From contig CANASP010000015.1 in NCBI GenBank assembly GCA_947364365.1, forward strand, positions 1-55,491: a DNA stretch of 55,491 bases. The letters run 5' to 3'. This document shows positions 1 through 55,491 of this stretch, in pieces (the stretch's first letter is position 1; each line of letters begins with the position of its first letter). The notes below the pieces were generated by a model that was not told the origin of the DNA, made no database searches, and saw only the letters and a list, made by a program, of their open reading frames with translations. This stretch comes from an uncultured Alistipes sp. (GTDB lineage: Bacteria; Bacteroidota; Bacteroidia; Bacteroidales; Rikenellaceae). Position numbers and translations under genes: made by a program.

Positions 1-57
1 AGCAATTAACCTACGCTCATTTCCAATAAATTACACTCTTTTCGTAACTTCAGTTTG

Positions 58-65
58 CAAAAATA
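58..65 (-). promoter_or_regulatory. Possible -7 element reading out of the left edge
   Basis: The minus strand reads TATTTTTG here, which fits the Bacteroidota -7 consensus TAnnTTTG. No TTG is seen at the usual -33 distance, and no open frame begins between it and the window edge, so any gene it serves lies outside. Weak call. Confidence 0.25.
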
Positions 66-160
66 CGAATTTCCGGGCGAGGTGCCCCCTTCGGAGCCAC
101 GAAATCGGGGAAAATACGCATTTATACCCATCGTCGGGACGCCTCGGGGAGCCAATCGGT

Positions 161-190
161 GCGGAGTTTCGGCGAGGAGGTAACCGAAGG
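161..190. repeat. Divergent copy of 30-bp hairpin repeat
   Basis: This 30-bp segment matches 22 of 30 positions of an element present in two identical copies near the tmRNA (49133-49162 and 49386-49415). All contain GCGG, then GTTTCG, then GGAGGTAACC. Here the arms TTCGG and CCGAA can pair around a loop carrying GAGGAGGT. It lies just past the tRNA-Lys terminator on the minus strand, the same position the other copies take relative to their RNA gene or remnant. Function unknown. Confidence 0.5.
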
Positions 191-221
191 CGAGCGCCCC
201 GGCTCCCGGCTGCCCGACACG

Positions 222-250
222 AAAAAAACCACTCCGGAAAGGAGTGGTTT
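222..250 (-). terminator. Rho-independent terminator of tRNA-Lys
   Basis: A perfect 10-bp stem (AAACCACTCC with GGAGTGGTTT, loop of five) lies 6 bases past the tRNA 3' end and is followed on the minus strand by a run of seven T. Confidence 0.85.
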
Positions 251-256
251 GAAAAG

Positions 257-332
257 TGGTGAACCCGCTGGGGCTCGAACCCAGGACCCCAACATTAAAA
301 GTGTTGTGCTCTACCTGCTGAGCTACGGATTC
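257..332 (-). tRNA. tRNA-Lys (anticodon UUU)
   Basis: The minus strand folds as a full 76-nt cloverleaf. The acceptor arms GAATCCG and CGGGTTC pair with one G-U. The anticodon stem CAACA/TGTTG encloses CTTTTAA, giving anticodon TTT for lysine. The T loop is TTCGAGC. The 3' CCA is encoded. A terminator follows directly and a good promoter lies upstream, so it is a single-gene transcript. Confidence 0.95.
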
Positions 333-370
333 TCCGCATACCATCGCGGGCGCGGCCCGTTTTGGTGGTG

Positions 371-400
371 CAAATGTACGGATTAAATTTTAAAATCCAA
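371..400 (-). promoter_or_regulatory. Promoter of tRNA-Lys
   Basis: On the minus strand TTG (398-400) is followed after 19 bases by TACATTTG (371-378), matching the Bacteroidota sigma-ABfr consensus. The start site would fall near 365, about 30 bases before the mature tRNA 5' end. Confidence 0.65.
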
Positions 401-439
401 GCCTTCGGCCCGGGATTTTTCGCCCGGAGGCGGGGCTTT

Positions 440-2227
440 TTATCCGACGATGCCGATATGCTCCATCTCGACACGGGCCGGCGTGCCCGCTACGGTACTG
501 GCCGTCAGGCGGAAATAGCGGGCCGGAAGCTCCCGGCCGAACTCCACGCGACGCGGCTCGGCGTTGTACATCATATTGCTGAACTCGCCGTCGGCGATGA
601 CCTCGGTCCACTGCTCGCCGTCGGCGCTCACTTCGAAACGATACTTGTAGGCCACCTCGGGCGACGCCTCGCCGGGGGCGTAGACCAGCCCTTGGACGAA
701 GCGCGGCTCGCCCATGTCGACCGTAAGCGGCTCCGCCCGGCACACCGTCCACCCGTCGCGTGCGAGCAGACCGTCGTCGGTTGCGGGGTGCTCCTCGGAG
801 AGCGAGGGGACGAGGTAGGCGGCGACACGGGCGATGCGGGCGCGCAGACGGGTGGCGTCGACGGTGACGCGCAACCGCTCGGCCTCGATCTCGGGAATGC
901 GGATAAGACGCTTGTAGCCGATCGTGGTCTCGCGGGCCACCTCGACCCAGCTGCCGCCCGTGAGCGCCTCGACGGTGAAGGCCTCGACACGCTGCCCGCG
1001 GTCGATCTCCTCCTGAAGCAGCAGGGTGTTGATGCGGCTGCCGGGGGCGAGGGCGTATTCGCGGCTCTCACCCGCCTCGGGGCGCCAAAGCGCATCGCCT
1101 GCGACCGCACGATCGTCGGCGAAGGCGCGGTCGAGGTAGCCGGCCAGTTCGCGAAGACGCACCGAGTCGGCGGCGTGGATGCGGCCGCGGCGGTCGGGCG
1201 GGATGTTGAGCAGCAGCTGCGAGTTGCGCCCCACCGAGCTGAAGTAGATGTCGACCAGCTGTTTGAGGCTCTTGACCTGCGCATCCTCGCTGTCGTGGTA
1301 GAACCATCCGGGACGGATCGACACGTCGACCTCCGAGGGGTACCAGTAGACCGTCGAGGCCCGGGCCAGTATGTCGCGGCCGCCCAGATCCTTCGACATG
1401 GCGTCGATGCCCAGACGGCGGTTCTCGGCAGCCCCCGCGGTCGAGCCGCCCGGAGCCAGGACGGCCGAGCTCCACTCGGTCGTGCGGCCCACGCCGCCCT
1501 CGTTGCCGACCCAGCGCACGTCGTCGCCCATGATGGCCGTGACGGCTTCGGGCTGCAAGCGACGGATGGTGGCGTAGATGCGCTCCCAGTCGTACTCCTG
1601 CTTGCGGCCGTCGGGGCCCTCGCCGCAGGCGCCGTCGAACCACACCTCGTCGATGCGGCCGTAGTCGGTGAGCAGCTCGGTGAGCTGGGCGATGAACAGA
1701 TCGTTGTAGCGGGGCGAATCGCCGTAGCAGGGGGCGTTGCGGTCCCAGGGCGAGAGGTAGACGCCGAAACGCATGCCGTGCTTCAGACAGGCGTCGCGCA
1801 GTTCGCGCACGACATCGCCCCGCCCGCCGCGCCAGGGCGACGACGCCACCGAGTGGGCGGTGGTGGCCGTGGGCCAGAGGCAGAAGCCGTCGTGATGCTT
1901 GGCCGTGAGGATCACCAGGCGGAACCCTCCGTCGCGGAGCGTGCGGACCCACTGGTCGGCATCGAGCTCCGCGGGGTCGAACAGCGCGGGATCCTCGCCG
2001 CCGTCGCCCCATTCGCGGCCAGTGAAGGTGTTGATGCCGAAGTGGAGGAAGGCCGTGAGTTCCAGCTGCTGCCAGGCGAGCTGCTGGGGCGTGGGGACGA
2101 CACGGCCGGCGATCGAGGCGCGCTCCTCGACGGAGGCGCCGGCGGGCAACTCGGCCTGCTTGACATAGAGCCGCTCGCAGCCGGCGCATGCCGCGGCAAC
2201 GAGCAGGGGGAGCAGAATTCTTTTCAT
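440..2227 (-). CDS. GH29 alpha-L-fucosidase, lipoprotein
   Basis: A 595-residue exported hydrolase expected to remove terminal alpha-L-fucose from host glycans. The N-terminus is a lipoprotein signal ending near residue 16-17 (CAGC), so it is probably anchored in the outer membrane or periplasm. The GH29 barrel covers roughly residues 50-340, with FLHFGINTFTG near 60, the AKHHDGFCLW motif near 109-118 and EVWFDGA, whose Asp (about residue 198) is the expected nucleophile. The C-terminal 250 residues look like discoidin/F5-8C-type carbohydrate-binding modules, typical of the alpha-1,3/1,4-specific (GH29-B) members. It is monocistronic, divergent from the dehydrogenase at 2416, with its own promoter at 2247-2278. 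The start is the only ATG with a signal peptide behind it. Family assignment is firm; linkage specificity is inferred. Confidence 0.92.
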   Translation of the reverse strand: MKRILLPLLVAAACAGCERLYVKQAELPAGASVEERASIAGRVVPTPQQLAWQQLELTAFLHFGINTFTGREWGDGGEDPALFDPAELDADQWVRTLRDGGFRLVILTAKHHDGFCLWPTATTAHSVASSPWRGGRGDVVRELRDACLKHGMRFGVYLSPWDRNAPCYGDSPRYNDLFIAQLTELLTDYGRIDEVWFDGACGEGPDGRKQEYDWERIYATIRRLQPEAVTAIMGDDVRWVGNEGGVGRTTEWSSAVLAPGGSTAGAAENRRLGIDAMSKDLGGRDILARASTVYWYPSEVDVSIRPGWFYHDSEDAQVKSLKQLVDIYFSSVGRNSQLLLNIPPDRRGRIHAADSVRLRELAGYLDRAFADDRAVAGDALWRPEAGESREYALAPGSRINTLLLQEEIDRGQRVEAFTVEALTGGSWVEVARETTIGYKRLIRIPEIEAERLRVTVDATRLRARIARVAAYLVPSLSEEHPATDDGLLARDGWTVCRAEPLTVDMGEPRFVQGLVYAPGEASPEVAYKYRFEVSADGEQWTEVIADGEFSNMMYNAEPRRVEFGRELPARYFRLTASTVAGTPARVEMEHIGIVG

Positions 2228-2246
2228 AGACGGTGTTCTCGTTCCT

Positions 2247-2278
2247 CAAAGATAAACTTTTTTACGGCAGAGCGCAAA
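2247..2278 (-). promoter_or_regulatory. Promoter of the GH29 gene
   Basis: Minus strand TTTG (2275-2278), 20 bases, then TATCTTTG (2247-2254). The 5' UTR would be only about a dozen bases. It sits back to back with the rightward promoter at 2282-2312. Confidence 0.75.
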
Positions 2279-2281
2279 TTT

Positions 2282-2312
2282 TTTGTTTTCCCCGAAGAAA
2301 ACTTTATCTTTG
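2282..2312 (+). promoter_or_regulatory. Promoter of the dehydrogenase gene
   Basis: TTTG (2282-2285), 19 bases, then TATCTTTG (2305-2312): a perfect match to the Bacteroidota consensus. The predicted leader to the ATG at 2416 is about 98 bases. Confidence 0.8.
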
Positions 2313-2415
2313 TTTCCGGGAAAACGGATAATCGAAGGTGCGGTCGTGTGGCCCGCAGAGCCGGTAGCCCGCTGTTTCCCATCGAAAGACAAACACTGTA
2401 AAAACCGAAATAACA

Positions 2416-3606
2416 ATGTGTAAAGCACTTATCATCGGAGCGGGAGGCGTCGGCACGGTCGTGACGCAGAAGATCGCCGCCAACCCCGTCTTCACCGACG
2501 TGATGCTGGCCAGCCGCACCAAATCGAAATGCGACGCCGTGGCCGCTGCCATCGGCGGCGGACGCGTGAAGACCGCCGAGGTCGACGCCGACAGCGTGCC
2601 CCAGCTCTGCGAGCTCTTCCGCGCCTTCAAGCCCGACATCGTGGTCAACGTCGCACTGCCCTACCAGGACCTGACGATCATGGACGCCTGCCTGGAGTGC
2701 GGCTGCAACTACCTCGACACGGCCAACTACGAACCCAAGGACGAGGCGCACTTCGAATATTCGTGGCAGTGGGCCTACCAGGATCGCTTCAAGGCCGCGG
2801 GCCTCACGGCGATCCTCGGCTGCGGCTTCGACCCGGGCGTGACGGCCATCTTCACGGCCCATGCCGCCAAGCACCACTTCGACGAGATCCACTACCTCGA
2901 CATCGTCGACTGCAATGCCGGCAACCACGGCATGGCCTTCGCGACGAACTTCAACCCCGAGATCAACATCCGCGAGGTGACGCAGAAGGGCCGCTACTTC
3001 GAGAACGGCGAGTGGGTCGTCACCGAGCCCCACGCCATCCACCGGCCGCTCAACTACCCGGGCATCGGCGAGCGCGAGTCCTACGTGATCTACCACGAGG
3101 AGCTGGAGTCGCTCGTGAAGAACTACCCCTCGATCAAGCGCGCCCGCTTCTGGATGACCTTCGGCCAGGAGTACCTCACCCACCTGCGCGTAATCCAGAA
3201 CATCGGCATGGCGCGCATCGACCCGATCATGTACAACGGCGTGGAGATCGTCCCGATCCAGTTCCTCAAGGCCGTGCTGCCCGATCCCAAGTCGCTGGGA
3301 GCCAACTACCACGGCCAGACCTCGATCGGCTGCCGCATCCGCGGCGTCAAGGACGGCAAGGAGCGCACCTATTATATCTACAACAACTGCGACCACGAGG
3401 AGGCCTACCGCGCGACGGGCACGCAGGCCGTGTCGTTCACCACGGGCGTTCCGGCGGCGCTGGGCGCCTCGATGTGGGCCAAGGGGCTGTGGCGCGGCGC
3501 CGGCGTCTTCAACGTCGAGGAGTTCGATCCCGATCCGTTCCTGGCCGAGCTGGGCAAGGAGGGGCTGCCCTGGCACGAGCTGTTCGACGTCGACCTGGAG
3601 GTGTAG
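2416..3606 (+). CDS. Saccharopine dehydrogenase family; probable carboxynorspermidine dehydrogenase
   Basis: A 396-residue cytoplasmic NAD(P)-dependent enzyme. It starts with the Rossmann loop IGAGGVG (residues 6-12) followed by ASRTKSKC, and continues through the conserved NVALPYQDLTIMDAC and GCGFDPGVTAIF blocks of the saccharopine dehydrogenase-like family. Length and these blocks match the carboxynorspermidine (carboxyspermidine) dehydrogenases that Bacteroidota use to make spermidine from aspartate semialdehyde and a diamine. The partner decarboxylase (NspC) is not in the window. It has a consensus promoter and a strong terminator and is therefore a single-gene unit. Saccharopine dehydrogenase proper is the alternative. 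Confidence 0.85.
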   Translation: MCKALIIGAGGVGTVVTQKIAANPVFTDVMLASRTKSKCDAVAAAIGGGRVKTAEVDADSVPQLCELFRAFKPDIVVNVALPYQDLTIMDACLECGCNYLDTANYEPKDEAHFEYSWQWAYQDRFKAAGLTAILGCGFDPGVTAIFTAHAAKHHFDEIHYLDIVDCNAGNHGMAFATNFNPEINIREVTQKGRYFENGEWVVTEPHAIHRPLNYPGIGERESYVIYHEELESLVKNYPSIKRARFWMTFGQEYLTHLRVIQNIGMARIDPIMYNGVEIVPIQFLKAVLPDPKSLGANYHGQTSIGCRIRGVKDGKERTYYIYNNCDHEEAYRATGTQAVSFTTGVPAALGASMWAKGLWRGAGVFNVEEFDPDPFLAELGKEGLPWHELFDVDLEV

Positions 3607-3676
3607 CGACGGCATCCGGCAAGGTTCCGGCCTTGCGCCATACGATGGGACGGCAGCGCCCGCCCTGCGATTCGAG

Positions 3677-3710
3677 AAGCGATCCCGGAGGACCGGGATC
3701 GCTTTCGTTT
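3677..3710 (+). terminator. Terminator after the dehydrogenase
   Basis: A 12-bp perfect stem (AAGCGATCCCGG paired with CCGGGATCGCTT, loop AGGA) is followed by TTTCGTTT. Confidence 0.85.
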
Positions 3711-3857
3711 CGGCGAGGATCTGCGGACGCAGCGGAGCCCGATGCCGGACGACGACGGCGGGCCTTCACCCCCCCCTGCAACAGCATCTACGAGCAGGCC
3801 ATAGAGGAGCTTGCAACGCCCCCTTTTGTCCCAAAAGGGATTAAAGATGGTCAAAAT

Positions 3858-3868
3858 CCCCCCCCCCC
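3858..3868 (+). repeat. C11 homopolymer tract upstream of the polysaccharide cassette
   Basis: Eleven consecutive C follow CAAAAT. It lies 43 bases upstream of the nearest -7 element and outside any supported gene. A C9 tract in susC (27334-27342 on the minus strand) has the related flank CAAAATT. Such tracts change length by slippage during replication. A C8 run sits nearby at 3770-3777. Confidence 0.8.
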
Positions 3869-3911
3869 GACAATTTCCGGCAGAGAATCATGAATGATAA
3901 CAAAAAAATAC

Positions 3912-3944
3912 TATCTTTGTAAAAGCGTTTTTTTTGTACATTTG
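3912..3944 (+). promoter_or_regulatory. Promoter region of the UpxY-like/rhamnose operon
   Basis: TATCTTTG at 3912-3919 and TACATTTG at 3937-3944 both fit the -7 consensus. The TTTG of the first is 17 bases upstream of the second, so it could serve as its -33 element. The second box is inside a small palindrome, GTACA-TT-TGTAC. Either start gives a long leader of about 180-210 bases before the ATG at 4134. Confidence 0.55.
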
Positions 3945-4133
3945 TACCGACGCAGATCCGATCGGGGAGAGGTTGCCCGCACGCAACCCGTTTTCGTGCA
4001 CCCTGCCCGCCCGACCGCCGGGATGCGCCGCCCGATTTGCGGAGCAGGCAAATGAGAAAGACGCTACGATCGGATAACACCGCCGAGGTCCGTCCCCAAA
4101 CAGACGAAGCCGGAAAGGTGCTCTGAAACGACT
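3945..4133 (+). promoter_or_regulatory. Long 5' leader of the surface-polysaccharide operon
   Basis: About 190 bases of leader without a supported gene. It contains the hairpin GGTTGC-CCGCAC-GCAACC (3971-3988) followed by CGTTTTCGTG, a possible pause or early-termination site. In Bacteroides, UpxY-type antiterminators act on such leaders of their own capsule operons; the same role is inferred here because the first gene is UpxY-like. Confidence 0.4.
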
Positions 4134-4502
4134 ATGGAAACACGGACGGAAAAGAGAGAGGAATGGTTCCCGATTCGGGTGGCTTACGGCAGCGAACGGT
4201 CCGTCGCACAACGGCTGTCCGAGTCGGGCCACGCCTGCTGGATCCCCGCATGCCCCGCCGCGGCCGACCGCCCGACGGCATGGGTGCGGTCGCTGCTCTT
4301 CGTCCGCCCCGCCGGCGACGGGAGCCTCCCGCAGCCGACCCCCACGCTTCCGTTCGCCTACCTGCGCGACCGTTCGACGGACAGCCCCGCGAGGATCGAC
4401 GGCAGCGCGATGCGGCAGGCGATGGAGACCTTCGCCGACCGCCAGTCGCTCGAAGAGCTCCTCGCCGCAGCCCTCCGGAGGGAATCCGCACGAAAGCAGT
4501 AA
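4134..4502 (+). CDS. Short UpxY/NusG-like antitermination factor
   Basis: A 122-residue protein at the head of the polysaccharide operon. Residues 8-35 (EEWFPIRVAYGSERSVAQRL, then a Cys-Trp-Ile-Pro turn) resemble the NusG N-terminal domain of Bacteroides UpxY proteins, and a segment near residue 50-60 (VRSLLFVRP) matches the next conserved strand. Family members are usually 170-180 residues with a C-terminal KOW domain; here the protein ends after a helical segment rich in Arg and Ala, with no KOW-like sequence. It would bind RNA polymerase and help it read through the leader. It may be a divergent, minimal or decayed member. The stop is 11 bases before the next ATG, so the genes are co-transcribed. 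Confidence 0.6.
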   Translation: METRTEKREEWFPIRVAYGSERSVAQRLSESGHACWIPACPAAADRPTAWVRSLLFVRPAGDGSLPQPTPTLPFAYLRDRSTDSPARIDGSAMRQAMETFADRQSLEELLAAALRRESARKQ

Positions 4503-4513
4503 TACGAATCGCC

Positions 4514-5701
4514 ATGAATATGTTTCTGGAATACCTGAAGATCAGCGCACTGCCGTTCGTCATCTCGCTCGCTTCGGTGTGGATCCTCCATCCGCAGATC
4601 ATCAAGATCGCCCGTCTCAAGGAGATCGTCGACAACCCCAATGCCCGCAAGTTGCAGAAGGAACCCGTGCCTATCCTGGGCGGTGTGGCCGTCTTCTTCG
4701 GCATCTTCATGAGCCTCATGTTCTCCAACATCATCATCCAGTGCTCGGAGCTCTTCATGCTGCTCACGGCGATGCTGCTGATGCTGTACATCGGTGCGAT
4801 GGACGACATCCTCGACCTCCCGCCCTGGTCGCGCCTCGTGACCCAGATCGGCGCCGCGCTGGTGCTCATCTACCTCGGCCACGGCTTCGTCATCGACAAC
4901 CTCATGGGACTGCTGGGCATCTTCGCCCTGCCCGAGTGGGTCGCCGTGCCCCTCACGGTCTTCGCCATCGTGGGCATCATCAACGCCACCAACCTCATCG
5001 ACGGCGTCGACGGCCTCTCGTCGGGCTTCGGCATGATGGCCAGCCTGGTCTTCACGGTCGCCTTCTACCGGCTGGGCGACATCCCGATGGTCGTGCTGAG
5101 CGCCTCGACGCTCGGAGCCCTGCTGCTCTTCTTCCTCCACAACGTCTTCGGCAAGACCTCGAAGATGTTCATCGGCGACAGCGGCACGCTGACGCTCGGC
5201 ATCATCCTCGCCGCCAGCGTCACGCGCGTCATCAGCCAGGTCCAGGTCCCTGAATCGACGCTCTTCGAGGCCGACAGCGCCTCGGTCATCCCCTTCACGC
5301 TGGCCGTGCTGTCGATCCCGGTCTTCGACACGCTGCGCGTCATGCTCACGCGCATCATGCACCGCCGCTCGCCGTTCCATCCCGACAAGACCCACCTCCA
5401 CCACCTGTTCATCGACCTGGGTTTCACCCACGTCATCACCACGGTGTGCGTCCTCACGCTCAACACCTTCGTGCTGCTGCTGTGGACGGCGATCTACTAT
5501 GCCGGCGCCTCGCCCGAGACGCAGATCGTCACGGTCGTCGCCGCGGCCCTCGCCGTCACGGCCGGACTCTACCAGAGCGTGGAGTGGTTCCGTCGCCGCT
5601 ATCCCGAGCGCTACGCCCGCACGGTCGACCGCATCCGCCGCGGACAACCCAAACGCGACGGATGGATGCTGGTGGCGCAACGCATCATCGATCGCATCTA
5701 A
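4514..5701 (+). CDS. WecA/TagO-type polyprenyl-phosphate sugar-1-phosphate transferase
   Basis: A 395-residue integral membrane enzyme with about ten hydrophobic segments. It transfers a sugar 1-phosphate (typically GlcNAc-1-P) from UDP-sugar to undecaprenyl phosphate, starting lipid-linked glycan synthesis. Family motifs are present: DNPNARKLQKEPVPILGG, the DDILDLP aspartates, NATNLIDGVDGL, FIGDSGTL and the cytoplasmic HPDKTHLHH histidine loop that separates WecA from MraY. The frame stays open upstream, but the ATG at 4514 starts right before the first membrane helix and after the UpxY-like stop. The substrate sugar is inferred. Confidence 0.9.
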   Translation: MNMFLEYLKISALPFVISLASVWILHPQIIKIARLKEIVDNPNARKLQKEPVPILGGVAVFFGIFMSLMFSNIIIQCSELFMLLTAMLLMLYIGAMDDILDLPPWSRLVTQIGAALVLIYLGHGFVIDNLMGLLGIFALPEWVAVPLTVFAIVGIINATNLIDGVDGLSSGFGMMASLVFTVAFYRLGDIPMVVLSASTLGALLLFFLHNVFGKTSKMFIGDSGTLTLGIILAASVTRVISQVQVPESTLFEADSASVIPFTLAVLSIPVFDTLRVMLTRIMHRRSPFHPDKTHLHHLFIDLGFTHVITTVCVLTLNTFVLLLWTAIYYAGASPETQIVTVVAAALAVTAGLYQSVEWFRRRYPERYARTVDRIRRGQPKRDGWMLVAQRIIDRI

Positions 5702-5722
5702 CCATCATAGAATCCCGACGCA

Positions 5723-6619
5723 ATGAAAGGTATCGTTCTGGCCGGAGGGAGCGGCACACGGCTCTACCCCATCACCAAGGGGGTGAGCAAGCAGCTGCTC
5801 CCGATCTACGACAAGCCGATGGTCTACTACCCCATCTCGGCGCTGATGCTGGCCGGTATCCGCGACATACTGATTATCTCGACCCCCGACGACCTGCCGG
5901 GGTTTCGTCGTCTGTTGGGCGACGGAAGCGACTACGGCGTGCGGTTCGACTACGCCGAGCAGCCCTCGCCCGACGGGCTGGCGCAGGCCTTCCTCATAGG
6001 CGAGCGCTTCATCGGCGACGACGCCGTCTGTCTGGTCCTGGGCGACAACATTTTCCACGGCTCGGGATTCACCGGGATGCTGCGCGAGGCAGTCCGCCGG
6101 GCCGAGCAGGAGCAGACGGCCACGGTCTTCGGCTACCGCGTCGACGACCCCGAGCGCTACGGCGTGGCGGAGTTCGACCGCGAGGGGCGCTGTCTCTCGA
6201 TCGAGGAGAAGCCCGCCCGCCCCAAGTCCAACTACGCCGTCGTGGGGCTCTACTTCTACCCCAACCGGGTGGTCGGCATCGCCAAGGGCATCACCCCCTC
6301 GGCGCGCGGCGAGCTGGAGATCACGTCGGTCAACCAGGAGTTCCTGCGCACGGGCACGCTCAAGGTGCAGACCCTTCCGCGCGGTTTCGCATGGCTCGAC
6401 ACCGGCACCCACGACTCGCTGGCCGAGGCCTCAATCTTCGTCGAGGTGATCGAGAAGCGCCAGGGGCTGAAGATCGCCTGTCTGGAGGGCATCGCCTACC
6501 GCAACGGCTGGATCACGGAGGAGCGGATGCGCGCATTGGCGCAACCCATGCTCCGCAACCAGTACGGGCAATACCTGCTCAAGGTGATCGACGAGCTGAA
6601 AAAGGAGGAGCGGCGATGA
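5723..6619 (+). CDS. rfbA: Glucose-1-phosphate thymidylyltransferase
   Basis: A 298-residue cytoplasmic enzyme making dTDP-glucose from dTTP and glucose 1-phosphate, the first step to dTDP-L-rhamnose. The nucleotidyltransferase signature [11 protein letters not shown] opens the protein, followed by [15 protein letters not shown] (sugar and nucleotide contacts), the metal-binding region LVLGDN, and [19 protein letters not shown]. Length is standard for RmlA. Its last four bases overlap the rfbC start (ATGA), showing translational coupling. Confidence 0.97.
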
Positions 6620-7188
6620 AGGTGATCCCGACCGCAATCGAGGGGGTCGTCATCCTCGAACCCGAGGTGTTCGGCGACGCAAGGGGCTACTTCTTCGAGA
6701 GCTACTCCGCGGCGCGTTTCGACGCGGCCGTGCATCCCGTGCGCTTCGTTCAGGACAACGAGTCGCGCTCGCAGCGCGGCGTGGTGCGCGGGCTCCACTT
6801 CCAGCGCGGCGCATACGCCCAGTCGAAGCTCGTGCGCGTGGTCGAGGGACGCGTGCTCGACGTGGCGGTCGACATCCGCCGCGGATCGCCCACTTTCGGC
6901 CGCCACGTCGCCGTCGAGCTCTCGGCCGAAAACCGCCTCCAGCTCTTCATCCCCCGCGGCTTCGCCCACGGCTTCGCCGTCTTGAGCCCCACGGCGCTCT
7001 TCCAGTACAAGTGCGACAACCCGTATGCCCCCGAGGCCGAGGCTGGCGTCGCCTGGGACGATCCCGACCTCGGGATCGACTGGCAGATACCCGCCGACGA
7101 GGCGATCCTCTCCGACAAGGACAAACACCATCCCCGGCTGAAGGATGCCGGGGGGTTATTCGACCATAACATCGATTACTATGCCTGA
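6616..7188 (+). CDS. rfbC: dTDP-4-dehydrorhamnose 3,5-epimerase
   Basis: A 190-residue cupin epimerase, third step of dTDP-L-rhamnose synthesis. Visible signatures are [30 protein letters not shown] (with the catalytic His), and [10 protein letters not shown]. The start overlaps the rfbA stop by four bases, and the end overlaps rfbD by eight, so translation of the three genes is coupled. Confidence 0.96.
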
Positions 7189-8056
7189 CATTCTGGTCAC
7201 GGGTGCCGGCGGACAGCTGGGTTGCGAACTGCAACGCCTGGGTGCCGTCTCGCCCAACCGCTATATCTTCACCGACCGCGCCGAACTGGACATCACCGAC
7301 GCCGATGCCGTGCGGCGTGCCGTCGAGGCCACCGGCGCTGCGGTTATCGTCAACTGCGCCGCCTACACGGCCGTCGACCGCGCCGAGGAGGAGCCCGAAG
7401 CCGCCGAGCGGCTCAACTGCGCAGCCGCGGGCAATCTGGCCCGTGCGGCCCGCGATGCCGGGGCCACGCTCATCCACGTGTCGACCGACTACGTCTTCGA
7501 CGGCTGCGCGCATCGCCCCTACACCGAGGAGGACGCCCCCGCCCCCTGCAACGTCTACGGCCGCACGAAGCTGGCGGGCGAGCAGGCCATCGCGGCATCG
7601 GGTTGCCGGGCGATCACGATCCGCACGGCGTGGCTCTACTCCGAGTTCGGCCGCAATTTTCTGAAAACCATGCTGCGCATCACCGCCGAGCAGCCCCATG
7701 TCAACGTCGTCTCGGACCAGGTGGGGACCCCCACCTACGCCGGCGATCTGGCGCTGGCGATCTTCTCGATCATCGAGAGCGGACGCTACGAGGGCAACGA
7801 GGGGATCTACCACTTCTCCGACGAAGGAGTCTGCTCGTGGTACGACTTCGCCGTGGAGATCGCCGCCGAGGCGGGTCACGACACATGCGCCGTCCGTCCG
7901 TGCCGCACGGCCGACTACCCCACCCGCGCCCTTCGCCCCGCCTACTCGGTGCTCGACAAGACGAAGATCAAGCGCACGTTCGACCTGGAAATCCCCCACT
8001 GGCGCGACTCGATGCGCTACTGCATCGCAAGGCTCCGCGCGCAGAGACAACAATAG
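7181..8056 (+). CDS. rfbD: dTDP-4-dehydrorhamnose reductase
   Basis: A 291-residue short-chain reductase producing dTDP-L-rhamnose with NAD(P)H, the last step. The Rossmann loop TGAGGQLG is at residues 7-14, followed by the AAYTAVDRAEEEP block, STDYVFDG, and the catalytic YGRTK tyrosine and lysine. A start 36 bases upstream is possible in frame, but the ATG at 7181 gives the normal N-terminus directly before the Rossmann loop. Confidence 0.96.
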   Translation: MPDILVTGAGGQLGCELQRLGAVSPNRYIFTDRAELDITDADAVRRAVEATGAAVIVNCAAYTAVDRAEEEPEAAERLNCAAAGNLARAARDAGATLIHVSTDYVFDGCAHRPYTEEDAPAPCNVYGRTKLAGEQAIAASGCRAITIRTAWLYSEFGRNFLKTMLRITAEQPHVNVVSDQVGTPTYAGDLALAIFSIIESGRYEGNEGIYHFSDEGVCSWYDFAVEIAAEAGHDTCAVRPCRTADYPTRALRPAYSVLDKTKIKRTFDLEIPHWRDSMRYCIARLRAQRQQ

Positions 8057-8066
8057 CATTCCGATC

Positions 8067-9152
8067 ATGAAACGCAATATCCTCATCACCGGAGGCGCCG
8101 GCTTCATCGGCAGCCACGTCGTGCGGCTGATGGTCGAAAAATACCCCGACTACCGCATCGTCAACCTCGACAGCCTGACCTACGCCGGCAACCTGGCCAA
8201 CCTCGCCGACATCGAGCAGGCCCCCAACTACCGTTTCGTCCGCGCCGACATCTGCGACCTCGACGCCGTGCGCCGCACGATGCGCGAGTATGCCGTCGAC
8301 TCGGTGATCCACCTCGCCGCCGAGAGCCACGTCGACCGGTCGATCCGCGACCCGTTCACCTTCGCCCGCACCAACGTCATGGGGACCCTCACGCTGTTGC
8401 AGGCCGCCCGCGAACGATGGAACGGCGACTGGGAGGGCAAACGCTTCTACCACATCTCGACCGACGAGGTCTACGGCGCCCTGGCGCTCACCCGTCCCGA
8501 AGGCGAGGCACCCTACGGCGACGAGCTGTTCTGCGAGGCGACCCGCTACGATCCCCACTCGCCCTATTCGGCCTCGAAGGCCTCGTCCGACCACTTCGTG
8601 CGCGCCTACCACGACACCTACGGCATGCCCACCCTCATCACCAACTGCTCGAACAACTACGGCCCCTACCAGTTCCCCGAGAAGCTCATCCCACTGTTCA
8701 TCAACAACATCCGGCATCGAAAACCGCTGCCGGTCTACGGCCGCGGCGAGAACGTCCGCGACTGGCTCTACGTCGAGGACCACGCGCGGGCGATCGACCT
8801 GGTCTTCCACGAGGGACGGCCGGGCGAAACCTACAACATCGGAGGGTGCAACGAATGGAAGAACATCGATCTGGTGAAGCTGCTCATCCGCACGGTCGAC
8901 CGGCTGCTGGGCCAGCCCGAGGGAGACTCCGAGGAGCTGATCACCTTCGTCGCCGACCGCGCGGGGCATGATCTGCGCTACGCCATCGACGCATCGAAAC
9001 TCCGCCGCGAGCTGGGATGGACCCCCTCGCTGCAATTCGAGGAGGGGATCGAGCGGACCGTCCGCTGGTATCTCGACAACCAGGACTGGATGGACCGCAT
9101 CACCTCGGGCGACTACATGCGCTATTACGAGGAGATGTACGGAGGGCGCTGA
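8067..9152 (+). CDS. rfbB: dTDP-glucose 4,6-dehydratase
   Basis: A 361-residue extended SDR enzyme, the second step of the rhamnose route. Motifs: TGGAGFIGSH (NAD binding), HLAAESHVDRS, the catalytic STDEVYG, and YSASKA with the Tyr and Lys. It is the last gene of the A-C-D-B cassette, 10 bases after rfbD. No glycosyltransferase or flippase follows, so the rest of the polysaccharide pathway must be elsewhere. Confidence 0.97.
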   Translation: MKRNILITGGAGFIGSHVVRLMVEKYPDYRIVNLDSLTYAGNLANLADIEQAPNYRFVRADICDLDAVRRTMREYAVDSVIHLAAESHVDRSIRDPFTFARTNVMGTLTLLQAARERWNGDWEGKRFYHISTDEVYGALALTRPEGEAPYGDELFCEATRYDPHSPYSASKASSDHFVRAYHDTYGMPTLITNCSNNYGPYQFPEKLIPLFINNIRHRKPLPVYGRGENVRDWLYVEDHARAIDLVFHEGRPGETYNIGGCNEWKNIDLVKLLIRTVDRLLGQPEGDSEELITFVADRAGHDLRYAIDASKLRRELGWTPSLQFEEGIERTVRWYLDNQDWMDRITSGDYMRYYEEMYGGR

Positions 9153-9298
9153 AAGCCTCTTCCCGGCAGCGATTCATGATCGGGGCGCACCGGCGAGAAC
9201 GGCAACGAGCCGAAGACGAAGTTGCGGGTCCCCGCCTCCGGGGGCTGCGGTCCGCCGGCGTTGAAAAGCCGTCGCCGGCCCGACACGCCCCGGGCCAA

Positions 9299-9793
9299 CT
9301 ACCCTTCGGCCGCGCTGATCTCCACGACCTGTCCCTGCACATAGGCGATCAGATCGGCCGGGGCCACCTTCAGCTGCAACCCGCGGACCCCGGCGCTTAC
9401 GTAGATAAAGGGATAGTCGACCGCCGTGCGGTGGAAGTAGGTGGGAAAGCGTTTTTTCATTCCCACGGGCGAGCAGCCTCCGCGGATGTAGCCCGTCGTG
9501 GCCAGCAGCTCTTTCATCGGAATCAGGTCGGCCTTCTTGTTGCCCGAGACACGGGCCGCAGCCTTCAGATCGACCTCGTGGTCGCCCGGCACGACGCAGA
9601 CGAAGTGGCCCGTGCGGTCGCCGTGCAGCACCAGCGTCTTGAATACCCGCTCGATCGGCTCACCCAGCTGCTCGGCCACGTGCGTGGCGGCCAGGTGCTC
9701 CTCGTCGACCCGGTAAGGGACCAGCTCGTAGGCGATCTTCGCCCGGTCGAGCAGCCGGGCGGCATTCGTTTTTTCGATCTTGGCGCGTGCCAT
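9299..9793 (-). CDS. ybaK: YbaK/EbsC-family Cys-tRNA(Pro) deacylase
   Basis: A 164-residue cytoplasmic editing protein that hydrolyses Cys mischarged on tRNA-Pro. It has the family pattern KTNAARLLDRAKIAYEL, VFKTLVLHGD, the VPGDHEVDLKAAAR stretch, and GYIRGGCSPVGMKK, which carries the glycine-rich substrate loop. The start is the ATG at 9793, after which MARAKIEKTNA matches the usual N-terminus; a longer frame upstream is not conserved-looking. A -7 element (TACCTTTG on the minus strand, 9819-9826) lies 25 bases upstream, without a clear -33 box. Confidence 0.9.
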   Translation of the reverse strand: MARAKIEKTNAARLLDRAKIAYELVPYRVDEEHLAATHVAEQLGEPIERVFKTLVLHGDRTGHFVCVVPGDHEVDLKAAARVSGNKKADLIPMKELLATTGYIRGGCSPVGMKKRFPTYFHRTAVDYPFIYVSAGVRGLQLKVAPADLIAYVQGQVVEISAAEG

Positions 9794-9899
9794 AGGCAGT
9801 CGGTCGTTTGATTTGCCGCAAAGGTAACCCAAATCTCCGTTCCGCCATACGATCCGCCCGATTTTGTGGCGCCGCACCGGCACTCTCGAAGATTTTCAC

Positions 9900-9907
9900 T
9901 ACCTTTG
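9900..9907 (+). promoter_or_regulatory. -7 element before the HAD gene
   Basis: TACCTTTG sits 17 bases before the ATG at 9925. No TTG is visible at the -33 distance. Confidence 0.4.
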
Positions 9908-9924
9908 CCGAAAACAGCAAAACG

Positions 9925-10578
9925 ATGATTCGGGCAGCACTATTCGACATGGACGGCACCCTGGTTGCCAACACCCCCTACCATATCCGCGCCTTCGCGC
10001 TCTTCTGTCAACGCTACGGCGTCGAGGGGTGGGAGGAGAAACTCGCCTCGGTCTTCGGCATGGGCAACGACGACATCATGCGGGTCATCATGCCCGAAGT
10101 GGTGCGCGAAAAGGGCGTCGACGCTCTGGCCGAGGAGAAGGAGGCGATCTACCGCGAGATCTACGCCCCCGACATCCGGCCGGTCGAAGGCCTCGCCCGG
10201 GCGCTCGCCGCGCTCCACGGCGCAGGCATCCGCTGCGCCGTAGGGTCGTCGGGATGCAAGGCCAACGTCGATTTCGTGCTCGACCGGTGCGATGTCGCCC
10301 GCTGGTTCGACGCCCGCATCAGCGGCGACATGGTCCGCCGGTGCAAGCCCGACCCCGAGATCTACCTCAAGGCCGCCGCCGCGCTGGGCGTCGCTCCGGC
10401 CGAGTGCGTCGTATTCGAAGACGCGAAGGCGGGCATCGAAGCGGCCCGCCTCGCCGGTGCGGGGCGTATCGTCGCCCTGGCCACCACCCTCGGCCGCGAA
10501 GAGCTCGAACGCGAGGAGGGGCTCTTCGCGATCATCGACGACTTCGACGGCCTCGACCTCGAAACCCTACTCCAATAA
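9925..10578 (+). CDS. HAD-superfamily phosphatase/phosphomutase, beta-PGM-like
   Basis: A 217-residue cytoplasmic HAD hydrolase. Motif I is FDMDGTL with both catalytic aspartates (residues 8 and 10); motif II lies in VGSSG; the motif III lysine is in RCKPDPEIYL; motif IV is VFEDAKAG. The alpha-helical cap between motifs I and II is of the beta-phosphoglucomutase type. The substrate cannot be told from sequence; a sugar phosphate is likely. Its 3' end overlaps the convergent SDR gene by 12 bases. Confidence 0.88.
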   Translation: MIRAALFDMDGTLVANTPYHIRAFALFCQRYGVEGWEEKLASVFGMGNDDIMRVIMPEVVREKGVDALAEEKEAIYREIYAPDIRPVEGLARALAALHGAGIRCAVGSSGCKANVDFVLDRCDVARWFDARISGDMVRRCKPDPEIYLKAAAALGVAPAECVVFEDAKAGIEAARLAGAGRIVALATTLGREELEREEGLFAIIDDFDGLDLETLLQ

Positions 10579-11367
10579 CCGCTTCACCGCTTCCAGACGC
10601 AGCAGCGGCCGCGCGAAACCCGCAGGCAGCAGCCGGCACACCGTCACGCAGATCCGGGTGAAAAAACCGGGCACGCAACGCCGCCGCTCCCGGAACATCG
10701 CGCCGAGCGCCCGGCGTACGACCGCTTCGGGCGTGTTCATCACGCCCCATCGCCGGCAGCGCCGCCGCCAGCATTCGTCGAGCCGGTAGAGAGGCGTATC
10801 GACCGCCCCGGGATAGAGCCCCGTCACCGACACGCCGTCGCGGGCGAGTTCGTCGTGCAATGCGTCGGCCAAAGCGAGCAGATAGCCCTTCGTCGCGGCG
10901 TAGAGGGCGATGGCCGGCAACGGCATCCAGGCCGTCGCCGACGAGACGATCAGGATATGACCGCCGCCCCGCCTGCGCATGCGTTCGGCATAGCGCCGGC
11001 ACAACAGCGTCGGCGCCGTACAGTGCAACGCCACGAGCCGCGCCATCGCCTCAGGGTCCGTCACGGCGAATCCGCCGAAAAGCAGCGCTCCGGCGTTGCT
11101 GACCATCACCCCGATATCGAGCCCCTCCGCATCGGTGCGGGCGACGATCCGGTCGACGGCATCCGCCTGCGTCAGGTCGACGCATAGCGCGACAGCCTCC
11201 CTCCCCGCCGCAGCGATCTCGGCGGCAGCCTCGTGCAACTCCGCTTCGCGCTCGCCGACCAGCACCACGCCGTAGCCGCGGCACGCCAGCTGACGGGCAA
11301 ACTCCCGGCCCATACCCGACGAGGCCCCGGTGACCAGCGCATACACGCATCCGCCCGAACGTTCCAT
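10567..11367 (-). CDS. Short-chain dehydrogenase/reductase
   Basis: A 266-residue classical SDR oxidoreductase. It has the cofactor loop TGASSGMG (residues 13-20), the NAG motif in VSNAGALLFGG, the catalytic Ser in IVSSATAW and YAATK with the catalytic Tyr and Lys, followed by YPGAVDTP. The C-terminal 50 residues are basic (ECWRRRCRRW, FRERRRC) and include a hydrophobic stretch, which suggests membrane association. Substrate unknown. It is convergent with the HAD gene. Confidence 0.88.
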   Translation of the reverse strand: MERSGGCVYALVTGASSGMGREFARQLACRGYGVVLVGEREAELHEAAAEIAAAGREAVALCVDLTQADAVDRIVARTDAEGLDIGVMVSNAGALLFGGFAVTDPEAMARLVALHCTAPTLLCRRYAERMRRRGGGHILIVSSATAWMPLPAIALYAATKGYLLALADALHDELARDGVSVTGLYPGAVDTPLYRLDECWRRRCRRWGVMNTPEAVVRRALGAMFRERRRCVPGFFTRICVTVCRLLPAGFARPLLRLEAVKRLLE

Positions 11368-11384
11368 ATCTCCTTTTTTTTCGT

Positions 11385-11392
11385 TATTTTTG
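11385..11392 (+). promoter_or_regulatory. -7 element before the DUF486 gene
   Basis: TATTTTTG lies 25 bases before the ATG at 11418; no good -33 box is visible. Confidence 0.4.
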
Positions 11393-11417
11393 CCGCGTTT
11401 CCAATTCCGACACGCCC

Positions 11418-11783
11418 ATGTTACGAGGACTCTCCACCATCGCTCTGCTGATCGTATCCAACACCTTCATGACCTTCGCCTGGTACGGGCAGATCGCCTT
11501 CAAGTCGCGTCTCGAACGCTTTTCGCTCGCAGCGATCGTCCTGCTCAGCTGGGGCATCGCCCTGCTGGAGTACTGGTTTCTGGTTCCGGCCAACCGCATC
11601 GGGGCGACCCAGTTCGGCGGTCCCTTCTCGATCTGGGAGCTCAAGGTGATCCAGGAGGTCGTGTCGCTCACAGTCTTTTCTGCGTTCGTCCTCTTTTTCA
11701 TGAAGTCGGAGGCGCTCCGCTGGAACCACTGCGCGGGGTTCCTCTGCCTCATTCTGGCCGTCTACTTCATCTTCCGCAAATAA
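11418..11783 (+). CDS. DUF486-family small membrane protein
   Basis: A 121-residue protein with four predicted membrane helices, resembling one half of a drug/metabolite transporter. Typical DUF486 signatures are visible: SNTFMTFAWYG near the N-terminus and YWFLVPANRIG in the middle, ending with YFIFRK. The family is of unknown function and probably dimerises in the inner membrane. Single gene with its own -7 box. Confidence 0.85.
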   Translation: MLRGLSTIALLIVSNTFMTFAWYGQIAFKSRLERFSLAAIVLLSWGIALLEYWFLVPANRIGATQFGGPFSIWELKVIQEVVSLTVFSAFVLFFMKSEALRWNHCAGFLCLILAVYFIFRK

Positions 11784-11822
11784 ACATAGCAAATATATAA
11801 TAAAACGACGGTCCCGGTCGGC

Positions 11823-11996
11823 TTCGGCGCGAAAAATCGGCGAAAGAACATCCCGCTCGGCGACTACGAGAACCACATGCGGCTGGACTCGGTGATGCAG
11901 CTGCAAACGATGAACCGGATGATGCGCCGGCAGACGCTCCGGCCACGTAACTTCGCTTCCACCGTCCGGCATCGGTCGGTCGCAAATTTTACGTAA
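11823..11996 (+). pseudogene. N-terminal remnant of a SAM-dependent methyltransferase
   Basis: This frame reads NIPLGDYENHM followed by RLDSVMQLQTMNRMM (from 11847 on) and ends at TAA 11994-11996. As I recall, this resembles the extreme N-terminus of a class I SAM methyltransferase family in gut Bacteroidota, where the motif precedes the SAM-binding domain. Here no start codon lies in frame upstream, and the methyltransferase domain itself is missing. It looks like the stub of a deleted gene; the family match is from memory and moderate. Confidence 0.45.
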
Positions 11997-12000
11997 CGTA

Positions 12001-12034
12001 AACGAGGGGTCCGGCTTCGGCCGGACCCCTCGTT
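12001..12034. terminator. Strong hairpin terminator, probably for the leftward PUL arm
   Basis: A perfect 15-bp stem (12001-12015 with 12020-12034) closed by a TTCG tetraloop. It lies 22 bases past the stop of the leftward gene at 12057. The U-tract is poor on both strands, so efficiency is uncertain. Confidence 0.75.
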
Positions 12035-12056
12035 CGCGCAGAGGCGGATGCCGAAT

Positions 12057-14243
12057 TCAGAATCCGATCGAGACGGTCACCCCCTCCGGTGCATTCTCGA
12101 ACCGCAGCAGGCAGGTGTGCGACAGCTCGTCCCACTCCCGCTCGAGTTCGGTCAGGGGCGTGCCGTCGGCCCCGACGAGGTCCGTCGCGGCGGGTCGGCC
12201 GGGCAGCAGGATCCGCATGACGGCAGTCGTCTGCGCCGGTCCCTTGACCAGACACGAATAGCTGTTCCGGCCGACCTGCTCGGTCTCGACACCGCCGGCG
12301 CACGCCAGCACCTGCGGACGGGTCGGATCGGCGACCTTGTCGAGGTTGTAGAGCAGCGCCTGCCAGCCGGGAACGACCGCATGGCGGGTGAGTACCGGGA
12401 GCGCCGGGTCGAACAGATCGATGAAACGGCCTTCCAGCACGAAGGGCCTCGTGTCGGGATTCTCGTCGACGACGGCCACGATCTCGTAGGGCCCGCGGTC
12501 GAGATAGAAATGGTTCTTGAATTCGAGTTCGCCCGCCTTCGCGCCCTCGCCGTAAAGGCGGCACACGGCATCGAGGAACTCCGCGTCGCCTCCGGCTTCG
12601 AGGACGAAATCCTTGGGATCGCGGCGGATCACCCCGACGAAACCCTTTCCGCAGGCATACTCGCCCGTCGGCGCGTCGAGCGGCATGCCGAGCAGTTCGA
12701 ACAGATGCTGCGACGGCGCGGCATAGCGGTTGCCCTCCTGGTTCCACCACTCGCGCACACGCTGATAGGGATCGGCGTCCGTGCCGCAGAACAGCAGTTT
12801 GCCGCCGTCGCGCACCCAGGCGGCGATGTGCTCGTGCGCCTGCGGGTCCAGCGGCTTCATGTTGGCATACGACATCACGAGCACCTTGGCGTCCCGCCAC
12901 GTCTCGGGATAGGCCGTGTTCTCCAGGTGCATGGTCTTCACCGGCACGCCGCGTTTTACGAGCGGGAAAGTCAGCCCGTAGAAGTCGGAGAACTGCGGAT
13001 CGTCGTAGCCCTCGTGGCGGACGCCGCGCTGGAACATCAGCGAATTGCACATCAGCACGCAGATGCCGTCCGATCCCGAGACCCGGTTATCCGAGGCGGG
13101 CATGCGGCCCAGCGCGTCGATCATCACCTGCATCTGCGTCGAATAGTCGCGCGAGATGCGCTCGCGCTCGCCCGAGGCGGGATTGAGAAACAGCCCCTCG
13201 TAGATACGGTCCGGCCACGGCATCACCTCGTAGTTGGCGATGCGGGGATAGAGCAGCTGCGCGGTGAAGGTCGCCTGATAGTTGATCTTGTAGTCGGCCC
13301 AGTCGCGCGGCCAGTCCTCGATGGGATCGGTCAAGAAAAAGAGCTTGCGGCCCGTCGGCTCGGTCATCGACTCCATCGACCCGTACTCCAGATAGGCGTT
13401 CTCGAAAACCCGCTCACGGCTCCGGCCGTCGAAATAGGTCGGCGTGCGCGACGTGCCGGTCCACACCTGCGCGATATAGCCGTCGACGCACGACAGCGAC
13501 GCGAGGCTCGCCTCGGGGCTCACGATCTCCCACGACGAGTAGTTGACCAGCGAATGGGTCGGCACGTAGCAGCGCACCTCCATGCCCTTGCTGCGGCCGT
13601 ACTCCTTGGCATACGAGAAAACCTTGTCGAGGGCGTTGTAGTAGAGGTGGTACTTGAGTTTGTTGGAAAGGTAGGTGTTCTCGGCCGACTCGTGCTGGGG
13701 GCGCCAGGCGAAGCCGTAGTACTTCTCCCACTCGCGCTTGAACGCCTCGCTGTAACCCGCCCGGGCCCAGAACTCGGGCTCCTCGAGGTAGATCGCATCG
13801 ATGCCGGCATCGATCACCCGGCGGATATGCTTCTGCTGCATGTAGGCGATGAACGACTCCGTGGGCACGAGATAGGGCACCATGCGTCCGTGCCAGAGCG
13901 TGTCGCCCGCCTGCACGACCTGCCCCTCGTCCAGGTGGTTCACGCCGTCCCACTCGCCCGTGAAGTAATCGGCATATTCGCCCCAGGCGATTCCGGTCAT
14001 GTAGTGGGTCTTGTAGCCCTTCGACCGCCACGACTCCACGCGTTGCTCGAACGACATATCGGGCGCGTCGTGGGTGCCGTAGACGATCGCCACGTCGGCA
14101 CGACTGTCGGTCACGGGTTTCCAGGGGCTGTTGGTCTGAAAGGCCGTTTTCTCGCGGTCGGGATTGCGCGTCCCGCCCGGCGCGGCGCATCCTGCCGAGA
14201 GGCAGAGCACGGTCAGCGCGCATGTCAGGTTCATCGGTTTCAT
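12057..14243 (-). CDS. Putative glycoside hydrolase with GATase-like domain, lipoprotein, family unassigned
   Basis: A 728-residue exported protein I cannot place in a named family. A lipoprotein signal ends at the Cys in LCLSAGC (about residue 19). Residues 50-400 look like a TIM-barrel hydrolase: IAWGEYADYFTGEW, DAIYLEEPEFWARAGYS and the Trp- and Tyr-rich strands, with the EEPEFW acidic pair a catalytic candidate. Residues 440-520 (KVLVMSYANMKPL, then WVRDGGKLLFCGTD) resemble the class I amidotransferase-like trimerization domain seen in GH42 beta-galactosidases. The C-terminal part is beta-rich. It follows the DUF4432 gene by 12 bases in the same leftward transcript, inside the GH92/GH99 locus. 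Confidence 0.65.
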   Translation of the reverse strand: MKPMNLTCALTVLCLSAGCAAPGGTRNPDREKTAFQTNSPWKPVTDSRADVAIVYGTHDAPDMSFEQRVESWRSKGYKTHYMTGIAWGEYADYFTGEWDGVNHLDEGQVVQAGDTLWHGRMVPYLVPTESFIAYMQQKHIRRVIDAGIDAIYLEEPEFWARAGYSEAFKREWEKYYGFAWRPQHESAENTYLSNKLKYHLYYNALDKVFSYAKEYGRSKGMEVRCYVPTHSLVNYSSWEIVSPEASLASLSCVDGYIAQVWTGTSRTPTYFDGRSRERVFENAYLEYGSMESMTEPTGRKLFFLTDPIEDWPRDWADYKINYQATFTAQLLYPRIANYEVMPWPDRIYEGLFLNPASGERERISRDYSTQMQVMIDALGRMPASDNRVSGSDGICVLMCNSLMFQRGVRHEGYDDPQFSDFYGLTFPLVKRGVPVKTMHLENTAYPETWRDAKVLVMSYANMKPLDPQAHEHIAAWVRDGGKLLFCGTDADPYQRVREWWNQEGNRYAAPSQHLFELLGMPLDAPTGEYACGKGFVGVIRRDPKDFVLEAGGDAEFLDAVCRLYGEGAKAGELEFKNHFYLDRGPYEIVAVVDENPDTRPFVLEGRFIDLFDPALPVLTRHAVVPGWQALLYNLDKVADPTRPQVLACAGGVETEQVGRNSYSCLVKGPAQTTAVMRILLPGRPAATDLVGADGTPLTELEREWDELSHTCLLRFENAPEGVTVSIGF

Positions 14244-14255
14244 TTGTCGGTTGAA

Positions 14256-15296
14256 TCAGTCATTCAGTTGGATTTCCATATCGAGTTGGTAGGAGCGCGT
14301 CTCGCCGGGCTCGATGACCAGCGCGACCGGCTCCTGGCCGCCGCTGCCGTCGCACACCCAGGGGTGCGTGCCGGGATCCAGCCCCACGACGTATTCGTTC
14401 CGGCCGAAGTGCTGGCGATTGGTCAGCCACGGAAGCTGCCCCTTTTTGAACCGCATCCGCACGCCGAGCCCGAGCGCATCGTTGAACAGGCCGCATTCGC
14501 AGGTCGAGCGGCGGTCGGCGTCCACATCGATGAACGCCACCGACTCGCCGTCGCCACCGTGTTCGGCGATGGGCGGCAGGCAGCGGCGGAACCGAGGTTC
14601 GTTCGGTTCGTTGAAGATGAAGTCGTCGACACGCCCGCCGCGCGAGGTCCAACGCCCCCGCCAGACGATCCGCGTGCCTTCGTCGACGAGCGGATAGCCG
14701 AAATTGCAACGGTAGAGCAGCATGAGCGGCGCCCGTTTGTTGCCCAGATTGGTCACGCAGTCGCGGATCGTGATTTTCGGGGCGCCCAACGTCGCGCCGA
14801 CCGTGCGGCGGATCTCGAAATGGTGTCCCGACGCTGCGGTGTGCAGCATGCGGCCGCAAAGGCTCATGGCATACTCGCCCCGCTGCGGATCGGGCTGCCG
14901 GATCGACTCCAACACGGCCCGGAGCGTGCCGAAACGACCCGGGAGCGGGAACCCGGCACTGAAGGCCGCGGCATCGCGCGCCGTCCGGTCCGGTCCATAG
15001 CAGGTCGCGAGCAACCCTCCGCCCTGTCCGTGAAGCCAGCCGTCGGGCTGCGGAGCGGCCGCCACGCCGAGATGGCTGATCCACGCCAGTCCGAACTGGT
15101 TCATGAAGGCATCGGCGATATCCATGCCGCGGTCGACAACGACCTTGAACCGCAGGCCGCTGCCCGTGTTGAACCAGGCGATCCGCGTTCCTGCCCCGGG
15201 GCCGTCGCACAACTCCGACAGCTCGATCCCGCCGACCTGACACGGATTGGATATCTTATCCTCGTAGGAATCCAGCAAATAATCGTTCTTTGCCAT
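14256..15296 (-). CDS. DUF4432-family aldose-1-epimerase-like protein
   Basis: A 346-residue cytoplasmic protein (no signal peptide) of the galactose-mutarotase-like fold. It carries the family blocks CDGPGAGTRIAWFNTG, FKVVVDRGMDIADAF, GLLATCYGPD and YRCNFGYPLVDEG. Such proteins are thought to act on aldoses, possibly as mutarotases, after uptake; no activity is proven for this group to my knowledge. First gene of a two-gene leftward unit, divergent from araC across the shared operator at 15314-15363. A near-consensus -7 box (TATCTTTA, minus strand, 15317-15324) gives a very short leader. Confidence 0.8.
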   Translation of the reverse strand: MAKNDYLLDSYEDKISNPCQVGGIELSELCDGPGAGTRIAWFNTGSGLRFKVVVDRGMDIADAFMNQFGLAWISHLGVAAAPQPDGWLHGQGGGLLATCYGPDRTARDAAAFSAGFPLPGRFGTLRAVLESIRQPDPQRGEYAMSLCGRMLHTAASGHHFEIRRTVGATLGAPKITIRDCVTNLGNKRAPLMLLYRCNFGYPLVDEGTRIVWRGRWTSRGGRVDDFIFNEPNEPRFRRCLPPIAEHGGDGESVAFIDVDADRRSTCECGLFNDALGLGVRMRFKKGQLPWLTNRQHFGRNEYVVGLDPGTHPWVCDGSGGQEPVALVIEPGETRSYQLDMEIQLND

Positions 15297-15313
15297 AAGC
15301 AGCGATAAAAACC

Positions 15314-15363
15314 GGTTAAAGATAATACTATTTTAACACAAAATACTATATTTGCAATTAAAA
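15314..15363 (+). promoter_or_regulatory. PUL operator, copy A (araC/DUF4432 intergenic)
   Basis: TACTATTTTAA at 15326-15336 is followed after 21 bases by TTAAAA (15358-15363), the same layout as copies B and C. GGTTAA stands at 15314-15319, roughly where the other copies have TTAACC. The downstream half-site overlaps the expected araC transcription start, which would suit autoregulation. Confidence 0.6.
15347..15354 (+). promoter_or_regulatory. -7 element of the araC-type gene
   Basis: TATATTTG sits between the two half-sites of operator A, 21 bases before the ATG at 15376. No TTTG at -33. Confidence 0.5.
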
Positions 15364-15375
15364 ACCAAGCTTCGC

Positions 15376-16251
15376 ATGAAACCCAAGTACGAACAGGTTC
15401 CGCTGATAAAATCGCTCTACAACATCAAGAAAGAGTTCTTTTACAACGTCCACGTACCGTGGCACATCCATGTCGAGTACGAACTGGTGTTCATCCACAC
15501 GGACAACGGAATCAAACACGTCGGCAGCCATTTCGGGACCATCCACGGATCGGAGATTCTGCTGCTGGGTCCCAACCTGCCGCACAACTGGCTGATAAAC
15601 ATGCCCAACGCCGACATCGAGACCAACACGGACTACCAGGTGGTGATCCACTTCCCGAAAAGCGTGTTCGGTGCGGAGTTTTTCGACCTAGCGCCCTTCG
15701 CCGACATCAACAAGCTGCTGAAGCGGTCGGAACTCGGGCTCTGCTTCAAGGACGACGAAACGGCGGCGATCGGCAGGGAGATGGAGGCGATGCTCCGCAT
15801 GAAGGAGTTCGACCGGAGCATCGCGCTGCTGGAAATGCTCCAGAGACTCTCGGCCAAGGAGCACAGCGTCCTTTCGTCCTACGGGTTCAACAATGCGCTC
15901 AACGAAGAGAAGGTCAAACGGATGAACAAGGTGTTCAAATACGTCACCATCAACTACAAGGAGAACATCTCGCTGGAGGATATCGCCGGCATCGCCAACA
16001 TGACACCGCCGGCATTCTGCAAATATTTCAAGGAGCGGACCCACAAGACCTTCGTCGAGTTCGTCAACGAAGTGCGCATCGGGCATGCCTGCAAGATGCT
16101 CTTCGAGGACAACTACAACATCCTCCAGATCTGCTACGAATCGGGATTCAACAACCTGTCGAACTTCAACCGGCAATTCAAGAAGGTCATCAACATGTCG
16201 CCGGTCGAATACCGGAAAAAGATTCTGTCGGACTCCAAGGAGAAGCCGTGA
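15376..16251 (+). CDS. AraC-family transcriptional regulator of the PUL
   Basis: A 291-residue regulator. The N-terminal half is a cupin-like sensor (VPWHIHVEYELVFIHTDNG, then LGPNLPHNWL), expected to bind a small sugar in the cytoplasm. The C-terminal 100 residues hold two helix-turn-helix motifs: ISLEDIAGIANMTPPAFCKYFKE and NILQICYESGFNNLSNFNRQFK, ending in MSPVEYRKK, the usual AraC close. A TTG 24 bases upstream is in frame, but the ATG at 15376 is preferred. It stands alone between the two leftward arms of the PUL and is the obvious candidate to bind the repeated operator. Many Bacteroides PULs instead use HTCS or SusR; none is present here. Confidence 0.88.
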   Translation: MKPKYEQVPLIKSLYNIKKEFFYNVHVPWHIHVEYELVFIHTDNGIKHVGSHFGTIHGSEILLLGPNLPHNWLINMPNADIETNTDYQVVIHFPKSVFGAEFFDLAPFADINKLLKRSELGLCFKDDETAAIGREMEAMLRMKEFDRSIALLEMLQRLSAKEHSVLSSYGFNNALNEEKVKRMNKVFKYVTINYKENISLEDIAGIANMTPPAFCKYFKERTHKTFVEFVNEVRIGHACKMLFEDNYNILQICYESGFNNLSNFNRQFKKVINMSPVEYRKKILSDSKEKP

Positions 16252-16293
16252 TGTCGGAGCCCCTGCGGCCCCGACGATCATTCGGCTTGCCGG

Positions 16294-17424
16294 CTATCTC
16301 GATGCGCCGTCCTCCTTGCCCTGCTCCCATTCGGAGACCAGCTCGGCGGTCCGCGTCAGGTAGTAGTCGGGCGCAAGGGGCGAATAGTCGAGGTAGGTGA
16401 AGGCGTCGCACCGCATCGGCACGGCCGGTTCGATCTGCGTCCCCTCGTGCCACTCGTTGAACGACGTGATGCCGACGTAGGGCGCACCGCTGGCGACGGC
16501 CGCGGCGAACATGGCGTCGTAATACGTTCCGTTCCCGCGGTCGCGCGTCGTCGAGCCGTTCCACGGCCTTACGCGCGTGTCGACATAACCCGGTCCGACG
16601 CAGGGGATGAACACCTTGCCGTGCAGCTCGGCCCACGCCTGCATCTTCGGCCAGTTGGCGGGCGTCGAACCGTAGGTGAATCCCGTCGCGGCGAAGTAGG
16701 TGTAGAAGCCGTCGAGGCCCGATTCGATGAAATACTCCTCTTCGTGCTGCCCCACCCACAGGCCGATCATCACCGCGTCGAGCTCCGTGCCGCGGATCGT
16801 CAGATCGCCGTCCGGCTGCAACAGCCGCGCCCACTCCGAGGCCGGGGTGAGATAGGAGTCGTAGATGAAGAAGCTGGGGCGCCCCTCCATGCGGTAGAAC
16901 GCCGGGTGCGAGCCGTAGCGGTCGAGCAGCGCAGCGATCTTCCCGCGCAGGTTCTCGGGGTTACGCCCGCCGTAGGGCTCGATGTGGAAGCAGACCTTCA
17001 TGCCGTGCCGCGCCGCCTCGTCGAAGAGCACGGGCAGGGCCGGCGATCCGAAGTCGTTGTCGCCCCACCACGTCACCACCGCCACGCCGATACGCGCCTT
17101 GGCCATCATCTCGACATGCCGCGCGATGATCGCGGGATCGGTGCTGCTGTAGTTTCGCAGCTCGGGATAGAAGTTGGCCGCGAGGTTGTCGCCGCCGGGG
17201 ATGGGGTCGGCCGGGCCGTCGTAGCCCGCCTTGCCGATCACGCCGTGGGCCCAGTGCACCTCCTCGCCGTTGACCTCGGTGTTGCCGTACCAGTTGTAAT
17301 AGAAGCAGAAGACCCGCTCGTCGGGCCCACCGGCCGCTTCGGTCGCAGACGGGCCGCAGCCCGCGCATCCCAACAGCGCGGCGCAGCCGGCCAACGTCGC
17401 AAAAAGTTTGTTTTTCATTCTCAT
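16294..17424 (-). CDS. GH99 endo-alpha-mannosidase/mannanase, lipoprotein
   Basis: A 376-residue exported enzyme of family GH99, which cuts internal alpha-mannosyl linkages (alpha-1,2 in the known bacterial enzymes). The lipoprotein signal ends at one of the Cys of LLGCAGC. Diagnostic blocks are YYNWYGN at the first strand, VTWWGDND, FHIEPYGGR, and FNEWHEGTQIEP near the C-terminus, which holds the catalytic Glu pair of the family. A much longer frame runs upstream but lacks a signal; MRMKNKLF at 17424 starts the signal peptide. Last gene of the susC operon. With GH92 it is the strongest pointer to an alpha-mannan substrate. Confidence 0.92.
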   Translation of the reverse strand: MRMKNKLFATLAGCAALLGCAGCGPSATEAAGGPDERVFCFYYNWYGNTEVNGEEVHWAHGVIGKAGYDGPADPIPGGDNLAANFYPELRNYSSTDPAIIARHVEMMAKARIGVAVVTWWGDNDFGSPALPVLFDEAARHGMKVCFHIEPYGGRNPENLRGKIAALLDRYGSHPAFYRMEGRPSFFIYDSYLTPASEWARLLQPDGDLTIRGTELDAVMIGLWVGQHEEEYFIESGLDGFYTYFAATGFTYGSTPANWPKMQAWAELHGKVFIPCVGPGYVDTRVRPWNGSTTRDRGNGTYYDAMFAAAVASGAPYVGITSFNEWHEGTQIEPAVPMRCDAFTYLDYSPLAPDYYLTRTAELVSEWEQGKEDGASR

Positions 17425-17510
17425 TTTCCGTTTCGTAAGATAGGGCCCGAGCCGGGAAGCGGAGGCTGCGCCGCTCTCGGACGCATCCTCCCCTCCGGCC
17501 GGAAACCCGA

Positions 17511-19601
17511 TTATTTTTCCATGACGACGACCGCCGACTGCGGGCCGAGGGTCACCTCGCCCGTGAACTTCGCGGGCGCGGGCCGCTCGGGCGACACGGC
17601 GACCAGCTGGGCCGACGAGCCGTCGATCTTCACGCTGGCCGTATTCGCACGCTTGGTGTCGACGTTGTAGACCACGACGGCCTTTTTCCCGGTCTTCGTA
17701 TTTCGGAACACCGTATAGCGGATTCCCTCGCCGCTCACCGTGGCGCCCAGCGTGTCCATGAACTCGCCGTTCCACAGGAAGTCGGCATAGCGCCGGCGCA
17801 GGTCATCGACCTTGCGGCCGTAGGCCATCACGCGCGGGAATTCGCCCAGATGCCCCTTGAAGTTGCGCACCTCGTAGCTGATGGCATAGCGGTCGGCCAG
17901 ACACATGTTGACGTGGTTCAGGTCGTTGTGGTCGATCACGGCGCAGGCGATCGGAACCGTAGGATCGACGTAGCGCAACACCGGCTCGTGCCAGTAGTCG
18001 GCACGCGTGTAGGTGCCGTAATACTGCGACTGGAGGTCGTAGCACCCCTCGCCCACCATCAGGAAATCGGGATTCGACCGCTGGCACATCTCGTAGAACT
18101 CGCGGCCCAGCTTGTCGGCGCCCTGGTAGTTGAACCCGGGGACACGGTGCCCGTGGCTGGGATCGAAGCAGAGCATGGCACCCGCGTGGTGCTGGTTCTC
18201 GTCGTAGACCATACCGGCGGCACCCAGGTCGAGGCACTTCTGGAACTCGGCGTGGAGCATGCCGCGCAAGGTGTCGTCCATCATGCAGTGGATACTGAAG
18301 CGACGCGTGTTGACGCCGATCAGCTGCGTATAGGTGTTGTAGTTGTAGCCGGGATGCACGTAGGGGTCGAGCGCGGCGTTGATCGCACGGTGCGGCAGGT
18401 ACTTCTCGTGGCCATCGGCCGTCAGGTCGGCCCACGTGAACTTGGTGAAGAGCAGGATGTTCACACCCTTTTTCTGCGCATCGGCGATCGCCTCGCGCAA
18501 CTCCTTCTCCGTACCCAGACGGGGATCGACCGAGAAGTTGGGCACGCCGCGGTCCTGGCCGCCGTAGGCCCAGCCCGTCAGCTGAATGGCGTTGACGCCG
18601 TAGCGGCGGGCCTCGTCGACATATCTCTTCAGGTCCTTGAACCTGAAGTTGATGCGGCTCTCCGACGAGTTGATCTGCAACTGCTGCCACGTGTTGACCC
18701 GATCGAGCCAGGCGGCGCGGTGCGGCTCGACGAACCACGTCTTGCGCCAGGCCTTGTAGATGTCGGCCCCCTTGTGCCAGCTGCCCTCGTAGGGCGCCAT
18801 GATGAACGGGACGAGCGTGCGCTCCTCGCCGGGCTGAAGATAGAGCATGCGGGCCGCCTTGAGCTGCGTGCGCATCATGCGGCGCTCGCCGCGGTCGCGT
18901 TTCGAGGTCGCGGCACCCGCCTCGGCGGCATATCCCTCGACAGGAAGCGTCTCGTAGAGGCAGCGGATATATTCGTCGAGCTTGTGGTCCATACTCGACA
19001 GATAGAGGCCCTGCTTGGTATTATGAACCAGCGTGAAGGCGTGTTCGGGCAGGTTGCTCCACCCCGAGCCCGCCTCGCGCGGATAGAGCTCCTCGGTGTT
19101 GAACTTCGTGTAGGTGAAATACTGGAACAGCATGCGCTCCGTATCCTCGGGCACGGTCACCTCGCCCACGAAGGGCCACGCGAGCTGCTCGACGACCGCG
19201 TCCGATGCGTTGTCGAGGCTGCCGTCGTAGACCAGTCCGTCGTCGGTCAGGGCGATGCGTCCGCGGAAGTCGATGGCGAGCTGGTCCGAACCCACCTTGA
19301 GACCCTTCCACACGAACGTCAGACAGTCGTCCGAGAGCGTCACCTCGGGACGCGCCTGCGACGATTCGTTGACGACGAAGAAGCGCCCGTCTGCCAGCTT
19401 GACATTGGCCTCGAAGGCGCGGCCCACGGCTGCATCCGCCAACAGATTCCACCCCGTCAGCTTGCTCCGCAAGCCGACGAGGGCGCCGCTCTCAAGATCG
19501 ATCTCGGCCCGCAACGTGCCGTTTTCGAGCGTATAGAGCTGCCGGGCCTCGGCCATGGAGGCGCAAATCAGGCCGGAAAGTATCAAAAGTAATTTCTTCA
19601 T
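17511..19601 (-). CDS. DUF6259-like putative glycoside hydrolase (paralogue 1)
   Basis: A 696-residue secreted protein with a signal peptide cleaved near residue 19. The N-terminal 260 residues are a beta-sandwich opening with LENGTLRAEIDLESGALVGL. A TIM-barrel-like centre follows, with NAIQLTGWAYGGQDRGVPNF, AGMVYDENQHH and MVGEGCYD as acid-containing strand ends. The last 130 residues are a beta domain ending in QSAVVVMEK. It is a clear paralogue of the upstream neighbour (19615-21624): the opening and closing blocks match. I recall this layout as DUF6259, whose activity is not established to my knowledge. Part of the susC operon, 13 bases after its paralogue. Confidence 0.75.
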   Translation of the reverse strand: MKKLLLILSGLICASMAEARQLYTLENGTLRAEIDLESGALVGLRSKLTGWNLLADAAVGRAFEANVKLADGRFFVVNESSQARPEVTLSDDCLTFVWKGLKVGSDQLAIDFRGRIALTDDGLVYDGSLDNASDAVVEQLAWPFVGEVTVPEDTERMLFQYFTYTKFNTEELYPREAGSGWSNLPEHAFTLVHNTKQGLYLSSMDHKLDEYIRCLYETLPVEGYAAEAGAATSKRDRGERRMMRTQLKAARMLYLQPGEERTLVPFIMAPYEGSWHKGADIYKAWRKTWFVEPHRAAWLDRVNTWQQLQINSSESRINFRFKDLKRYVDEARRYGVNAIQLTGWAYGGQDRGVPNFSVDPRLGTEKELREAIADAQKKGVNILLFTKFTWADLTADGHEKYLPHRAINAALDPYVHPGYNYNTYTQLIGVNTRRFSIHCMMDDTLRGMLHAEFQKCLDLGAAGMVYDENQHHAGAMLCFDPSHGHRVPGFNYQGADKLGREFYEMCQRSNPDFLMVGEGCYDLQSQYYGTYTRADYWHEPVLRYVDPTVPIACAVIDHNDLNHVNMCLADRYAISYEVRNFKGHLGEFPRVMAYGRKVDDLRRRYADFLWNGEFMDTLGATVSGEGIRYTVFRNTKTGKKAVVVYNVDTKRANTASVKIDGSSAQLVAVSPERPAPAKFTGEVTLGPQSAVVVMEK

Positions 19602-19614
19602 GGTATATCGGGGT

Positions 19615-21624
19615 TTATTTTTCGAAAATCACGACAGCCGACTGCGGTGCGATCTCCACACTGCCGTCGAAGGGCTTCGGAGAGGGGTCCTCGGGGGTCG
19701 CATAGCGCATGGCGGCAGCGCCCGGCAGCGACACCTCGGCTTTCGACGACCGTTCGGTTCCCATGTTCACCACCACGACGGCCCGGGTTCCGTCCGCTCC
19801 CGCGAATACCGAATAGTCCAGATCGGAGCCGCTCACCTGCGCACCCCGGCGCTCGACGAACTCCGCCTTCCAGAGCTGCGCGGCATAGCGTTCGCGCAGC
19901 GCCTTGATCTGCCGTCCGTAGGCGGCGATGTGGGGATATTCGTCCAGGTGGCTGCCGTGGAAATTGAGGTCGTAGGCGATGTTGAAGCGGTTGAGCAGCG
20001 CCAGGTTCATGTCGCGGCGGGCCCGGCGCACCTCGACGCGCGCGATGATGGGCGTCGCGGGATTCATATAGCGGCGCTTGGCGTATTCGGCCTCCGAAGC
20101 GTCGAGCGCATAGCCGTCGTAGAACGCCAGCTGGCTGTCGAGGAAGCCGAATCCCAGGGCGACCTTGTCCGCCCCGCTCCGCAGCGCCTCGGCCATCTCG
20201 CGGTCGAGCTTCAGCACGCCGGCGGCCGTCGGTTCGCCCGCACGGTGTCCGTGGCTTTCGTCGAAGCAAAAGAACGATTTGTCGCGGTGGTCGGGATCGC
20301 GGTTGACATAGCCGTCGGCCGCACGCAAGGCCGGCAGCGCCAGCCACTCCTGCCGCACGATCCGCTGAAACTCGGGAGCCAGCGGGCAGAGCAGCGAACG
20401 GTTATAGGCCCAACCGAAGGGATCGTTCATCACGAAACGCTCGTATTTGGCGGCATATGCCTTCTTGTGGGTATCGGTCTCGTACCACCGGGTCTCCAGA
20501 ACGACCCGCACGCCGAGCTCGCGGCAGGCGGCGATCGCCTCGTCGAGTCCGGCGACCTGCCCGACCCCTTCGTCGGTCGCGCGGTACCAGCCGCGCACCT
20601 GCAAGACGTCGACGCCCTGACGGGCCGCCTCGCGCGCATAACGCACCAGGTCGTCGCCGCTGCCGATACCGACCTTCCACCACGTCAGCGGCTCGCGCAG
20701 CCATGCGGCGGCCGGTGCGGATGCGGCCTCGCGGCGCTCCTTCTTATAGATGTCCACACCTGCGGTCCACGGACCGGCGTAGGGGGCCAGCCGGACCGGA
20801 TCGAGCATCGTCCGTTCGCCGGGCTTGTTGAAAACGACCTGGTTCGCCTTGAACTGGATACGCACCATTTCGCCGTCGATCTCGTCGGCATAGGGGTTGA
20901 CCCCGCGCTCCTCGAACCCGGGGATCAGCTCGAACGAAGTGATGACCATATGGCGCGGCGCGGCGTCGCGTGTGTAGACCATGAAGCCCTGGTCGCGGTT
21001 GCGGACCTGCAAATAGGCGCGCTCGGGCAGTTCGTAGGTCGAGGTGGGATAGTCCACGCCCCAGTAGCCGTGCTGGTTGAAAAAGTGCGGAAAGAGTTCG
21101 CGCTGGTCGTTGCGCGTCGAGTGGTGCAGCGGCTGCGTCTTGTCGGGCACTGACACCTCGCCCAGACAGGGCCAGGAGACATACTCGACCGGGTAGGGGC
21201 TGCCGTTGATCACTTCGCCGCCGTATTCGAGACCCGAATCGGTCAGGCGGACCTCGCCGCGGAACGTGACGTCGACCGGCTCGGCCAGGTGGGACGACCT
21301 AAGGCGGCTCCACGTGAAGACGATCCGATCGTCGGTGCGCTCGATCGTGGGATCCTGCTGCTCCGTGCCCTTCACGACATTGAACCGGCAATCCTGCTCG
21401 GTCATCTCCTTGCCTTCGAGCGGCAGGAGCAGTTCGAACGATTGTCCCAGCACGGCGCGGTCCATGATCTTCCAGCCCGAAGCCTTGTCGACCAGACCGA
21501 CCAGCGCACCGCTCTTCGCATCGAACGTCGCTGCGATCCGATCGTTCTCCAGCGAGATCGTCCCCTTCGCCGCGAAAAGCGACGGACACGATAGGATCAT
21601 CCAGATGTAAAGAAGTTTTTTCAT
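19615..21624 (-). CDS. DUF6259-like putative glycoside hydrolase (paralogue 2)
   Basis: A 669-residue secreted protein, signal peptide to about residue 18 (PSLFAA). It shares architecture with the next gene: LENDRIAATFDAKSGALVGLV at the start, a DIYKKERREA linker, a barrel with VLQVRGWYRATDEGVG, FFCFDESHGHRAG and LGFGFLDSQ, then YGRQIKALRERYAAQLWKAEF and a closing QSAVVIFEK. Divergence between the two copies is large, so they probably attack different linkages. Acid residues in DESHGH are candidates for catalysis, by analogy with DENQHH in the paralogue. Fourth gene of the susC operon. Confidence 0.75.
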   Translation of the reverse strand: MKKLLYIWMILSCPSLFAAKGTISLENDRIAATFDAKSGALVGLVDKASGWKIMDRAVLGQSFELLLPLEGKEMTEQDCRFNVVKGTEQQDPTIERTDDRIVFTWSRLRSSHLAEPVDVTFRGEVRLTDSGLEYGGEVINGSPYPVEYVSWPCLGEVSVPDKTQPLHHSTRNDQRELFPHFFNQHGYWGVDYPTSTYELPERAYLQVRNRDQGFMVYTRDAAPRHMVITSFELIPGFEERGVNPYADEIDGEMVRIQFKANQVVFNKPGERTMLDPVRLAPYAGPWTAGVDIYKKERREAASAPAAAWLREPLTWWKVGIGSGDDLVRYAREAARQGVDVLQVRGWYRATDEGVGQVAGLDEAIAACRELGVRVVLETRWYETDTHKKAYAAKYERFVMNDPFGWAYNRSLLCPLAPEFQRIVRQEWLALPALRAADGYVNRDPDHRDKSFFCFDESHGHRAGEPTAAGVLKLDREMAEALRSGADKVALGFGFLDSQLAFYDGYALDASEAEYAKRRYMNPATPIIARVEVRRARRDMNLALLNRFNIAYDLNFHGSHLDEYPHIAAYGRQIKALRERYAAQLWKAEFVERRGAQVSGSDLDYSVFAGADGTRAVVVVNMGTERSSKAEVSLPGAAAMRYATPEDPSPKPFDGSVEIAPQSAVVIFEK

Positions 21625-21680
21625 AGAAATTAGGGATTAGAAAAGAGGGAGGAGCCGCCTCGTGGCTCCTCCCGAAAAAA

Positions 21681-22373
21681 TCAGATGGTCAGCCGTACCG
21701 CGGGGGCGTAGTTGTGCTTGGCGTTGGCCACGTCGACCACGGCGCCGACACGGAAGTAATAGGCCTGCCCCGACTTGAACTGGGACCGGCTCATCCGCAG
21801 CGTGAAGACACGCCCCGTATCCTTGAACGATTCGTTGACGTTCTGCGTCGTGCGGGCTTGCGCAAAGCTGTCGCCGACCACGTAGTCGATATGGCCGAAC
21901 AGGGCGACGGAACGCACGGCGCTCTCTACGGTGGGGGTCACGGTGAAGGTCGCCACGATGTCGTCCGCCTCCTTGCGGATCGCCACGTCGGAGATGCGGA
22001 TATAGGGCTGCACCTCGAAATCGAGCCGGTTCTCGCCGCGCTTGACCTCATAGCCCTCCAGACGGTCGGGAATGACGAAATTGCTCTCCTCGAAATAGAT
22101 GTCGTACCGGGCTGCGAACATCAGGTCGTTGCGGTACTCGCCGTTGACCCGGAAGATCATCTGCTGCCGGTCGGGATTCTCGAAGCCGAGCTCCTCGTAC
22201 ATGATCTTGGTGCCGTTGATGTCCTGCTGGACCAGTTCCCCGGTCCGGATGTCGCGCACCTCGCCGTAGATTCGGGCGTTCGGCCCGTCGTAGTTGTCCA
22301 GCTCGCACGCGGTGAGCGACAGGGAGAGGATCGCCGCGGCGGCGACATATCTAAATTCAAACACGTTTTTCAT
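21681..22373 (-). CDS. DUF3823-family surface glycan-binding lipoprotein
   Basis: A 230-residue lipoprotein (SLSLTAC lipobox near residue 23) in the position that SusE/SusF-type proteins take behind susD. It begins ELDNYDGPNARIYGEVRD, the usual entry of DUF3823, which then folds as two beta-sandwich domains. Expected to sit on the outer face and help bind the glycan; it is not an enzyme. It follows susD by 15 bases. Confidence 0.85.
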   Translation of the reverse strand: MKNVFEFRYVAAAAILSLSLTACELDNYDGPNARIYGEVRDIRTGELVQQDINGTKIMYEELGFENPDRQQMIFRVNGEYRNDLMFAARYDIYFEESNFVIPDRLEGYEVKRGENRLDFEVQPYIRISDVAIRKEADDIVATFTVTPTVESAVRSVALFGHIDYVVGDSFAQARTTQNVNESFKDTGRVFTLRMSRSQFKSGQAYYFRVGAVVDVANAKHNYAPAVRLTI

Positions 22374-22388
22374 ACTCTGCGAAGATCG

Positions 22389-24299
22389 TTAGTAGTTGGG
22401 GTTATTGACCAGTCCGTTGCTGGAGATACCCGGAATGGGTCGGTAATAGGCTTTCGGTTCGAACTTGTGCTGCGCGTTGCCGGGCTCGACCTCGGCCCGC
22501 ACGAAGATGTACTTCTTCTCGCCGCTCGTGAAGTCGAGCATGGGCACCAGACCGCGGCGGCGGAAGCTGCCGTCGAAGATGGTGTGGAACTCGCGCAGGC
22601 GGAAATAGTCCCAGATCGAGTTGTACTCCAGCGCGAACTCGGAACGGCGCTCGCGGCGGACGTTCTCCGACGTCAGGTCGAGGTCGTCGAGGAAGCCGGC
22701 GCGGCGGTGCACCTTGTTGAGCGCCTCGCGCGCGGTCATCACGCCCTGGGCGTCGGGCAGCGCGCTCTCGGCCACGGCCTCGGCGTAGTTCATCAGCACC
22801 TCGGCGTAGCGCAGGTCGACGAACGGCGTGGTCACCTGGTCCCACACCTGGTCGCCCTGACCCTTGAGGTACTTCTTCAGCAGGAAGCCCGAGCGGGTGC
22901 CGTTGGCGCGGTTGTCGACCCAGCCCGAATAGCGGCCCTCGTCGGAATCGCCCTTGCCGTAGTAGGTCACCCCGTCGAACGTGTAGCTGTCGTTGGCCTG
23001 CCATACGACCGATCCGTCGGCACGGCGCAGACCGCCCTGGATCAGGATCGTCTGACCGCCCCACTGCGTGCCGGGAAGGATCACCGACGCATAGAGACGC
23101 GGATCGCGGTCGGCGAAAATCTCGGCCATGTCGTCGTAGCGCCTGTAGGCGACGCCCGCGTCGAACGCGTTGGTGCCGTAGTCCTCGTTTCCGTCGACGG
23201 TCGTCGCCAGCTTCACGTCGTAGGTGCCCTTGCGCGTCACCGGATCGATGACGGCATACGACTCGACCAGGTCGAGCGTCGGGCAGCACCGGCCGCCGTA
23301 CTCTACGGACAGCTGGTTCGGCTCGTGCCATTTGCCCATGTTGTGGGCGATGCCGGGATAGACATAGTCGCGCAGGAACATCACCTCCGAGATCCCCTTG
23401 CCCTCCACGAAGAGCTTGCGGTAATTCTCGGCGGCCTCCTCCGGCGACGAGGGGTTCTCGCCGTAGAGTGCGAAGCGGCCGCTGCGGATCACCTCGGCCG
23501 AAGCGTCGATACACTCCCGGTAGAAGAACTCGATGTCGGCGTCGGTGAAACCGCCCACGAGCTTCTGCGTCACGGCATCGCCGGTGAGCATCGCCCCCTC
23601 GCGGTTCCAGAACTTGCCGACCGACGCGGCGTAGAGCGCCGCGCGCGACTTGAGCGCATAGGCCGTCCAGCGGTTGGCGCGCTCCTGCGTGGTGGCATCG
23701 GGAAGGCTCGCGGCAGCCTTGTCGCACAGGTCGAGAATGAAGCGCCACGTGTCGACCTCCGTGCTGCGCGGCACCTTGACGGCCTCGTAGTCGCCGTTAT
23801 ACTGCTGCACCTCGGTGATCAGCGGCACGCCACCGTAGCGGCGGGCCAACGCGAAATAGGTGTAGGCCATCATGAAATAGTACTCGCCCATCACCCGATC
23901 GATGGTCGCGGGGTTCGAAGGCTTCATCAGCGGGATGTTCTCCTTGAGCTCGTTGTAGCCGCGGACATACTTGTAGAGCGCCTCCCAGTTGCCGTAGCGG
24001 TCGGTCTGGCTGGCGACGTCGCCCCACTCGCTGTGGACGGCCTCGGGACCCGACATCATGTTGGTCTTGCCGCCGTCGCAGCGACCGACGTTGTAGCCGC
24101 CGCCGGTGAAGTCGAACCGGAAATCCTCGATGGGCAGGTTATAGTAATGGCTGGCCATGTAGGCGTTGATGCCTCCGTCGCTCGACAGCAGCGCGTCGCC
24201 CGTTACACGGTCTTTGGGTTCTACCTCCAGAAAGTCGGCGCAGGAGACCGCTCCGAAAATCGCGGCGAGACCCAGTATCGAATATTTGAAGTTTTTCAT
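22389..24299 (-). CDS. SusD/RagB-family surface glycan-binding protein
   Basis: A 636-residue lipoprotein with lipobox GAVSC near residue 20. It shows the usual SusD start CADFLEVEPKDRVTGD, TPR-like helices (NRWTAYALKSRAALYAAS) and the C-terminal SusD block LRYAEVLMNYAEAVAE with REALNKVHRRAG and RRSEFALEYNSIWDYFRLR. It forms the lid on the SusC porter and captures the oligosaccharide. Starts 12 bases after susC ends. Confidence 0.95.
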   Translation of the reverse strand: MKNFKYSILGLAAIFGAVSCADFLEVEPKDRVTGDALLSSDGGINAYMASHYYNLPIEDFRFDFTGGGYNVGRCDGGKTNMMSGPEAVHSEWGDVASQTDRYGNWEALYKYVRGYNELKENIPLMKPSNPATIDRVMGEYYFMMAYTYFALARRYGGVPLITEVQQYNGDYEAVKVPRSTEVDTWRFILDLCDKAAASLPDATTQERANRWTAYALKSRAALYAASVGKFWNREGAMLTGDAVTQKLVGGFTDADIEFFYRECIDASAEVIRSGRFALYGENPSSPEEAAENYRKLFVEGKGISEVMFLRDYVYPGIAHNMGKWHEPNQLSVEYGGRCCPTLDLVESYAVIDPVTRKGTYDVKLATTVDGNEDYGTNAFDAGVAYRRYDDMAEIFADRDPRLYASVILPGTQWGGQTILIQGGLRRADGSVVWQANDSYTFDGVTYYGKGDSDEGRYSGWVDNRANGTRSGFLLKKYLKGQGDQVWDQVTTPFVDLRYAEVLMNYAEAVAESALPDAQGVMTAREALNKVHRRAGFLDDLDLTSENVRRERRSEFALEYNSIWDYFRLREFHTIFDGSFRRRGLVPMLDFTSGEKKYIFVRAEVEPGNAQHKFEPKAYYRPIPGISSNGLVNNPNY

Positions 24300-24311
24300 G
24301 TGCGGGAATCT

Positions 24312-27300
24312 TTAGAAGGTGAGATTGACACCCAGGTTATAGGATTTCTGCAAGGGGTACTGGAATCCGTTGCCGTCGGAGATTTCGGGGTCGAACTCCT
24401 TGAGGTACTTGTTGCAGATGACAAGCGGGTTGGTCAGGTTGATGTAGCAACGCAGTTTGGAGATGCCCGAACCGCGCAGCAGACGGGCGGGCAGCGTATA
24501 GCCCAGTTCGACGTTCTTCAGACGGGCGTGGGCCGCATTGACGCGCTGAATGTTGCTCACCAGACGGTTGGCTCCGTTGTCGGCGTCGGTGCGCCGCGTC
24601 GCGGGGTACTTGCCGGGGATCCACTCGCTGTTGGGATCGTAGACGTCGGCCAGGTGCCAGCGGTCGTAGTAGAACGCCGGCGAGTTGGACGAGTCGAGCG
24701 CCAGCACGTTGCCCAGCACCTCGCTGTACATGGCCGTATATTTCGCCGCGCCCGACCAGAGCATGTTGAAGTCGAGCCCCTTCCAGCTGGCGTAGAGCGT
24801 GATGCCGAACGTCATCTTGGGCTGGCCGTTCCAGAACATCGGCTTCATGTCCTTGTCGTTGATCACGCCGTCGCCGTTGAGATCGAGGTGCATGTAATCG
24901 CCCGGCAGCGTCTTCGAGTTGCCGTATCCGCCCGTCTCGATCACGCCGTTGCGGATCTGGTCGTAGTTCTCGTAGCGGCCGATCACCTCGTAGCCCCATC
25001 CGATATCGTGGTAGCGATCGATGTTCCCGTTCCTCCAGCGGTCCCAGCTGCTGCGATAGGGCGAGCGCTCCTGGTAGGTGGTCTTCGAGCGGCTGAAGTT
25101 CATGTTGGCCGTGACGCCGTAGTGGAACTCGCCCACCGTATTGCGGTGGCCGATCATCAGTTCGAAACCTTCGGTGCGGTCCGAGTTGAGATTCTCCTGC
25201 GGCATGGAGGCGCCGAACGTATTGGGCAGCGCCCCCAGACGGGTGCCGAGCAGCCCATCGCGGTCGCGACGGTAGATGTCGAACGAGAAGTCCAGCAGAC
25301 CGTCCCACATCGTCAGGTCCATACCGAAGTCGGTCGTCTCCGTGGAGACCCACGTCAGGTTGGCGTTCATCAGCCCCGAGCTGACATAGCCGCTGGTATA
25401 CGTGCCGCCTCCGAGCACATAGCCGCCACCGCCGACATAACCGGGAACATACTGGAACGGATTGCCGACATCCTCGCCCGAACGGCCCCACGACGCGCGG
25501 ATCTTCAGGTTGCTCAGGAAGGCGACGTTATCCTTGAGGAACGGCTCCTCGGAGATGCGCCAAGCCGCCGACACGACGGGGAAAAAGCCCCAGCGCCGGT
25601 CGGGCGCATAGCGATACGAGCCGTCCTCGCGGAATGCGAATTCGACCATGTACTTGCTCTTGAAGTCGTAGTTGAAACGTCCCACGACCGAGACGAAGGT
25701 CTGTTCGCTGGTGTTTCCGCCGGTCTGCTGTCCGGTGACGGGCGCACGGTCGATGTTGTCGGTCGTGAACAGGTCGTTGTCGTAGAAACGCTTGGCGCTC
25801 AGGTAGCGGCCCGTTTCGCGACGGGTTTCGAACACGGCCACGGCGCTCACGTTGTGAGCGTCGGCGAAGGTGCGCTTGTAATTGATCGACCCCTGGAAAT
25901 TGAGACGCGACGAATCCCAATCTTCCTCCTGGATGCTGGGATCGTAGTTGGCCGAAGAGGCATAGGAGTCGTCGAGCGACGAGTAGGTGTAGGTCATCAC
26001 GCGCTTCTGGACGCGGGTGCGGATCGTGTTCTTCGAGTCGTAGGCCACCTGCGCCTTGAGCGAAAGGCCCTCGACGCCGGGCATGTCGAACGTCGCGCTC
26101 AACGACGACTGGAAGAACTTGTCGCGCCACTCGCCGTAGCCGAACAGATCGCGGTCGGAGAAGGCCACCGGGTTATCGTTGATCGGACGGGGCCGGTTGT
26201 AGTAGAGCGGATTGTTGTTGGCGAACACGGTCTCCGAAGGGATGATGCCGTGCACGGCCTTGTTGAGATAGAAGAATGCGTCGTCCCACGTACCGGGCTG
26301 CTTGCGCAGGTCGGTATATCCCGAGAGGTTCAGGTCGAAACGCAGGTATTTGTTCACCTTGAGCTTGTTGCCGCTGCGGAACGAATATTTGTCGTAGCCG
26401 ATGTCGCCCGAGCGCAACATGCCGTTGTCGGTCATGTAGCCGACGCTCGTATAGGTCGATACGCGGTCCGTACCGCCTTCGAGGACGATGTTGTACTGGT
26501 GCTGGAAGGCCGCCTTCTTGAAGACCTCGTTGTACCAGTCGACGTTCGGGAGGGACTGGTAGGCCTGCAACTCCTCGCGCGTGGCGAAATAGGGCGAGCC
26601 GCCCGAATAGACTCCGTCCTCGTTACGGATCTCCCAGTACTGATAGGCATTCATCATCCGGGTGTGCTGCGTGGGCTGGGAGAATCCCCAGTTGGCGTTG
26701 AGCGACACGTGCAGCGGGCCCTGCGAGCCGGCTTTGGTCGTCACCAGGATGGCGCCGTTGCTCGAATTGATACCGTAGATCGCCGCCGAGGCGTCCTTGA
26801 GCACCGTGATGCTCTCGATATCTTCGGGGTTGAGTTTCTGGAATTCGGTCGTCTCGTTGCGCACCACGCCGTCGATGACGATCATCGGCGTTCCCAGACC
26901 GCGCACGTTGATATTGGTGGAGAAGCTGCCCGGCATACCGTTGGTCTGACGGATGCGCAGTCCCGGAACCTTGCCGGCCAGTGCGACGGCCAGCGACGGG
27001 GCCTTGGTCGTGAGAATATCCTTGTTGGAAATACTCGACACGGCACCCGAGAGGGTCGCCTTCTTCTGCGTGCCGTAACCCACGACCACGACTTCGTCCA
27101 GCGCCGAGGCCGACGAAGCGAGCACCACATGCAGGTCCGCGCCGACAGGGCGCTCTACGGGCTCCATGCCCAGGAACGAGAATACGAGTGTCCGGGCCGA
27201 CTCCGGCACCTCGAACGAGAACCGGCCCTCCGAATCGGTCGTCGCGCCTACCGCGGTGCCCTTCACCAGCACGTTGCAGCCGACGATCGGCACGTCGCTC

Positions 27301-27460
27301 TCATCTACGACCCGTCCCGAAACGATCTGGCGAGGGGGGGGGAATTTTGGCCCCGTTGCGCCACCGCGCCCAGCGGCAACAGCAACGATACCGCGAACAC
27401 CAATAGCCAGCTTCGCAGACCGATCCGACGAAGCCGCGTCAAGTTGAAATTGTTCTTCAT
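24312..27460 (-). CDS. SusC/RagA TonB-dependent outer-membrane porter, out of frame at a C9 tract
   Basis: The intact protein would have about 1049 residues. The ATG at 27460 starts a good signal peptide (MKNNFNLTRLRRIGLRSW, then a hydrophobic core, cleavage near LGAVAQ). The frame then enters nine C (27334-27342) and, as written, stops at TAG 27305-27307 after 51 codons. One extra C would join it to the rest: QIVSGRVVDESDVPIVGCNV opens the carboxypeptidase-like domain, then the plug (VVVGYGTQKKATLSGAVSSI) and the 22-strand barrel ending in YNLGVNLTF. So either the gene is phase-variable and OFF here, or the tract length is misread. It heads a six-gene operon. Promoter and operator lie at 27621-27716. 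Confidence 0.9.
27334..27342 (-). repeat. C9 homopolymer inside susC
   Basis: Nine G on the plus strand, nine C on the coding strand, between the signal peptide and the first mature domain. With C9 the frame is broken; C10 or C7 would restore it. Confidence 0.9.
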
Positions 27461-27620
27461 AAGGTTGATTGAATTAGGTTTGTGGTTTGTAGTGGACTTT
27501 TCGCCGGCTTCCGCCCGGCTGTCGGGACCCCGGTCCCGTTCATAACGTTTTTATGCCATTCGCGCCTGTTTAATTAGTAAAAATGTTCCGCGAACCCGTT
27601 CGCTTTCGAATTCGTTATCG

Positions 27621-27628
27621 CAAAAGTA
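27621..27628 (-). promoter_or_regulatory. -7 element of the susC operon
   Basis: TACTTTTG on the minus strand, identical to the -7 box of the divergent GH92 gene. No TTG at -33, as expected for an activator-dependent promoter. The leader to the ATG at 27460 would be about 155 bases. Confidence 0.5.
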
Positions 27629-27659
27629 GACAGAACCCCGTGGCGGAGATATGCGTTAA

Positions 27660-27716
27660 TTAACCAATCATAATACTATTTTAACGTTAGAGCTGTTTTC
27701 ATATCTTAAAATAGTA
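27660..27716 (+). promoter_or_regulatory. PUL operator, copy B (susC/GH92 intergenic)
   Basis: The most complete copy: TTAACCAA (27660-27667), 6 bases, TACTATTTTAA (27674-27684), 21 bases, then the exact inverse TTAAAATAGTA (27706-27716). The inner edge is 19 bases from the GH92 -7 box, where a -33 box would normally be. Inverted half-sites centred 32 bp (three helix turns) apart fit a dimeric activator. Confidence 0.7.
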
Positions 27717-27735
27717 GCTCAAGGCAGAAAATGTA

Positions 27736-27743
27736 TACTTTTG
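27736..27743 (+). promoter_or_regulatory. -7 element of the GH92 gene
   Basis: TACTTTTG, 37 bases before the ATG at 27781, with no -33 TTTG upstream. Confidence 0.55.
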
Positions 27744-27780
27744 CAGTGTGTCACGAACCGTCGTAAGACCAATTTGAACC

Positions 27781-30045
27781 ATGATAAACACCAAACGCAT
27801 GAAAAAAATCAGCCATTTGCTCATCGCCCTCGTCTGGGGCGCAGCACTGACAGCCTGCGGAGGCGCCGCCCCCCTCGACGGACCGGCCGCCTACGTCGAC
27901 CCCTACATCGGTTCGGGCGGCCACGGCCACGTCTTCGTGGGGGCCTCCGTCCCCTTCGGCGCCATCCAGGCCGGACCGCAGAACATCCACAAGGGATGGG
28001 ACTGGTGCTCGGGATACCACCATTCGGACAGCATCGTCATCGGGTTCGCCCACACCCACCTGAGCGGTACGGGATGCACCGACCTGGGCGACATCCAGAT
28101 CATGCCCTACACGGGCGAGCTGCGGTCGAAACGCGGCAGCCAGGAAAACATCGAGGGAAGCTGCTCGTCCTACTACAGCCACGACAACGAAACCGTCGCA
28201 CCGGGCTACTACGCGCTCAGGATGGACAACGGCGTGGGGATCGAGATGACGGCCTCGACCCGCACGGCGCTGCACCGCATCACCTACCCCGAGGCTGCGG
28301 ACCACCGGCTGCTGATCAACCTCGAGGAGGGCAACGGCGACGGAGCCTACGACACCTATTTCAAACAGATCGACGCGCACACGGTCGAGGGCTACCGCTT
28401 CTCGCAGGGCTGGGGACCCCACAAGGTCTTCTTCGTGCTCACCGCAGACAAGCCGATCCGTTCGGTGGCGCTTTTCGACGCCGACACCCCCGTCGAGGGG
28501 AGCGAGATCCGGTGCCGGGGCGCCAAGAGCGTGCTGACCTTCGGCGACGAGAAGCAGGTTCAGGTCAAGGTGGCCATCTCGTCGGTGAGCTGCGCCAACG
28601 CGCTCGAAAACCTCCGGGCCGAGATTCCCGACTGGAATTTCAGGACGGTGCGGACCGAGGCCCTCCGCCGCTGGAACGAGGAGCTCGACGTCATCGAGAT
28701 AGAGACTGCCGACGAAGCCGCAAAAAAGATCTTCTACACGGCGCTCTACCACGCCTTCATCGCCCCGACGACCTACTGCGACGTCAACGGCGAGTTCCGC
28801 GGCCACGACGACCGGATCGTCCGGGGCGAAAGCTGGACCAACTACTCGACCTTCTCGCTGTGGGACACCTACCGGGCGCTGCACCCGCTCTACACGCTCA
28901 TCCGCCGGGAGCGGCTCCCCGACCTCATCAACTCGATGCTCTCGATCTACGACCAGCAGGCCAAACTTCCGATCTGGGCCCTCCCGGGTGCCGAGACCAA
29001 CACCATGCCGGGTTACAGCGCCGTGCCGGTCATCTCCGACGCCATCCTCAAGGGGATCGGAGGCTTCGACGTCGACCGCGCCTACCGTGCGATGAAGGCC
29101 TCGACGACCTACCCCAAGCAGGACGCCGTGCCCTACGTGCTGGAAAAGGGATTCATCCCCGACGACAAGGTCGCCAACGCCACCTCGATCGCCATGGAAT
29201 ACGCCGTAGGCGACTGGGGCGTGGCGCAGGTGGCCAAAAAACTCGGGCGCAAGGCCGACTACGAGGAGTACCTCAAGCGCGGGAAATACTACGCGCACTA
29301 TTTCGACCCGTCGATCCACTTCATCCGTCCGAAGCTCGAAAACGGCGAGTGGCTCGCCCCCTACGACCCCTTCCAGTCGATCCACGGCGTGGGCCACTTC
29401 TGCGAGGGCAACGGCTGGCAGTACACCTTCTTCGTGCCGCAGCACCCCGAAGGGCTGATCGAGCTGATGGGCGGCGACGCCCCCTTCACGGCCAAGCTCG
29501 ACGAGTTCTTCACCGCCGAAGGCGACATGGGCGCCGAGGCGTCGATGGATATCTCGGGTCTGATCGGCATGTATGCCCATGGCAACGAACCGAGCCATCA
29601 CATCGTCTACCTCTATCCCTATGCGGGCCAGCAGTGGAAGACGGCCGAGAAGGTGCGCTACATCCAGCGGGAGTTCTACACCGACCGGCCCGACGGCATC
29701 ATCGGCAACGAGGACTGCGGCCAGATGTCGGCCTGGCATATCCTCTCGGCCCTGGGATTCTACCAGGTCAACCCGTCGAACGGCATCTTCGTCTTCGGCA
29801 GCCCGCTCTTCGACCGGGCGACGCTCCGTCTGCCCGAGGGCAAGCGGTTCGAAATCCGGGCCGAGAACGACCCGGCGACGAACATCTACATCCAGTCGGT
29901 CGAGCTCAACGGCAAGCCCTACGACAAGGCCTATATCACCTACGACGATATCATGGCCGGCGGCACGCTGACCTTCGTCATGGGTCCCCGGCCGAACGAG
30001 GAGTTCGGCGCGGCGCCCGAAAGCCGGCCGCACACGGCCATCTGA
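27781..30045 (+). CDS. GH92 exo-alpha-mannosidase, lipoprotein
   Basis: A 754-residue exported Ca2+-dependent alpha-mannosidase. The signal ends at the lipobox LTACGG (near residue 26). GH92 signatures are all visible: YVDPYIGSGGHGHVFVGASV at the start of the N-terminal beta-sandwich, FAHTHLSGTGC, ESWTNYSTFSLWDTYRALHP, FCEGNGWQYTFF, AHGNEPSHH and the NEDCGQMSAW loop whose Glu and Asp take part in catalysis and metal binding. Linkage preference (1,2 / 1,3 / 1,4 / 1,6) cannot be read reliably. An ATG at 27799 is an alternative start with a neater signal peptide. Divergent from susC across operator B; ends in a strong terminator, so it is a separate unit. Confidence 0.95.
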   Translation: MINTKRMKKISHLLIALVWGAALTACGGAAPLDGPAAYVDPYIGSGGHGHVFVGASVPFGAIQAGPQNIHKGWDWCSGYHHSDSIVIGFAHTHLSGTGCTDLGDIQIMPYTGELRSKRGSQENIEGSCSSYYSHDNETVAPGYYALRMDNGVGIEMTASTRTALHRITYPEAADHRLLINLEEGNGDGAYDTYFKQIDAHTVEGYRFSQGWGPHKVFFVLTADKPIRSVALFDADTPVEGSEIRCRGAKSVLTFGDEKQVQVKVAISSVSCANALENLRAEIPDWNFRTVRTEALRRWNEELDVIEIETADEAAKKIFYTALYHAFIAPTTYCDVNGEFRGHDDRIVRGESWTNYSTFSLWDTYRALHPLYTLIRRERLPDLINSMLSIYDQQAKLPIWALPGAETNTMPGYSAVPVISDAILKGIGGFDVDRAYRAMKASTTYPKQDAVPYVLEKGFIPDDKVANATSIAMEYAVGDWGVAQVAKKLGRKADYEEYLKRGKYYAHYFDPSIHFIRPKLENGEWLAPYDPFQSIHGVGHFCEGNGWQYTFFVPQHPEGLIELMGGDAPFTAKLDEFFTAEGDMGAEASMDISGLIGMYAHGNEPSHHIVYLYPYAGQQWKTAEKVRYIQREFYTDRPDGIIGNEDCGQMSAWHILSALGFYQVNPSNGIFVFGSPLFDRATLRLPEGKRFEIRAENDPATNIYIQSVELNGKPYDKAYITYDDIMAGGTLTFVMGPRPNEEFGAAPESRPHTAI

Positions 30046-30071
30046 TCCCCGGCGAGTCGTCCGGATCCACG

Positions 30072-30115
30072 GCGGAGCCGTCTACCCCTTGCGGGCAGAC
30101 GGCTCCGCTTGCGTT
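30072..30115 (+). terminator. Terminator after GH92
   Basis: A 12-bp perfect stem (GCGGAGCCGTCT with AGACGGCTCCGC) with a 13-base loop, followed by TTGCGTT. Confidence 0.75.
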
Positions 30116-30161
30116 CGCGACCGTCCGGATGCGGCGGCCGCGTCGCCGCGATGCGCATCGA

Positions 30162-30218
30162 TTAACCAAAGGTTGTACTATTTTAATCCAGGATACTTTT
30201 TCCATTCTTAATATTTAT
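30162..30218 (+). promoter_or_regulatory. PUL operator, copy C (before the two-gene hydrolase unit)
   Basis: TTAACCAA (30162-30169), 6 bases, TACTATTTTAA (30176-30186), 21 bases, then a degenerate inverse half beginning TTAATAT (30208). Spacing matches copy B exactly and the -7 box follows after about 21 bases. Confidence 0.6.
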
Positions 30219-30239
30219 GCCAAAATCGGCTGCCGGGAC

Positions 30240-30247
30240 TAAATTTG
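30240..30247 (+). promoter_or_regulatory. -7 element of the 30327 unit
   Basis: TAAATTTG, with no -33 TTTG but with operator C upstream. Confidence 0.5.
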
Positions 30248-30326
30248 CAAACGGCCGGCCCGCATGACCGTCGCCCCGACGCCCGGGCCGCTCGAAAAGA
30301 CACCGCACGAACCAACCCGAACGAAT

Positions 30327-32048
30327 ATGAAACGAATCATCTGGATCCTCTCGGGCCTCGCCCTGCTGGCGGCGGGCCCCGCGACAACGGCCTCGGAGCG
30401 CAAAACCGAGGCAGAAACCCGCCGGACGGCCGTACCGCGGCTGCGCTTTACGGGCGACCGCTTCGCGCAACAGGCGACGGCCATCTTCGCCGAGACGTTG
30501 CAGGACATGCGCAACAAGATCGAGGACGGCTCCTCCGAACGGTTCCCCGCGGGATTCTTCCACACCTCGACCGAACCCGAGGGCGTCCCCCAGTACTACA
30601 ACGACATGTGGACGCGCGACTGCGGCCGCGGCGTCATCGAGCTCTCGCGTCTGGGCTTCGCCGACGAAGCCCGCACGATCTCGCGCTACTTCCTCGCCCA
30701 CATCACCCACGGCGACCACTGGGGACGCGAACTCCATACCCCCGCCCCGCACGTCGAACTCGACGGCAACGCCCTCGTCCTGGCCGGCATCTGCTCGGCC
30801 TGGCGCGCCGGGGGCATGGACCGCGACCTGGGGCGCGAGTTCTGCGACGGCATCGCCCCGGTGGTGTCGTGGGTCGATTCGCTCATGCAGGCCTCGCCCT
30901 ACGGCGGACTGCTCCCCTCGACCTCGGAGCTCTCGGGCAACCCCAGCACCGACTACCCCGTCTACAGTATTTTCGGCAACTACGGGATCTACACCGCGAT
31001 GGCGCAGATCGCCGACATGGCCGCCGCCTCGGGCCGCACGGAGCTCGCCGCGCAGGCCGCCCGGATCCGCTCGTCGATGGAGCGGGCGCTCGCGCGGCTC
31101 GTCTCCGACGGAGGGTTCAGCTATGCCCCCGCGGGATGCTGGTTCAACGGCATCGACAGCCGCAACGGACGCGCTTACGACATCTCCGACTGGGACGGCA
31201 CCAGCTGGCCCACGTGGCACTGGACGCGCCAGCTCCCCTACATCCTCCACTACGACTACCTCTCGCCCCGCGCCGACGGTCCGTTCGCCGACATTCATGC
31301 CGCCAGCTACCGGCTGCTGCGCCACTGGATGGCCCGGGGCGAATACTTCCGCAAATACGGGTTCGTCAGCAACACCGGCTGGACCGGCATGGGCGGGCGC
31401 CACGACGAGACGATGTGCGGCTACGGACAGGGATTCTTCACGCAGGCGGCGCTGCTCGCCGACGACGTGAACGTCTACACCAAATGCCTGGAGGGCATCG
31501 CACGGCTGGGCTACGACGGCGGGGTCATCGAGCAGATGTCCTACGAAAAGAACCCCTTCGTCATGCACGAGTGCTTCAACTACGACAACTACGAGAAGGG
31601 GCTCGACCACACCTTCGGCGTCCACTCCGAGGGGCGGCGCGAGATCATGGAGAACCCGGGCGACGAGGGCAACCTGGTGCAGGAGGCCGAGATCCTCAAG
31701 GCCTTCTCGATCGTCGCCGGCATCCGCTGCGAGGGCCGGCGGCTGACGCTGATGCCCCGCCTGCCCTGGCTGTGGGATACGATGGAGTGCGTCGACTGGC
31801 CCGTGGTCGACGCCGAAGGGCGGACGCACCGCATCCGGGTGAAGGTCGACCACCAGCGCTGGCTGCGCCGCTGCACGGTCGAGCTGGAGGGGATCGGCGG
31901 ATTCGAGGCCGCCGACCTCCGCGTCGGACCGTTCCCGCGGCTGCTGAAGGCCCCCGAGGGCTACGAAACGGAGCTGATCGGCAACGCCTCGTGGATCTGG
32001 GTCCGCAACATCCGGGGCGACAAACAGACGATCACCGTAGAACTCTGA
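30327..32048 (+). CDS. Putative six-hairpin (alpha/alpha-barrel) glycosidase, family unassigned
   Basis: A 573-residue exported protein with a signal peptide (MKRIIWILSGLALLAAGPATTA). The sequence reads as a six-hairpin glycosidase: helices alternate with conserved turns such as YYNDMWTRDCGRGVIELSRLGF, DGNALVLAGICSAW, SDWDGTSWPTWHW, ETMCGYGQGFFTQAAL, HECFNYDNYEKG and LMPRLPWLWDTMECVDWPV near the end. WTRD and DWDGTSWP carry acidic residues fit for catalysis. It is not a GH125 mannosidase by the motifs I know, and I cannot name the family. First of two genes, 12 bases before the next; start chosen at the ATG of the signal peptide. Confidence 0.65.
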   Translation: MKRIIWILSGLALLAAGPATTASERKTEAETRRTAVPRLRFTGDRFAQQATAIFAETLQDMRNKIEDGSSERFPAGFFHTSTEPEGVPQYYNDMWTRDCGRGVIELSRLGFADEARTISRYFLAHITHGDHWGRELHTPAPHVELDGNALVLAGICSAWRAGGMDRDLGREFCDGIAPVVSWVDSLMQASPYGGLLPSTSELSGNPSTDYPVYSIFGNYGIYTAMAQIADMAAASGRTELAAQAARIRSSMERALARLVSDGGFSYAPAGCWFNGIDSRNGRAYDISDWDGTSWPTWHWTRQLPYILHYDYLSPRADGPFADIHAASYRLLRHWMARGEYFRKYGFVSNTGWTGMGGRHDETMCGYGQGFFTQAALLADDVNVYTKCLEGIARLGYDGGVIEQMSYEKNPFVMHECFNYDNYEKGLDHTFGVHSEGRREIMENPGDEGNLVQEAEILKAFSIVAGIRCEGRRLTLMPRLPWLWDTMECVDWPVVDAEGRTHRIRVKVDHQRWLRRCTVELEGIGGFEAADLRVGPFPRLLKAPEGYETELIGNASWIWVRNIRGDKQTITVEL

Positions 32049-32059
32049 CCGCGACGATC

Positions 32060-33838
32060 ATGAAACGGATTCTTATTATCCTCCTCACCGCGCTCGTATC
32101 GGCCGGATTCGCCGCCGAGCCGTTCGAAATCCGCGGCGTTCTGCCGTGGCACAACTTCCTTTGCGGCCCGACCGCGTGGAACAAGGCCGACTACGCGGCC
32201 TACCTCGACGCCTGCCGGGCCGAGGGGATCAACTTCATCGGGTTCCACAACTACACGGGCGGCGGCGAACGCTACGCGACCTACGTCGAGCCGATGGTGC
32301 GCATCTCCTACCGGGGCATCGTGCCGAACGCCATGCTCGACAACTCGCTCGGCAGCCGCTGGGGCGCGCTGCCGCTGCGTCTCGACGAGTTCGCCTTCGG
32401 GTCGCAGCGGGCGCTCGACGTGCCGCGCGGCGCCGAAGCGTTCGGCAGCGACTGCTCGCTGCGCTCGAAGAGCCCCGACGAACACTACCGCAACACCCAG
32501 CACCTGATGCGCGACGTGCTGCGCATGGCCCACGACCGCGGCATCGAGATGGCCATGGGATTCGAGTTCGGCGTCGTCCCGCCCGAATATTTCTCGCTCT
32601 ACGCCGCCGGCAGCTGCTTCTTCTGGCTGGGGGCGGGCAACATGGTCCCCAACCCGTGCCACCCGACCTCGGTCGAACTGCACCGCGCGGCGCTCGACGA
32701 CCTGCTGGACAACTACCCCGACATCGACTACGTGTGGCTGTGGCTCAACGAACATTCGTTTCTGGGCGTCGTGGTCGAACAGGCGCTGAAAGACCCGGCC
32801 TTCGCGGCTGCATACCGGCGGGAGTCGGCGTTGTTCGAGGAGGCGCAGAGCGACGGCGAGCGGTTCGTGGGCGTATGGTCGCTCGAATACATCCGCCGCA
32901 CGCTCACATACCTCCGCGAAAGAGGGTCGCACGCCAAACTCATCATCGGCGGCTGGGGCGGAGGAGGCCAGCTGCCCGGCATCCTGCGGGGGCTCGACCG
33001 CGCGCTGCCCCGCGAGGTCGTCTTCAGCTGCCTGAATCCCGACCTGGGGCGCACGCGCCAGCCGGAGTTTCTCGCCGAGATTGCCCGCCACCGCAAGGTA
33101 TGGGCGGTCCCCTGGCTCGAAGGCGACAACCAGATGTGGCACCAGCAGCCGCGCGTCGCCCGGATGAAGGACCACGTGGAGCTGGCCCGCGAGCAGGGGC
33201 TCCAGGGCGTCGTGGCCATCCACTGGCGCACGGCCGAGACCCGCTACAACTTCCTCTCGTTCGCCCGCTACGCCCGCACGTCCGACGACGCGACCGTCGA
33301 AGCGCTCTACCGGGAGTATTTCGACCGGGACTTCGGCTCCGACGCCGCTGCGGCGCTTGCCCCGCTGATGGCCGCCGTCGACACGGCCAACGCGTGGGAG
33401 GGGCCGCAATCGCCCGAATACTTCGCCTTCCGCCCCGACTGGGGACGGCTCGGCGAGGACGACATCCGGTCGCGGCAGGAGATAATCGCCGCCATCGACC
33501 GTCTGACCGACCGGCAGCGCACCCCGGACCAGGCGGCCAACCTGCGCCATTTCCGGGCCTCGCTCTCGTTCGAGTTGCTGATGGACCGGGTCGTGCGTGC
33601 CATGGAGCCGGGCTGGCGGCTTCGCGACGAAGCGCTCGCCGACGAGCGGCCCGTATCGCGCGATGCCGCAGCCGCAGCGCTCCGCACACTCGAATCCGCC
33701 CCGGTCGAGGAGATGATCCGCACCTATGTCTCCCGCACCCGCTCGCGCGGCGAGATGGGCATCCTCACCTCGATCAACCAGCGTCTGTGGAACAACTACA
33801 CGCTGCTGAAAGAGTACCTGACCGCCTGTTCCCGCTGA
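32060..33838 (+). CDS. Putative TIM-barrel glycoside hydrolase, family unassigned
   Basis: A 592-residue exported protein with a type I signal peptide (cleaved near SAGFA-AEP). After it, GVLPWHNFLCGPTAWN and CRAEGINFIGFHNYTGG look like the first two strands of a TIM barrel. GIEMAMGFEFG, DYVWLWLNEHSFLG, IGGWGGGGQLPG and VAIHWRTAETRYNF are further strand ends; the NEH and FEFG acids are catalytic candidates. The last 180 residues are mostly helical. I do not recognise the family; hyaluronidase- or GH115-like barrels are remote possibilities. Co-transcribed with 30327 and controlled by operator C. Confidence 0.6.
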   Translation: MKRILIILLTALVSAGFAAEPFEIRGVLPWHNFLCGPTAWNKADYAAYLDACRAEGINFIGFHNYTGGGERYATYVEPMVRISYRGIVPNAMLDNSLGSRWGALPLRLDEFAFGSQRALDVPRGAEAFGSDCSLRSKSPDEHYRNTQHLMRDVLRMAHDRGIEMAMGFEFGVVPPEYFSLYAAGSCFFWLGAGNMVPNPCHPTSVELHRAALDDLLDNYPDIDYVWLWLNEHSFLGVVVEQALKDPAFAAAYRRESALFEEAQSDGERFVGVWSLEYIRRTLTYLRERGSHAKLIIGGWGGGGQLPGILRGLDRALPREVVFSCLNPDLGRTRQPEFLAEIARHRKVWAVPWLEGDNQMWHQQPRVARMKDHVELAREQGLQGVVAIHWRTAETRYNFLSFARYARTSDDATVEALYREYFDRDFGSDAAAALAPLMAAVDTANAWEGPQSPEYFAFRPDWGRLGEDDIRSRQEIIAAIDRLTDRQRTPDQAANLRHFRASLSFELLMDRVVRAMEPGWRLRDEALADERPVSRDAAAAALRTLESAPVEEMIRTYVSRTRSRGEMGILTSINQRLWNNYTLLKEYLTACSR

Positions 33839-33890
33839 CATCCCGGCCAGAGAGCGGCACAGGCGACAGGATCCTCCGGCCCACGAAAAT

Positions 33891-33928
33891 GAAACGGGCA
33901 GGCCTTCAAGAGGTCTGCCCGTTTCATT
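33891..33928. terminator. Bidirectional terminator between convergent genes
   Basis: A stem of about 15 bp (GAAACGGGCAG with CTGCCCGTTTC, plus inner pairs) flanked by A-rich and T-rich ends, between 33838 (plus) and 33954 (minus). Confidence 0.85.
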
Positions 33929-33953
33929 CGATCGCACGGCGACCGGCCGCCCG

Positions 33954-34898
33954 CTATGCCCCGGACCGATCATCCGGACACGCCACCGGCAGCTGCTCCC
34001 GATCCTTTCGATAGATCTGATACGAGTTCACGAAGTTCTGCCAGACGATGTAGGCAGTCGGGGCGATCGACGAGATCGGGTCGAGGAACGACTGCGCCAT
34101 CCAGACGGCCAGCACGGTGTTTTTCTGCCCGAGCGACTGCCCGCCCGCCACGGCATCGCCGTAGCGGCGTCCGAGCATGCGGCCCGCCTTGAACTGGACG
34201 AGGCAGATCGCCAGAGCGACAAGCGCCAGCGAGAGCTCGACTGCCAGCGAGGCGTCGTGCAGGTCGACGATAAACGAGGTCGTGCGGCCGATCACCACCG
34301 TCAGCGACACCAGCCACATGTAGAACGACAGCTGGCTGTGGTCGCCGATCCACCGGGCCGCACGGGGCAGCACCAGCCGGCAGAACTGCGCCGCGGCGAA
34401 GGGCATGACGAGCAGCGGCGCAATGCGCATGAGGATCTGCGCGAGGGTGCAGTGGCCCGTTCCCGCCAGCGAAAGCGCCACCGGCGCCACGAGCGCAATC
34501 GTCATGTTGCAGATGAGGCTGTAGGTGGCCATCGTGGCAACGTTGGCCCCCAGCATGCCGCCGATGACCACGGCGGCCATCGCCACCGGAGCCAGCACGC
34601 AAACCATCGCCCCCTGCGCCAGCACGGCATCGAACGGACGCAGCAGCAGATAGATGCCCCCGCACCCCGCGATCTGGATCGCCAGCAACCAGACGTGGAG
34701 CATCGATGGGCGCATTTCCGAGGGTTTCACCCGGCAAAAGGTGAAGAAGAGCATCGCGAAGATCAATGCCGGCGTGATCAGGTGGCCGCTCGCGACTTCG
34801 AGCGCCGTGATCGGGCGGCAGAGCAACGCCCCGACGACCATACCCAGCGGCATGGCGATCGTCTTCACATTCCGATGCAGATTTTCCAAAACGTGCAT
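33954..34898 (-). CDS. Bile acid:sodium symporter (BASS) family transporter
   Basis: A 314-residue inner-membrane protein with about ten hydrophobic helices. Characteristic stretches are FFTFCRVKPSEMRP after the third helix, LAPVAMAAVVIGGMLGANVA, YSLICNMTIALVAPVALS and the C-terminal SLGQKNTVLAVWMAQSFLDP, matching the crossover helices of BASS transporters. It probably co-transports an organic anion with sodium; the substrate need not be a bile acid. Last gene of the leftward operon; one base separates it from the protease gene upstream. Confidence 0.85.
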   Translation of the reverse strand: MHVLENLHRNVKTIAMPLGMVVGALLCRPITALEVASGHLITPALIFAMLFFTFCRVKPSEMRPSMLHVWLLAIQIAGCGGIYLLLRPFDAVLAQGAMVCVLAPVAMAAVVIGGMLGANVATMATYSLICNMTIALVAPVALSLAGTGHCTLAQILMRIAPLLVMPFAAAQFCRLVLPRAARWIGDHSQLSFYMWLVSLTVVIGRTTSFIVDLHDASLAVELSLALVALAICLVQFKAGRMLGRRYGDAVAGGQSLGQKNTVLAVWMAQSFLDPISSIAPTAYIVWQNFVNSYQIYRKDREQLPVACPDDRSGA

Positions 34899-34899
34899 A

Positions 34900-36051
34900 T
34901 CACAAATTTTTTACAAGAATCGTTACTCGTTCGCCGTCGCTCCGCTCCACGGTCATTTCGGGCCGGTCGCCCCGGATTTCGCCCCGCACGACCGCGCAGG
35001 GATCCACCCTTTCGACATCGATCGACCCCAGCCGCACGATGCGGTCGCCCGGAGCGACCGTGCCGGCCAGGCTCTCGTCCCATACCTGCCCCACCACCAG
35101 CCGTCCGCCGTCGAGCGCGACGGTGACATTGCGCAGCGGCGCGGCGGGCACGGCGGACGTCTCCCCGCGGGGCAGCAGCCACAACCGCCGCCCGGGATAG
35201 TCGACGACGACATCGCCGTACCGCAGCAGTCCGCATCCCAGCTTGCTGCCTGCGCCGTGGGTCACTTCGAGCGGCACCCCTTCGATCCGCACGCCGCCGA
35301 GTTCCAGCGAGGGGATCACACCCCGCACGGCCTCGCGGACCACCGAACGGTTGGTCCAGCCCAGATTGCCGGAATGGCCGACCGTATGCCGGACATCGCG
35401 CAGGATTCCCCGCCCGATCAGATCGAGGCACCGGTCGTAGCGGCAGTCGACGAATCCGGGCGAGCCGGTGTCGAACTTCACGAAAAACTTCAGCTTCCTG
35501 CCGCCGTCGCACACGCTGACAGGAAGAACCGGGACCGTGCTCGCCCGGTCTAACCGCACCGACCGACGGCGATCCGCCACCCCGAGCGACCGAACGTCGT
35601 CCGACAGCACGATCGTCGAATCGGCCGCGGAGATCCGCACGGCCCAGCGGCGCAGCAGGTCGCTCCCGACCACCCCGTCGAACCCCAGGCAGCGGAAGAG
35701 ATAGGACGAATCGGGCAACACAACGGCCACCACATCGGTATGGGACGCCTCTCCCAGCGCGAGCCGGGGGATCCGGACACAGGGAATCGTCGTGCGATGC
35801 CCTTCGAAATCGCCGGCAGAGACCTGCCCCGCTGCCGGAAGATCCAACTCACGGCGCAACCGTTCGCTGATGCAGGTACGCGAAGCCCCCGTATCGAAGA
35901 CGAAGCGCCGCGGCCCGGCGGCGGTCCCGACCGTGACGACATATTTGCCCCGCTCGACCGCGCAGGGCAGACCGAAGCACGCGGCGGGCTTCCGGGCGGC
36001 AGCCGGAAGCAGCGACAGGAGCCCGCACAGCGCGAGCGACAGCCGTTTCAT
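34900..36051 (-). CDS. Two-lobed retropepsin-like aspartic protease with PDZ domain
   Basis: A 383-residue exported protein with a signal peptide (cleaved after about residue 19). It contains two catalytic motifs in one chain, VFDTGAS (Asp53) and KFDTGSP (Asp194). Each is followed by a lobe; the first has the flap/psi-loop-like FDGVVGSDLL. Most bacterial retropepsin-like proteins have a single DTG and must dimerise; this one could form an active site alone, as pepsin does. Residues 300-383 are a PDZ-like domain (AGTVAPGDRIVRLGSIDV). The target is unknown; periplasmic protein processing is likely. Confidence 0.8.
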   Translation of the reverse strand: MKRLSLALCGLLSLLPAAARKPAACFGLPCAVERGKYVVTVGTAAGPRRFVFDTGASRTCISERLRRELDLPAAGQVSAGDFEGHRTTIPCVRIPRLALGEASHTDVVAVVLPDSSYLFRCLGFDGVVGSDLLRRWAVRISAADSTIVLSDDVRSLGVADRRRSVRLDRASTVPVLPVSVCDGGRKLKFFVKFDTGSPGFVDCRYDRCLDLIGRGILRDVRHTVGHSGNLGWTNRSVVREAVRGVIPSLELGGVRIEGVPLEVTHGAGSKLGCGLLRYGDVVVDYPGRRLWLLPRGETSAVPAAPLRNVTVALDGGRLVVGQVWDESLAGTVAPGDRIVRLGSIDVERVDPCAVVRGEIRGDRPEMTVERSDGERVTILVKNL

Positions 36052-36060
36052 GGCCGCACG

Positions 36061-36510
36061 CTACGACAGCAGCTCCCGCACCGCCGCCGAAATCTCCTTG
36101 CCGTCGGCGCGGCCCGCCAGGCGCTTCGAAGCGACGCCCATCACCCGGCCCATCTCCTTCATCGAGGCGGCGCCCACCTCGGCGATGATCGCCCGCACCT
36201 CGGCTTCGAGCTCCTCGGCCGAGAGCTTCCGGGGCAGGAACTCCTCGAAGACGGCTACCTGCGCCAACTCCTCGTCGGCCAGATCCTGCCGTCCCTGCTG
36301 GGCGAAGATCGCGGCCGAATCGGCACCCTGCTTGGCGAGTTTGGCGATGATCTTCAGCACGTCGGCGTCGGGCAGTTCGGCCACAGCCGCCCCTGCGGTC
36401 TTGGCCTCGAGGATGTATTTCTTGGCGTTGCGCAGGGCAGCGAGGCGCACCTGGTTCTTGGCCTTCATGGCCTCCATGATCTCCTTGGAGATCGTCTGTT
36501 CCAATGACAT
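36061..36510 (-). CDS. YqeY/GatB-domain protein
   Basis: A 149-residue cytoplasmic protein of the YqeY family. It resembles the tail domain of the GatB amidotransferase subunit: KEIMEAMKAKNQVRLAALRNAK at the start, EFLPRKLSAEELEAEVRAII in the middle and MKEMGRVMGVASKRLAGRADGKEI (in two blocks) at the end. Likely involved in tRNA-dependent amidation or tRNA binding, not proven. The start is at 36510, giving the standard MSLEQTISKEI N-terminus. It sits between the rhamnosidase and the protease in the same leftward unit. Confidence 0.88.
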   Translation of the reverse strand: MSLEQTISKEIMEAMKAKNQVRLAALRNAKKYILEAKTAGAAVAELPDADVLKIIAKLAKQGADSAAIFAQQGRQDLADEELAQVAVFEEFLPRKLSAEELEAEVRAIIAEVGAASMKEMGRVMGVASKRLAGRADGKEISAAVRELLS

Positions 36511-36530
36511 GATACGAATTATTTTAAGTT

Positions 36531-39182
36531 TCACTTTTCATACGCGATCCGATGCCGTCCGCTCTCCATTGCGACACGTCCGTCCGCCGCCGACATCCGC
36601 GTCCCGTCGACGTCGCACTCCGTCGTTCCGGCCGGCAGGACGAACGTCCCCCGCGCATTGGCCGGAATCCGGAGTTCGGCCGTCACCCGGTTTTCCTCCG
36701 TCCGCCAGGCGATCGAAACGGTCCCGTAGGGCGTCTCCTTCGCCGCCCGCGCCCACGTCACCCCTTCGGGGATCTGCGGCCGGAAGAGGATATGCCGATA
36801 GCCGGGCTCCTCCTCGTCGGGACGGATGCCGCCCAGCGCCTGGATGAACCAGGCGCCGATGCCGTTGTAGCAGTTGTGTATCTTGCTCCGTTCGCCGTCC
36901 CAGCTCTCCCACGTCGTCGTGGCGCCGCGGTCGATCATATAGAGGTAGCCGGGCGCTTCGCGCCGCTTGAGCATCCCGTAGACGAAGTCGGCGCACCCGG
37001 CATCGATCGCCCAGTCGGTCAGGATCGTCACACCCACCAACCCGGCTCCGATATGTCCGCCGAGGCGGGTTTCGGTATCGGCGAACAACCGCGCCGCGAC
37101 GGCTTCGGCCTCGGCATCCGCCGCGCCGACCAGCATCGGATAGGCCTGGTCGATCTGCGATCCCGTCGCATAACGGGCCGTCGCAGGGTCGAAGAACGTG
37201 TCGTGAATCCGCTGCCGCAGAGCGCGGCAACGGGCGTCGTAGGCCGCGACCTGCTCCGCCTCTCCGAGATGGGCGGCGATCTTCGCCATCGTCGCCAGAC
37301 AGTCGCAGACGAAGCAGTTGCTCACCAGATCGATCGACTCGGGCGCCGTGAAGTCGACACCCGCCGGCGCCAGCCAGTCGCCCAGATACCACCCCCGGTA
37401 GTCGGTGTCGGGCCAGCGGCGCAGCAGACCGTCCACCGTATAGCGGTCGACATACTCCAGCCACCGCTTCATCTGCGGGTAGTAGCGCTGCAACGACCGA
37501 TCGTCGCCGTAGTTGATCCAGCTCTGCCACGATGCCGTGATGATGAACCCGCACCAGTAGGGACCGCCGCCCGCCGGGTAGGGATTGGGCACGTTGTGGG
37601 GCATGCCGCCGTCCTCGCGGATACAATCAGCCCACATCCGCATCCAGTTGGCATAGAGCGGCGCGGCATCGTAGAGGGTCTGGAAGGTCCTGCACGACGC
37701 GTTTCCGTCGCCGCCGTATCCCATCCGCTCCAGATGCGGGCAATCGACGACATAGCCGCCGAGGGCCAGGTTGCCCAGCGTATGTTTCACCATGCCGTAG
37801 ATGGCATTCAGATCGGCATCCGAACACTCGAACTCGGCCGCATCGCCGAAGGCGCCCCGGATCGGCCGGGCCGCGAGCCTCTCGGGCCGGGCGGGAAGGC
37901 CGGAGATGCGCAGGTAGCGGAACGCGTGGTGATTGAAGCGGTTGCGGAACACCTCGTTCCCGCCGCCCCGGGCGATATAGACGTCGCGGCCGAACGCCGC
38001 CTCGCCCTCGGGCCGGGCGAACGTCCCGTCGTCGTCGAGCCAGTCGCTGTATTCGATCGTGACCCGGCTGCCCGCTTCGAGCGGCGGCATGCCGAGTTCG
38101 ATCCAGCCGGTGAGCGTGCGGCCCATATCGGCCACCCACACGTCGTCGGCCTCCTGCCGGAGGCTTACCGGTGCGACCGCCTCTCCCAACCGGTTCGGCT
38201 CGCACATACGCGGCGAGACGGCCCGGTCGGCGACCCGCACCACCGAGACCGGGGTCCAGACCGCCCCGTCGAGCGTCTCGGGCCGCAGGTCGGCGAACAC
38301 CCGCCGGCCGTCCACGCACTCGCCGCCGAATCGCAGCGGGAACCACGTCGTGGTCTGCGTATCGTCGTAACCGCTCTCGCACGCCGACCACGAGGCATCG
38401 CTCTCGAGGCGGGTCGTACACGTGCCGCCGGCCATCTCGTCGAGCCGCACCCGCACGAGCGGGCCGTCGTGCTCCGTGCCGAAGAGCCCCTTGCGGTACC
38501 ACCCGCGGCCGAGCCACAGCACCAGCTCGTTGTCGCCCTCCCGCAGGTAGGGCGTGACGTCGTAGGTCACCGCCAACGACCGCTTGTCGAGCTGCGACAC
38601 GGCGGGCGCGAGCACTTCGTCGGAAACCTTCGCCCCGTTGACATACACCTCGTGATACCCCAGCGAATTGACATGCAGCAGATGCGTCCGACGGGGATCG
38701 AGCCCCGAAACGCGCCGGCGCAGCAGCGGCGACGTGCAGCCCGTCATGCCGATGTAGGTTTCGGGCCAGGCGGAGGGGTCTAACAGCCCGATGCCGAAGC
38801 GGGCGATCGGGCTCCATGCCGACAGCCGCCCCTCCCGGTCGCGCACCCGCACCTTCCAGTAGGCCAGCGACGGAGACTCCAGCGCCCGCCCGCCATAGGG
38901 GATCCCCACCGACGAGGAGTCCGCCACCTCGCCCGGGTTCCACAGATCGGCGGCGCCGGAGAGCAGCGCCAGCGAATCGGTGGCCACGCGGATCTCGTAT
39001 GCCGCCTGCCTGAAGGGCCCCTCCGCCGCTATTTTCCAGCTGAAGCGGGGCCGGAGTTCGTCGACGGCCGTCGGCGAGGAGAGGTTCTCGCACCGCAGAT
39101 CCTCCACCCGGATCGTCCGGTCCGCTCCGCAGCCGACCGCCAGAGCGGCCCCGAACACGATGAGCCAATTGCCTTTTTTCAT
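36531..39182 (-). CDS. GH78 alpha-L-rhamnosidase, lipoprotein
   Basis: An 883-residue exported hydrolase for terminal alpha-L-rhamnose. The lipoprotein signal ends at ALAVGCG (Cys18). Domain order: fibronectin-like N-terminal domain (DLRCENLSSPTAVDELRPRF), the rhamnosidase N-terminal lectin-like domain (HVNSLGYHEVYVNGAKV), the linker WVADMGRTLTGWIEL, and the alpha/alpha barrel with YVVDCPHLERMGYGGDGN and TTTWESWDG, whose Glu is the expected catalytic base. A closing beta domain ends the protein. Seven bases after the golvesin gene. Substrate could be plant pectin or flavonoid glycosides, or bacterial rhamnans. Confidence 0.93.
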   Translation of the reverse strand: MKKGNWLIVFGAALAVGCGADRTIRVEDLRCENLSSPTAVDELRPRFSWKIAAEGPFRQAAYEIRVATDSLALLSGAADLWNPGEVADSSSVGIPYGGRALESPSLAYWKVRVRDREGRLSAWSPIARFGIGLLDPSAWPETYIGMTGCTSPLLRRRVSGLDPRRTHLLHVNSLGYHEVYVNGAKVSDEVLAPAVSQLDKRSLAVTYDVTPYLREGDNELVLWLGRGWYRKGLFGTEHDGPLVRVRLDEMAGGTCTTRLESDASWSACESGYDDTQTTTWFPLRFGGECVDGRRVFADLRPETLDGAVWTPVSVVRVADRAVSPRMCEPNRLGEAVAPVSLRQEADDVWVADMGRTLTGWIELGMPPLEAGSRVTIEYSDWLDDDGTFARPEGEAAFGRDVYIARGGGNEVFRNRFNHHAFRYLRISGLPARPERLAARPIRGAFGDAAEFECSDADLNAIYGMVKHTLGNLALGGYVVDCPHLERMGYGGDGNASCRTFQTLYDAAPLYANWMRMWADCIREDGGMPHNVPNPYPAGGGPYWCGFIITASWQSWINYGDDRSLQRYYPQMKRWLEYVDRYTVDGLLRRWPDTDYRGWYLGDWLAPAGVDFTAPESIDLVSNCFVCDCLATMAKIAAHLGEAEQVAAYDARCRALRQRIHDTFFDPATARYATGSQIDQAYPMLVGAADAEAEAVAARLFADTETRLGGHIGAGLVGVTILTDWAIDAGCADFVYGMLKRREAPGYLYMIDRGATTTWESWDGERSKIHNCYNGIGAWFIQALGGIRPDEEEPGYRHILFRPQIPEGVTWARAAKETPYGTVSIAWRTEENRVTAELRIPANARGTFVLPAGTTECDVDGTRMSAADGRVAMESGRHRIAYEK

Positions 39183-39189
39183 TTTCGGA

Positions 39190-42100
39190 TTATTTCAAGG
39201 TTTGTTCGGTTGTCAGAAAGCGCAGCACGTCGCGCATCAGCCGGTCGCGCTCCCACTCGCTGCGCAGCGCCTCGAACGGGAAGCCCATGACGAAGGTCCG
39301 CCCCTCGGCCGAGGCGATGGCCGCCGGACGTCCGGTCTCGGTATAATGCAGCACGGCGAAGGCCGTGCGGTCGGCCGGCTCCAGCGCATCGGGCGCCTCC
39401 ACGGCATAGCGGTCGCGGGCGGGACGGTCGTGGTAGAAGTAGTCGCCGCGCGACAGCCCCGCGCGGGCCGTCGTGACGCGCACGCGCCCCTGCGTGGCGG
39501 CCTGGCTCCCCGCGTAGGCATAGCGGAGCACCTCGCGGGCGAACTGCTGCCCCTCGTCCGAGGCTCCGGGGCCCGTCCAGAGGTCGGTCGCCACGAAACT
39601 CCCCGAGACGAACAACGCCCCGCCCCCGGCGAGGTATTGCCGCAGGGTGCGCTGCAATTCGGGGGTGAAGGTCCGGAACGCGTCGGGCACCACGCCGCGC
39701 CCCATGCGCATCGTCCGCTGCTTGCCCAGGATCAGATCGACCGCATCGTACCCTTCGCACGGCACGGCACCGCGCTCGACCGCCCGCACCGAGGCCGAGC
39801 AGAACGAGTAGCCCGCCGCGGCGACCGACCGGCCGTGGAGGTAGGGATAGTCGAACGTGTTGCCGCCGATGACGTCGGTCTCGAAATCGGAATGGCAGGC
39901 GCCGAGCGCCACGCTGTCGTTCTCGATCCGGGAGAGCGACCGGTCGTAGACCCGCTGCGCGCCGATGAACGAGATGTCGCGCCGGTCGGGCACGCCGCCG
40001 TCGAGGTCGTGGTAGAATCCGGCCAACGAGTCGCAGGCCGAAGCGACGGGTGCGCTCACGCGGTCGAACCCGTTGACAACGAGCACACGCCCCCGTTCGT
40101 CGGGCATGCGGCACGCCGAGAGCGTCTCGCTCGGGAAGCTCTCGCCCCCGGCGTTGACGGCCGTCACCCGGTAGCTGTAGATGCACCCGGGCTCCTGCAC
40201 CACCGTCAGGCGCGGCTCCGCGACGCGGCGGCCGTTGTCGAAGCCGCCGCCGTCGCGGCGCGTATAGACGATGTAGCCCTCGGGCGCGGCCGTGGCCTCC
40301 AGCGAGTCGACGACGGGCGACCAGCTGAGCTCGGTGCTGCCGTCGTCGGCGAAACGCACCGAGAAGGCCTCCACCGGCAGCGGCTGCACGACATAAGGTG
40401 TTCCGTATTGCGAGCTGATATAGCGAAGGATACCCTTATACACGGCGCGGCTCACCAGGAACTTGAACCGCGGGTCGTTGCCCAGGCGCATGTCGGCGAA
40501 ATTCTGGTGCGAGAGCAGTTCGAGCAGCATGGTCGGCACGCCCGGCACGCGCGCTTCGTAGTAGGTACGGTTCCACATGCCCCGACGGTTCCACTCGGGC
40601 TCCCACGTGCGCCGGATGTCGGAGACGATCTGCGTCATCACCAGGTCCGTGAGGTCGCGCGAGCGGTACCGGTCGGCACCGCCCTCGAAGCGGCCGCCCT
40701 TGTCGCGCGTGTAGTAGATGCCCAGTGTCCCGATCGTCTCGTCGCCGTCGCGCACCCCGGCGTCGGAGTGGAACGCCAGCGCCATATCGACGGGAATGCG
40801 CAGCCCCGTCGAGTCGGGCATGCGCTCCGAGCCCCCCATCAGGGCGTTGACCCAGTGGGCGCGCGACATGTAGTCCTCCTTGTAGTCGTCGGTATGCCCC
40901 TTCGGCGCATAGACCTCCTCGCCGAAACCGGCCCACTGCAACCAGTAGCGCGCCCCCTCGCAGAAACGGGGATAGCCGCTCGTCTCCTCGGCATATTCGG
41001 TACCGGCGACCCGCAGCGCAGGCCCCACCGTGCGGGCCACGTTGCCGTAGCCGCCGCCGATCTTCACCGCGTCGGCCGATACGGTACGGCCCGCCGCGCG
41101 CGAACGGTTGGAGAGCGTCACCACCTCCCGCTCACCGGCTTCGAGTCGGAAGGTCCCCAGGTAGATCCACGTCCCGCCGCCCATCGTCTGGTTGACGGCG
41201 AACTTCGACTCGCCCCCGAGGTGATGCACCGTATAAGACGCATCGTCAACGCTGTGCGGCGTCGATTCGTAACTCACGTACACCGCATAGTCGTCGGTAT
41301 CGGGAATCGTCGCACGCCATACGGCGCGGCTCTCCGCCCCACCCTCGGCAACGCTCTCCACCGCACGCGTCGTTCCGTGGCGGAAGGGATTCTCGCCCGT
41401 GAGGTAGACGAACTTGCGGTGGGCGAACCCTGCGCCGCCGTCGCGCCAGGCACGGTCGCCCGACGTCTCGCCGTAACTCTCCTCGGCGTCGTTGTCGGCG
41501 AGCAGCTCCACGGTCTGCACGTCGCGCTCGCGCGGCAGCATCACCACCGCCCCGGCCCGCTCGAGCATCGGCACGAGGTAGGGCAGCACGTAGCTCTGCG
41601 TGTAGAGATCCTCGCAGGTCTCCCACAGCCGCGAGCGCTGCCAGCGCCAGCGGTTCTGCGTCTGGTCGAAATAGCGGCCGTGACTCTGCCACAGCGCGAT
41701 ATGTCGTCCTGCGAGCCCCTGTTCGGGCTGCGACAACGCACTCAGACGGGTCACCAGCGGGCGTTCCGAGCGGTTGACGAAGGGCACGGGACCGCCCGGA
41801 GCCCCCTTTTTCCGTTTTTTGGCTTTGGGATCGGGCGCCGCGGGCGTGCGGCAGGCCATCGGGATCAGCTGGGCGATCTCGTGGCGGTCGGTGTAGAGCG
41901 CGACGCTCGACTTGGCCAGCTCGGCCGGCAGCAACGCCCGCACCGAATCGCGCATCGCCCGCACGTTCTCCTCGCGGAACGGATAGTAGGACAGCCCGAT
42001 CGAGGCGTGGATCTCCACCACCCCGCGCCCGATCTTCACGGCCTGGACCTTCACCGCACCGCCGCTCACCTCGCGTCCGACGATGCGCGTCAACGTGCGC

Positions 42101-42198
42101 CCGATCTCGGCCCGCGTTCGGGCCGGAATATCCGCGGCCCGCGCATGTCCGCAAACAGACAACAATAAAACAAGCAGATAGACGATCTTATTTCTCAT
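39190..42198 (-). CDS. Exported amidase-like protein with golvesin and fibronectin domains
   Basis: A 1002-residue secreted protein (signal peptide to about residue 21). An N-acetylmuramoyl-L-alanine amidase (Amidase_3)-like fold is recognisable in pieces: ALWQSHGRYFD, DMALAFHSDAG and TMLLELLSHQN supply the expected His and Glu zinc ligands. A golvesin-type domain (DYAVYVSYEST to GGGTWIYLGTF, roughly residues 300-365) is inserted between them. A fibronectin type III domain (APEGYIVYTRR) follows near residue 640, then a Rossmann-like region. Such proteins are often labelled xanthan lyase without proof. It overlaps the symporter gene by 11 bases. Peptidoglycan or glycopeptide cleavage is inferred. 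Confidence 0.75.
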   Translation of the reverse strand: MRNKIVYLLVLLLSVCGHARAADIPARTRAEIGRTLTRIVGREVSGGAVKVQAVKIGRGVVEIHASIGLSYYPFREENVRAMRDSVRALLPAELAKSSVALYTDRHEIAQLIPMACRTPAAPDPKAKKRKKGAPGGPVPFVNRSERPLVTRLSALSQPEQGLAGRHIALWQSHGRYFDQTQNRWRWQRSRLWETCEDLYTQSYVLPYLVPMLERAGAVVMLPRERDVQTVELLADNDAEESYGETSGDRAWRDGGAGFAHRKFVYLTGENPFRHGTTRAVESVAEGGAESRAVWRATIPDTDDYAVYVSYESTPHSVDDASYTVHHLGGESKFAVNQTMGGGTWIYLGTFRLEAGEREVVTLSNRSRAAGRTVSADAVKIGGGYGNVARTVGPALRVAGTEYAEETSGYPRFCEGARYWLQWAGFGEEVYAPKGHTDDYKEDYMSRAHWVNALMGGSERMPDSTGLRIPVDMALAFHSDAGVRDGDETIGTLGIYYTRDKGGRFEGGADRYRSRDLTDLVMTQIVSDIRRTWEPEWNRRGMWNRTYYEARVPGVPTMLLELLSHQNFADMRLGNDPRFKFLVSRAVYKGILRYISSQYGTPYVVQPLPVEAFSVRFADDGSTELSWSPVVDSLEATAAPEGYIVYTRRDGGGFDNGRRVAEPRLTVVQEPGCIYSYRVTAVNAGGESFPSETLSACRMPDERGRVLVVNGFDRVSAPVASACDSLAGFYHDLDGGVPDRRDISFIGAQRVYDRSLSRIENDSVALGACHSDFETDVIGGNTFDYPYLHGRSVAAAGYSFCSASVRAVERGAVPCEGYDAVDLILGKQRTMRMGRGVVPDAFRTFTPELQRTLRQYLAGGGALFVSGSFVATDLWTGPGASDEGQQFAREVLRYAYAGSQAATQGRVRVTTARAGLSRGDYFYHDRPARDRYAVEAPDALEPADRTAFAVLHYTETGRPAAIASAEGRTFVMGFPFEALRSEWERDRLMRDVLRFLTTEQTLK

Positions 42199-43639
42199 CG
42201 CGCTTCAACAGAATAAACATGCCTGCGACGGTAAACGCCGCGTTATAGATCAACAATTCGAATCCGATTTCATACCCCCACCGCGTCCGGGCCGCATATT
42301 GCAGAAGGGCGCTCAGCAGCGGGGCCGCCACGGCCACGGCAGGCATCCATCGGTCGCGGACACGTCGCCGGGAGAGCAACCCGAAAAGGAACATGCCCAG
42401 GATCGGACCGTAGGTGTAACCCGCCATGCGGAACACGAGGTTGATGACGCTGTCGTCGGCCCAATAGCCGAAGGCGAGGATCAGCCCCACCATGCCCGCA
42501 GCCAGCAGGCCGTGCACCCGGCTCCGCACGCGGCTGAGACGCCGCTCGTCGTAGCGTCTCACGCCATCGAGCAGATCGACCGTAAAGGAGGTGGTCAGCG
42601 CCGTGAGCGAGGCCCCGGCAGCCGAATAGGTACATGAAATAAGGCCCACGACGAACAGAACGCCGACGACCGGAGGCAATCCGCCGTTGACCGCCACGAG
42701 CGGGAACACCTCGTCGCCGCGGGCGGGCACCGCCATCCCGCGGCAATCCATGTAGGCATAGAGCAGCACGCCCAGCACGAGGAAGAGCAGGATGACGACG
42801 ATCTGGCACAAGGCCGTCACCACGATGTTCTTCTGCGCGTCGCGCGGCGTCGGACAGCTCATGTTGCGCTGCATCATGTCCTGGTCGAGCCCCGTCATGG
42901 CGACCAGCAGCACGATGCCGGCCGCGAACATCTTCCAGAAGTAGCGGCCCGACGAGGGGTCGTCGAGAAAAAGCACCCGCGAGAGAGGCGACGCGCTCAC
43001 CTCGCGCACGACGTCGCAGGCCGACCAGCCGAGCCCGCGCATGATGAAGAACACCGACAGCACGAGGCTTCCCACCAGACAAAGCGACTGCAATGTGTCG
43101 GTCCAGATGAGCACCTTCACCCCGCCCCGCCGCGTATAGAGCCAGACGAGTCCCACCGTCAACGCGGCATTCGCCCACAGCGGGATGCCGTAGGCGTCGA
43201 AGACCAGCTGCTGCATGACGGCGCAGACGACGTAGAGCTTGAGTGCGGCCGAGAGCATCTTCGAGAGAAAGAAGAACCAGGCCCCCGTACGATGGGAGGC
43301 GACACCGAAACGCGCATCGAGGTATTCGTAGAGCGAAACCACCCGCAACCGGTAAAATGCCGGCACGAGCACGAAAGCGACGACGAGCTGCCCCACCGTG
43401 AATCCGGCGACCATCTGCATGTAGGAGAAGGCGTCGGCGGCCACCGACCCGGGCACCGAGATGAAGGTCACGCCCGACATCGCGGCCCCGATCATGGCGA
43501 AGGCGGCCATGTACCACGGCGTGCAGCGGCCCCCCGAAAAGAAGCCCGCGTTGTCGGCACGGCGGCCCGAGAGCCACGCCACGACGAACAACACGGCGAT
43601 ATAACCGGCTACGGTGAGAATAACGGCTAACGAAGACAT
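42188..43639 (-). CDS. Sodium:solute symporter (SSS family)
   Basis: A 483-residue inner-membrane transporter with 13-14 hydrophobic helices. Typical SSS blocks are GRRADNAGFFSGGRCTPWYM, the helix-1 bend AMIGAAMSGVTFISVPG, SLYEYLDARFG and GLDQDMMQRNMSC. The frame stays open upstream, but MSSLAVILTV at 43639 starts the first helix. First gene of the operon; sialic acid, sugars or amino acids are possible cargoes and cannot be distinguished. Its 3' end overlaps the golvesin gene start by 11 bases, showing translational coupling. Confidence 0.9.
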   Translation of the reverse strand: MSSLAVILTVAGYIAVLFVVAWLSGRRADNAGFFSGGRCTPWYMAAFAMIGAAMSGVTFISVPGSVAADAFSYMQMVAGFTVGQLVVAFVLVPAFYRLRVVSLYEYLDARFGVASHRTGAWFFFLSKMLSAALKLYVVCAVMQQLVFDAYGIPLWANAALTVGLVWLYTRRGGVKVLIWTDTLQSLCLVGSLVLSVFFIMRGLGWSACDVVREVSASPLSRVLFLDDPSSGRYFWKMFAAGIVLLVAMTGLDQDMMQRNMSCPTPRDAQKNIVVTALCQIVVILLFLVLGVLLYAYMDCRGMAVPARGDEVFPLVAVNGGLPPVVGVLFVVGLISCTYSAAGASLTALTTSFTVDLLDGVRRYDERRLSRVRSRVHGLLAAGMVGLILAFGYWADDSVINLVFRMAGYTYGPILGMFLFGLLSRRRVRDRWMPAVAVAAPLLSALLQYAARTRWGYEIGFELLIYNAAFTVAGMFILLKRDEK

Positions 43640-43701
43640 AGGGCAATCAATCGCCGGGAGGGATGCCGCCACGGCAGAGCGCTCCGGCCGGATAATTTCG
43701 A

Positions 43702-43709
43702 CAAAAGTA
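43702..43709 (-). promoter_or_regulatory. -7 element of the symporter operon
   Basis: TACTTTTG on the minus strand, 62 bases before the start at 43639. No clear -33 TTG. Confidence 0.45.
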
Positions 43710-43780
43710 CAAAAAAAGCCGATATGTTGGCACGCCGCCGGGATGATATGCACCGCTTCGGGACGACCGATCCGGCCGAT

Positions 43781-44458
43781 CTACCGCAACAGCTGGAACT
43801 TGACGCCCACCGAGAACCGGACGATGTCGGAGAGGCCGAGCGATCGGTTGCCGCATTTGGCGACGATGTCGAGATCGTTGGCGCTCAATTCGTAGTAAAG
43901 CGCGATGTGACGCAGCGCTCCGTCGCTTTTCGGATAGAGGACGAGCCGCTGTCCGACATATATATAGGTCCGCAGACGGGAGGCGAATCCGTAATAGCTG
44001 CGCCCGGGATAGCGATCGGGTTCGCGGATCCAGTAATCCGCGCCCGTGATGAGACTGAAATAGACGCCGCACGAGAGGGGTTCGATGGCCAGCCGGTCGC
44101 CGCAACGGATGCTCCAGGGGATGTAATGCTGCCGGAGCGTGAAGGTCGCGTGCGTGCGGTCGGACCAGCCCCCGGGCAACACCCCGACCAGCACGTCGGT
44201 CTCCCAGCGGCACTTTCTGCCGTAGTCCCAGCCGCATCCGACCGACAGCAAGCCCATGCCGCCGGCATAGTGCGCCTTGACATGCGTGGGAATCGCACGC
44301 TCCCACCCCTCGCGGCCCCGGTGCCGCCGGCGGTCGAGCCCGCAGGCGACATCCGCCCCGTGCCGCTCCGCCGCCGCAGGCTCCCGCGCGGCGGCGGGCG
44401 CCAGGGTCACAAGGACCGCCGCGAGGCCGACGACCGCCCTAAAACGCCACCCGTTCAT
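43781..44458 (-). CDS. Outer-membrane beta-barrel-like hypothetical protein
   Basis: A 225-residue exported protein (signal peptide to about residue 25, APAAA). From residue 65 on, alternating aromatic strands appear: AGGMGLLSVGCGWDYG, WETDVLVGVLPGG, ATFTLRQHYIPWSI, IEPLSCGVYFSL, TYIYVGQRLVLYP, HIALYYELSAND, and a C-terminal VRFSVGVKFQLLR whose end resembles a BAM recognition strand. I do not recognise the family. The start is uncertain among ATGs at 44476, 44464 and 44458; the last has an AAGG at good distance. It overlaps the phosphoesterase gene by about 20 bases, so the two are one transcript. Confidence 0.7.
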   Translation of the reverse strand: MNGWRFRAVVGLAAVLVTLAPAAAREPAAAERHGADVACGLDRRRHRGREGWERAIPTHVKAHYAGGMGLLSVGCGWDYGRKCRWETDVLVGVLPGGWSDRTHATFTLRQHYIPWSIRCGDRLAIEPLSCGVYFSLITGADYWIREPDRYPGRSYYGFASRLRTYIYVGQRLVLYPKSDGALRHIALYYELSANDLDIVAKCGNRSLGLSDIVRFSVGVKFQLLR

Positions 44459-45278
44459 ACGCATAGCCTTCGTCATCGACCGTGAACACCAGATAGCTCC
44501 GCTTGCCGATGTTGTCGCATTCGTAGTAGAGCACCCCGTCGTCGAACAGCTCCTCGACGAAGAAGTTGTGCCCGTGGCCGTTCACGCAGAACTGCAAGGC
44601 AGGGAACTGCCGGATCGTATGTTGGAACACGCGGGCGACATTGTCGTCGAACTGTTCGGTGAAAGGCTTGGTGTGCATCGCCACGACGGTCTTCCCGGCC
44701 TCGGCAGGATACTCCGCGATCTGGCGTCCGAGAAAACCGAAGTCGGGAACGGCGACCTCGTGGCCGAACTCCAGCGCGTTGGTGTTGAGGCAGACCATGC
44801 GCACGTTGCCCGCCGTGAAGGCGAAATCGGCCTTCCCGAAGATCTTCGCGAAGACCTCGCGCCCCGTCCCCAGGCAGTCGTGGTTGCCCAGCAGCACGAC
44901 ATAGGGGATGCGCAACCGGTCGAGGATGTCGCGCTGGCGCTCGAACTCGGCCCGCAGGCCGAAGTCGGCCAGGTCGCCCGTATGGAGCACGAAATCGATG
45001 TCGTCGCGCCGGTTGAGCGCCTCGACGGCGGCCTTCGTCTCGTCGTACCAGCGTTGCGTGTCGCCGATGACGGCGAAGCGCAGCGTGTGCCGCCCGGCAC
45101 ACGCCTCCTCGATACGGGCGATGTTGCGCGCGTTGATTCCCGTCGGGCCGTCGATGCGGGTGTCGTAGGGATGGTATTCCGCCCGGCAGGACGCGAGAAG
45201 CGCAGCGGCCGCACAGAGAAGCCGGCAGCGAAAGGAGGGAATGCGGATCGTCGGAGCGAAATCGGTTCGTCGTTTCAT
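44439..45278 (-). CDS. Calcineurin-like metallophosphoesterase, lipoprotein
   Basis: A 279-residue exported phosphoesterase. A lipoprotein signal ends at ALLASC (about residue 31). All five metal motifs are there: IGDTQRW, HTGDLADFG, LLGNHD, MHTKPF and NGHGHN, giving a two-metal site. The substrate is open: nucleotides, phospholipid head groups or phosphosugars. A longer frame exists upstream, but MKRRTDFAP at 45278 precedes the signal peptide. First gene of a two-gene leftward unit. Confidence 0.85.
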   Translation of the reverse strand: MKRRTDFAPTIRIPSFRCRLLCAAAALLASCRAEYHPYDTRIDGPTGINARNIARIEEACAGRHTLRFAVIGDTQRWYDETKAAVEALNRRDDIDFVLHTGDLADFGLRAEFERQRDILDRLRIPYVVLLGNHDCLGTGREVFAKIFGKADFAFTAGNVRMVCLNTNALEFGHEVAVPDFGFLGRQIAEYPAEAGKTVVAMHTKPFTEQFDDNVARVFQHTIRQFPALQFCVNGHGHNFFVEELFDDGVLYYECDNIGKRSYLVFTVDDEGYAYERVAF

Positions 45279-45423
45279 ACGGCAAAGGAACCGATTTCGT
45301 CCGTCCGGCCGTTCCCCGTTTCGGATCGGGGATTGTTCGAAAAGGCCCCGCGGGGAAAAACCGGAGAGCACCCGCTCCGAATCGAACAGCGCATCCGGCC
45401 GTCTCCGGCCGGAGCTGCCGCGA

Positions 45424-47220
45424 TCAGAGGTCGCTCTTCAGATGGCGGCGCTTCATGCGGTCGGCGACCACGGCTTCGCGCGACAGACCGTCGCCGCGGT
45501 TGTCGCGGACGACGACACCCGAACAGCCGTCGAACAGCAGGAGCGGATCATGCCGCTCGGGGGTCTCGCCGACGACGATCTCGTTCCCCTCGAAACGCAG
45601 GTCGGCCGTGCTCTTGGCCGACAGGACGGGATTGCCGAAGGTGCGGAAACGGTTGCCCGCGATGCGGATGTTGCGGTGGACGGGGCGCTCGGGGTCGACC
45701 TCCGTATTCGACGGGTTGATGCCGATCACGGCATGATTGGGTCCGCCGTTGTAGGCGCAATCGACGAAGGTGTTGTTCTCGATCGTCACATCGCACACGG
45801 GTCCCGACTCGAACCACCCGGCCGCATCGCCCTCGATCAGGATGGCGCTCATGCCGGTCTTGTAATAGACATTGTCGGCGATGACGACCTTGCGGGGCGT
45901 CGTCATGAGCGTGCCGCGCGTGCTGGTTCGGGAGAAATAGCAGCCGCGCACCTCCACCTCGGGCGTGCAGCTCAGGTTCTCCACGCAGTCGCTGCCCGGT
46001 TCCATCCCGGGCGGAAGGGCCCGGTCGAAGCGCACCTCGACCTCCCGGTCGGAGAGGCGCCGCACATCGGCCACGCAGGCCGAGGCATAGCGCTCCATGG
46101 TCGCTGCACGGACGAAAGCCACCGTGTCGCCGCGGAAGAAGGCGTCGAAACCGTAGCTCTGCGCATGCATGAAGCGCAACTGCGCCGTGCGGTCGTCGAT
46201 GCGCCGCACGACGCGCAGGTTGGTACCGTGGACGTTGATCGGGTCGTCCTGCGCCCCGACGAAACGGCATCCCAGCACCCGCACCCGGCCGCTGCACCCC
46301 GAAAAGTGCATGAAGTCGGCCGAGGAGGCCAGCAGCCGGCCGCTCCCCTCGCGCGGCTCGCACCGCACGCCGCGCATGGTGACATCGCGCGAATACTGGC
46401 TGACGATGCCCAGCCCGTGCATGTAGCGCACGCGGAGGTTCTCCAGCACGATGCCACGGCTGCGGAAGAGAAACATCCCCACCTGGTCGCGGATGATGTC
46501 GCGCACGGTGAGCGTATTGCCGACTTTCGGACGGAAATCGGCGGGCGTCGCGAAGCGCACGACCCCCGGAGCCAGCTCCTCGGCCGCGGAGGCGGCGAGC
46601 CGGTTCCACCCCTCGCTGTAGAAGAAGCGTTCGCTGTCGGGATCGTATTCGATGCAGTGGTTGCGGTCGGAGCGCCACCCCTCGCCGAAAAGGTGGATGC
46701 GCCCGTCGGCCACCTCGTAGCGCGCGTCGCGGTGCAGCCGCACCTCGGTCCGGCCCGGCTCCGCCCGCACGTAGGTGATCTCCGAACCGCCGGGGCGCTC
46801 GAAGTCGAAGGCGAGGTCGCGCAGCACGACGTTCTCGCATCCGTCGAGCGCCAGCATGGTCATCTTGCCGTGGAACATCAGCGTCGCGCCGCAGCCCTCG
46901 ACCGTCAGGTCGCCGATCCGCTCCAGCAGCAGCCCCACGGTCTTCTCTTTCGACGGGCACTCCTCCTCCGACGAGGTGTTGGAGATGAAGTACTCCCGCC
47001 GCTCGGCCCCCTCGGGCCAGAGATCGTACCGTCCGGGCTCGAAGAGCAGCACCCGCGCTCCGCGCTCGCGGCAAGCGCGGAGCGCCTCGCGCAGCGGCCC
47101 GACGGCGTTGACATAGGTATGGGGGCGCAGGCCGAATTCGGCCACGCGGACCGTATCCTGCCGCTGCGCCGCGACGGGCAGCGAGACGAGCAGGGAGAGG
47201 AGCGGCAACAGACGTTTCAT
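45424..47220 (-). CDS. GH110 exo-alpha-1,3-galactosidase
   Basis: A 598-residue secreted enzyme with a type I signal peptide (cleaved near LPVAAQ). It is a right-handed beta-helix protein. The GH110 blocks are clear: ATLMFHGKMTMLAL, VRDIIRDQVGMFLFRS, SSADFMHFSGCSGRV and GAQDDPINVHGTNLR, the last holding the acidic residues expected for catalysis. GH110 enzymes remove alpha-1,3-galactose, with subfamilies acting on blood-group B antigen or on linear Gal-alpha-1,3-Gal; the subfamily cannot be settled by eye. It stands alone between unrelated genes, without SusCD. Confidence 0.9.
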   Translation of the reverse strand: MKRLLPLLSLLVSLPVAAQRQDTVRVAEFGLRPHTYVNAVGPLREALRACRERGARVLLFEPGRYDLWPEGAERREYFISNTSSEEECPSKEKTVGLLLERIGDLTVEGCGATLMFHGKMTMLALDGCENVVLRDLAFDFERPGGSEITYVRAEPGRTEVRLHRDARYEVADGRIHLFGEGWRSDRNHCIEYDPDSERFFYSEGWNRLAASAAEELAPGVVRFATPADFRPKVGNTLTVRDIIRDQVGMFLFRSRGIVLENLRVRYMHGLGIVSQYSRDVTMRGVRCEPREGSGRLLASSADFMHFSGCSGRVRVLGCRFVGAQDDPINVHGTNLRVVRRIDDRTAQLRFMHAQSYGFDAFFRGDTVAFVRAATMERYASACVADVRRLSDREVEVRFDRALPPGMEPGSDCVENLSCTPEVEVRGCYFSRTSTRGTLMTTPRKVVIADNVYYKTGMSAILIEGDAAGWFESGPVCDVTIENNTFVDCAYNGGPNHAVIGINPSNTEVDPERPVHRNIRIAGNRFRTFGNPVLSAKSTADLRFEGNEIVVGETPERHDPLLLFDGCSGVVVRDNRGDGLSREAVVADRMKRRHLKSDL

Positions 47221-47328
47221 CGCAGAATCGTTTAGGGGTAGTAAAGATAGGAAATTTTTCCGACATGCACACCCCTCCGGCTCGCCGTCACTCCCCGCCG
47301 CAAAAACGCGACGACGCAGCGCGGTGCG

Positions 47329-48027
47329 TCACGAGGCGTCCGACGGCCGGCCGTCGAGCGTCATGATCCGGATAGGACAGGCCACGGCGCACCGGCCGCA
47401 CTTGATGCAGTCGGGATGCAGGTAGCCTTCGGCCCCGCCCCGGCAGTCGTAGGGCGTCAGCTGCATGGGGCAGACGCGGGCGCAACTCCGGCATTTCATC
47501 TGGCAGCGCGAGCTGACGAAGATGCGGCGGTAACCCTCGGGCAGGCGGCCGCTCCGGGGCGACACCCACGACGAGAGCGTCCCCATCGGGCAGAACGAGC
47601 ACCAGGTACGCGGGGCATAGACGAACGACAGGATCACGCCGACGACGGTCGTGACCAGTATGATGAGCCAGAAGACGCGGCCCATGGCATCCCAGTCGCC
47701 CCGGGCACGGTACATCTGAACGCCGAACATCGTAAAGATGAACAGCACCATGAAGAGCCGGAACCCGAACGTGCGCACGAACGCGGGGATGGGACGATGG
47801 GGCGAATAGCGCGAGAGCAGCCGGTCGTAGAGACTGCCCCGCGGGCAGGCGTTGCCGCACCACCAGCGTCCCCGGCGCACGGCGAAAGCCACGGGAGCGA
47901 TCATGCAGACGAGCGCGAGAAATCCGACGACGGGATAGAAATATCCCACGACGAGGTAAGCGATCAGAATCCAGTAGAGGGGAAATCCCGCGACGGCGAG
48001 GTGGCGGTGAAACTGTTTTTGTGCCAT
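47329..48027 (-). CDS. NapH/NosR-like membrane polyferredoxin
   Basis: A 232-residue inner-membrane iron-sulfur protein. Helices flank two cysteine pairs characteristic of the NapH/CcoG-like fold (CGNACPRG and CSFCPMG). Two 4Fe-4S motifs follow at the C-terminus: CQMKCRSCARVCP and CIKCGRCAVACP. It should move electrons between the quinone pool or cytosol and an unidentified partner. The frame is open upstream, but MAQKQFHRH at 48027 comes before the first helix. It is divergent from the oxyR-type gene, which suggests redox control. Confidence 0.88.
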   Translation of the reverse strand: MAQKQFHRHLAVAGFPLYWILIAYLVVGYFYPVVGFLALVCMIAPVAFAVRRGRWWCGNACPRGSLYDRLLSRYSPHRPIPAFVRTFGFRLFMVLFIFTMFGVQMYRARGDWDAMGRVFWLIILVTTVVGVILSFVYAPRTWCSFCPMGTLSSWVSPRSGRLPEGYRRIFVSSRCQMKCRSCARVCPMQLTPYDCRGGAEGYLHPDCIKCGRCAVACPIRIMTLDGRPSDAS

Positions 48028-48065
48028 TGGGTAGGTTTTCAGGGTGAACAATCCGTTTCCGACCG

Positions 48066-48097
48066 CAAAATTACGCCCCGAACAATAGACGAACAAA
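48066..48097 (-). promoter_or_regulatory. Promoter of the polyferredoxin gene
   Basis: Minus strand TTTG (48094-48097), 20 bases, then TAATTTTG (48066-48073). Good consensus match. Confidence 0.65.
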
Positions 48098-48107
48098 CGT
48101 TTATCTC

Positions 48108-48115
48108 TATCTTTG
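48108..48115 (+). promoter_or_regulatory. -7 element of the oxyR gene
   Basis: TATCTTTG, 19 bases before the ATG at 48135, with no -33 TTG. Confidence 0.5.
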
Positions 48116-48134
48116 CATAGAAATAATCGATCGA

Positions 48135-49061
48135 ATGACCTTACAGCAGCTGAAATACATCGTGGCCGTAGACCGCCACCGCAGTTTCGCCCAGGCGGCA
48201 GAAGCGTGCGGCGTCACCCAGCCGACATTGAGCGCGATGCTCGTCAAGCTCGAAGAGGAGTTGGGCATACGCATCTTCGACCGGAGCAACCGGCGCGTCG
48301 TCCCGACCGACACGGGAGAGCGGATCGTAAGGCAGGCCGAAAGAACGCTCGTCGAGGCGGAGCGCATCGCCGAGATCGTCAGCGAAGCGAAAGGGAGCGT
48401 CTCGGGATCGCTGTCGTTGTGCATCGGTCCGAGCATCGCCCCCTACATCCTCCCGAAATTCATCAAGCGCTACCTCGACACCTATCCCGAGGTGGAACTA
48501 TCGATCGAAGAGACGAAGGCCTCGGAGATGGTCGAGGCGCTGCTCCGGGGAAAGGCCGACGCCGGCATCGCCACCGCCGGGCATGGCGTCGAGGGCGTGT
48601 ACGAAATCCCGCTCTACACCGAACGCTTCCTGGTCTATCTGTCGGAGGGATGCCGCCGCCGGTTGCCCGTATTCCGCCCCGAGATGCTCGAACACGAAAG
48701 TATGTGGATCATGAAGGAGAGCCAATGCCTCCGCCGGAGCGCCTTCAGTTTCTGCAAGGAGCGCGCCCGGGGGCACCGCGTCTACGAGGCGGGGAACATC
48801 GAGACGCTGATCCGGATCGTCGACGAGAACGGCGGCTACACCATCATCCCCGAAATGCACCTCGGCATGCTCACCGAGAAACAGCGTGCCAACGTGCGCC
48901 GCATCGACGGCGACCACCTCTCGGAGCGCCGCGTATCGCTCTATATCAAGCAAGACTACATTCGTCAGAAGATGCTCGCCACGGTGGTCGACACCCTGAC
49001 CGGATTCATGCCTGCAGCCATGTTCGAGCCCGGCCTATTGAAATTCGGGATAAAACTGTGA
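48135..49061 (+). CDS. oxyR: OxyR-type LysR-family peroxide sensor
   Basis: A 308-residue LysR regulator. The winged helix is at residues 1-60 (TLQQLKYIVAV, FAQAAEACGVTQPTLSAML, EEELGIRIFDRS). In the effector domain the segment ESQCLRRSAFSFC has two Cys nine positions apart, the same spacing as Cys199 and Cys208 of E. coli OxyR, which form the H2O2-sensing disulfide. It would activate antioxidant genes. The divergent polyferredoxin is the nearest candidate target. The two genes share a 107-bp intergenic region. Confidence 0.88.
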   Translation: MTLQQLKYIVAVDRHRSFAQAAEACGVTQPTLSAMLVKLEEELGIRIFDRSNRRVVPTDTGERIVRQAERTLVEAERIAEIVSEAKGSVSGSLSLCIGPSIAPYILPKFIKRYLDTYPEVELSIEETKASEMVEALLRGKADAGIATAGHGVEGVYEIPLYTERFLVYLSEGCRRRLPVFRPEMLEHESMWIMKESQCLRRSAFSFCKERARGHRVYEAGNIETLIRIVDENGGYTIIPEMHLGMLTEKQRANVRRIDGDHLSERRVSLYIKQDYIRQKMLATVVDTLTGFMPAAMFEPGLLKFGIKL

Positions 49062-49122
49062 CGCCGGCACGCGCGACCGATTCGCACAGCGCCAGAAAAC
49101 CGCTCGGAGAGCGGCCCGGGCA

Positions 49123-49162
49123 CTCGGGCGACGCGGGGTTTCGCGAGGGAGGTAACCCGCGG
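49123..49162. repeat. Hairpin repeat, copy 1 near tmRNA
   Basis: A 40-bp segment (CTCGGGCG plus the 30-bp core) that recurs at 49376-49415 with 38 of 40 positions identical. The core arms GCGGGGTT and AACCCGC can pair, with a bulge, around a loop carrying GAGGGAGGT. A more divergent copy is at 161-190. Confidence 0.75.
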
Positions 49163-49274
49163 TCATACAAAACACCCGCACGACCCCAGATCCGACAAAC
49201 GCCCCGACTATCCGCAGCCATACGAAACACCCGCACGGTCCGGGGCAAAACACACAACCACCCGCCACCAAAAC

Positions 49275-49302
49275 AAAAAACGCCCCGGAACAACCCGGAG
49301 CG
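49275..49302 (-). terminator. Duplicate of the tmRNA terminator
   Basis: On the minus strand an 8-bp stem (CGCTCCGG with CCGGGGCG, loop GTTGTT) followed by six T. It has the same stem as the real tmRNA terminator, but follows only a remnant. Confidence 0.7.
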
Positions 49303-49310
49303 TCGATCCA

Positions 49311-49375
49311 TTGTGGAGGTGGCGGGAGTCGAACGTGGCGCAAGCCACCTCACCGACTGAGCGCCGCTGTCGCCC
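49311..49375 (-). other. tmRNA/tRNA-like remnant
   Basis: The plus-strand segment 49313-49334 (22 bases beginning GTGGAGGTGG and ending GAGTCGAAC) is identical to the 3' end of tmRNA (49461-49482). After it the match stops and a D-arm-like segment (GCTCAGTCGGTGAG on the minus strand) appears, with no anticodon arm. It cannot fold as a working tRNA or tmRNA. It is probably left by duplication or by an element that once used the tmRNA 3' end as its attachment site. Confidence 0.6.
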
Positions 49376-49415
49376 CTCGGGCGGTGCGGGGTTTCGCGAG
49401 GGAGGTAACCCGCGG
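49376..49415. repeat. Hairpin repeat, copy 2 near tmRNA
   Basis: Second copy of the 40-bp segment, 253 bp from the first; the 30-bp core (49386-49415) is identical. It begins 9 bases past the T-run of the tmRNA terminator. Confidence 0.75.
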
Positions 49416-49423
49416 CCAAACGC

Positions 49424-49450
49424 AAAAAACGCCCCGGAGAACCGGAGCGC
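49424..49450 (-). terminator. Terminator of tmRNA
   Basis: On the minus strand CGCTCCGG-TTTCT-CCGGGGCG followed by six T, 11 bases after the tmRNA 3' end. Confidence 0.85.
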
Positions 49451-49461
49451 TCGTTCGAAGT

Positions 49462-49859
49462 GGAGGTGGCGGGAGTCGAACCCGCGTCCAAACAGGGAAC
49501 CCGAAAGCTTTCTACACGTTTATCCGCCCCTTCGTCCTTCTCCCCGCGCCTGGCCGGCGGCTGCCGAACACGGGGCCCAGTTCCTTTATTTCGCACGCCG
49601 GCCGGAACGCTCCGACGCACTATCTCCGAATGAATGATACCCCGTATGGACGGTCGTTAGGGAGCGGAAGATCGCCCGGGATACTCGTCGCCGAGCCGCC
49701 TGGGGCCCGGGGATTAAGCCAATTTTCCTTGAAAATTAGGCAGCGAGTGCGTAGCTGTTATTGCCAATTAGTTGTCGGGCCTCGGGATTAACGTGCCGCC
49801 ACCCAGCGCACGACGTGCTTACAATCAAACTCTGCCTGCTGTCAAAACCGGGCACCCCC
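49462..49859 (-). ncRNA. ssrA: tmRNA (transfer-messenger RNA)
   Basis: About 398 nt. The acceptor arms GGGGGTG (5') and CACCTCC (3') pair, and the 3' end has the tRNA-like T arm (GGGTTCGACTCCC). CCA is not encoded. The tag frame is at 49736-49765: GGC AAT AAC AGC TAC GCA CTC GCT GCC TAA, giving GNNSYALAA, close to the GE(T/N)NYALAA tags known in Bacteroides and Porphyromonas. Just past the stop is a stem from AATTTTC and GAAAATT, the usual helix after the tag. It rescues ribosomes stalled on broken mRNAs and marks the peptide for proteolysis. A -7 box lies 59 bases upstream, so the 5' end is made by processing. Confidence 0.95.
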
Positions 49860-49917
49860 GGGATTGTCGGGCTGCAAAGCCGAACGAAGGCGGAGCAAAA
49901 AACATGCTACCGCAGGG

Positions 49918-49925
49918 CAAAGATA
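49918..49925 (-). promoter_or_regulatory. -7 element of ssrA
   Basis: TATCTTTG on the minus strand, between the kinase stop (49984) and ssrA; no clear -33 box. Confidence 0.55.
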
Positions 49926-49983
49926 ATGCTTTTTTCCGAAATCCGCACTTCGACACCGATAAACCGACGCGATCGGCCGCAGA

Positions 49984-51498
49984 TCAGCCGATCGTCCGGC
50001 GCAGCAATTCGCGCAGCCGGGCCGCCGAAACGGGTTTGCTGAGGTAATCGCTGCACCCGGCGTCGAGTGCCCGGCGACGGTCCTGCTCGTAGGCGAAGGC
50101 CGTGACGGCGATGATCGGCACCTCGCCGTCCGTGCGGCGGATCCGGCGCGTGGCCTCCAGCCCGTCCATGACCGGCATGCGGATGTCCATCAGCACGGCA
50201 TCGGGCCGCCGCTCGGCGCACAGCCGCACGGCCTCCTCGCCGTTGCAGGCCCTGACCAGTTCGTAATCGCGGCGCAGCAGCAGCGAGACGAGCAGGTAGT
50301 TGCTGTCCGTATCCTCGGCGACGAGCAACAGCGGCCGCCGGCCGCCATGAGGCCGCAACGACTGCGGCGTCCGCCCCTCTTCCGGCCGGCAGCACGCCTC
50401 CTCGGCACGCCTCCTCGGCACGGCGAACCAGAAACGGGAGCCGCGCCCGAGCTCCGACTCCACGCCGATCCGCCCGCCCATCTGCTCGACGATCGACCGG
50501 CAGATCGGCAGCCCCAGCCCCGTACCGGGAGCCGGGTGGCCCAGCCTGACGAAGCGGTCGAAGATCGTCGGCTGCGCGTCGGCTGCGATGCCGCATCCGG
50601 TGTCGGTCACCGAGAAACAGAGCTCCTCGCCCCGCTCCGCGACCGCCAGCACGATAGTTCCTCGTTCCGTGAACTTTATGGCATTGGTGATGAAGTTGGC
50701 CAGCACCTGCATCAGACGGCTCTTGTCGCCATAGAGGTGAAAGCCGCAACCCGCACAGTCATAACGGAGTTCCACGGGTTTGTCCTGCAAACGGATGCGC
50801 AGCATCTGCACCACTTCGGCGCACATGCGGTCGACATCGACGGGGCCGTAGCTGAGTTCGAGCGTTCCCGCCTCGATTTTAGACAGATCGAGAATATCGG
50901 ATATCATGTTCAGCAACAATTCGTTGTTCTCGTTGACGATCCGCATGAACTCGTCGCGTTCGTCGGCGTCGTCGGTCTCGGTCAGCAAATTCGAGAATCC
51001 GACGATGGCATTGAGCGGCGTGCGGATTTCGTGGCTCATGTCGGCCAAAAAGGCCGACTTCAGACGATCGTTTACCTCGGCGCGGTTACGGGCCTCGACC
51101 AGCGCGCGTTCCGTCAGCTTGAATCCGGTGATGTCATAGGCCAGGCAGAGCAGATCGAAGGCCGGCGGAACCACCTCCGACGACAACCGCAGCAGCTCGA
51201 CGCGCGCCCAGCGGTCGCCCGATGCGTCGCAGATGCGCACGTCGATCCCCGCACGCTCGTCCGTGCCGGTCAGCACGCGCCTCTCCGCCTCGAACAACCG
51301 TCCGCGGTCCACCTCGCACACGCTGCTCCAGCGGCCGAAAACGTCGCTCGGGAGCGTTTCGGGATGCAGACCCAGGTTTCTATACCATTGCGGGGCGGCG
51401 AAACCTTCGCGCGCCGCCGATCCGAACAGGCAGCAGCCGGCCATGCCGCAGCGGCTGACCAGCGCAAGCGTCCGCAAGATCGTCTCTCTTCGTTCCAT
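49984..51498 (-). CDS. Soluble hybrid histidine kinase (PAS-HisKA-HATPase-REC)
   Basis: A 504-residue kinase without membrane helices or signal peptide, so a cytoplasmic sensor. Residues 30-135 resemble a PAS fold ending in DLLCLAYDITGFKLTERAL. HisKA follows with FLADMSHEIRTPLNAIVG (His156), then the ATPase domain (FITNAIKFTERG, DTGCGIAADAQPTIFDRF, GTGLGLPICRSIV), and a C-terminal receiver with LLVAEDTDSN and DAVLMDIRMPVMDG for the phospho-accepting Asp. There is no output DNA-binding domain, so a phosphotransfer partner lies elsewhere. The N-terminus has a Cys cluster (CGMAGCC, residues 17-23). A long open frame upstream lacks family similarity; ATG 51498 fits the promoter at 51517-51547. 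Confidence 0.88.
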   Translation of the reverse strand: MERRETILRTLALVSRCGMAGCCLFGSAAREGFAAPQWYRNLGLHPETLPSDVFGRWSSVCEVDRGRLFEAERRVLTGTDERAGIDVRICDASGDRWARVELLRLSSEVVPPAFDLLCLAYDITGFKLTERALVEARNRAEVNDRLKSAFLADMSHEIRTPLNAIVGFSNLLTETDDADERDEFMRIVNENNELLLNMISDILDLSKIEAGTLELSYGPVDVDRMCAEVVQMLRIRLQDKPVELRYDCAGCGFHLYGDKSRLMQVLANFITNAIKFTERGTIVLAVAERGEELCFSVTDTGCGIAADAQPTIFDRFVRLGHPAPGTGLGLPICRSIVEQMGGRIGVESELGRGSRFWFAVPRRRAEEACCRPEEGRTPQSLRPHGGRRPLLLVAEDTDSNYLLVSLLLRRDYELVRACNGEEAVRLCAERRPDAVLMDIRMPVMDGLEATRRIRRTDGEVPIIAVTAFAYEQDRRRALDAGCSDYLSKPVSAARLRELLRRTIG

Positions 51499-51516
51499 AG
51501 GCGGTTTTCTCTGTCG

Positions 51517-51547
51517 CAAAAGTAGCGACGCGAAGGCGAATACGCAA
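51517..51547 (-). promoter_or_regulatory. Promoter of the hybrid kinase
   Basis: Minus strand TTG (51545-51547), 20 bases, then TACTTTTG (51517-51524). The leader would be only about 13 bases, which supports the start at 51498. The rest of the 370-base gap to ftsE shows no gene. Confidence 0.65.
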
Positions 51548-51777
51548 CAAGCGCAGCCGTTTCGGGCTATCCGATCCGGCCCTTTGTGTAGACATTTCCG
51601 CCCGGCCGTTCCATCCGCCGCCACCGGACCGGCACGGAGACGCCGTTTCCCGGATAAGCCGCGCGGCGGCGATTCCCGCCGTCCCGACGCCGCGCGCGGG
51701 TCGATTCCGGATCCGCAACCGCGCGGACGGCGCAACATTTCTTCGACGCGCGGTGCGCTTTTCTGCCGAATTCTTCT

Positions 51778-51785
51778 TACATTTG
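51778..51785 (+). promoter_or_regulatory. -7 element of ftsE
   Basis: TACATTTG, 83 bases before the ATG at 51869; -33 box not evident. Confidence 0.4.
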
Positions 51786-51868
51786 CCGTGCGTCCCGCCT
51801 GCGCATACGACGCCGGCCGGCGCACACCGAAACACTCACCCGCCCCGAGCGGCGACAACCCGATCCCG

Positions 51869-54658
<2,790 letters not shown>

Positions 54659-54664
54659 ACCGAC

Positions 54665-54699
54665 AAAAGGGATCGTCTCCGCGAGGAGCGGTCCCTTTT
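54665..54699 (+). terminator. Terminator after gyrB
   Basis: An imperfect long stem from AAAAGGGA and TCCCTTTT with inner CTCC/GGAG closed by GCGA, ending in TTTTCGC. Confidence 0.75.
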
Positions 54700-54728
54700 C
54701 GCATACGACCACACCAAAAACCGCAACC

Positions 54729-55352
54729 ATGAAAGTAACCGTTATCGGAGTGGCCGGAGGAACCGGCTCGGGAAAATCGACGCTCGTCAAGCGTCTCCAG
54801 GAGGCCTTCGAGGGCGACGACGTCGTAACGCTCTGCCACGACTACTACTACAAGGCCCACACCGAGCTGACCTACGAGGAGCGCTCGAAACTCAACTACG
54901 ACCACCCGCAGGCGTTCGACACCTCCATGATGGTCGAACACATCAAGGCGCTGAAGGAGAACGTGCCCGTCGAGCGGCCGGTCTACTCGTTCGTCGAGCA
55001 CAACCGCATGGCCGAGACCGTATGCGTCAAGCCGTCGAAGGTCATCATCGTCGACGGCATCCTGATCTTCGAGAACAAGGAGCTGCGCGACCTGATGGAC
55101 ATCAAGGTCTTCGTCGACACCGACGCCGACCTGCGTCTCGCACGCCGTATCCTGCGCGACGTCTGCGACCGAGGCCGCACGATGCAGTCGGTCATCTCGC
55201 AATATACGCAGACGGTCAAGCCTATGCACGAGGAGTTCGTCGAGCCGTCGAAAAAGTACGCCGACGTCATCATCCCCGAGGGCGGATTCAACTCGGTGGC
55301 CGTGGCGATGCTCATCCAGAACATCCGCTCGCTCATCGAGGGCGGGGAGTAG
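54729..55352 (+). CDS. udk: Uridine kinase
   Basis: A 207-residue cytoplasmic P-loop kinase that phosphorylates uridine and cytidine in pyrimidine salvage. The Walker A loop GGTGSGKST is at residues 10-18. Further family blocks are CHDYYYKAHTELTYEER, NYDHPQAFDT and IIVDGILIFENKELRDLMDIK (in two parts), then RRILRDVCDRGRT with the lid arginines. It lies 70 bases past gyrB behind that gene's terminator, so it is probably a separate unit, and it ends in its own terminator. Confidence 0.96.
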   Translation: MKVTVIGVAGGTGSGKSTLVKRLQEAFEGDDVVTLCHDYYYKAHTELTYEERSKLNYDHPQAFDTSMMVEHIKALKENVPVERPVYSFVEHNRMAETVCVKPSKVIIVDGILIFENKELRDLMDIKVFVDTDADLRLARRILRDVCDRGRTMQSVISQYTQTVKPMHEEFVEPSKKYADVIIPEGGFNSVAVAMLIQNIRSLIEGGE

Positions 55353-55372
55353 CACGCCGCACGTCTGTCACG

Positions 55373-55413
55373 AAAAATCCCCTCCGGCCTGTGCAGCCGG
55401 AGGGGATTTTTTT
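55373..55413 (+). terminator. Terminator after udk
   Basis: A perfect 16-bp stem (55373-55388 with 55396-55411) including AAAAATCC/GGATTTTT, with a 7-base loop and a T7 run. Confidence 0.9.
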
Positions 55414-55491
55414 GTCGTGGACCCTTTCCGGGACGTCGGCGCGCACGGAGGATGGCAAAGGCGAGGCAGGGACACACCGAATCCGGGCCGA

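Follow-up and report, generated by a model that had tools for sequence, protein, structure and literature searches.

Candidate tandem operators of a stand-alone AraC-family regulator in an Alistipes mannan locus

How the genes of a polysaccharide utilization locus are switched on together, and by which protein, is the question raised by a locus of an uncultured Alistipes sp., in which an adjacent susC/susD pair, as expected of such loci, is accompanied by the glycosidases GH99 and GH92 (Table 1). The stretch of DNA analysed (55,491 nt, the window) belongs to a 2.15-Mb draft MAG that is 87% complete, and the sister genome used for comparison (G101/G154) is a draft MAG too. The original prediction held that a composite operator, an 11-mer followed after 21 bases by an inverse half-site starting TTAA, precedes all five units of the locus and is probably bound by the AraC protein encoded within it. 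The candidate operators are shared, as co-regulation by a local regulator would require, and the three sites very probably serve as operators of the locus's own stand-alone AraC protein, which would bind in tandem, replace the -33 contact and control the susC series.

Table 1. Coordinates of the predicted regulatory elements and genes in the window.
Feature	Position	Strand	Remark
Site A 11-mer TACTATTTTAA	15326..15336	+	adjoins araC promoter; without left half-site
araC -7 box TATATTTG	15347..15354	+	21 nt from 11-mer start, both species
Site A inner TTAA	15358..15361	+	past araC -7 box; start of longer word TTAAAA
Site B distal half-site for susC, TTAAAATAGTA (leftward reading)	27674..27684	-	
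Site B proximal half-site for susC, TTAATTAACGC (leftward reading)	27653..27663	-	21 bp from distal half-site
susC -7 box TACTTTTG	27621..27628	-	24 nt from proximal half-site
Site B inner element TTAAAATAGTA	27706..27716	.	exact inverse of 11-mer
GH92 -7 box TACTTTTG	27736..27743	+	62 nt from 11-mer start, both species
Site C left box TTAACCA	30162..30168	.	
Site C 11-mer TACTATTTTAA	30176..30186	.	
Site C inner element TTAATATTT	30208..30216	.	conserved in sister
30327-unit -7 box TAAATTTG	30240..30247	+	64 nt from 11-mer start; sister 63
DUF4432 gene	14256..15296	-	in sister not beside araC; site A control not supported
AraC-family regulator	15376..16251	+	291 aa; HTH_18 above cut-off
GH99	16294..17775	-	final gene in susC-side series
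DUF6259 protein	17511..19601	-	frame overlaps GH99 frame, whose start is provisional
DUF3823 protein	21681..22373	-	
susD	22389..24299	-	
susC	24312..27460	-	start ATG at 27460
GH92	27781..30045	+	
30327 gene	30327..32048	+	without Pfam match

The 11-mer stands on the forward strand at 15326, 27674 and 30176, as had been predicted, and an inverse copy was found at 27706-27716. With at most one mismatch, the window holds four matches against 0.03 expected (0/100 shuffles reach 4). Apart from these three places and the inverted copy in site B, the own draft genome has no copy of the 11-mer, and a 25-mer at ≤3 mismatches has no further copy there either. The accompanying words TTAAAA (15358) and TTAATAT (30208) are also present, as is TTAACCAA, 6 bases before the 11-mer in copies B and C. 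A scan of the own draft genome (87% complete) for 11-mer-N21-TTAA returned 4 matches, all in the locus. In a sample of 101 genus genomes to which the sister does not belong, the 100 besides the own genome contained 1 (G052).

The sister carries the exact 11-mer at the same three sites and nowhere else in its genome, and ungapped identity between the two species is 45/58, 46/58 and 42/58 in the operators versus 11/44, 24/44 and 16/44 in the upstream flanks. In G045, a member of the same genus whose AraC is 48% identical, no such site was found before araC (best match, 8 mismatches). The 30327 gene has orthologues in both genomes, with 86% identity in the sister and 64% in G045.

What is best fixed about the sites is their distance from an opposite-strand -7 box, and the predicted 11-mer-N21-TTAA was replaced as the core by a 21-bp tandem, comprising the 11-mer and a half-site 21 bp to its left, which appears as TTAAYCA at -14. 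Read toward the promoter, the candidate core is TTAAAATAGTA-N10-(second half-site)-N24-TAnnTTTG, in which the -7 box and the 11-mer as written belong to opposite strands. The two half-sites have little in common beyond TTAA, which is mainly what the weaker one keeps. Of 8 sites, 6 carry the opposite-strand -7 box at -46/-45, and 3000 shuffles never gave more than 2. Across nine promoters from four lineages (one counted in both species), the spacer is 24 in eight and 23 in one; at the sites of AraC paralogues, where the 11-mer is the proximal half, the -7 box lies at -25/-26 in 6/6.

Within the window this spacing rule fits susC (-7 box 27628-27621), and copy B is therefore assigned to susC first and to GH92 second; its proximal half-site overlaps a TTAACCA box at 27660-27666 on the forward strand. 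Two AraC monomers would occupy half-sites 21 bp apart, one TTAAAATAGTA and the other the weaker, TTAA-keeping one, so placed that the proximal half-site would lie 24 nt upstream of a TAnnTTTG -7 box. Since that box lacks a TTTG at -33, the bound activator, with its presumed ligand, would replace the -33 contact. Site B would thus control susC and, with it, the series from susD to GH99, taken here as a putative operon. Within susC, the reading frame shifts at a stretch of nine C (27334-27342).

The rule is not fitted by window sites A and C, nor by site C of the sister. The tandem is present in window site C and the -7 box is absent at the expected spacing; in window site A the tandem itself is absent. 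GH92 and 30327 are probably also activated, rightward, in what may be another geometry: their -7 boxes (27736 and 30240) lack a TTTG 14-28 nt before, as originally proposed, and a conserved inner TTAA element lies between box and 11-mer. An alternative, which we consider unlikely, is that the unit is the palindrome of the original prediction: an AraC dimer would contact TACTATTTTAA together with an inverse half-site located 32 bp beyond it, and so drive GH92 and 30327 rightward. TTAA is found at +32 in 6/6 Alistipes sites, the mean match to the inverse 11-mer is 7.67/11 (0/300 shuffles reach that), and site B of the window has the exact inverse. However, when the set is widened to seven sites, reading the element as direct at +25 scores slightly better (6.57 vs 6.0), TTAA lies at +30 instead of +32 in both G194 sites and G527_1, and the inverse element is 19-21 nt from the GH92 and 30327 -7 boxes, not 24. 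In the sister's B copy it matches at 9/11, with the core CTTAAAATA kept. The inner element retains its TTAA in the sister and may be either an inverse or a direct half-site.

The site A 11-mer covers the -33 zone of the araC promoter, so araC may regulate its own expression, whether by activation or repression. An 18-nt direct repeat here, TACTATATTTG, was rejected as a candidate element; the araC -7 box falls inside it, and the sister's site C does not retain it. In the position expected for the left half-site TTAAYCA stands CCGGTTA, and site A has neither this second half-site nor a leftward -7 box, which leaves its control of DUF4432 unsupported. In the sister, both are present at site A, before divergent RbsD/FucU-transporter-epimerase-kinase genes, which are not found at this place in the window. 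The proposal that the sites serve all five units is supported as regards a locus-specific operator set, but not for DUF4432, which was rejected as a target.

The AraC protein shows HTH_18 at residues 204-281 (75.7 bits, cut-off 33.6) and no Pfam match before residue 204; a single-sequence fold of the protein was too poor for use (mean pLDDT 35.4). Sensor, histidine kinase and receiver domains were not found in the 291 residues, in which only HTH domains were recognized, so the protein does not qualify as a hybrid two-component regulator. Its proposed role is strengthened by recurrence of the composite site near AraC homologues of 42% (G194), 39% (G527) and 35% (G460) identity, while the neighbouring genes change. 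Among 63 upstream regions of AraC homologues, the strict TTAAYCA-N7-11-mer (≤2 mismatches) occurs in 2 (G194 and G527) and is missing from 61; the shuffle mean is 0.01 (0/100 reach 2), and of the spacers 0-15 only 7 yields two regions. A later search with the spacing rule turned up a pair of operators in G460, on the contig with the 35% homologue, one before susC/susD and the other before GH26-GH130-MFS. Relatives of the AraC protein also occur on plasmids (934 records, best 35.8%).

This recurrence, despite different target genes, argues against a regulator encoded elsewhere, such as a hybrid two-component protein, as does the absence of further 25-mer copies in the own genome. We regard such a regulator as improbable, although direct repeats of ~21 bp are also the sites of AraC-type domains in hybrid two-component systems, regulators of this kind serve the alpha-mannan loci of B. 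thetaiotaomicron (both in the excerpts of PMC3878776), and the own genome has, elsewhere, frames of 1354 and 1456 aa with putative AraC-type ends.

Neither the bare 11-mer nor the spacing pattern can serve as a regulon marker. The 11-mer is present in 96 of 180 genus genomes, which rules it out, and its copies are scattered among the matches listed; those of G164 and G165, ~7 kb from AraC paralogues, were dropped, as the second half-site is absent by eye. The order-level composite pattern, which allowed W at two places chosen after G194 and G527 were known (the shuffle test used the strict form), gave 7 matches by count, equal to its reversed control, and its three further matches (G227, G571, G440) showed no AraC relative in the fetched stretch. 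Over 393 genomes the spacing pattern gave 63 rows, fewer than the about 100, by count, of its reversed control, and alone is therefore no marker. Near the 30 of these 63 rows with a fetched locus, tblastn detected no AraC at E <= 1e-4 within the stretch; the other rows were checked only visually, against the AraC homologue list. The isolated L113 and L090 near-match lack a -7 box at the distance set by the rule. It is very improbable that the words act without a specific protein, as elements of the UP-like or promoter-opening type, or are remnants of a copied segment: they are AT-rich and adjoin -7 boxes, but the flanks differ from copy to copy, the spacing to the -7 box is fixed across lineages and the copies in other genus genomes are scattered, among the matches listed.

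The AraC operator reading offers an Alistipes mannan locus a specific arrangement of operators and promoters that experiments can test, and a spacing rule for AraC-controlled Bacteroidales promoters without a -33 element. The kind of switch is itself well understood; its exact layout, which recurs in distant relatives, is of use in predicting the genes that the activator switches on. More tentatively, with the chances slightly against it, TTAAAATAGTA-N10-half-site-N24-TAnnTTTG may be a fixed promoter grammar, with the activator replacing the -33 element, that is common to an entire branch of Bacteroidales stand-alone AraC activators. Mannan-type loci (GH92/GH99, GH26/GH130) would often be served by this branch, and the rule, applied next to AraC genes, would predict regulons from sequence.

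Such an arrangement has a familiar counterpart in E. coli AraC at araI1-I2, where tandem half-sites also lie 21 bp apart, the proximal one beside the -35 region; that promoter depends on sigma-70, and the HTH domain alone is shared. In the open-licence literature, a text search for the motif gave no 11-mer match on Bacteroidota, as judged by title and listing, and no published site of this kind was found, including in the excerpts of PMC11253607, PMC10766802, PMC9860051 and PMC12125979. Bacteroides is already known to have AraC regulators that use 21-bp direct repeats, and the mannan-locus case adds to them. RhaR, a stand-alone AraC-family sugar regulator of Bacteroides, is likewise a one-component AraC-type protein but controls rhamnose genes, with motifs called unique in the text; the spacing of its sites to the -7 box was not found in the excerpts of PMC3870299. 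Also comparable are the hybrid two-component regulators BT2628, BT3302 and BT3786 of alpha-mannan loci, which, in the excerpts of PMC3878776, recognize two sites of 16 bp separated by 5 bp. They share with the Alistipes case the AraC-type DNA-binding domain, the 21-bp period and the association with mannosidases and SusC/SusD, but are fused to a membrane sensor kinase, whereas in the 291-aa Alistipes protein only the HTH part is recognized. In Alistipes, then, a one-component AraC protein may govern an alpha-mannosidase locus, a task for which B. thetaiotaomicron employs hybrid two-component proteins.

The 11-mer of the original prediction is present at 15326 beside araC (site A), 27674 between susC and GH92 (site B) and 30176 before the gene at 30327 (site C), each copy with TTAA 21 bases past it, and both TTAACCAA ahead of copies B and C and the two predicted -7 boxes were confirmed. 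With up to one mismatch, the 11-mer has four matches in the window against 0.03 expected. In its own genome (2.15 Mb in 38 contigs, 87% complete), the exact 11-mer and 11-mer-N21-TTAA match this locus only, and the 25-mer TTAAYCA-N7-TACTATTTTAA matches only sites B and C at up to three mismatches.

Read towards susC, site B is a tandem of two half-sites with a 21-bp period, followed by a -7 box of the form TAnnTTTG, and the -33 zone of this promoter carries no TTTG.

Layout of the proposed site B operator and susC promoter
Feature	Sequence	Position	Remark
Distal half-site	TTAAAATAGTA	27684-27674	leftward, towards susC
Proximal half-site	TTAATTAACGC	27663-27653	N10 after TTAAAATAGTA
susC -7 box	TACTTTTG	27628-27621	N24 after TTAATTAACGC, then susC

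In susC, the ATG that begins a clear signal peptide (27460, minus strand) and the remainder of the gene lie in different frames, which diverge at nine consecutive C (27334-27342); this may reflect either phase variation or an assembly error. The tandem of site B recurs at site C, where no -7 box lies to the left; site C could be the operator of 30327, the -7 box of which lies 64 nt rightward in the window and 63 nt in the related species described below; the corresponding distance for GH92 is 62 in both. A conserved inner TTAA element lies between the site and the GH92 and 30327 boxes, 30-32 nt from the boxes. Read as an inverse half-site at +32, it scores a mean of 7.67/11 over six Alistipes sites (0/300 shuffles), and over the seven window, G194 and G527 sites (the latter two being comparison genomes) a direct reading at +25 is slightly ahead (6.57 versus 6.0).

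The sister species, Alistipes MAG AH.B8_2, is represented by loci L031/L032 and by genomes G101 and G154, the matches of which fall on the same contigs at the same coordinates. Its AraC protein, split into two contig-end pieces, is 81-90% identical to that of the window (94% in the HTH part), and its three exact 11-mers, the only ones it has, precede araC, GH92 and the 30327 orthologue. Conservation is centred on the operator: ungapped identity at sites A, B and C is 45/58, 46/58 and 42/58 within the operator; the upstream flank has 11/44, 24/44 and 16/44, and the downstream sequence 10/48, 19/48 and 17/48, where the value for site A is low because a length difference throws the coding part out of register. 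Also retained are the inner elements CTTAAAATA (site B) and CTTAATATTT (site C). The sister carries an Aldolase_II gene between GH92 and site C (L063 2881-3573), where in the window site C directly follows GH92, and an additional GH92 gene (31% identical) located between araC and GH99 (L031 705-2927).

At site A of the sister, the tandem is complete and is followed by a leftward -7 box ahead of genes divergent from araC (L064 416-3385, C62). These encode RbsD/FucU, a sugar porter, an L-ribulose-5-phosphate 3-epimerase (above the cut-off) and, where the contig ends, a fragment of an FGGY kinase. In the window, DUF4432 occupies this position and neither the left box nor the -7 box is present, while the 11-mer over the araC promoter is retained. 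Whether through loss in the window or gain in the sister, the left half-site and the leftward -7 box occur as a pair; this favours two roles for site A and argues against the proposed control of DUF4432.

Every TAnnTTTG word around ten sites was listed, and at seven of them an opposite-strand -7 box starts at offset -46 (once -45) from the 11-mer: susC in both species, the sister RbsD/FucU operon, the G194 transporter and glycosidase operon, and both G527 genes. Window sites A and C and sister site C do not follow this spacing. When the set was reduced to eight sites (one species for B and C, both for A), six fit, and 3000 flank shuffles never gave more than two at any pair of strand and offset. 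G265 (36-38%) has a weaker site, also with a -7 box at -45, and near-matches at loci L113 and L090 have no -7 box at the expected offset. Distant AraC paralogues in the genus were sampled as 33 upstream regions (47,237 bases, G045 and sister regions left out), which hold three exact 11-mers and six at up to one mismatch, all six with a TACTAT-like repeat (at least 4/6 letters) 21 bases past the 11-mer. The exact count was reached by one of 1000 permuted motifs, the one-mismatch count by 24 and the count with the repeat by one; the six sites form two apparent orthologue groups (G056/G092, two each; G012/G060, one each) and are therefore not six independent cases. Their -7 box lies at -25/-26 in 6/6. 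The second half-site lies at -21 in sites of the window type and at +21 in those of the paralogue type, so that in both the box is 25 from the promoter-proximal half-site, and across nine tabulated promoters the spacer is 24 in eight and 23 in one.

Among 180 genus genomes (E <= 1e-40), only the window, the sister and G045 (48%) have AraC matches above 40% identity, and 71 of 393 Bacteroidales genomes have a match at E <= 1e-38. From 65 homologue genes, two sister pieces were left out, and up to 300 bases ahead of the match start, which is not always the start codon, were taken for the remaining 63, some regions being shorter. The strict 25-mer at up to two mismatches occurs in two of these regions, G194 (42%) and G527 (39%), where shuffles average 0.01 (0/100 reach two); at up to three mismatches it again occurs in two (mean 0.28; 3/100). 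With the spacer varied from 0 to 15 at up to two mismatches, spacer 7 gave two regions, spacer 4 one and the rest none. A relaxed composite pattern has seven matches in six of the 393 whole genomes: the window accounts for two, the araC genes of G194 and G527 for one each, and the other three have no AraC relative in the fetched stretch. A count of the reversed control also came to seven, so the place of the matches, not their count, is informative. A weaker second copy in G194 (three mismatches) precedes a glycosidase operon (six-hairpin protein, DUF6259, GH65), and G527 has two complete operators facing each other (L118 9362-9441), each with its own outward -7 box and one pointing towards araC. 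This recurrence indicates that the site tracks the AraC lineage even as the genes around it differ. G045 departs from this, its araC upstream region lacking the site (best match, eight mismatches). Its locus L038 holds a 30327 orthologue (64%) within 17 kb of the AraC orthologue, together with GH2, an MFS gene and a phage-type integrase (168-1376).

A final search of the 393 genomes, for the -7 box separated by 24-45 bases from the 11-mer plus C, returned 63 rows in 55 genomes against about 100 reversed-control matches, and the spacing pattern thus has no overall excess. Set against the AraC matches at E <= 1e-38, four genomes carry a row and an AraC homologue on one contig no more than 12 kb apart: the window, G194, G527 and, newly, G460. 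There, TTAATAAAGTA-N10-TTAATATAGTA-N24-TATATTTG lies between araC and susC/susD, and TGTAAATAGTA-N10-TTAAAATAGTA-N24-TATTTTTG lies about 7 kb off, ahead of GH26-GH130-MFS. Among the 30 of 63 rows with a fetched locus, no AraC relative reached E <= 1e-4 over a distance of about 1.5 kb; the second G460 operator, about 6 kb from araC, is one of them. Taken together, these comparisons suggest that the AraC protein of the window would bind the sites and activate the genes.

The roles of GH92 and GH99 are established for these families and point to alpha-mannan or high-mannose glycan, which is probably the substrate of the locus, and the effector is uncertain because of the sister's pentose-type genes. 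The neighbouring genes 17511-19601 and 19615-21624 look like paralogues, as a search with either one detects the sister orthologue of the other at 33-35% identity; only the former has a Pfam match (DUF6259). Operators of the same kind precede GH26 in G056 (L083 4616-5731) and GH26-GH130 in G460 (L158 3801-6325), genes that would suggest a beta-mannan theme for this AraC branch. Searches of open-licence papers gave no description of this motif, of its spacing rule or of this regulon. Direct repeats of about 21-bp period are described for HTCS regulators, alpha-mannan ones included (PMC3878776), and in Bacteroides also for rhamnose genes under stand-alone AraC regulators (PMC3870299). A marine beta-mannan locus is mentioned as having an AraC-type factor (PMC9860051). 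Systems of this kind are thus already known.
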